The notes beneath the pieces were generated by a model that saw nothing but the letters and a program-made list of their open reading frames with translations, did no database searches and was not told the origin of the DNA. Shown piece by piece: positions 1 to 24,954 of a stretch of DNA of 24,954 bases (positions within the stretch are counted from its first letter, which is position 1; each line of letters starts with the position of its first letter). This stretch comes from a virus. The position numbers and the translations under genes were made by a program. The DNA is taken from the IMG/VR virus record IMGVR_UViG_3300033148_001875, positions 1 through 24,954 of that record. One strand, given 5' to 3'.

Positions 1-938
1 GCCTGCAGCGCCGCCTCCTTCTCGGCATCCCCCTCCGTCAGCGCCGCGTATATCTTCTCCACCTGCGCGTCCGTGAGGTCCACACGGGCCGCCGTCAGGA
101 TGTTCGCAAGTTCCATCCCCGCCGTCTCCAGCCCGGTCTGCGCCACGATCTGGTCGAAGGTCTCGGTGGCAAGCTGTAGCGCCTGGCGCTTCTCCTCCAC
201 GTCGAGTTCGGCTCCCGCGACCTTCAGTTCATCCAGCTTCTGTTGCGTCTCGGTCGGCACGTTCGAGATCGTCGGCACCGGCGTCCCGCCCGGACCCATC
301 TGGACGCCGTAGGGGATGCCCGCCTGCGACAGCCCCGCGAAGAGCGGGTTGTCAGGTTCGATGCGTGCCGTGCGCTCCAGCGTCCGCGCGGGCATAGCCG
401 GTGGCGTGATCTGCTGCCCCATGCGCTGCTCGAGCGCCGACATGCCCTTCCGCTCCCCGGCGAGGTTGATCTGTGTCGGGTCCATCGGCTCCGTGAGTGG
501 CGGAGGGACGAACGCCGGGCTCTCTCGTGTGATCGTGTGCTGACGCGGGAACGCCCCCTGCAGGCCCTCCGTGTACGCCTGCACGTCACTGATCTCCTGC
601 TCGCGCTGCCGCGCCGCGTCGGCAACGGCCTGCCCGTGGAGGAACTCCTGCCGTCCGCGCCAGTCCTCCGACTGCGCCCCGAGCAGGTCGAGGTCACGCA
701 GAAGACCGAGCCGTTGTCGCTCCTTCCACGGCACGTAGTGCTCGATGTCCATGCGGGCCATCTGCTGCTCCAGGTCGGCCGTCGTCAGGCCGCTCTGGAC
801 CTGCCGCACACGCATCGCGTCAAGCAGCGACTGGCGCTCCTGCTCCTGCGCGGCCTGCTGCGCGAGAAGCTGGCCCTTCGCTGCGCCGCCAGCTATCGCC
901 GCCAGCGGCCCCAACGCCTCCAACAGCCGGTTAGCCAT
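1..938 (-). CDS. Putative ejection/internal virion protein (3' end missing)
   Basis: The frame opens at ATG 938 with GGGAGGG about 6 nt upstream and stays open for 312 codons to the window edge, so the C-terminus is missing. The start lies one base after the TGA of the preceding gene, indicating translational coupling. The N-terminus is small, hydrophobic and Ala/Gly/Leu-rich (residues 5-30). It is followed by a long Gln/Glu/Arg-rich, helix- and coiled-coil-prone stretch (about 30-125), a Pro-rich linker and further charged helices. I do not recognise a specific family. Its place after the nozzle and fibre genes and its composition resemble the ejection proteins of short-tailed phages, which leave the virion with the DNA and form a channel through the cell envelope. 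That role is inferred from position and composition only. The coding assignment is firm; the function is tentative. Confidence 0.8.
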   Translation of the reverse strand, partial: MANRLLEALGPLAAIAGGAAKGQLLAQQAAQEQERQSLLDAMRVRQVQSGLTTADLEQQMARMDIEHYVPWKERQRLGLLRDLDLLGAQSEDWRGRQEFLHGQAVADAARQREQEISDVQAYTEGLQGAFPRQHTITRESPAFVPPPLTEPMDPTQINLAGERKGMSALEQRMGQQITPPAMPARTLERTARIEPDNPLFAGLSQAGIPYGVQMGPGGTPVPTISNVPTETQQKLDELKVAGAELDVEEKRQALQLATETFDQIVAQTGLETAGMELANILTAARVDLTDAQVEKIYAALTEGDAEKEAALQ

Positions 939-939
939 A

Positions 940-1842
940 TCAAGCCCTCCCTGCGATGTACTCGCCGTAGGGCGGTCTTACGTACCCCCGCGTCGGCGCC
1001 GCCGGTGCCTGCCCCTGTTGCCCGAACACCGACGCCAGCACGTCCGCCATGCTCGGCTGCGGGTGGCTCTGCTGATACAGATACTGCGACACCGGCACCG
1101 CCGCCTGCGCCAGCGTCTCCCACCACTCCGGCTTCCCCGCCTCGATAGCCCTGTTCTGCTGGATCATCCCCGCCTCGCGCCCCAGCGCCGACTGCTGGCT
1201 GCTGAATGCCATCTCCGCCAGCCGCTGCGACAGCGCCTCCACTCCGCCCAACCGCGCCTCCTCGATGTCCGCGTAGCCCCCCGCCGCTATCCCCGACCCA
1301 CTCAGCCCACGCGACGCCATGTTCGTGGCGAGGTTCTCGCGCGACCGCTGCGCCTGCGCGTTCAGCATCCCCAGCCCCTGCGACACCGCCCCCTGCGTCA
1401 TACTCGCCGGAAGCTGCCCCTGCAGCGCCTGGTTCTGCTGCGAGAGATACTCCTGCCGGTTCGTGCGGTTCGTCGGGCCGCTGCTCCCCCCGCCCGAAGA
1501 CCGCCCCCCGCCCCCCGCCACGTTCGCGAGGATCGCCGCACCCGCGCCGCCCGGGCCGCCCGTCGCGAAGCCCACCGCCGCCTGCACCAGCGTGTCGAAG
1601 ACCCCGCCGCCCTTCCCATCCTCCGGCCCCTGCGCCACGGTGGCGCCACCCGACTGCAGCGGCGGGAGCCAGCCGCCGGACGTCATGCCGCCCTGCTGGT
1701 TGCCTGCCCGCTGCGAGCCCACACCGCCCTGCGGCTGCGTGACGCCCTGTGGCGAAGGACCCCCGCTCCCTGCCCCCATCGCCTCGCGGAATGCCCTGCG
1801 CCTCGCGGCGTCGGCCAGATAGTTGTTCAGTCGCTCAGCCAT
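940..1842 (-). CDS. Gly/Ala/Gln-rich virion protein, possible ejection protein
   Basis: This 300-residue protein starts at ATG 1842, whose A is the last base of the preceding TGA (TGATG). A GGTGGG precedes it by 4 nt. An in-frame ATG at 1854 is less likely because its GGAGG would abut the codon. The first 80 residues are Gly/Gln/Pro-rich and probably disordered. A small hydrophobic Gly/Ala segment follows (about 85-108), with VQAAVGFATGG and AAILANVAGGG. The helical middle contains NMASRGLSGSGIAAGGY (about 180-197), a SRGLSGSG-type motif I associate with phage structural proteins near the tail genes. A Gln/Ala-rich tail follows. With the gene downstream it forms a pair of likely internal or ejection proteins; no catalytic motif is visible. 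The role is inferred from context. Confidence 0.75.
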   Translation of the reverse strand: MAERLNNYLADAARRRAFREAMGAGSGGPSPQGVTQPQGGVGSQRAGNQQGGMTSGGWLPPLQSGGATVAQGPEDGKGGGVFDTLVQAAVGFATGGPGGAGAAILANVAGGGGRSSGGGSSGPTNRTNRQEYLSQQNQALQGQLPASMTQGAVSQGLGMLNAQAQRSRENLATNMASRGLSGSGIAAGGYADIEEARLGGVEALSQRLAEMAFSSQQSALGREAGMIQQNRAIEAGKPEWWETLAQAAVPVSQYLYQQSHPQPSMADVLASVFGQQGQAPAAPTRGYVRPPYGEYIAGRA

Positions 1843-2339
1843 CAGACCCACCATCCTCCGACAACAATGTCCGTCTGGCCGCTGCTTACGTTGTACTCAA
1901 TCGTCTGCGAGGCCACCTTCACCAGCACGTCCGCCGTTGCCGTCACACTCGCGTCGCCGCAGCGCGTCACTGTCGCGACGTTGTACTCGTTGCTGTTGCC
2001 GTCCTCGCGGAACTTGATCGTGTTGTCGCCGCCGCCCGAGTGGTCGAGCGTCACCCGCAACAGCACTGCCGAGCAGCCCGCAGGCACGATGCTGGCCAGG
2101 TCGAGGTCGTGCCACGAGCCGTCCACGGTCAGGTCGCCCTCGTCGAAGTCGACGGCAGAGGGGTCGCCACGGTCCACGAAGGCCGAGGCGGTCTGTGAGA
2201 CCTGCTCGGTGGTCGTGGCGCCCTCCGCCTCAGTGAACTGGTGGTCGTAGAGGTCCCGGATGAGCCTGCGCGTGGCCGGGTCCTCGATGGCCTGAATCTC
2301 GGGAGGCGGCTGCGTTGTCACGCCCTCGCGCCGTCGCAT
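1842..2339 (-). CDS. Small tail appendage protein with C-terminal beta-sandwich
   Basis: A 165-residue protein starting at ATG 2339 with GGAGGT 9 nt upstream. Its 5' end overlaps the end of the methyltransferase gene by 22 bp, and its TGA shares a base with the next ATG. Residues 1-60 are charged and helical (RRLIRDLYDHQF), possibly an attachment or trimerisation segment. From about residue 65 the protein becomes a Thr/Val/Asp-rich beta-strand domain with WHDLDLASIVPAGCSAVLL, TIKFREDGNSNEYN and a final GGWWV. That pattern is typical of jelly-roll domains at the tips of phage appendages. I infer a virion-associated fibre or receptor-contact role from the fold pattern and from its place downstream of the nozzle gene. 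No family name can be assigned with certainty. Confidence 0.75.
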   Translation of the reverse strand: MRRREGVTTQPPPEIQAIEDPATRRLIRDLYDHQFTEAEGATTTEQVSQTASAFVDRGDPSAVDFDEGDLTVDGSWHDLDLASIVPAGCSAVLLRVTLDHSGGGDNTIKFREDGNSNEYNVATVTRCGDASVTATADVLVKVASQTIEYNVSSGQTDIVVGGWWV

Positions 2340-3049
2340 GCAGGGAGCACCTCCAACGCGCACTGCTTAGGGTCCGAGACCTCCGATGGCTCCATAAGAC
2401 GGCCCTCTGCCAAGTCCACTTCGAGACGGTCAGCAGCCATCTCGCAGAACTCCTCGTTGATCTCGATGCCTATGCAGGGCCGCCCGTGCATCCACGCCCC
2501 CATCAGCGTCGTGCCACTGCCACAACACGGGTCTACTACGCGGTCTCGCGGCTCTGTGAAGCGGTCGATGAGCCATGCGACGTGTGAGAAGCGCCGCTCG
2601 CAGGGATGTTTGTCCCGGTGCTTAGACGTGCTGGCGTCGGTGTGCCACACTCGACCGGGTACGACGTGATGCCCCGGCCTGCTTGCAGGAGGCGGCCCGA
2701 ACATGTACGCCACGTCGAACCCGTAAAGCAGTCGTCCCTTGTAGCTGGGCCGCGCGTAGTCAAGTGTGGCGACGCGGAAGAACGGGAACCGCTCCGGCAC
2801 CCGTTGCAGGAAGCGCGGATCGCTGTCGCAGCCCAAATGCACGATGAGGCGTTCCACGCTCTTCGGCAGCGCCTCGCAGATGTCCGCGAAGAGATGCTCA
2901 GGATCGTCTGCTCCAGCGAGTTCCGGGAGTGCGTTGGGCCACACCGGATCGACGCAGCATGTCTCTACTGCGAGGCCGGGGAGAATCTCCCGGGCGTCGC
3001 CGCAGTAGATGGTCAACTCGTGTTCCTTGTTGCGCCAGTAGGGCTTCAC
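2318..3049 (-). CDS. DNA methyltransferase (N6-adenine/N4-cytosine type)
   Basis: A 243-residue enzyme. The start is GTG 3049, 1 nt after the nozzle gene's TAG, with AGGGGAGG 8 nt upstream; longer versions would run into the nozzle gene. The SAM-binding motif is DPCCGSGTTLMGA at 173-185, followed by an acidic strand IGIEINEEF (193-201). The catalytic motif appears upstream as DPVWPN at 34-39, so the order catalytic-then-SAM-binding fits the beta class. This replaces the usual DPPY/W of amino-methyltransferases. KHPCERR near 148-154 resembles the conserved segment between the target recognition region and motif I. The family transfers methyl from SAM to adenine N6 or cytosine N4 in DNA. With no restriction enzyme nearby it is probably an orphan methylase, protecting phage DNA or marking it for packaging or expression (inference). 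Sitting among late tail genes is an unusual place for it. Confidence 0.88.
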   Translation of the reverse strand: MKPYWRNKEHELTIYCGDAREILPGLAVETCCVDPVWPNALPELAGADDPEHLFADICEALPKSVERLIVHLGCDSDPRFLQRVPERFPFFRVATLDYARPSYKGRLLYGFDVAYMFGPPPASRPGHHVVPGRVWHTDASTSKHRDKHPCERRFSHVAWLIDRFTEPRDRVVDPCCGSGTTLMGAWMHGRPCIGIEINEEFCEMAADRLEVDLAEGRLMEPSEVSDPKQCALEVLPACDGARA

Positions 3050-3050
3050 T

Positions 3051-5486
3051 CTATGTGCCTCCCCTGTCCCGCACCAACACGTAGCCCAGCTGCAGCGCGT
3101 GCAGCACGAAGTCAGCAGCACTCTCCCCGCCGATCTGCACATACCACCGCCGCCCCACGTTCGTCCGGTAGCTCCCGCCACCATACTCGTAGCTCATCGG
3201 AACCCCCAGCACCTCGCCCGAGGTCGGCGCATCCGGCGTCGTCTCCCAAGCATTATCTCCCGCGGTGTCCGAATACCCACCATCCGTGTTGAGGTACAGC
3301 TTTGGGCGCTTGTCGCTCTCAGCATCATCCGTATACTCACAGTCGGCCCACACCTCCACGGGTCGGATCAACCAGCCGGGAGGCGCCTCCAGCACCGCCA
3401 GCGTCACGTAGACCGGCGCCCGTAGCGCCGTGTAGCTGCTCCCGGCCGCATCGCCGTTTGAAAACGCCTTGCCAGCGTCCAGGACCGTGATCTCCTGGTC
3501 GCCGCCGCTCGTCCACTCCATGCGCGTCAGCACATGGCTCTGATACGGCCCCCAGGCATACGCCCGGAGGCCCGCGTTCCACACGTCACTGCCCCTCAAA
3601 TCCGCCTCATGGAAAGCCCACCTCTCCGTGTCCGGCGTGTACTCGAACCAGCCGTCGTCCGGGTGGTAGATGTAGAAGCGCCCCGCGTGGTAGGCCACGG
3701 TCGGCGCTGCCGTGTTCGGCTCCTGCAGGTCCCACGGACCATCCTGCTCGATCGCGAAGAGCCGCCGCAGCTTCGCACCGTCCCACCAGTAGTAGCCGTC
3801 CGCGCTCTGCCAGAGCACTCCGGGCGGAGCCGCCCCCTGCGCCGCATCCGCCGCGCACCCCACCTGCGACGTGACCAGATCCACGCGCATGTCGCCCGAC
3901 GACCAGCCGCGCACCGCCCACACCGAGTTCGTCTTGAAGACGACCAGCACGTCGCCCCACGAGGCCATGCCCGTGATCGGCGTGTCGTCGCCAATGATGA
4001 TCGTGTTCTCGGACGGGTAGTAGTACGGCTCGTTGAGTTCCGAGAAGAACAGGACGTTGCCCCAGTACCCGCTCCCGTAGCCCGTGTAGGACCGGCTGCC
4101 CTCCTTCGAGCCCGCCAGCCAGACGCGCTCCTTATGCCAGCAGATCAGCGAGGCCCAGGGCGGCTTCGCGTGGTCGCAGGCCACCGTGTCGCCCAGGTCA
4201 TACTCCGGGTTGTTGTCGGTGTACGTCAGCAGACCAGAACCCACGTCACCCACGTAGAAGAAGTCGCTGCCCCGAGCGTCACTGTCCGTGCTCGTCGTGT
4301 ACGCCCGGTAGATGCGTCGCGTGTTGCCGCTTGCGTACCCAAGGATGCCAGACAACTCTATCTTCTTATCGTCACCAGTCGTATGCACGTCCACGATGTC
4401 GGACGGCATCGACTCGAACTCGCCGTCGTAGTAGGTGTAGTAGTACGAGTAGGTCCCCTGCGCCAGCACCCCGCCTGCGGCCTCGGACGCCAATGCCGCG
4501 CTTGAGGGCGGGTCGATGCCCACCTCGTCGAGGCTGTCGCCGTCCCAGCGCAGCAGCTTGTAGCCGCCGTCCTCCACGTTCCCCATCGTAATCAGCAGCG
4601 CGTCGTCCACCTGCACCGCGTCGGTCGGCCCATACCACGGCGGGCTGCTCCCCGACGCGGCACTCCACGAGAGGTCGTCGAACAACTCGTAGCCGTACGT
4701 CCACTGCTTCGGGCGCGCGTCCGCCCAGTCCACGTCCATGTAGCGCAGGAAGCCATCGTAGGGGTAGTACGTGGCGTAGATGCTGTACTCGCGCGCCTCC
4801 GCGTAGTTGGACAGGCTCCCCGGCCACGGCCCGAAGGCCTCGTCGTCGTAGGGGCCGTCGCCTGCGCCGCCAGCCGCGTACTTGATGTAGACGCTGCTCC
4901 CGGCGAGGTCCTCGGCCCACACGCACAGGATGTAGTCCTGGTTGGTGAGCGTGGCGCGCTCGCCCGGGAAGTCGAACGTTGTCCAGCCGGTCGCGGTCAA
5001 CTCCACGCTCTCGCTCTCCGCCACCAGCGCGAGTGTCGTGGCGTTGTAGACGGCTGCCTTGACCGTGGGCGTCCCGCCGGTGTTCACGAGGCGCAGGTAG
5101 GCCGTAACAGTCCAGAGCGTCGCCGTCTTCGGGCAGGTGAAGACCGAGCCGGTGATGCGGTCGTCGATCTCGCTCTCGGAGCCGCCGATGGTCTCGCAGC
5201 CGAAGTTGGCCGTGACGGATGCCATGAAGGCGAGGAGCTGGTTGTAGGTCTCGGTCTTGTACTCCAGCACCGCGCGCACCTCGCCGAGGGAAGCCCCGGT
5301 GGGCTTGGCGATGCGGAACTGGTCGCGATGCCACTTGATCGAGCCGCCGCGTGTGAAGCGAACCCCTCGGGCGTCCATGACCTGCTTGCTGTCCACGCCG
5401 CGAGGCTGCAGGTACGACGGCGGGAGCTGGTGCGGGTCCCAGCCCTTCACGAAGCGCTCCCACAGGTGGTACTCGATCGCGCTCAT
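3051..5486 (-). CDS. Tail nozzle / tail tube hub protein with inserted beta-sandwich domain
   Basis: An 811-residue protein starting at ATG 5486 (AAAGGG upstream), 3 nt after the previous stop. It has the look of the large nozzle proteins of short-tailed phages (T7 tail tubular B, P22 gp10 type): many aromatic-rich blades such as YSYYYTYYDGEFESMPSD, RRIYRAYTT, DDFFYVGDV-like strands, VWLAG, VLVVFKTNSVWAVRG, GRFYIYHPDDGWFEY. This suggests a beta-propeller that closes the tail channel. Residues about 111-240 form an extra beta-sandwich domain (KAAVYNATTLALVAE, YILCVWAED, WPGSLSNYAEAREYSI) that recurs in the membrane-anchored protein at 11763-12668. The gene follows three adaptor paralogues and a 67-residue helical gene, matching adaptor-nozzle order in such phages. 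Structural role confident; exact family name not verifiable here. Confidence 0.85.
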   Translation of the reverse strand: MSAIEYHLWERFVKGWDPHQLPPSYLQPRGVDSKQVMDARGVRFTRGGSIKWHRDQFRIAKPTGASLGEVRAVLEYKTETYNQLLAFMASVTANFGCETIGGSESEIDDRITGSVFTCPKTATLWTVTAYLRLVNTGGTPTVKAAVYNATTLALVAESESVELTATGWTTFDFPGERATLTNQDYILCVWAEDLAGSSVYIKYAAGGAGDGPYDDEAFGPWPGSLSNYAEAREYSIYATYYPYDGFLRYMDVDWADARPKQWTYGYELFDDLSWSAASGSSPPWYGPTDAVQVDDALLITMGNVEDGGYKLLRWDGDSLDEVGIDPPSSAALASEAAGGVLAQGTYSYYYTYYDGEFESMPSDIVDVHTTGDDKKIELSGILGYASGNTRRIYRAYTTSTDSDARGSDFFYVGDVGSGLLTYTDNNPEYDLGDTVACDHAKPPWASLICWHKERVWLAGSKEGSRSYTGYGSGYWGNVLFFSELNEPYYYPSENTIIIGDDTPITGMASWGDVLVVFKTNSVWAVRGWSSGDMRVDLVTSQVGCAADAAQGAAPPGVLWQSADGYYWWDGAKLRRLFAIEQDGPWDLQEPNTAAPTVAYHAGRFYIYHPDDGWFEYTPDTERWAFHEADLRGSDVWNAGLRAYAWGPYQSHVLTRMEWTSGGDQEITVLDAGKAFSNGDAAGSSYTALRAPVYVTLAVLEAPPGWLIRPVEVWADCEYTDDAESDKRPKLYLNTDGGYSDTAGDNAWETTPDAPTSGEVLGVPMSYEYGGGSYRTNVGRRWYVQIGGESAADFVLHALQLGYVLVRDRGGT

Positions 5487-5489
5487 GCT

Positions 5490-5693
5490 CTACCCTTTCT
5501 CGAACTGCTCGACGGCCGACTCGGTGGCCTCGCGGCGGATGGCCTCCTGCCGGTCGAACTCCTGCTGGCACTTCTCGCGCGCCTCATCCGGCCCCAGCGT
5601 CGCACAGGCGCGGTTGACACGCGCCTCGGAGGCCATGAGTTCGGCTTTCTGCCTGACCATCTCGTCGCAGTGCTTCTCAAGGCCGCGTCCCAT
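5490..5693 (-). CDS. Small helical protein with three cysteines, unknown
   Basis: A 67- or 66-residue protein. The preceding TAA overlaps a tandem ATG-ATG (5696 and 5693); GGAGGG lies 3 nt from the first and 6 nt from the second, favouring 5693. It stops 3 nt before the nozzle ATG. It is almost entirely charged helix (MVRQKAELMASEARVN, QQEFDRQEAIRREATES), with cysteines in HCDEM, RACATL and EKCQQ. The spacing could allow one internal disulphide or a small metal site, but nothing definite is shown. Lying between the adaptors and the nozzle, it may be a chaperone or minor connector piece. This is a guess from position; I do not recognise a family. Confidence 0.7.
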   Translation of the reverse strand: MGRGLEKHCDEMVRQKAELMASEARVNRACATLGPDEAREKCQQEFDRQEAIRREATESAVEQFEKG

Positions 5694-5695
5694 CA

Positions 5696-6361
5696 TTATC
5701 CCTCCGGCTTGACGGTCTCGGGAACGGGGTCGAAGGCGATGCCCTCGAACGTCTCCGGCGTGGCATGGCGCAGCGCCGTCAGCCACACCTCCTCGTCGAA
5801 GTGCTGCCGGAACAGCTTCGCGAGGTCGAACGCCTTGTCAGGCTCCATACACCTACTCACTGCATACGTCTCCACGAGGTCCCAGTAGTGCTCCGGCATG
5901 TCCGGGTCCGCCGCGTCCGAGATCGTCGTCGGCTGCTTGATGTACCACAGCTCGTACGTGTCGCCGTTGGTCTGCGTGACCGCGCTGACCTCAAAGTAGA
6001 GGTCGTTGTTCTCGATGTACCAGAACGGATTACTCTCGCTCGGCACAATGATCGCGTCCGCCCGCAGGGCGTCCTTCTCCATCGCGGGCCAGTGCGTCGC
6101 CACAATGCCCTTGTACTTGACGAGGCGCGCCCGCAGGAAGTCGGTCGGGAGGTCATAGTTGCTCGTCCCACCCACCAGCGTGTCGCTCTCCACCTTCGTC
6201 AGGTGCGGGAGGGCGTTGTCCGCCAACAGATGCGCCAACTCCATGAAGCCCTCGTTCACGAACGCATAGATCTCCGCGTCGCTCCAGAGGTCGCCGTTGC
6301 GGTCGCCCAGCCGCGCCCGGATGGTAGCCTTGATGTCCTTCGCGTTGTCGCCTGTAGCCAT
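5696..6361 (-). CDS. Phage adaptor (head-tail connector) paralogue 3
   Basis: A 221-residue protein from ATG 6361, with AGGAG about 10 nt upstream. It has the features of the podovirus adaptor family (SU10 adaptor / gp6 / tail tubular A-like). An N-terminal helical pair, ATIRARLGDRNGDLWSDAEIYAFVNEGFMELA, contacts the portal ring. A central beta part has the signature YDLPTDFLRARLVKY (about 75-90). A strand YELWYIKQPTTI precedes C-terminal helices HYWDLVETYAVSRCME and LAKLFRQHFDEE. Such proteins form a dodecameric ring between portal and nozzle. It is the third of three tandem related genes and ends overlapping the next ATG by one base. It is closest in layout to the middle copy (6376-7035). 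A direct structural role is likely; how three copies divide the work is unknown. Confidence 0.85.
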   Translation of the reverse strand: MATGDNAKDIKATIRARLGDRNGDLWSDAEIYAFVNEGFMELAHLLADNALPHLTKVESDTLVGGTSNYDLPTDFLRARLVKYKGIVATHWPAMEKDALRADAIIVPSESNPFWYIENNDLYFEVSAVTQTNGDTYELWYIKQPTTISDAADPDMPEHYWDLVETYAVSRCMEPDKAFDLAKLFRQHFDEEVWLTALRHATPETFEGIAFDPVPETVKPEG

Positions 6362-6375
6362 CGGTCGTCAGCTCC

Positions 6376-7035
6376 TTACGCTGCGTCACCGGGCTTGCTC
6401 TCGTTTCGGCGCTTGTGCAGGCGGCTGTGACGCGCATTGATCCGGTTGATGCCCTGGATGTACTGAGCCCACATCCGCTCCGCCTGCTCCGGCTCCTGCA
6501 GCTGGTGCCACCCCAGCCACAGCGCGTAGTAGATGAGCAGGTGGTGCTTGTCCGCGGACAGGATCGGGTCCGTGTCCGTGTCCATGTCGGTCGGCTGCTT
6601 CACGTAGTGCAGCTTGTAGGCCCCCGTCGAAGCGTCGTCCCCGACCTCCATCTTCAGGCGCAGCGCCCCATCCGTCACGTCGTACCACAGGAAGTAGAAC
6701 GGCGTGGTCGTGCTCGGCGCCGTGAGCGTGTTGTTGTCGAGGGCGTCAAGCTCGGAGATGTTCCACCGCCGGCTGCGGATATCGGTGGCCCCGAACTCCA
6801 CGAACCGCTCGCGCACGAAGTCGGAGGGCAGCGCCACCCGCGAGTTCGTCAGCGTCCCCGACGCCACAGCCAGCATCTCGGGCATGGCGTTGTCGTTGAG
6901 CCGTCGCACGAGGTTGTGCTGAGCCCGGTTGAGGAACTTCCAGATGTCAGCCGTGAGGATGCCCGACTCGGAGACCTCCCCGAGGTAGGCCCTCACGCGG
7001 TCGCGCAGCGCATCAGCGGTATCTCCTGCAGCCAT
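6376..7035 (-). CDS. Phage adaptor (head-tail connector) paralogue 2
   Basis: A 219-residue protein from ATG 7035 (GGGAG about 10 nt upstream). The architecture is that of its neighbours: DALRDRVRAYLGEVSESGIL and IWKFLNRAQHNLVRRLNDNAMPEM at the N-terminus, then ALPSDFVRERFVEFG, then YKLHYVKQPTDMD, then helices HHLLIYYALWLG and AERMWAQYIQGIN. Direct matches to the downstream copy include NDNAMPEM versus ADNALPHL, LPSDFVRERFVEF versus LPTDFLRARLVKY and YVKQPT versus YIKQPT. These are signatures of portal-binding adaptor rings of short-tailed phages. Gaps to the neighbouring genes are only about 14 nt, consistent with one transcript. This is the most canonical of the three copies and a good candidate for the main ring. 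Confidence 0.87.
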   Translation of the reverse strand: MAAGDTADALRDRVRAYLGEVSESGILTADIWKFLNRAQHNLVRRLNDNAMPEMLAVASGTLTNSRVALPSDFVRERFVEFGATDIRSRRWNISELDALDNNTLTAPSTTTPFYFLWYDVTDGALRLKMEVGDDASTGAYKLHYVKQPTDMDTDTDPILSADKHHLLIYYALWLGWHQLQEPEQAERMWAQYIQGINRINARHSRLHKRRNESKPGDAA

Positions 7036-7049
7036 GTCTCATCAACTCC

Positions 7050-7694
7050 CTACGGGCCTCGATGCTGGACGCGCCCCGACCCTCCGCGCTGAATGGCCGA
7101 GGCCTTCTTCTCGTCGTCCAGGCGCTGCTCGATGTACAGGTCCTGCTGCATTGCCTCGTCGAACATCCCCAAGTGGCGCATCGCCATCGCCGACGCCTTC
7201 TGCACGACCAACTGATGCAGATGCACCGGGAAGCCCGGCTTGTCGCTGTCGTCTGCGAGCCTCGGCGGTTCCCCCACCACGTAGATCGTCACCGTCTCGC
7301 TGTCGGCGTCCGGGCACGGGTAGAGGTAGATGCGATCCCCGTGCTGCACGTAGAAGCGCGGCTCATTCTCCGCCGTGCTGCTCCCCTGCTTCTTCACCCA
7401 CTCGCCGATCGTCAGCGGCTCGAGCGTGTAGTAGTGGCCCTCCGCGTCCACGAACTTCACCCACAGGTACTCGCGGACGCTGCTCGGCACGACATACTCA
7501 TCCGTGCCGTCCACGGTGAGTATGTCGTAGGTGCAGCGCGTCCACCGCAGCTTGCGGTCGATCTCGTGGTAGGCGTCGTTGACCCAATTCGGCACCAGCG
7601 GGTTGACGAAGTTGCGAGCATCTCCCGCAAAGCGCGCGATGGTCAACTCCACCGCCTGCTTCAACTGAGCGTAGGTGTAGCCACCTGATCCCAT
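7050..7694 (-). CDS. Phage adaptor (head-tail connector) paralogue 1
   Basis: A 214-residue protein. I chose ATG 7694 (AGGAG about 9 nt upstream) over the in-frame GTG at 7700. It shares the adaptor plan: YTYAQLKQAVELTI, NWVNDAYHEIDRKLRW, a beta region with YVVPSSVREYLWVKFVD, a strand VTIYVVGEPPRLAD and C-terminal helices HQLVVQKASAMAMRHLG and DLYIEQRLDDEKKAS. It is the most divergent copy: the loop before the central strands is shorter and KQPT is replaced by GEPP. Being first in the adaptor run it could fill a different layer of the neck (for example stopper-like), while the other two form further rings. That division is speculation; membership of the family is well supported by the parallel layout. 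Confidence 0.82.
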   Translation of the reverse strand: MGSGGYTYAQLKQAVELTIARFAGDARNFVNPLVPNWVNDAYHEIDRKLRWTRCTYDILTVDGTDEYVVPSSVREYLWVKFVDAEGHYYTLEPLTIGEWVKKQGSSTAENEPRFYVQHGDRIYLYPCPDADSETVTIYVVGEPPRLADDSDKPGFPVHLHQLVVQKASAMAMRHLGMFDEAMQQDLYIEQRLDDEKKASAIQRGGSGRVQHRGP

Positions 7695-7706
7695 ACCCAC
7701 TCACTC

Positions 7707-8171
7707 CTACGCGGCGTCGAAGTCGCACTGGTACGTCACCTGCAGCGAGTTCCCGCTGGCGATGACCTCAGCCGTGAAGACGGAGCGCGAGAACAGCGTC
7801 CCACCAGAGCTCGCCGAGAGGATACCGACCTCGGTAATGCTCCGGTTCTGCGTCATCGTAATCGTCCCGACAGCCTGGTATGTGTCATCGGCCGTGTCCG
7901 TGGTCACCAGCGACTGCGTGCCGGTGGCCCGCGTTTCCACCTCTGTCTCCAGCGTCGTGTCCGCCGCAGCGGCAGCCGTGGAACCCGTCCCGATGCCGAT
8001 GTACTTCGCAATGCTCGGGTCGGCCACGTCGCCCGAGAGCGCCCCAGCCAGCCACGCGAGACCGGTGTTGACGACGAGGTTCGGCGCCTCCCACGTCTTC
8101 ACCAGCCGCCCGTCCGGGGTGAACTCGCGGAGGATGAACTTGCCCATGACCGTCAACTTGTTCTGCAGCAT
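7707..8171 (-). CDS. Tail fibre-like virion structural protein
   Basis: A 154-residue protein from ATG 8171, which directly follows the upstream TAA, with AGGAG about 10 nt before the ATG. It begins GKFILREFTPDGRLVKTWEAPNLVVNTGLAWLAGALSG and continues with YIGIGTGSTAAAAADTTL, then Thr-rich strands, TMTQNRSITEVGIL, TLFSRSVF and a final VTYQCDF. The sequence NLVVNTGL..(A)..L.G followed by IGIGTG..A....DT.L and EVGIL belongs to a widespread small phage beta-sandwich structural protein, usually near tail genes and often annotated as tail fibre or hypothetical. No enzymatic residues are evident. Its place between the repeat protein and the adaptors suggests an appendage or neck decoration. Family resemblance is recalled, not searched. 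Confidence 0.78.
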   Translation of the reverse strand: MLQNKLTVMGKFILREFTPDGRLVKTWEAPNLVVNTGLAWLAGALSGDVADPSIAKYIGIGTGSTAAAAADTTLETEVETRATGTQSLVTTDTADDTYQAVGTITMTQNRSITEVGILSASSGGTLFSRSVFTAEVIASGNSLQVTYQCDFDAA

Positions 8172-8828
8172 TTAGACCAACTCCTGGTACAGGTTCGAGC
8201 ACTGGTCGTCGTCGTCCTCGTAGCCACCCGGACACGACCCGGAGGGCCTCTCGAAGTAGCCGCCACTGCAGGCGCCGATGGCGCGGCACATCTCTGCAAC
8301 CTTCACGCGATCGGCGCACGAGAGCAGGTGTGCCACCACTAACACCGCCGCCGCCCGGCCCTCGCTGAGAGAGAGTGAGAGGGCATCGGAGGCCACTGCC
8401 CTAATCGCGCCTGCCCGCGCATCCGCATATTGGGTATTGAGCGTCTCTGTGAGCACGCTGCAGATGCGCCCTACCTCTGCGGAAGAGAGCGAGTGCCCGA
8501 GTACGTCGGCGATGACGCTCGTGATATGTCCGACCTGCAGGTCCGCCGGCTGCTGCGCAAGTACATCTGCGATGACTGAACGGATCGCCGCCGCCCGGCC
8601 CTCGCCGAGCGCGAGCGAGAGGACGTCGGAAGCCACCGACCTGATTGCACCTGCGCGAGCATCCACCAGAGAGAGGGCGAGGCCGTCGAACATGACCGCG
8701 TGGTCTTCGCCCGCCGCTGCCTCCAGCGCCCACCGATCCCGCGTGGCGTAGGTGAGGTCGATGTTCACATTCGTCTCAAACGCCATGCGTTCCCGCGTGG
8801 CCCTTGTGAGGTCTACGCTCTGTGCCAT
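8172..8828 (-). CDS. Repeat protein with six 20-residue units and a Cys-rich tail, unknown
   Basis: A 218-residue protein from ATG 8828, sharing one base with the upstream TGA (TGATG); the ribosome site is weak, so coupling may matter. Residues 1-40 contain two related segments, VDLTRATRERMAFET and IDLTYATRDRWALEA. Residues 51-170 are six consecutive units of exactly 20 residues with the pattern xxxLxxARAGAIRSVASDVL (G/A at position 10, I at 12, V at 15, L at 20). Residues 170-218 are Cys-rich (CADRVKVAEMC, GACSGGYF, GSCPGGY, DDDDQCS) with an acidic run. The regular period suggests a solenoid or long helical bundle, perhaps a fibre shaft, with a disulphide- or metal-bound tip. I do not know this family. 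Its place among appendage genes suggests a virion component. Confidence 0.78.
   Translation of the reverse strand: MAQSVDLTRATRERMAFETNVNIDLTYATRDRWALEAAAGEDHAVMFDGLALSLVDARAGAIRSVASDVLSLALGEGRAAAIRSVIADVLAQQPADLQVGHITSVIADVLGHSLSSAEVGRICSVLTETLNTQYADARAGAIRAVASDALSLSLSEGRAAAVLVVAHLLSCADRVKVAEMCRAIGACSGGYFERPSGSCPGGYEDDDDQCSNLYQELV
8319..8678 (-). repeat. Six tandem 60-bp coding repeats (20-residue units)
   Basis: These are the DNA units behind the 20-residue protein repeats. Units 1 and 5 share DARAGAIR(S/A)VASD(V/A)L; units 2 and 6 share a (L/S)xEGRAAA core; units 3 and 4 are more divergent. The alternation 1-2 / 3-4 / 5-6 suggests duplication of a two-unit block. All units keep the frame and exact length. 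Confidence 0.85.
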
Positions 8829-9511
8829 CAGTCCAACGCCCCCGAGGCGCTGATATCGCCAATGCGGAGCGTGCTCCCTGCCCCGCCAGCCGCGTCGCGA
8901 ATCTTCAGGATGACCTCCACCACGCCCTTGCAGTCCGAGGTGCCAGTGAACGTGATGTCGTGCTGCGCGCGAGTCGTGTTCGGCGTGATAGTATCACCAC
9001 TGTTGATCCCCGTCAGCCCGCACCGCCGGTCCCCAAGCTCCACCTGCACGGTGTCGATGCCGTTGCCAACCTCGGTCTCCTCCTGATAGAGCGTGAGCGT
9101 AATGTCGGTGCCCGTCTTCCCGCTATCGCAGCGAAATTGGATGCGGTAATAGTAGTAGTCCTCATCCTCTGACGGATCAATCTCGTCGGCCACACCATCA
9201 TCAAAATCGGCGTCGGTGACTTTCGTGCAGTCGCCGAACTGTTGCGCTGCGTAGCGAGCGCCGCTCACCTCATTGTGATTGGTGCTCACGTACCCAGCTT
9301 TCTCACGTATGCCCCAAACGCTTGGCGGCAGATCGCAGTTGAAGTAGCAATCATCCAGATACCCCGCCTCAAGCTCAGTGGAGCAGAGAGAAGAGATGGC
9401 CGAATCATTGCCGCCAGGATCACGCCCGAATGCACAATTCGTAGCATAGATCATTGATACATTATCGCCGAACTCTCTGCTGTCAAGGCCCCAAACATGG
9501 CAGTCTCGCAT
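8828..9511 (-). CDS. Tail appendage protein: beta-helix end plus beta-sandwich
   Basis: A 227-residue protein. The start chosen is ATG 9511, which shares its A with the TGA of the upstream gene (TGATG) and has GGAGGAGGG just before it; the ATG at 9526 has no ribosome site. Residues 1-70 look like rungs of a right-handed beta-helix (RDCHVWGLDSREF, YATNCAFGRD, YLDDCYFNCD), continuing the pattern of the upstream protein. After an acidic linker (DPSEDEDYYYYR, about 113-124) comes a beta-sandwich with TGTDITLTLYQEETEVGN, a Cys pair and a final TLRIGDISAS. Base composition is visibly more AT-rich at the 5' end than in neighbouring genes. It probably completes the upstream protein as the receptor-contacting end of a spike, or is a once-single gene now split. 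The role is inferred. Confidence 0.78.
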   Translation of the reverse strand: MRDCHVWGLDSREFGDNVSMIYATNCAFGRDPGGNDSAISSLCSTELEAGYLDDCYFNCDLPPSVWGIREKAGYVSTNHNEVSGARYAAQQFGDCTKVTDADFDDGVADEIDPSEDEDYYYYRIQFRCDSGKTGTDITLTLYQEETEVGNGIDTVQVELGDRRCGLTGINSGDTITPNTTRAQHDITFTGTSDCKGVVEVILKIRDAAGGAGSTLRIGDISASGALD

Positions 9512-10530
9512 CACCCTCCTCCACATACCGTGCCGAGACCGCTGTTTACCAGGAACTCGCAGCTATCGAGAAACACCTTCGCAGGCCTCGCGGCGGAAAC
9601 GGTCAGCCCAAAACGAGCCTTGGCTGATAACTGATAGTACCGCACGAGACGAAGCTCATTCAGCGGGCGTGGTTGCCAGCTAATAGGCGCTGAATACTCG
9701 TAGTCTGCATGATCCATATAGGTAATGCAGTCACAAATCCCGCCGTATAGCTTTACACCATCAGCGTTGACTATGCAATTTCTGAAAACACAGAAATCAA
9801 ACTCTGTGTCGGCGTCATTGATGTCAAGCAACGCCTCACTGAAACGTGCATAATCTGCATCCAATGTCCCGCCGGAGTGATTATCCCCTAGGACCGCTGC
9901 ATACGTTGTGAGACTCCCCGCCACCAGTGTGACGGCTTCCACAACATCATAGTCGTCGGCAAACACAATCTCGTCCCCGATGGCCCACCCAGTATCATCG
10001 TCGACGTCAAAGTCGACCGCATTCGCACCGTCCGCAGTGATGGCACCATCGAGCAGCGTAACGTCCGTCATGCCACTCGCGCCCTTGATCGTGTAGACAC
10101 CGCCATCATTGACTGTCAGAGCATAATCACCATGCACTTTGATGGTGTAGACATCGCTTCCACCACTACAGTCCTGTGTGATCGCGCCGCTGACACTCAC
10201 GGGCCCCCCCACAATGATTGTTCTGTCCCCGCCCGCCTCGAACGTGAGGAGCCCGCCACCGTTACCTCCGTCAGCCGCGATGGTCAGGGCGGTGAAGCAA
10301 TCCTCGTCGGTCATTTCAGCGGACACACGGAGCGTGCCGCCATCCTCAATCGTTATAGTCACAGTGCCATCGAGTGTCGCCATATCAATGTCGATGGTGT
10401 GTCCATTAAGCACGTCCACGTCATCAGCCTGCGCGCCGGTGTCGCCGGGATAACTGCCGTCACCCGCGTCCCAGACGGAGGCCGCGTCGCCGACCCAATC
10501 CCCGCTTCCTGCGCTGTTGTAGTCGGCCAT
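9511..10530 (-). CDS. Beta-helix tail spike/fibre protein with G8-like N-terminus
   Basis: A 339-residue protein from ATG 10530, overlapping the upstream TAA (TAATG), with GGGGAGG 7-8 nt before. The N-terminus, WDAGDGSYPGDTGAQADDVDVLNG followed by HTIDIDMATLDGTVTI and EDGGTLRVSAEM, resembles the G8-type Gly-rich beta repeats found in surface and phage proteins. The middle has repeated short strands separated by Gly/Asp turns (GGLLTFEAGGDRTIIVGG, YTIKVHGDYALTV). From about residue 235 Cys-containing rungs appear (FDFCVFRNCIVNADGV, VFLDSCEFLVNSG), typical of right-handed beta-helix fibres. The protein stops abruptly at GTVCGGG, within the rung pattern, and the next gene carries it on. Lower GC than its neighbours suggests horizontal gain, common for host-range genes. 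No enzyme site is visible. Confidence 0.78.
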   Translation of the reverse strand: MADYNSAGSGDWVGDAASVWDAGDGSYPGDTGAQADDVDVLNGHTIDIDMATLDGTVTITIEDGGTLRVSAEMTDEDCFTALTIAADGGNGGGLLTFEAGGDRTIIVGGPVSVSGAITQDCSGGSDVYTIKVHGDYALTVNDGGVYTIKGASGMTDVTLLDGAITADGANAVDFDVDDDTGWAIGDEIVFADDYDVVEAVTLVAGSLTTYAAVLGDNHSGGTLDADYARFSEALLDINDADTEFDFCVFRNCIVNADGVKLYGGICDCITYMDHADYEYSAPISWQPRPLNELRLVRYYQLSAKARFGLTVSAARPAKVFLDSCEFLVNSGLGTVCGGG

Positions 10531-10862
10531 TACAGTTCCTCCCCGGCGAGCCCCTCATACTGACTCTCTATCAGTTCAGCATTGAGTTTGGTGCGCACAC
10601 CGGCCTCCAGCGTGTCGGCGAGGTCCTGCGCAGTGAGGCCCTTGAGGTCCTCCGCCCTACGCTCCCACCTCCGGTGTCCGCCGGTAAGTTTGTCGTCCCA
10701 GACAATCGCGATCCGGTCGCCAAACCCTGAGTAACTCACCCGTGTGCAGAGCAGGCGGTAGTCGCGGCTGTCTCCGGTCTCCGGGTTCGTGACGGTGCCC
10801 GAGACCTCAACGCCGACGAGAGCCTTAGCCCAGCTTGCCGCTAACGTCGCCAGTTCGGGCAT
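10530..10862 (-). CDS. Small hypothetical phage protein
   Basis: A 110-residue protein from ATG 10862, supported by GGAGGT 8 nt upstream even though this lies inside the end of the preceding gene (38-bp overlap). Predicted content is mixed: an N-terminal helix (LATLAASWAKALVG), a beta part (VEVSGTVTNPETGDSRDYRLLCTRVSY, RIAIVWDD) and a C-terminal helix (AQDLADTLEAGVRTKLNAEL). It is transcribed with fibre genes and may be an assembly factor or minor structural protein. I do not recognise the family and see no catalytic motif. Confidence 0.72.
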   Translation of the reverse strand: MPELATLAASWAKALVGVEVSGTVTNPETGDSRDYRLLCTRVSYSGFGDRIAIVWDDKLTGGHRRWERRAEDLKGLTAQDLADTLEAGVRTKLNAELIESQYEGLAGEEL

Positions 10863-11076
10863 CCGCCGTCACCTCCGATAGCTTCTGCTTGTCGGCCTCG
10901 TCGAGCACGTCCGCCGCCCGCTGCTCCCGCGTGGCCGCGTCGGCGTCCAGCGCGAGACAGGCGCGCACAAGGGCCTTGCGCAAGGCGGTCAGCGCATTCG
11001 CGACCGGCGGGGCAGGTATGCGCACGGTGACGAGGAGGTCGTCGCCGTCGCGTTCGGTGTGCTCGATCACAGGCAT
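10825..11076 (-). CDS. Small hypothetical protein, helical
   Basis: An 83-residue protein from ATG 11076 with GAGGAGA about 10 nt upstream. It begins with two strands (MPVIEHTERDGDDLLVTVRIP) and then turns into a long Ala/Arg/Lys helix (VANALTALRKALVRACLALDADAATREQRAADVLDEA). Its end overlaps the next gene by 38 bp, so the two are almost certainly co-translated. Function unknown; a small tail-assembly partner is possible from position alone. Confidence 0.68.
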   Translation of the reverse strand: MPVIEHTERDGDDLLVTVRIPAPPVANALTALRKALVRACLALDADAATREQRAADVLDEADKQKLSEVTADARTGDVSGKLG

Positions 11077-11096
11077 CGCGGATCACTCTCCTCAGA

Positions 11097-11708
11097 TCAT
11101 TTCGAGCAACCGCAGGACCAGCTCGCCAGCCGCGAACTCGATGCGGTCGCCGACCCCACAGTCCTTTTCGCGATCTCAAACCAGTTCGTACCGGAGTCGA
11201 TGACCAGCGCAACAACGTTGTTCTCGGCACTGAAGTTCTGCGCGTTGATGAGCACGAGGTCTCCGGCGGCGGGCTTGGCACTCGTGATCTCGGGGTCCGT
11301 GCCGGTGGTATCCCACGTGTAGCGCATAATCGAGCCGCTCGGATTGGTGATGTCGAACTGCGTGTCCGATGACCCGAGGGACTCACCCAGCATGAGTTCC
11401 CCGTACGCAACGAGGTTTCCGCCCGTCTCCGCGTCGTATAGCGCCCAACCGACAATAGTACCCAGGTCGGCGGTACTGGCCGCAGACGGGACGTACTCAG
11501 CAGCGGTGTTCGCCATCACGCCCACTGAGGCAGCGTCGAAGGCTACAGATGCCCGCCCATAGTTCCCGCCGCTCGCTTCCACAAGCCCTGTACCGTCCGG
11601 GTTCGTCGGCAGCGTGGTCAACAGCGCCAGCCACTGCCCGTCCGTGTCGATTGCGTCGAGTATGCGGTCCGCCTGGTACTCGCTCAGAAAGAATCTCTTG
11701 TCAGCCAC
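11097..11708 (-). CDS. Gp80-like phage tail fibre/structural protein
   Basis: A 203-residue protein. The start is GTG 11708 with AAAGGA about 10 nt upstream. The sequence follows a widespread phage pattern: WLALLTTLPTNPDGTG(residues 25-40)-VEASGGNYGRASVAFDAAS, then NTAAEYVPSAASTADLGTIVGWALYDAETGGNLVAYGEL. This matches the tail fibre proteins often called Gp80 family, in which a GG.Y.R..V.F motif is followed by strands and a GT[IV]xxxxxYDAxTGGNL block. An extra C-terminal segment (VLINAQNFSAENNVV) leads to a Ser-rich, Cys-containing end (LASWSCGCSK). It is most likely an appendage protein on the virion. The family assignment is from recalled motif shape and not from a search. Confidence 0.82.
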   Translation of the reverse strand: MADKRFFLSEYQADRILDAIDTDGQWLALLTTLPTNPDGTGLVEASGGNYGRASVAFDAASVGVMANTAAEYVPSAASTADLGTIVGWALYDAETGGNLVAYGELMLGESLGSSDTQFDITNPSGSIMRYTWDTTGTDPEITSAKPAAGDLVLINAQNFSAENNVVALVIDSGTNWFEIAKRTVGSATASSSRLASWSCGCSK

Positions 11709-11762
11709 GAGAACTCATTCCTTTCCATCCGCTCGCGCTATCCGTCCTTCGCGCTCACCTCT

Positions 11763-12668
11763 CTACAGGCCCAGCATCGTCTCTCTGTCGATGTAGCGGC
11801 CCCAGCAGGGACTGACGTGCGTCTGGTCGGGCTCGGCAACCTCCACCACGTCCGTGACGGCCAGCGGGACGATGACCGGTGGCGGGATGCTCTCCTGCGG
11901 CTCTGCAGCCTCCACCACGTCCTTGGCGGTCACCTCATGCACGATCGGGTACGGCGGCGGCGTCGGATCGCCGAGGCGGTCGTCCACCAGCACCACGTCC
12001 GTGACGCTGATCTCCACGGGCGCTTCTGGCGACGTGTACCGCATCCCCCGAAAGGCCGTCAGGTCGGCAGCCAACCCCCCGCTCGTCGCGTCGCCAACGG
12101 TCGCCTCCGCCCCATTGTTGTCCATCGTCAGCAGCACACTGTAGTCGCGGGCCTCCTCCGACACGTTCGCCGGGTCCGGCCACGCATGGTAGCCAGTGCC
12201 GTCACTGTCCACGCGACCATCATCAACACCGCTGTCGTACGTCAGCCGCATCTCCGCGTTGTCGCTCCACGCAAACACGTAGATCGTCGCGGCTGGCGGG
12301 ATCGCCACCACATCCGTGAAGGTCAGGACGATGGCCTCGCCGCCCTCATCCACAGCTTCCGTAGCCACCTGCGTCGTCCCCAGCAGGTTCAGGTCCTCGT
12401 CGTAGACGGCGCCCTGGAAGGCCGCCTTGGCCGCTCCGGGCATACTCCGCACCGCGAAGATCGTCATGGTCTGCGCCGTGATAGCCATGTCCTCGGGCCT
12501 TTCTGCTGGGCTGGGCGCAGGCCCCCGTGGCGCGATAAGCGCGTCGTCCTGCGTGACCGCCACGTCCGCCGGCGCATCGGCCGGCATGTTGGCCGCTATG
12601 ATCGCCAGCACCAGCACGCCCAGCACCAGCGCCACCATCCACAGATTCTCTCGCGCGTCCCTGCTCAT
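11763..12668 (-). CDS. Membrane-anchored beta-sandwich protein with C-terminal VTDVV repeats
   Basis: A 301-residue protein from ATG 12668, which overlaps the acyltransferase TGA (ATGA); GGGAGG is close upstream. Residues 10-28 form a hydrophobic segment after RDAREN (MVALVLGVLVLAIIAANM), which predicts an N-terminal membrane anchor or uncleaved signal. Residues about 66-180 form a beta-sandwich like the one inserted in the nozzle protein (GAVYDEDLNLLG, IYVFAWSDN, WPDPANVSEEARDYSV). Residues 219-279 carry three loose repeats around VTDVV/AKDVV separated by PPP-rich linkers. A membrane anchor is odd for a virion tail protein. It may be displayed on the cell surface during infection or be inserted by the virion. 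Function unknown. Confidence 0.76.
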   Translation of the reverse strand: MSRDARENLWMVALVLGVLVLAIIAANMPADAPADVAVTQDDALIAPRGPAPSPAERPEDMAITAQTMTIFAVRSMPGAAKAAFQGAVYDEDLNLLGTTQVATEAVDEGGEAIVLTFTDVVAIPPAATIYVFAWSDNAEMRLTYDSGVDDGRVDSDGTGYHAWPDPANVSEEARDYSVLLTMDNNGAEATVGDATSGGLAADLTAFRGMRYTSPEAPVEISVTDVVLVDDRLGDPTPPPYPIVHEVTAKDVVEAAEPQESIPPPVIVPLAVTDVVEVAEPDQTHVSPCWGRYIDRETMLGL

Positions 12669-13219
12669 GGTCCTCCCGCCCTCTCATTGAACTGCGCGCA
12701 CCACGGGCACCCGTCCTCCTCGCCGAGTGGGGCCCAATGCTCGAACGCTGTCCCGACCATGTGCTTGTCCCGGTCGCGGATTACCCGCGCCGGGTTCCCT
12801 ACCACGATCTTACCCGGCTCCACGTCGCGGATCACCATGCAGCCCATCCCAAGGACCGCGCCCTCCCCGATCGTGACACCGCCGAGGATCATGGCCCCAG
12901 CGCCGATCACCGCATGGTCGCCGATCGTGACCCCCCGTGCCGTCCACTGCTTACCCACCATCGGCGTCGGGTCGTTGGACAGAAAGGCCTGCGGGCCGAT
13001 GAAGACGTAGCTGCCGACCTCCGCGGGGTCGTGTAGCTGCGCCATGTTCCCCACATGCGTACAGTTCCCGATGGAGACGCCGGGACCTACATGGGCCCCG
13101 TGGCCGAGCACCACGCCCTCGCCGAGCACCGCGTCCTCGCGGACGTAGGCATGATGCCAGACGTCGCAGGTCTCCGGCACCGTTGCGCTTGGATCCACTA
13201 CCGCACAGTACGAGATCAC
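12665..13219 (-). CDS. Hexapeptide-repeat acyl/acetyltransferase (left-handed beta-helix)
   Basis: A 184-residue enzyme. The start is GTG 13219, overlapping the upstream TGA by 2 bases (GTGA), with GGGAGGG about 9 nt before. Almost the whole chain is hexapeptide rungs: AVLGEGVVLGHGAHVGPGVSIG, THVGNMAQLHDPAEVGSYVFIG, then GVTIGDHAVIGAGAMILGGVTIGEGAVLGMGCMV and the terminal GNPARVIRD. The layout is like sugar O/N-acetyltransferases of the WbpD/WlbB group, which acetylate UDP-aminosugars in surface polysaccharide synthesis. The C-terminal CPWC may bind metal. Together with the upstream methyltransferase-kinase and glycosyltransferase it forms a sugar-tailoring module. The acyltransferase fold is confident; the acceptor is unknown. 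Confidence 0.88.
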   Translation of the reverse strand: MISYCAVVDPSATVPETCDVWHHAYVREDAVLGEGVVLGHGAHVGPGVSIGNCTHVGNMAQLHDPAEVGSYVFIGPQAFLSNDPTPMVGKQWTARGVTIGDHAVIGAGAMILGGVTIGEGAVLGMGCMVIRDVEPGKIVVGNPARVIRDRDKHMVGTAFEHWAPLGEEDGCPWCAQFNERAGGP

Positions 13220-14427
13220 TCGCTGTCACCCTCCCGTCGCAACTTGTAGATGAGGCGCTGTTCCGCGCAGTACGGCCCGCTCACGATCTCCTCCACCGCA
13301 AACCCCGCCTTCGCCGCCTGGCTCTTCACCCACAGCGGCGGCAGGTGCCACGTCCCCGCATACAGCGCATCGTCCGGTTTCAGCGGTGCCTCCCCCATCC
13401 AGAACGGCGCTTCCACCACCACCGCATCGCAGGCCGCCAGCACCTTCTGCAGCACAGCCGCCGGGTCCGCCACACGGTGCAGCACGTTCAGCAGCAGCCC
13501 CAGCGAGTACCGCCGCCCCTCGTAGAGGTCGTTGAGCTGCGGCAGGGCCTCGGTGTCAACGTCCACACGCGCGCACGTCACCGGCTGCCACTGGCGCGTC
13601 CGAACATGCTTCAGCAGCGCCATCGCACTCTCCAGCACGTCCACCGCCACGCAGTACGTCGCGCCGCGGTTGAGGCTCTCGAACGAGAAGCCCCCCTCCA
13701 TCGCGCCCACGTCCAGCACCGTCATCCCGGCCATGTCCTCGGGCAGCACGGCGTCCAGCCGCGCCTTCTCGAACGCCCGCCTGCCAGGCGCAGCATTGCC
13801 GAACCATGTGCAGCTGACGTGGAGGCACTGCTGGTACTGCGGCGCACCCACGTCGGCGAAGTTGGGCCGGCCGTATGGTGCAGTAATGAGCGCATTGGCC
13901 TCCTCCACCGACACCTCGCGCACCGGATAGTCCGTCGTGTCCACCAGCAGCAGGTCGCCCGGGTCCGCCGCACGCGCCTCCAGTTCGGCGACATCGCAAT
14001 GCGCGAACTGCCAGCGCGTGTAGGCCCAGTGGTTGACGATGTTCGCGGGCGTTGCCCGCTCGTCGAGGAGGTAGCGCGTCCGGCGACGCGCCGCCACCAT
14101 CCAGGGCGGCGCCAGCACGTAGCAGTTGACCAGCCGCACGTCGTCGGGCACCTGCTCGGCCAGCGCCGGGTAGGTCACGCAGGGCTCGACCACCGCCACG
14201 TCATGCTCCTCCAGGGCCCGCTCCACAATGGGCCAGACGCGGTTGCCCTCCTTGTGGGGCTTGGTCATCTCCCCCACTTCGACGAACGTGAAGCCGGCGT
14301 CCATCGCCTCGCGCAGCAGCGGCACGTCGATGAGGTGCGCGTCACCGGCCTGCATGGCGCGCACCACCGCCGTCTTGCCCGCCCCCGCGGTGCCCCGCAG
14401 GGCCACGACTGTCTTAGACGGTGCCAC
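13216..14427 (-). CDS. P-loop kinase fused to SAM methyltransferase
   Basis: A 403-residue fusion. The start is GTG 14427 with GGAGGT 8 nt upstream, overlapping the glycosyltransferase end by 14 bp. The N-terminal half (about 1-180) has a Walker A motif GTAGAGKT at 12-19, RRRTRYLLDE at 114-123 as a possible lid, and LLVDTTDYP near 160-168, like small-molecule kinases of the AAA_33/zeta type. The C-terminal half (about 205-400) has a class I methyltransferase core: VLDVGAMEGGFS at 237-248 (SAM motif I), an acidic VAVDV at 261-264 (D263), LGLLLNVLHRVADP and AVVVEAPFW. The likely chemistry is phosphoryl transfer plus methylation on one substrate. The glycan context suggests sugar phosphate-methyl capping, analogous in concept to WbdD, but that is inference. 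Alternatives are modification of DNA bases or of virion proteins. Confidence 0.87.
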   Translation of the reverse strand: MAPSKTVVALRGTAGAGKTAVVRAMQAGDAHLIDVPLLREAMDAGFTFVEVGEMTKPHKEGNRVWPIVERALEEHDVAVVEPCVTYPALAEQVPDDVRLVNCYVLAPPWMVAARRRTRYLLDERATPANIVNHWAYTRWQFAHCDVAELEARAADPGDLLLVDTTDYPVREVSVEEANALITAPYGRPNFADVGAPQYQQCLHVSCTWFGNAAPGRRAFEKARLDAVLPEDMAGMTVLDVGAMEGGFSFESLNRGATYCVAVDVLESAMALLKHVRTRQWQPVTCARVDVDTEALPQLNDLYEGRRYSLGLLLNVLHRVADPAAVLQKVLAACDAVVVEAPFWMGEAPLKPDDALYAGTWHLPPLWVKSQAAKAGFAVEEIVSGPYCAEQRLIYKLRREGDSE

Positions 14428-15523
14428 TGTAGAGCACCTCCGTGCATGGCTCGATACCGTCGTAGATGTTCTTCAGCCGCGCTACCACCGCCGGAACCGA
14501 ATGCACGTCCTCGATGTACTTGCGGCCCTTCTCTGCCCAGTGCTGGCGCAGTTCAGGGTCGTTGCGCAGATCCCGCACCCACTTCCCGGCGGTGTCGCGA
14601 GTGACGTAGATCCACGGCAGGTCCTCCGGGCGCTCCACTGCCAGCGCCTGCATCTGGTACTGCAGCTCCTCCTCCGTGCAGCTACAGAGGGCCGGTATCC
14701 CCATCGCCATAGCCTCATACGTTGCCACGCCCGGCCCGTAGAGCAGCGTCGCGAAGTAGATGTCGCATTGCGACAGCAGCCACAGGGACTGCCGCTTCTG
14801 GACGCCATGCCACGGCACGAAGCCGATCGTATCGTCCTTGCACATCTGCTCGGTGACGAGCTTGGCAATGCCGAGCGAGTCCTTGTTCTCGACGACCGTG
14901 TAGCCGTGGCCCACGAGGAACTCGTTCTCGGGCTTGACCCACTGCGGGTAGTTGCCGTCGAGTTCCTCGAGATCAATCGGCGAGGGGAGCCACGTCGCCC
15001 ACGGGACGTGCATGAGCAGGTCCGGCGTGGACACGACGACCTCCCAGCCGGCGTCGCGTTCCTGCCATGCGATGGGCGGGTCCTCGCGCAGGGCGACGCC
15101 GTGGTGGTGCATGAGTACGCGCGTCTTCCCGACCATCTCCTCGCGGAGCCTGCCGAGGAACTCCCAGCTGCACCACGAGTTCAGGTGCAGGACGTCGCAG
15201 GAGCGGATGAGGTCGTCGAGCATCTTGTGCTCGCGGCCGTCCGGGTCCTTGTAGTCCACCTTCCAGAAGTGGCGTTCCTGCAGCCAGGACGGCTCGGCCG
15301 TCATGACGCCCCAGTAGGACCAGTTGGTGTGACGGAGGAAGCCGGTGGCGAGGGTGCTGCCGATCTCGCAGATGTTGCGCGAAGAGACGTTGACGCAGCA
15401 GGGCCCCTCGCGGGCCATCTCCGCTCGGAAGGTTGGGTTGCTTGGCGCGCGCGCGGGCAGGATGCGCTCAATGGTGAAGTTGCCCTGCTCGGTCGTGCCG
15501 GTGCGCAGCAGTTGTGTCGGCAT
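14414..15523 (-). CDS. GT4-type glycosyltransferase
   Basis: A 369-residue protein from ATG 15523 with GGAAAGGAG 5-6 nt upstream. The N-terminal half is the acceptor-binding Rossmann-like domain, with LHLNSWCSWEFLG (about 112-124) and VLMHHHGVAL. The C-terminal half has the GT-B donor site DIYFATLLYGPGVATYEAMAMG (about 254-275) followed by IPALCSCTEEE, the E-x7-E-type region of GT4 enzymes. These enzymes move a sugar from a nucleotide-sugar donor to a glycan, lipid or protein. This gene opens the modification module, immediately after a strong hairpin. Donor and acceptor cannot be told from the sequence. Possible targets are virion proteins, host cell-surface glycan or modified DNA bases. Confidence 0.87.
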   Translation of the reverse strand: MPTQLLRTGTTEQGNFTIERILPARAPSNPTFRAEMAREGPCCVNVSSRNICEIGSTLATGFLRHTNWSYWGVMTAEPSWLQERHFWKVDYKDPDGREHKMLDDLIRSCDVLHLNSWCSWEFLGRLREEMVGKTRVLMHHHGVALREDPPIAWQERDAGWEVVVSTPDLLMHVPWATWLPSPIDLEELDGNYPQWVKPENEFLVGHGYTVVENKDSLGIAKLVTEQMCKDDTIGFVPWHGVQKRQSLWLLSQCDIYFATLLYGPGVATYEAMAMGIPALCSCTEEELQYQMQALAVERPEDLPWIYVTRDTAGKWVRDLRNDPELRQHWAEKGRKYIEDVHSVPAVVARLKNIYDGIEPCTEVLYSGTV

Positions 15524-15551
15524 CGTTGCTCCTTTCCCGTCTGTTGGTTAT

Positions 15552-15588
15552 GTGGCGGGGGCCGCTGAGGAGGGACGGCCCCCGCCAC
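15552..15588 (-). terminator. Strong 13-bp GC hairpin between decoration and glycosyltransferase genes
   Basis: Plus-strand 52-64 (GTGGCGGGGGCCG) pairs perfectly with 15576-15588, around an 11-nt loop. On the leftward transcript no U-run follows it, so it is probably a leaky attenuator or an RNA-stabilising end behind the highly expressed capsid genes, not a full terminator. Confidence 0.6.
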
Positions 15589-15605
15589 CGGGTCCCGCCG
15601 GGGCC

Positions 15606-15992
15606 TTAGCTCGGCTGCCCCGCGCGGTAGTGCAGATGCAGGTCCGAGCTACCGAAGTTCTCGGGCTTCTCCTCCGCCACGACAACAAGCGTCCTCCCGA
15701 ACGCATTGCCGCCATTGAAGCCCACCCAGAACTTGCCCCGCGTCGCCGCCTCGGTCTGCGTCAGAACGACCTTCGCGACGCCGGGGAAGTTGGTCGTATC
15801 CAGCATCGCCAGGGCGTTGGTCGAGTCGGCTGCGGTGCCGGTCGAGACAGGCAACACCTCCGCCTTCGGACTGCCCGTGGGCGTGTTGTTCCACGGCGTC
15901 ACGTAGTCAGTCCCCGACACCAGCGGAATGAAGACCGTCCGGTCTTCGTCGTCCTGCGCTCCCTGCTGGATGTACTGCACAGGGAAGTCCAT
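15606..15992 (-). CDS. Putative capsid decoration/stabilisation protein
   Basis: A 128-residue protein from ATG 15992, with AGGAG about 10 nt upstream in a leader (AGGAGCTGACG) shared with the adaptor gene at 6361. It directly follows the major capsid gene. Strand-rich features include DRTVFIPLVSGTDYVTPWNN, LTQTEAATRGKFWVGFNGGNAF and GRTLVVVAEEKP, with no enzyme motifs. Position just after the capsid protein and before a strong hairpin is the classic place for a head decoration or cement protein. The role is inferred from position; it could also be a small head-completion protein. Confidence 0.72.
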   Translation of the reverse strand: MDFPVQYIQQGAQDDEDRTVFIPLVSGTDYVTPWNNTPTGSPKAEVLPVSTGTAADSTNALAMLDTTNFPGVAKVVLTQTEAATRGKFWVGFNGGNAFGRTLVVVAEEKPENFGSSDLHLHYRAGQPS

Positions 15993-16028
15993 AGTGCGTC
16001 AGCTCCTTTCGCTGGGTGTGCGGGTACT

Positions 16029-17183
16029 CTACGCGTCCGCGCCGGGCAGCCTCACGGTGCCCAGGGCGAAGTCGCCAACCGCCATCGTCGGGTCGATGTT
16101 GACCATGCGGAACTGCGCCCTCCGCGACGTGCAGGCCGTGTCACCCCAGATGAAGTACTGGTTGTGTACGCAGTCGTAGTCGAGGATTTCGTGGCGCCAG
16201 CCGTCCTCGTGCCACTGGAACGAGCCGTTGCGGTTGTAGATGAACTTGAAGTGGTTGAAGTTGATCCCGTAGGCGTCGTGACCCTTCGCGGCCTTGACGG
16301 TCGTCTGACTGGGCACGAACGCCTCTCCGTAGCAGTCGCGGTCGCGCACGATCGGCACGTCCAGCACCCAGAGGGCCGAGAAGCCCCATCGGATGATGTC
16401 CGTGTCCTTGTAGGCGGCGCGCTGCTGGGCGTAGTCCTGGGCGGGCACCTGAGCCTTCAGGGCCTGCCATGTGTCCTCGGAGACGACGATGAGGTCGGGC
16501 TTCTCATCGCAGGTGCCCTCGGTCTGCTCCACGATGTACTCGAAGTTCTGCATCGAGGGTGCGACCGCTTCGATGGCGCTGTCCACGGTGTCGCCGTACA
16601 TGCAGTGGGCTTCCCACGTCTCCTGGTTCGAGACGGTCGGGTCCACCCCGCCGTAGGTGTTCGCGTACCACATGCACTGATCCAGCGTCCTCATGCCGCT
16701 GACGCTGGTCACTGAGTCCACGGCCTGGCCGGTCCCGATGTCGCCGGTGCCGTCGCTGCCGCGCGTCTGGAACAGGTCGGAGGACATGTCCTTGCGCACC
16801 GACTTGATGGCGTTGTTCATGTAGGTCTTGTGGAGATCCACAAGGCCCTGTCCAGAGGTCTGCTTCTTGATGTCCTGGGTCGGGATCTGGACGTGGAGCA
16901 GATATTCCCCCGTCTCGTAGTCGGCGGTCGAGGCGATCTCGGGCGACCAGACGGCACCGAGGGCGAGGTTGGTCTTGCGCGTGTAGCGCCGCCCCGACTG
17001 CGTGCGAAGCTCGATGGCGGGCTGCCACGAGACGCCGCCGACGGGCTTCATGTGCTTGCGCATCTTCGCCCAGACCGGCTTCGCGATGAAGATATTGTCC
17101 ACGAGGTCGCGCGGACGCATGGCCCGCGTCAGGGCGTAGAACGTCGCCTTGGCGTTCGCGATGGAAAGCTGCTGTTCAGCCAT
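16029..17183 (-). CDS. Major capsid protein (HK97-fold type)
   Basis: A 384-residue protein from ATG 17183 with GGAGGT about 8 nt upstream, itself inside a small hairpin. It follows the scaffold gene. The N-terminus resembles an N-arm (ANAKATFYALTRAMRPRDLVDNIF). The body contains alternating helices and strands: YETGEYLLHVQIPTQDIKK (about 89-107), a helix around RKDMSSDLFQT, then DLIVVSEDTWQALKAQV, WVLDVPIVRDRDCYGEAF, KFIYNRNGSFQWHEDGWRHE and C-terminal RRAQFRMVNIDP. Length, gene order and the late P-domain-like segment match capsid proteins of large short-tailed phages. It forms the icosahedral shell around scaffold and portal. The identification rests on context and sequence pattern. Confidence 0.87.
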   Translation of the reverse strand: MAEQQLSIANAKATFYALTRAMRPRDLVDNIFIAKPVWAKMRKHMKPVGGVSWQPAIELRTQSGRRYTRKTNLALGAVWSPEIASTADYETGEYLLHVQIPTQDIKKQTSGQGLVDLHKTYMNNAIKSVRKDMSSDLFQTRGSDGTGDIGTGQAVDSVTSVSGMRTLDQCMWYANTYGGVDPTVSNQETWEAHCMYGDTVDSAIEAVAPSMQNFEYIVEQTEGTCDEKPDLIVVSEDTWQALKAQVPAQDYAQQRAAYKDTDIIRWGFSALWVLDVPIVRDRDCYGEAFVPSQTTVKAAKGHDAYGINFNHFKFIYNRNGSFQWHEDGWRHEILDYDCVHNQYFIWGDTACTSRRAQFRMVNIDPTMAVGDFALGTVRLPGADA

Positions 17184-17187
17184 TCTT

Positions 17188-17212
17188 CTCTACCTCCAGT
17201 AACGGAGGAGAG
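17188..17212 (-). promoter_or_regulatory. Hairpin covering the capsid gene ribosome site
   Basis: In the leftward mRNA, CTCT-CCTCC pairs with GGAGG-(U)-AGAG with one bulged base and a 6-nt loop. The GGAGG is the ribosome site of the major capsid gene, so folding would hide it. This could tune capsid translation, but purine/pyrimidine bias around ribosome sites makes such pairing easy by chance. Confidence 0.4.
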
Positions 17213-17218
17213 AGCGGC

Positions 17219-18337
17219 CTACGGTGCAGGCACGGAATCGAGCAACGTCCCTGCAGCAACTTGCCGACTGGCCCACTCGTACACTTCGTCGAAGCCGCGT
17301 GGGATGTCGGCCCCGCTGGCCCCCTCGTGTCCTGTTGGGGGCGTGGCAGGGGTCAGTTGGGACGCAGCGGCCTGCTGCTGGCGGGCGTGGTTCTTGCCTG
17401 CCTGCGTGGCCTGTGCGTCAGCCTCAGCGTAGAGCGCGTTGTAGGCGGTGCGGATGGGCTTGGGCTCATTGAGGAGCGACGGGTGCCGCTCCAGGTAGGC
17501 GTTGAGCGCCTGCATCCGCTCGGGTGTGGCGACCTGCGGCTTCTCCTCGATCAGGCTGTCAAGTTCGGACTTGAGGTTCTGAGCGAGGGCCTGCCGCTGG
17601 CGCTCCTCGAACTGGTGCGCCGTCTCATCGACGCGCTGCTGGAGGGGCTGTACTTCCTGTCGGGCGGCGTCCTCGGCGGCGCGGCGGGCAGCGTATGTGG
17701 CGAACTCGACGAAGTTGGGCTCTCTGCCGAGCTGCTCGTTGAGCTGCTGGTAGAACTGCATACCGTTGCCCTGCATCCACGCGAGGGCGCCATCCTGCCC
17801 CTGCTGCTGTGGCTGCTGCTGCTGCGATCCCTGCTGCTGCACTCCGGACTGCTGGTCGTGAAGCTGCGCCTCGCGCGCGGCCAGTGCGGCCTCGCGGGCG
17901 TCCAGCGCATCCTCACGCCGGGCCGTCTCCTCCGTCTTTTGTGAGTAGTCGTCCTGTCGCATCAGGTAGCGGTCGAAGACCTCGGGGTTCTCGGTCGCCC
18001 ACTGCACCTTCTGCTCGGTCGTCATGGAGGCGAGGTCCAGCTTGTCCGGGTGCTGCCCCTCCCACGGCTTCGGAGACGTGTCGGAGGCCGGCTCCGGTGT
18101 CTGCGGGTCCGCGGTGGTATCAGCGCCGGGTGCGTCCTGCCCTCCTGCGTCAGTTGTGCCCTCTGCGGGCGGCTGTCCGTCGTGACCTGTCGGTGAATCG
18201 AACTCCAGCGGGTCCATACCGTCCGGGACATGCAGGCTACCATCGACTGCTATGCCCTCCGGCATGTTGCCCGGCCCGAGGTCGATGTCCGGTGTCTCAA
18301 CGGGTCCGCCCTCCGGGGCGAAATCTTCTCGTCGCAT
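17219..18337 (-). CDS. Scaffolding protein
   Basis: A 372-residue protein from ATG 18337 with GAGGAG about 6 nt upstream. The N-terminal ~95 residues are acidic, Gly/Pro/Thr-rich and probably disordered. A coiled-coil core follows, with heptads EETARREDALDAREAALAA and REAQLHDQQSG (about 135-165), a Gln-rich stretch, and helices ATYAARRAAEDAARQEV, QRVDETAHQFEERQ and NLKSELDSLIEEKP. The end is again Ala/Gln/Pro-rich. The place between portal and capsid genes, the acidity and the helical content are what phage scaffolds show; they guide capsid assembly and leave before packaging. No protease motif is visible, so removal may rely on exit and not cleavage. Confidence 0.85.
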   Translation of the reverse strand: MRREDFAPEGGPVETPDIDLGPGNMPEGIAVDGSLHVPDGMDPLEFDSPTGHDGQPPAEGTTDAGGQDAPGADTTADPQTPEPASDTSPKPWEGQHPDKLDLASMTTEQKVQWATENPEVFDRYLMRQDDYSQKTEETARREDALDAREAALAAREAQLHDQQSGVQQQGSQQQQPQQQGQDGALAWMQGNGMQFYQQLNEQLGREPNFVEFATYAARRAAEDAARQEVQPLQQRVDETAHQFEERQRQALAQNLKSELDSLIEEKPQVATPERMQALNAYLERHPSLLNEPKPIRTAYNALYAEADAQATQAGKNHARQQQAAASQLTPATPPTGHEGASGADIPRGFDEVYEWASRQVAAGTLLDSVPAP

Positions 18338-18349
18338 GATCTACTCCTC

Positions 18350-20311
18350 TCAGGCTGTTGGTTGCGCCTGCGGCTGCATCTGGCCCGCCTGCTGCGCCAG
18401 TGCCAGATACTGCATGACCAGCGCATACACGTCCTGACCGAGTTCCTGCACCGTCTGCATGAACTCGGCAATCAAGCCCTGATCGCTCATCGTCCCCGCC
18501 ATCAGCGACTGCAGGAACGTGAACATCTCCGGCGGGAGCAGCTCCTGAAGCTGCTGCGCAATCACCTGCATCTGCTGCTGCGCCGCCGCCTGCGTCTGCA
18601 TCTGCTGCTGCATCTGCATGGCCTGCTGCTCACCCGCGGCCTCGGCCTGCAGGACCTGCTCCTTGCGCTCCTTGATCTTGTCGCGACCCGGGAACTGCAC
18701 CGCGTCCAGCGTCGCCTCGTCGTCCACCACGGTCATCTGCACCGCCGACGACGGGATCTGCTTGAGCTGTATCGCCATCTCCGCCCGCGCCGAGGCCGAC
18801 ATGGGGATGTCGCCGCCCGGCTGCGTGACTACCACGTAGCGGCGCGGTTCCGTGTTCATCTCGGGCAGTGTCTCCCCACCCTCCTCGATGAAGTTGCCGG
18901 TGGGCTCCTCGCGCGAGAAGTCGTCGGCGCCGATCTCCACCAGGCTGCCGCCCGCCTCCTCCACAATCGCCAGCTGCCGGTCGTCCGAGTAGTGCTTCTG
19001 CATCAATTCGAGGACGCGCTGGCCCAGCTGACCCTTCGCATGGGCCCAGTTGGCCGCGGGGCCCGTCATCCGCTGCTGCGCCGCCTCGTGCAGCACCTGC
19101 AGGGCAATGCCGGTGTTGACGCCGGTGGGGCGCAGACCTCTGGTGACCTCGACGCTGCCGCTGATGTTGTCGAGGTCGGCCTTGGAGTTCTGAATGTGCG
19201 CGAAGACATCGGAAGGCAGCGGCGGCGGCCAGTGCGCTGTGACCTCGCTCCCCTCCTCACGGAGGTTCATCGACCCCGGCGTCGTGTCCCAGGCTTCCTT
19301 GAGCATCGACGACGTGGTATCCCAGATGGGGTTGACCGCCAGCAGGTGCCAGATGTTGACCTTCGTGTTGCCGGTGTTGATGCGGTTCTGCGGGTCGATC
19401 AGCTCCTGCACGAGGCCCACGGGCCAGAAGTTGTCATCGCGCGTCTCGAACTCGTAGAAGTGCAGCGGGTAGCGGTGCGGCAGCACCTCGCTCTTCGGGA
19501 CGGGGCTCGGGCCATCGTGCAGCGTCTGTTCGCCGGAGTAGATCATCAGCCGCGCGCCGAAGTCGTAGTAGACCTCCCACACGACGATGCACTCGGCCGC
19601 CTTCGTCTCGTTGATCTCCTCGTCGCCGAGGAACTCGTCCGTCTCCCCCGCCGTGGTGAGCACCTTCGCCAGGTCCAGCTTCGGCCACATCTTCAGTGCC
19701 CGCTCGATGCCGTAGAGGTTGCGGATGGCAACGTAGGAGCACTCCTCCAGCTTCAGCGCCGTGGGGTCCGGGAAGATGTTCTCGGGCCGGACCGAGCTGA
19801 CGACGACCTCGCCGCGCCCGCCGCCGTAGTGCTTGTTCCACCACGGCTTCAAGACACCGAGGCCGACCTGCAGGGCATTCGAGATGACCATCTTCTCCTC
19901 CGCCTCGTAGCTCACGAACTGGCGCCAGGCGCGGAGGTAGGTGGTCACGCGATCGGCGGCCCCGTCGGCCTCCCCGGAGCCGAGTTCGACGACGTACCAG
20001 GCGGGGAGGGCGCCGACGATGGTGGAGACGAAGGTACTGCAGGCGGTCTTGGTGTGGTTGGTGACGCTCCAGGTCGATTGCAGGTGGGTGGGTAAGTCGG
20101 GGGCCACTTTGTCCCAGTTCTGGCCGGGGCCGGCGTAGAAGTCGCGCAGGTTGGTCCAGGAGACGGAGCTGTCGTGGCCTGCAGCGTGGTGGTGCTCGGC
20201 TTCGCGCTGTGCTTCTTTGACGAGGTCATGGAGGCGGGTCCGCTTCTCGTCGTCCGAGAGCGGTCCTTCCTGCTGGTCAGTGGCCGTCAGCCGCCGGTCG
20301 ATGAGTTCCAA
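18350..20311 (-). CDS. Portal protein
   Basis: A 653-residue protein. The start is TTG 20311 with GAGAGGAGG 8-9 nt upstream; no nearby in-frame ATG has comparable support. The long N-terminal helical region is followed by portal-like patterns: WSVTNHTKTACSTFVSTIVGALPAWYV, RVTTYLRAWRQF, VGLGVLKPWWNKH, VVVSSVRPENIFPDPTALKLEECSYV (crown/wing region) and YYDFGARLMIYSGEQTLH. The stem segment DNFWPVGLVQELIDPQNRINTGNTKVN is a conserved portal signature. The C-terminus is a Gln/Met-rich coiled coil from about residue 560, likely the barrel. Portals form the dodecameric DNA channel at one vertex and bind the terminase and adaptor. It sits after the tRNA-bearing gap and before the scaffold. Confidence 0.9.
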   Translation of the reverse strand: MELIDRRLTATDQQEGPLSDDEKRTRLHDLVKEAQREAEHHHAAGHDSSVSWTNLRDFYAGPGQNWDKVAPDLPTHLQSTWSVTNHTKTACSTFVSTIVGALPAWYVVELGSGEADGAADRVTTYLRAWRQFVSYEAEEKMVISNALQVGLGVLKPWWNKHYGGGRGEVVVSSVRPENIFPDPTALKLEECSYVAIRNLYGIERALKMWPKLDLAKVLTTAGETDEFLGDEEINETKAAECIVVWEVYYDFGARLMIYSGEQTLHDGPSPVPKSEVLPHRYPLHFYEFETRDDNFWPVGLVQELIDPQNRINTGNTKVNIWHLLAVNPIWDTTSSMLKEAWDTTPGSMNLREEGSEVTAHWPPPLPSDVFAHIQNSKADLDNISGSVEVTRGLRPTGVNTGIALQVLHEAAQQRMTGPAANWAHAKGQLGQRVLELMQKHYSDDRQLAIVEEAGGSLVEIGADDFSREEPTGNFIEEGGETLPEMNTEPRRYVVVTQPGGDIPMSASARAEMAIQLKQIPSSAVQMTVVDDEATLDAVQFPGRDKIKERKEQVLQAEAAGEQQAMQMQQQMQTQAAAQQQMQVIAQQLQELLPPEMFTFLQSLMAGTMSDQGLIAEFMQTVQELGQDVYALVMQYLALAQQAGQMQPQAQPTA

Positions 20312-20338
20312 CGCTGCCGCCTCCTCTCTGTTTCGGTC

Positions 20339-20408
20339 CTCCGCTCCCCGGCCTCGAACCGGGCATCCACCGCGGGTAGCGATGTCGGCCGCCTGGGCCC
20401 CGAGCGGA
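20339..20408 (-). tRNA. tRNA-like cloverleaf, degenerate (anticodon would be ACC)
   Basis: Reading the minus strand from 20408, a perfect 7-bp acceptor (TCCGCTC/GAGCGGA) closes a cloverleaf. It has a short D arm (GGC/GCC), a 5-bp anticodon stem CATCG/CGGTG with loop CTACCCG, and a perfect T arm CCCGG-TTCGAGG-CCGGG. Oddities are G at position 8, a 7-nt D loop, two bases between D and anticodon stems, C at 37 and no encoded CCA. The anticodon ACC (Gly) is not usual in bacteria. It may be a decayed tRNA or a tRNA-mimicking RNA. It lies 34 nt downstream of the CAU tRNA. Confidence 0.45.
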
Positions 20409-20442
20409 GGAACCAGTTACCGGGCGTCCCCGGAAAGTTGTC

Positions 20443-20518
20443 TGGGAGCGGGGGCGGGACTCGAACCCGCGGATCAGGCGGTATGAGCGCCCTGCCTTAG
20501 CCGCTTGGCTACCCCGCG
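20443..20518 (-). tRNA. tRNA with anticodon CAU (Met, or Ile2 if modified)
   Basis: A 76-nt cloverleaf on the minus strand: acceptor CGCGGGG/CCCCGCT (last pair C1-U72 mismatched), D arm GCC-AAGCGGCTAA-GGC, anticodon arm GGGCG-CTCATAC-CGCCT, 5-nt variable loop, T arm GCGGG-TTCGAGT-CCCGC, and encoded CCA after C73. The acceptor strand 5' half equals that of E. coli initiator tRNA. However, there is no G-C triplet in the anticodon stem and the D stem has C11-G24, both pointing to an elongator. The CAU could also read AUA if position 34 is lysidine. It lies in the same orientation as the phage operon, between large terminase and portal, and may be processed from that transcript. Confidence 0.88.
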
Positions 20519-20670
20519 ACATTGCTGTGGCTATCGCGACCGTACTCGAAGCACGTCCTGTGGTTCACATTGCCATCCCTCTCGGAGACCTTTCAGGGGC
20601 CCCCTGTCTTCACCTCAGCGCCACCGCAGCCTATTGGTGCGAGAGTGGTGATGACCATTCTGCGTGAAGC

Positions 20671-20697
20671 AGTATCACAGATTGGCTGCGTTGTCAA
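20671..20697 (-). promoter_or_regulatory. Candidate promoter upstream of tRNA/portal
   Basis: On the minus strand a perfect TTGACA (20697-20692) is followed 15 bp later by GATACT with an upstream TG (extended -10 form). Spacing is 2 bp shorter than ideal. It lies in the 212-nt gap after large terminase and would fire into the tRNAs and the head genes. Confidence 0.45.
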
Positions 20698-20730
20698 GCG
20701 TTTCGGCAGATTGTTGCCCGAAGCTACCCC

Positions 20731-22407
20731 TCACCAGTAGCCTCCTGTGCTCTCTTTGTCATCGGCGCCAGCTGCGTGCGCCGCGATCCGCTCGTTCACA
20801 CGGTCCGCCATCGTCGGCATCGTCTTCGGGCCGTCCTCCGCCGTCGCCTGACCCGGCAGCGGCCCGCGATACCCGAACTCCAGCGCCAGACGCACCGCAT
20901 AGCTCACCGCGTCCAGCAGATCCTTGTACTCCGACGCCGGGAACGTCATCAGCTGCTCCTCGTACCGCTGCCCCCGCAGCGCCTCGTCGTGCCACACCAC
21001 CTTCGCCTGATACGGATACTGCAGCGCCTCGATGATGTGCTCGTCCTTGCTCGCCCGCGGATGCGTCTGCTTCTCCAGCGGGAAAAAGACGCCCCGCTCC
21101 CGCTGCTGCCGCTTCGCCAGCGAGATGAATGTGGCGCCCACCCCCGCGTAGCTCTCCACGCCGACCTTCGCGGGCTTGTAGCGCCCGTAGAGCTCGAACA
21201 TATCGTCGAGGCAGTCGGTCACGGAGTTGTAGTGGTCGCGCGTCTCAAGCACCTGAATGTCGCCGTTGTGGGCGTAGCCGATCACGGCTATGGCGGGGCG
21301 GGAGTGTTCGGCGCCGTCCTCGCCGGAGGCGGGGTCCACGGACATGTAGCGGGTGAAGTAGCGCAGGTCGGGCCGCTGGCGCCACTGCAGCCACTCCTCC
21401 TCGAAGCTCTCGCCCTCGGTGTGGGACGTGTCGAGCATGAACTGCGCCCGGAAGGTGAACGGGTGCTTCCGGTAGCCGTGCTTGACGCGCTCGAACTTCT
21501 CGTCGTCCCACTGGTGCTTGTGGGGGCACGTCTCATCGGCCGGGTAGGCGTACTCGCCGGTGTCGTGGACGATGATCTTGCCGCTGTCCTCCACGTCGGC
21601 GTAGCCCCGCACGGGCGTGACGTAGAGGTCGAGGTTGTGCGGGTACATGACCGAGATGAAGTGGTGCGTGGCGTCGTAGTTGGCCCAGAGCGTCGCAACC
21701 CACGTCAGGAGGTTCGTGGCCTCGATGGTCGGCTGGCTGGCGTCGATGTAGGCCTTGAGGCGATCCTGCTCGTCCCGGGAGGTGTAGTTCTTGTCGTTCA
21801 CGAGGTCATCGAAGAGCAGGTGCCACGGGTGGCGACCTGCCTGTGCCTGGCGGGTGGTGCGGAACTCGCCCGCAGGCCCGTCGTCGGTGCGCCCCACGGT
21901 GGACCAGATGCGGTCGGCTTTCTGCTCGGGATCAACGCAGCACTCCGGGAAGAGGGCCTTGATCTGGGGCCGCTTGAGGCCCTTTTTGATGTCGCGCATT
22001 CGGGAGAGGCCCAGCGGCTCGTCGTCGGTGACGAGGACGAAGGCGTACCGCTCGGGGTCGTTCATGAGGTTCCAGACCGGGTGTGCAATGGTGCCGATGG
22101 TGGACTTGAAGTAGCCGCGGTACTTGAGGTGCATCTGCGGCTTGTCGAGGGCTTCGAGCTGGCGGCACATCTGGCCGTGGGTGCCTGTTGGGAGGGAGAG
22201 TTCGTGGTAGCCGAGCGCGAAGACGCAGGTGAAGTGCAGGGAGCCCTGGCAGAGGCCGCGGAAGACGCCGACCTCGGTGGGGGTGAGCGTCTCGGGGGCT
22301 TCAACCAGTCGCCGGAGATCCAGCCCCGGCAGCGAGGTCGCGAGCAGCCCGCTCCAGTGCTGGATCTGGTAGTCGATCGGCGTCAGGGTCGTTGTGGCCG
22401 TCGTCAC
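20731..22407 (-). CDS. terL: Terminase large subunit (packaging ATPase-nuclease)
   Basis: A 558-residue protein. The start is GTG 22407 with AGGGGG about 7 nt upstream, inside the end of the preceding gene (107-bp overlap). The ATPase site is a deviant Walker A, KYRGYFKST at 95-103 (usual form PRGxGKS/T), and a Walker B-like HLLFDDLVND at 196-205. The nuclease domain has RNase H-like acidic residues: D358 in YMSVDPASGED, E418 in KVGVESYAG, and D499 in KDLLDAVSYA. It pumps DNA into the procapsid through the portal and cuts concatemers. It leads the morphogenesis block, with the small genes upstream as possible partners. Identification is confident; the packaging type (pac or cos) cannot be told. 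Confidence 0.93.
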   Translation of the reverse strand: MTTATTTLTPIDYQIQHWSGLLATSLPGLDLRRLVEAPETLTPTEVGVFRGLCQGSLHFTCVFALGYHELSLPTGTHGQMCRQLEALDKPQMHLKYRGYFKSTIGTIAHPVWNLMNDPERYAFVLVTDDEPLGLSRMRDIKKGLKRPQIKALFPECCVDPEQKADRIWSTVGRTDDGPAGEFRTTRQAQAGRHPWHLLFDDLVNDKNYTSRDEQDRLKAYIDASQPTIEATNLLTWVATLWANYDATHHFISVMYPHNLDLYVTPVRGYADVEDSGKIIVHDTGEYAYPADETCPHKHQWDDEKFERVKHGYRKHPFTFRAQFMLDTSHTEGESFEEEWLQWRQRPDLRYFTRYMSVDPASGEDGAEHSRPAIAVIGYAHNGDIQVLETRDHYNSVTDCLDDMFELYGRYKPAKVGVESYAGVGATFISLAKRQQRERGVFFPLEKQTHPRASKDEHIIEALQYPYQAKVVWHDEALRGQRYEEQLMTFPASEYKDLLDAVSYAVRLALEFGYRGPLPGQATAEDGPKTMPTMADRVNERIAAHAAGADDKESTGGYW

Positions 22408-22651
22408 CTGCAGGCCCCCTCAGCAGTTCGTTCCGGGCGCGGATGGCGTTGACGTTGGCTTTGTTGACGGTCTGCAGGATGGATTCGACCTCGCCGCGCT
22501 TGACGTCCGAGTCGTCGAGGCGTTCGAGGAGCATTCCGACGGCTTTCTCGGACGCGGCATTGCACTTTTCGACGATGCTGTCGAGGCGTCGTAGTTCTTC
22601 GCGCTCGTCGGCATCGAGCCACTCATCCGGCGGTATGCGGCTGCTATCCAT
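22301..22651 (-). CDS. Small helical protein, possible small terminase
   Basis: A 116-residue protein from ATG 22651 (GGGAG 6 nt upstream, within the repeated cassette). A TTG at 22672 is less likely. It overlaps the large terminase by 107 bp, an unusually long overlap. The body is charged helix (DADEREELRRLDSIVEKCN, SEKAVGMLLERLDDSDVKRGEVESILQTVNKANVNAIRAR) and the tail is Asp/Pro/Ala-rich. Being directly upstream of large terminase and helical, it is the best candidate here for a small terminase subunit, but no DNA-binding motif is recognisable. Treat that as a positional guess. Confidence 0.7.
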   Translation of the reverse strand: MDSSRIPPDEWLDADEREELRRLDSIVEKCNAASEKAVGMLLERLDDSDVKRGEVESILQTVNKANVNAIRARNELLRGPAGDDGHNDPDADRLPDPALERAARDLAAGAGSPATG

Positions 22652-23054
22652 CGCTCTCTCCCGCCTCGTCAATCAGGTGGGCACTCCAGACTGAGGCGTC
22701 TGCGCCTGCTCTGCCTCGAACTGCCAGCCCTGCCACGACCTCCACGGCGGCGGCTGCCATCGCTTGGTCGTGCCGCCATTCGCCGCAGCGGGTGCGCACG
22801 TCCCTGAGCGCCTCGTAGATGGCTTTGTTGACCTTGGCTGCATACGCTTCGTCGGGAATGTAAGGGAGCCTCAGAATGCAGCCGAGCAAGCCCCACGGGC
22901 GGGCGCAGACAGTGATGCTTTGGCGGGTCTCGGAGTCGGCCACCTCGGCTGTGATGTGTGTCCTGCGGCACGTGTCGCGGTTGTGGATCGTCACCACGGT
23001 GATCTGAATGCCATCGTCGGTCGTCGCTGTATGAGTGCTCTCACGTCGTGCCAT
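22644..23054 (-). CDS. Hypothetical protein ending in IDEAGESDG
   Basis: A 136-residue protein from ATG 23054 with GGGAGAG 4-5 nt upstream. It overlaps the upstream gene by 14 bp and the downstream one by 8 bp. Strands (GIQITVVTIHNRD, THITAEVADSETRQSITV) are followed by a helical half (AYAAKVNKAIYEALRDVRTRC, DQAMAAAAVEVVAGLAV). The final residues LIDEAGESDG are encoded by the repeated cassette that also provides the next gene's ribosome site. I do not recognise a function; it is an early-placed operon gene. Confidence 0.7.
   Translation of the reverse strand: MARRESTHTATTDDGIQITVVTIHNRDTCRRTHITAEVADSETRQSITVCARPWGLLGCILRLPYIPDEAYAAKVNKAIYEALRDVRTRCGEWRHDQAMAAAAVEVVAGLAVRGRAGADASVWSAHLIDEAGESDG
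22649..22673 (-). repeat. Junction cassette copy A (RBS + C-terminal tag)
   Basis: A 25-nt unit identical to copy B at 23052-23076 except for one base. It encodes the last residues (IDEAGES) of the upstream gene and contains GGCGGGAGAG, the ribosome site for the downstream ATG at its end. Confidence 0.85.
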
Positions 23055-23310
23055 CGGTCTCTCCCGCCTCGTCAATGCGGTAATACAGGTCGCAACCTTC
23101 AGTCTGGAGGTCGATGTGTAGGATGCGGCGAGGCATGTAGTGGCGCGCTGCGTGCGGGCTACTCACAACCAGCGCGCCATCGGCGAGAATGGTATTCAGC
23201 CTTTCCGCAACGTCCGCCTGGAGGTCAGCGAGGCTCGTAGGACCAAGCCTGTCGGTAACCGCTGCGCCGTCGTCCATGACGGTTGTTATAGTCGCAGACG
23301 CCTCAGTCAT
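23041..23310 (-). CDS. Hypothetical protein ending in IDEAGETDGTT
   Basis: An 89-residue protein from ATG 23310 with GGGAGAG 4-5 nt upstream (repeat copy C). A longer reading from 23397 would have to ignore this site. It contains ATITTVMDDGAAVTD, a helix LADLQADVAERLNTILADG, and strands LVVSSPHAARHYMPRRI and ILHIDLQTEGCDLYYR before the shared tail IDEAGET. Overlaps on both sides indicate coupled translation. Unknown function; possibly a small DNA- or protein-binding factor, with no motif to support that. Confidence 0.7.
   Translation of the reverse strand: MTEASATITTVMDDGAAVTDRLGPTSLADLQADVAERLNTILADGALVVSSPHAARHYMPRRILHIDLQTEGCDLYYRIDEAGETDGTT
23052..23076 (-). repeat. Junction cassette copy B (RBS + C-terminal tag)
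   Basis: Near-identical to copy A (1 mismatch in 25). It supplies the ribosome site and start codon of the 22644-23054 gene and encodes IDEAGETD at the end of the preceding one. Confidence 0.85.
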
Positions 23311-23458
23311 CGGTCTCTCCCGCCTCGTCGTAGTTGGGGGCGCCGAGGTGCCGAGTCCCGACGCCCCCTGCGCGCGTCCCGTCAGGAGGCGAACCATGCC
23401 GCGTATTACCCGACGCGGCGGCGGGAATGGGGTCCGATCCGCGAGGTTGCTGCTTCAT
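23303..23458 (-). CDS. Small 51-residue gene ending in YDEAGETDD
   Basis: A short frame from ATG 23458 to TGA 23303 reading MKQQPRGSDPIPAAASG, then Gly/Arg/Pro-rich sequence to NYDEAGETDD. No clear ribosome site precedes the ATG. The main support is that its C-terminus lines up in frame with the same DEAGE tag that ends the next two genes, and that it overlaps the following ATG by 8 bp exactly as they do. A 7-bp GC stem (23336-23342 with 23362-23368) lies inside it. It may be a degraded relative left by duplication, or a real leader peptide. Confidence 0.5.
   Translation of the reverse strand: MKQQPRGSDPIPAAASGNTRHGSPPDGTRAGGVGTRHLGAPNYDEAGETDD
23308..23329 (-). repeat. Junction cassette copy C (RBS + C-terminal tag)
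   Basis: Third copy of the cassette; matches copy B over 22 nt and then diverges. It ends the 51-residue frame and gives the ribosome site and ATG of the 23041-23310 gene. Confidence 0.8.
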
Positions 23459-23523
23459 CGACTGCCGTGGGGGAGTGGAGTAGATGCCGCATCTCCCCGC
23501 AGACCGGAAACCTGGTTGTCAAA

Positions 23524-24231
23524 TCAGACCTCGCTCACGAGGACCTCGGCGACGGCGTTGCCCCCGCGGCCGATGTAGGCCGATGCAACAGCGATCACAT
23601 CGACGTCGCCAACGACCGAGAGCAGCTTCCGTTCAGCAAGCTCGCGGACCCTCAGCACGATGCCGCCAGTGCCCTCAGCCTGCTCCAGTCGGGACACTGA
23701 CACATCGTCGCGCAGCGCCCGCAGCACTTGGATGCGGGGAATGACGTAGACAAGCCTATCTGCGCGCCTGCCGACCAGAACGGGGTTGGTGGTGCCGTCG
23801 TTGGGATCGACATCGAAGTCGCCCAACATGGCACCGTCGTCGACGGCTGTCAGCTTCTCGTCTACCACGTCGGCCTCGGTGATGGCGACCGTCCGGCGGG
23901 CTGTCTCGCGCCTGCACTTCGCCAGAGCCTGCGCCAGATCCTGCGCCACACCCTCCGCCACGGGGCGGTCAGGGGGGCAGTCAGGCCACAGCGGCCAGAG
24001 GTCCGGGTCGATGCCGCAGGGGGCCACAGGAGCGTCAGTCGAACATCCGTCCGTGTCGGCGCCGAAGTGAGCATGAGCCGCGCCGTGGTCGCCCCTACGG
24101 CTCTTGGGGGGCTCCAGAGGAGCGTCAGCGTCCTCATCCACCAGCGCTGGCCGGTCGCGCACCGCCCCCTCGGGGGCCTCTCGGCTCATCCCGTCCGCGC
24201 CCATCTCACCACAACTCCTCTCCGCAACCAT
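23524..24231 (-). CDS. Hypothetical protein, first gene of the leftward operon
   Basis: A 235-residue protein from ATG 24231, about 16 nt after the predicted transcription start, with GAGGGTGG immediately upstream; later in-frame ATGs at 24204 and 24189 are alternatives. The first ~95 residues are acidic/Pro-rich and probably disordered (DEDADAPLEPPKSRR, DPDLWPLWPDCPPDRP). The second part looks folded, with AEGVAQDLAQALAKCRRETARRT, then strands and helices VYVIPRIQVLRALRDDVSVS, GIVLRVRELAERKLLSV and VDVIAVASAYIG. No family is recognised. As the promoter-proximal gene it may be regulatory or a packaging partner, but nothing in the sequence proves this. Confidence 0.72.
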   Translation of the reverse strand: MVAERSCGEMGADGMSREAPEGAVRDRPALVDEDADAPLEPPKSRRGDHGAAHAHFGADTDGCSTDAPVAPCGIDPDLWPLWPDCPPDRPVAEGVAQDLAQALAKCRRETARRTVAITEADVVDEKLTAVDDGAMLGDFDVDPNDGTTNPVLVGRRADRLVYVIPRIQVLRALRDDVSVSRLEQAEGTGGIVLRVRELAERKLLSVVGDVDVIAVASAYIGRGGNAVAEVLVSEV

Positions 24232-24253
24232 ACCACCCTCAACTGTCTTCACC

Positions 24254-24282
24254 ACTCTACACAATCCCGCCCCACAAGTCAA
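24254..24282 (-). promoter_or_regulatory. Promoter of the leftward operon
   Basis: On the minus strand TTGACT (24282-24277), exactly 17 bp, then TAGAGT (24259-24254): a good sigma70-type match. The start point would fall near 24247, leaving a leader of about 16 nt before ATG 24231. Confidence 0.65.
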
Positions 24283-24371
24283 CACCCACACCCATTTTCC
24301 CCTTTCCTTTTTTTTCCACAACCCCCAGGGTAAGATAACCCTCTGCGACGACCGCCCCCTCAACCGAAGTC

Positions 24372-24466
24372 GGGGGTAGGGGGGGGAGGGGTACGAACGT
24401 ACGTTCACCCAGTCGTTGCCCGGCGCGCGCTTCGGGGGAGGAGAGGGGGGGGAGGAGGAGGCGGGG
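24372..24466 (+). other. G-run tracts with G-quadruplex potential
   Basis: Two blocks of clustered G-runs on the plus strand: 24372-24391 (runs of 5, 8 and 4 G separated by 1-2 bases) and 24434-24466 (including an 8-G run). Both could fold into G-quadruplexes in single-stranded DNA or RNA. They flank the palindrome. Confidence 0.5.
24395..24406. promoter_or_regulatory. 12-bp perfect palindrome, candidate operator
   Basis: GAACGTACGTTC is a perfect palindrome in the divergent region, of the size of a repressor or dimeric regulator site. No protein can be assigned to it. Confidence 0.4.
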
Positions 24467-24524
24467 TACGTAAGGCCGGGTGGGGAGGCTGGAAGGCTGG
24501 AAGGCTGGAGCACGGCCTGCGGCG

Positions 24525-24583
24525 TACGGCAACGACTGGGCTGGGTGTACGGCAACGACTGGACGGCAACGGCTGTACGGCAC
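24525..24583 (+). repeat. Iteron-like repeats TACGGCAACGACTGG
   Basis: Two exact 15-bp copies start 23 bp apart (24525 and 24548), followed directly by a variant ACGGCAACGGCTG (24563-24575) and TACGGCAC (24576). A 12-bp inverted copy (CCAGTCGTTGCC) lies at 24409-24420, next to the palindrome. Spacing of about two helical turns resembles initiator-binding iterons. Confidence 0.6.
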
Positions 24584-24698
24584 TTGTCCTATCGCACACC
24601 CGCGCACACCCGCGCGCACGAGGGGGGGCAGGTGGGGGCAGCGGCTGGGGGAATGTCCGAGGGCAACGCCACAACAGCCGGAGAGGGGAGCCGACTCG

Positions 24699-24954
24699 AT
24701 GAAGCGCAGTGCAGGCGAGGAGCAGGTGCAGGAGCAGGAGCAGGTGTCGGGTATCACCGTCGTGCAGGTGCCGGGTGTTGGGCTCGCGGAGGCCATCATC
24801 CATGAGTTGGGGCCGTGTGGTGGCGAGTGCTGGGTGTGCCTTCGCTGCCAGGACTGGGCCGACAGGTGGGGATCGATCCAGCCGGGGGAGCTGCTGGGGC
24901 TGCCAGCGGGTGTGGTGGTGCCGGCCGAGCTTGAGCATGAGGTGAGAGGCTGCC
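24699..24954 (+). CDS. Rightward Cys-rich protein (truncated at window end)
   Basis: From ATG 24699, with AGGGGAG 8 nt upstream, 85 codons stay open to the window edge. The first 16 residues are Glu/Gln-rich. The following part contains C-x3-C-x2-C-x2-C (residues 40, 44, 47 and 50: CGGECWVCLRC) followed by QDWADRWG, a pattern suited to binding zinc. It is the only credible rightward gene and probably opens the divergent (perhaps early) transcription unit. Its function is unknown; a small zinc-binding regulator or adaptor is possible. The overlapping frame at 24416-24805 is Gly/Arg/Ala-rich and looks like a shadow. Confidence 0.65.
   Translation, partial: MKRSAGEEQVQEQEQVSGITVVQVPGVGLAEAIIHELGPCGGECWVCLRCQDWADRWGSIQPGELLGLPAGVVVPAELEHEVRGC

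Follow-up and report, generated by a model that had tools for sequence, protein, structure and literature searches.

Glycosylation of virions influences how antibodies recognize them and probably also their adsorption and stability, and to our knowledge it has been shown to be phage-encoded in a few cases only. Mycobacteriophages Che8 and Rita are reported to bear capsid glycans that are made via phage-encoded glycosyltransferases (Freeman et al. 2023, as cited in PMC11256854). On the bacterial side, WbdD phosphorylates the terminal mannose of the O9a O-antigen and then methylates that phosphate, which completes the cap (PMC3482155). Glycan capping with methyl-phosphate by fused methyltransferases and kinases has evolved with different folds of the kinase, as in Klebsiella O3 and O7, and the ORF6 protein of Klebsiella O7 has an N-terminal methyltransferase and a kinase related to the amicoumacin kinase AmiN (PMC11231755). 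Here we describe a viral locus in which genes for a predicted glycosyltransferase (GT), kinase-methyltransferase fusion (KMT) and acyltransferase (AcT) follow the capsid genes. The enzyme classes are known, the fusion and the location are unusual, and our searches did not find the cassette elsewhere. With transfer, phosphorylation, methylation and acetylation encoded together near a capsid gene, virion decoration could be put to the test as a viral pathway in its own right.

Gene layout of the cassette and its surroundings

The window, a 24,954-base IMG/VR virus record that is probably a genome fragment, carries all of its credible genes on the minus strand (Table 1). In the direction of transcription, small genes are followed by genes for TerL, tRNA-Met, the portal, a scaffold-like protein, the major capsid protein (MCP) and p128, then by the cassette, and beyond it by the gp80-like fibre gene, several structural-looking genes, three SU10-type adaptors, the protein matching phrog_511 and the DNA methylase. 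The source virus is a podovirus of the P22/SU10 type that is very distant from known ones, with portal relatives at 18-25% identity at most. p128 is a possible head decoration protein.

An earlier note on this DNA had described three overlapping genes (12665-15523) between capsid and tail genes, and the ORF list bears out their coordinates, motifs and overlaps. The overlap is 14 bp between GT and KMT and 4 bp between KMT and AcT, GTAGAGKT lies at KMT residues 12-19 and VLDVGAMEGG at residues 237-246, hexapeptide rungs are present in AcT, and the MCP lies upstream with the gp80-like fibre gene and adaptors downstream. The three-gene module is real but was drawn too narrowly, as a fourth gene had been missed: that of the 301-aa protein, which overlaps AcT by 4 bp (ATGA) and is translationally coupled to it. 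This protein had no match in family searches. A purine-rich ribosome-binding site precedes each cassette gene. Third-position GC is 0.90 in GT, 0.90 in KMT and 0.83 in AcT, compared with 0.92 in TerL, 0.91 in the portal gene and 0.93 in MCP. Because this codon-position composition fits that of the structural genes and that of antisense ORFs does not, the cassette ORFs are taken to be real genes; the possibility of a mirror-ORF artefact of high-GC DNA was rejected, as long antisense ORFs show the wrong codon-position pattern. No convincing direct repeats marking an insertion were found at the flanks.

A hairpin separates p128 from GT. The stretch folds at -44.5 kcal/mol, so its description as strong holds, but in GC-rich DNA it is only modestly above chance (z -2.4, 3 of 200 shuffles equally good). 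It has no T-run and was not listed by the terminator scan. In Paenibacillus phage API480, a relative, terminators are annotated at the matching place behind the capsid gene, and by this analogy the hairpin could plausibly serve as an attenuator and reduce the expression of the module behind it. A processing site behind the capsid genes is a possible alternative.

Table 1. Features of the window, listed in the direction of transcription (positions in bases unless given as residues)
Feature	Position	Strand	Description	Match or basis
TerL	20731-22407	-		
Portal	18350-20311	-	P22/SU10-type	
Scaffold-like gene	17219-18337	-		
Major capsid protein (MCP)	16029-17183	-		phrog_9953 major head protein, E 2e-10
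p128	15606-15992	-	128-aa protein between MCP and cassette	family search: none matched
Hairpin	15552-15588	-	14-bp stem, 9-nt loop, between p128 and GT	folding
GT, predicted glycosyltransferase	14414-15523	-	369 aa, ATG start	
KMT, predicted kinase-methyltransferase fusion	13216-14427	-	403 aa, GTG start	
KMT, predicted P-loop kinase domain	residues ~1-193			
KMT, predicted class I SAM methyltransferase domain	residues ~205-403			
AcT, predicted acyltransferase	12665-13219	-	184 aa, GTG start	
301-aa protein	11763-12668	-	N-terminal membrane anchor and three VTDVV-type repeats (repeat family D2)	
gp80-like protein	11097-11708	-	podophage GP4 fibre I	Pfam Gp80 54 bits, cut-off 27
SU10-type adaptors (three)	7050-7700, 6376-7035, 5696-6361	-		
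Large protein	3051-5486	-		phrog_511
N4/N6 DNA methylase	2318-3184	-	ordinary	

Predicted enzymes of the cassette

AcT can be securely predicted to be a left-handed beta-helix (hexapeptide) acyltransferase, and this part of the earlier note is firm. It scores 74.2 bits against Pfam Hexapep (cut-off 27) in four stretches, its best solved relatives are QdtC (3fs8, E 8e-19) and a WlbB-type enzyme (3mqg, E 3e-17), and it has the NDPTP motif in common with QdtC. The QdtC and WlbB-type families act on nucleotide-linked amino sugars, and AcT is probably an amino-sugar N-acetyltransferase as judged from these matches. Against TIGR03570 (NeuD/PglB/VioB) it reaches 85.5 bits, short of the curated cut-off of 160.8, and we therefore regard it as a relative rather than a member of that family.

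KMT had been read as a P-loop kinase fused to a SAM methyltransferase, a reading that is firm for the methyltransferase and probable for the kinase. A typical SAM motif I is present in the C-terminal half, whose methyltransferase match at residues 233-340 lies behind the kinase in a protein that ends at residue 403. Methyltransf_12 (E 6.7e-6) and TIGR04290 (E 6.7e-7) match below cut-off, the latter at 29 bits against a curated cut-off of 300. Comparison with glycan-operon methyltransferases by hhalign gives 96% (E 2.8e-9; unrelated control 0.1%), with 42% identity over 48 columns in a motif block around PEDMAGMTVLDVGAMEGGFSFESLNRGA. In the plasmid search the nearest KMT relatives are likewise methyltransferases, aligned over the methyltransferase domain only, and in three plasmid neighbourhoods glycosyltransferases, UDP-glucuronate decarboxylase or mannose-1-phosphate guanylyltransferase are encoded beside them. 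The assignment of this half as a SAM methyltransferase nearest to bacterial glycan-operon proteins is thus a secure prediction.

The N-terminal half of KMT carries the Walker A motif GTAGAGKT and is a probable P-loop small-molecule kinase, with gluconate and APS kinases as its best match. It aligns with E. coli gntK, idnK and cysC at 71% (hhalign, E 3.7e-5, residues 7-49), compared with 0.2% for cysN and 1.1% for yjgR as P-loop controls; the full-length alignment, judged by eye, also pairs the last strand (ADPGDLLLVD). Pfam recognizes the P-loop weakly (AAA_33, E 0.076), and no library searched names a kinase in KMT. Nucleotide sugars are phosphorylated by zeta toxins and antibiotics by CPT, both P-loop kinases of similar general fold, which makes a sugar a reasonable substrate for the KMT kinase. 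The kinase and methyltransferase halves may nevertheless act on different molecules. AlphaFold2, run without a useful alignment, returned pLDDT 40 for KMT and 35 for GT, and these models are worthless.

GT is probably a divergent GT-B/GT4-like glycosyltransferase. Its Pfam matches to Glycos_transf_1, Glyco_trans_1_4 and Glyco_trans_1_2 (E 0.008-0.012) all fall below the cut-offs, at 16.1, 16.4 and 16.0 bits against 26.4, 27 and 25, and its EX7E motif is incomplete (LLYGPGVATYEAMAMGIP), with the second Glu present and the first replaced by Tyr. Aligned together with its relative from virus L035, it matches a set of six GT proteins at 59.6% (hhalign, E 8.9e-5) over residues 97-357, which span both Rossmann domains; alone it matches at 17.3%, and the TerL and MCP controls give 0.1%. 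The GT4 label given to it earlier thus stands as probable from profile comparison, and fails at the Pfam cut-offs and the EX7E motif.

Distribution among viruses and plasmids

At the sensitivity of the scans used, no relative of the KMT fusion was detected in 50,697 phages, 72,556 plasmids, IMG/VR or GTDB; the scans of the IMG/VR and GTDB collections rest on short peptide patterns that distant relatives can escape. With the same scope, GT relatives were found in neither annotated phages nor GTDB contigs, and in IMG/VR in L035/L036 only, and tblastn against phages to E 10 returned short or weak matches only for both KMT and GT. Two sets of candidates were discarded. Of thirty IMG/VR contigs that contain LDVGxxEGGF, most carry a methyltransferase-like ORF that is unrelated and lies close to TerL in marine phages. 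In Streptomyces phage StarPlatinum (gp43) and Arthrobacter phage Gorpy (gp33), one gene each matches weakly and the cassette is missing.

The earlier note had made its reading depend on related phages carrying the cassette as a unit at this locus. It is absent from all five portal relatives examined (L002, L046, API480, Shocker and AP1), which at portal identities of 25% or less shows an accessory insertion and not an absent function. In these five, the capsid gene is followed by small genes only and then by adaptor or tail genes, and searches of their whole records for Hexapep, GT4 and KMT were negative. The cassette is therefore interpreted as an accessory insertion that is dispensable in the group. 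In L035/L036, from an unrelated tailed virus, a GT-like gene directly behind MCP is 37% identical to GT over 81 aa and is followed by an overlapping GT2-like gene and then a head-tail gene. The clearest hint of a virion target is that GTs of one family follow the capsid gene in two unrelated viruses.

Candidate pathway, its target and comparison with known systems

We tentatively propose that the cassette is a late-expressed accessory module that builds and caps a sugar decoration, with a virion protein as the most likely acceptor. The module would comprise the four overlapping genes inserted between the head and adaptor/tail genes. AcT would N-acetylate a host-made nucleotide-activated amino sugar, and GT would transfer a sugar to an acceptor, for which virion proteins such as that of the capsid, p128, the 301-aa protein or a fibre are the likeliest candidates. 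The P-loop domain of KMT would then phosphorylate a sugar hydroxyl, and the methyltransferase domain would methylate either this phosphate or an adjacent hydroxyl. The resulting cap would be neutral and chemically unusual, and the pathway would resemble WbdD-type methyl-phosphate capping in its action. In this scheme the roles of AcT and GT follow from enzyme class and that of KMT from its fusion and precedent; we infer the substrates, the order of steps and the virion target. Support comes from the tight coupling of GT, KMT, AcT and the 301-aa gene, the proximity of AcT to nucleotide-amino-sugar N-acetyltransferases and of the KMT kinase to small-molecule kinases, the encoding of methyltransferase relatives among glycan genes, and the location of the cassette, with capsid genes before it and a fibre gene after it; that five distant relatives lack it supports an accessory module. 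As a counterpoint, GT scores below the Pfam cut-offs and has Tyr at the first EX7E Glu, and the cassette is a single case.

The earlier note had left the acceptor as the virion, the host surface or DNA; a sugar-modifying module is still the best reading, and location makes us lean towards the virion. The strongest rival, which we nonetheless regard as unlikely, is that the module acts on the surface of the infected host cell, for example by adding a cap or an acetyl group to a surface glycan, and thereby keeps progeny or rival phages from binding, as in receptor masking or superinfection exclusion. Known kinase-methyltransferase caps do act on surface polysaccharides, the methyltransferase relatives lie in surface-glycan operons and a membrane anchor is present in the coupled 301-aa protein, but GT, KMT and AcT have no obvious one, no flippase or GtrA/GtrB-like partner is present in the window, and late placement among head and fibre genes would be odd for exclusion. 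Quite unlikely is that the genes serve no common pathway and are unrelated accessory genes acquired as an island, each with its own role in small-molecule or RNA chemistry, KMT acting for example on a nucleotide or RNA end. That would agree with the general resemblance of its kinase to small-molecule kinases and with weak matches of its methyltransferase half to FtsJ and TlyA RNA methyltransferase models, whereas the overlapping genes, their matching codon-position composition and a common logic of sugar activation, transfer and capping favour one pathway. Hypermodification of phage DNA bases to evade restriction, with the enzymes acting on a hydroxymethylated base, is improbable: P-loop kinases and glycosyltransferases are generally known from phage base-hypermodification pathways, and the discussion of one paper describes phage glycosyltransferases as often DNA-modifying (PMC12619734), but no TET/JBP or hydroxymethyl-base synthesis gene was recognized in the 25-kb window, itself a genome fragment, AcT and the methyltransferase resemble sugar-pathway enzymes, the phage has an ordinary DNA methylase and the cassette sits in a late structural operon.

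A more specific form of the virion-decoration proposal is that a P-loop kinase-methyltransferase of new architecture adds a methyl-phosphate cap to a virion glycan, working with its own GT and AcT. We consider it doubtful in this full form; if true, no virus would have been known before to encode an entire sugar-capping pathway within its structural operon, and methyl-phosphate capping of glycans would have originated independently for a third time. With KMT, a reaction described to date for the capping of bacterial O-antigens would gain a new pairing of folds, and the cassette enzymes could serve glycan synthesis.

We know of no kinase-methyltransferase fusion or acetyltransferase in mycobacteriophage virion glycosylation. 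The mycobacteriophage glycosyltransferase genes lie near the 3' end of the genome, a location stated for Maravista, whereas the cassette lies inside the structural operon and is known from its genes. The L035/L036 pair is like the cassette in the N-terminal region of GT, the position behind MCP and the overlapping genes, but has a GT2-like partner and a shorter GT (266 aa) where the cassette has KMT and AcT. AcT shares the left-handed beta-helix and Hexapep repeats of QdtC, WlbB and NeuD-type N-acetyltransferases, and unlike them is phage-borne and below the NeuD/PglB/VioB cut-off. Glycan-operon methyltransferases of the TIGR04290 type have the motif block in common with KMT, whose fusion to a kinase sets it apart. 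Klebsiella O7 ORF6, part of a large coiled-coil/GT protein, is a case of such glycan capping with another kinase fold, its reaction being similar to that of WbdD with an unrelated kinase, and differs from KMT in its AmiN-related kinase and N-terminal methyltransferase. WbdD (E. coli O8/O9a, Klebsiella O3) likewise joins a kinase and a SAM methyltransferase in one polypeptide in a glycan context, but its methyltransferase is N-terminal, its kinase has the eukaryotic-type protein kinase fold, rightly distinguished in the earlier note from the P-loop of KMT, and it ends in a long coiled coil (PMC3482155). KMT was accordingly rejected as a WbdD on kinase fold, domain order and coiled coil: it is viral, with the P-loop kinase N-terminal, the methyltransferase C-terminal and no coiled-coil extension.

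The stretch absent from the relatives

The ~8-kb stretch of the window that is missing from the distant podovirus relatives has a gp80-like fibre gene close to each end, the 154-aa product being a weak match (E 0.014); repeats occur in two genes of the region (see table). The two ORFs at 8828-10530 look like a single beta-helix protein broken by a frameshift near 9511-9526, where a GGAGGAGGG run is found. No ribosome-binding site was found upstream of the second ORF, and GC is reduced there. The split may represent a programmed shift, a pseudogene or an assembly error.

Positions of features in the window and in L035
Feature	Position	Detail
N4/N6-type DNA methylase	2318-3184	flanked by tail genes
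SU10-type adaptors, three in tandem (Pfam)	7050-7700, 6376-7035, 5696-6361	span 5696-7700
gp80-like fibre protein	7707-8171	154 aa
79-nt duplication	8346-8664	within 218-aa gene
Putative beta-helix ORFs	8828-10530	339 aa + 232 aa, 16-bp overlap
gp80-like fibre protein	11097-11708	
Three 34-nt repeats (VTDVV units)	11763-12010	3' end of 301-aa gene
tRNA-Gly(acc) (ARAGORN)	20338-20409	
Pair of a GT4-like and a GT2-like gene with overlapping ends	L035 5993-7710	immediately behind capsid gene; likewise in L036

Adaptors, methylase and tRNA

All three adaptors are paralogous and lie far above the Pfam cut-off; the relatives examined encode fewer. The DNA methylase carries DPVW in place of DPPY/DPPW, the customary motif of N4/N6-type enzymes. 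The acc anticodon of the tRNA-Gly call is uncommon among bacteria, and Rfam detected the adjacent tRNA-Met alone; the call is probably a false or decayed tRNA.

Comparable loci in other viruses

Marine phages (contigs L005, L007, L009, L014, L026 and others), which have a distantly related TerL, encode a large ORF ~2-3 kb behind TerL with the methyltransferase motif LDIGGTEGGF; this ORF is unrelated to the kinase-methyltransferase. IMG/VR records L035 and L036, from a tailed virus unrelated to the window's, provide a second instance of a head operon with sugar enzymes.
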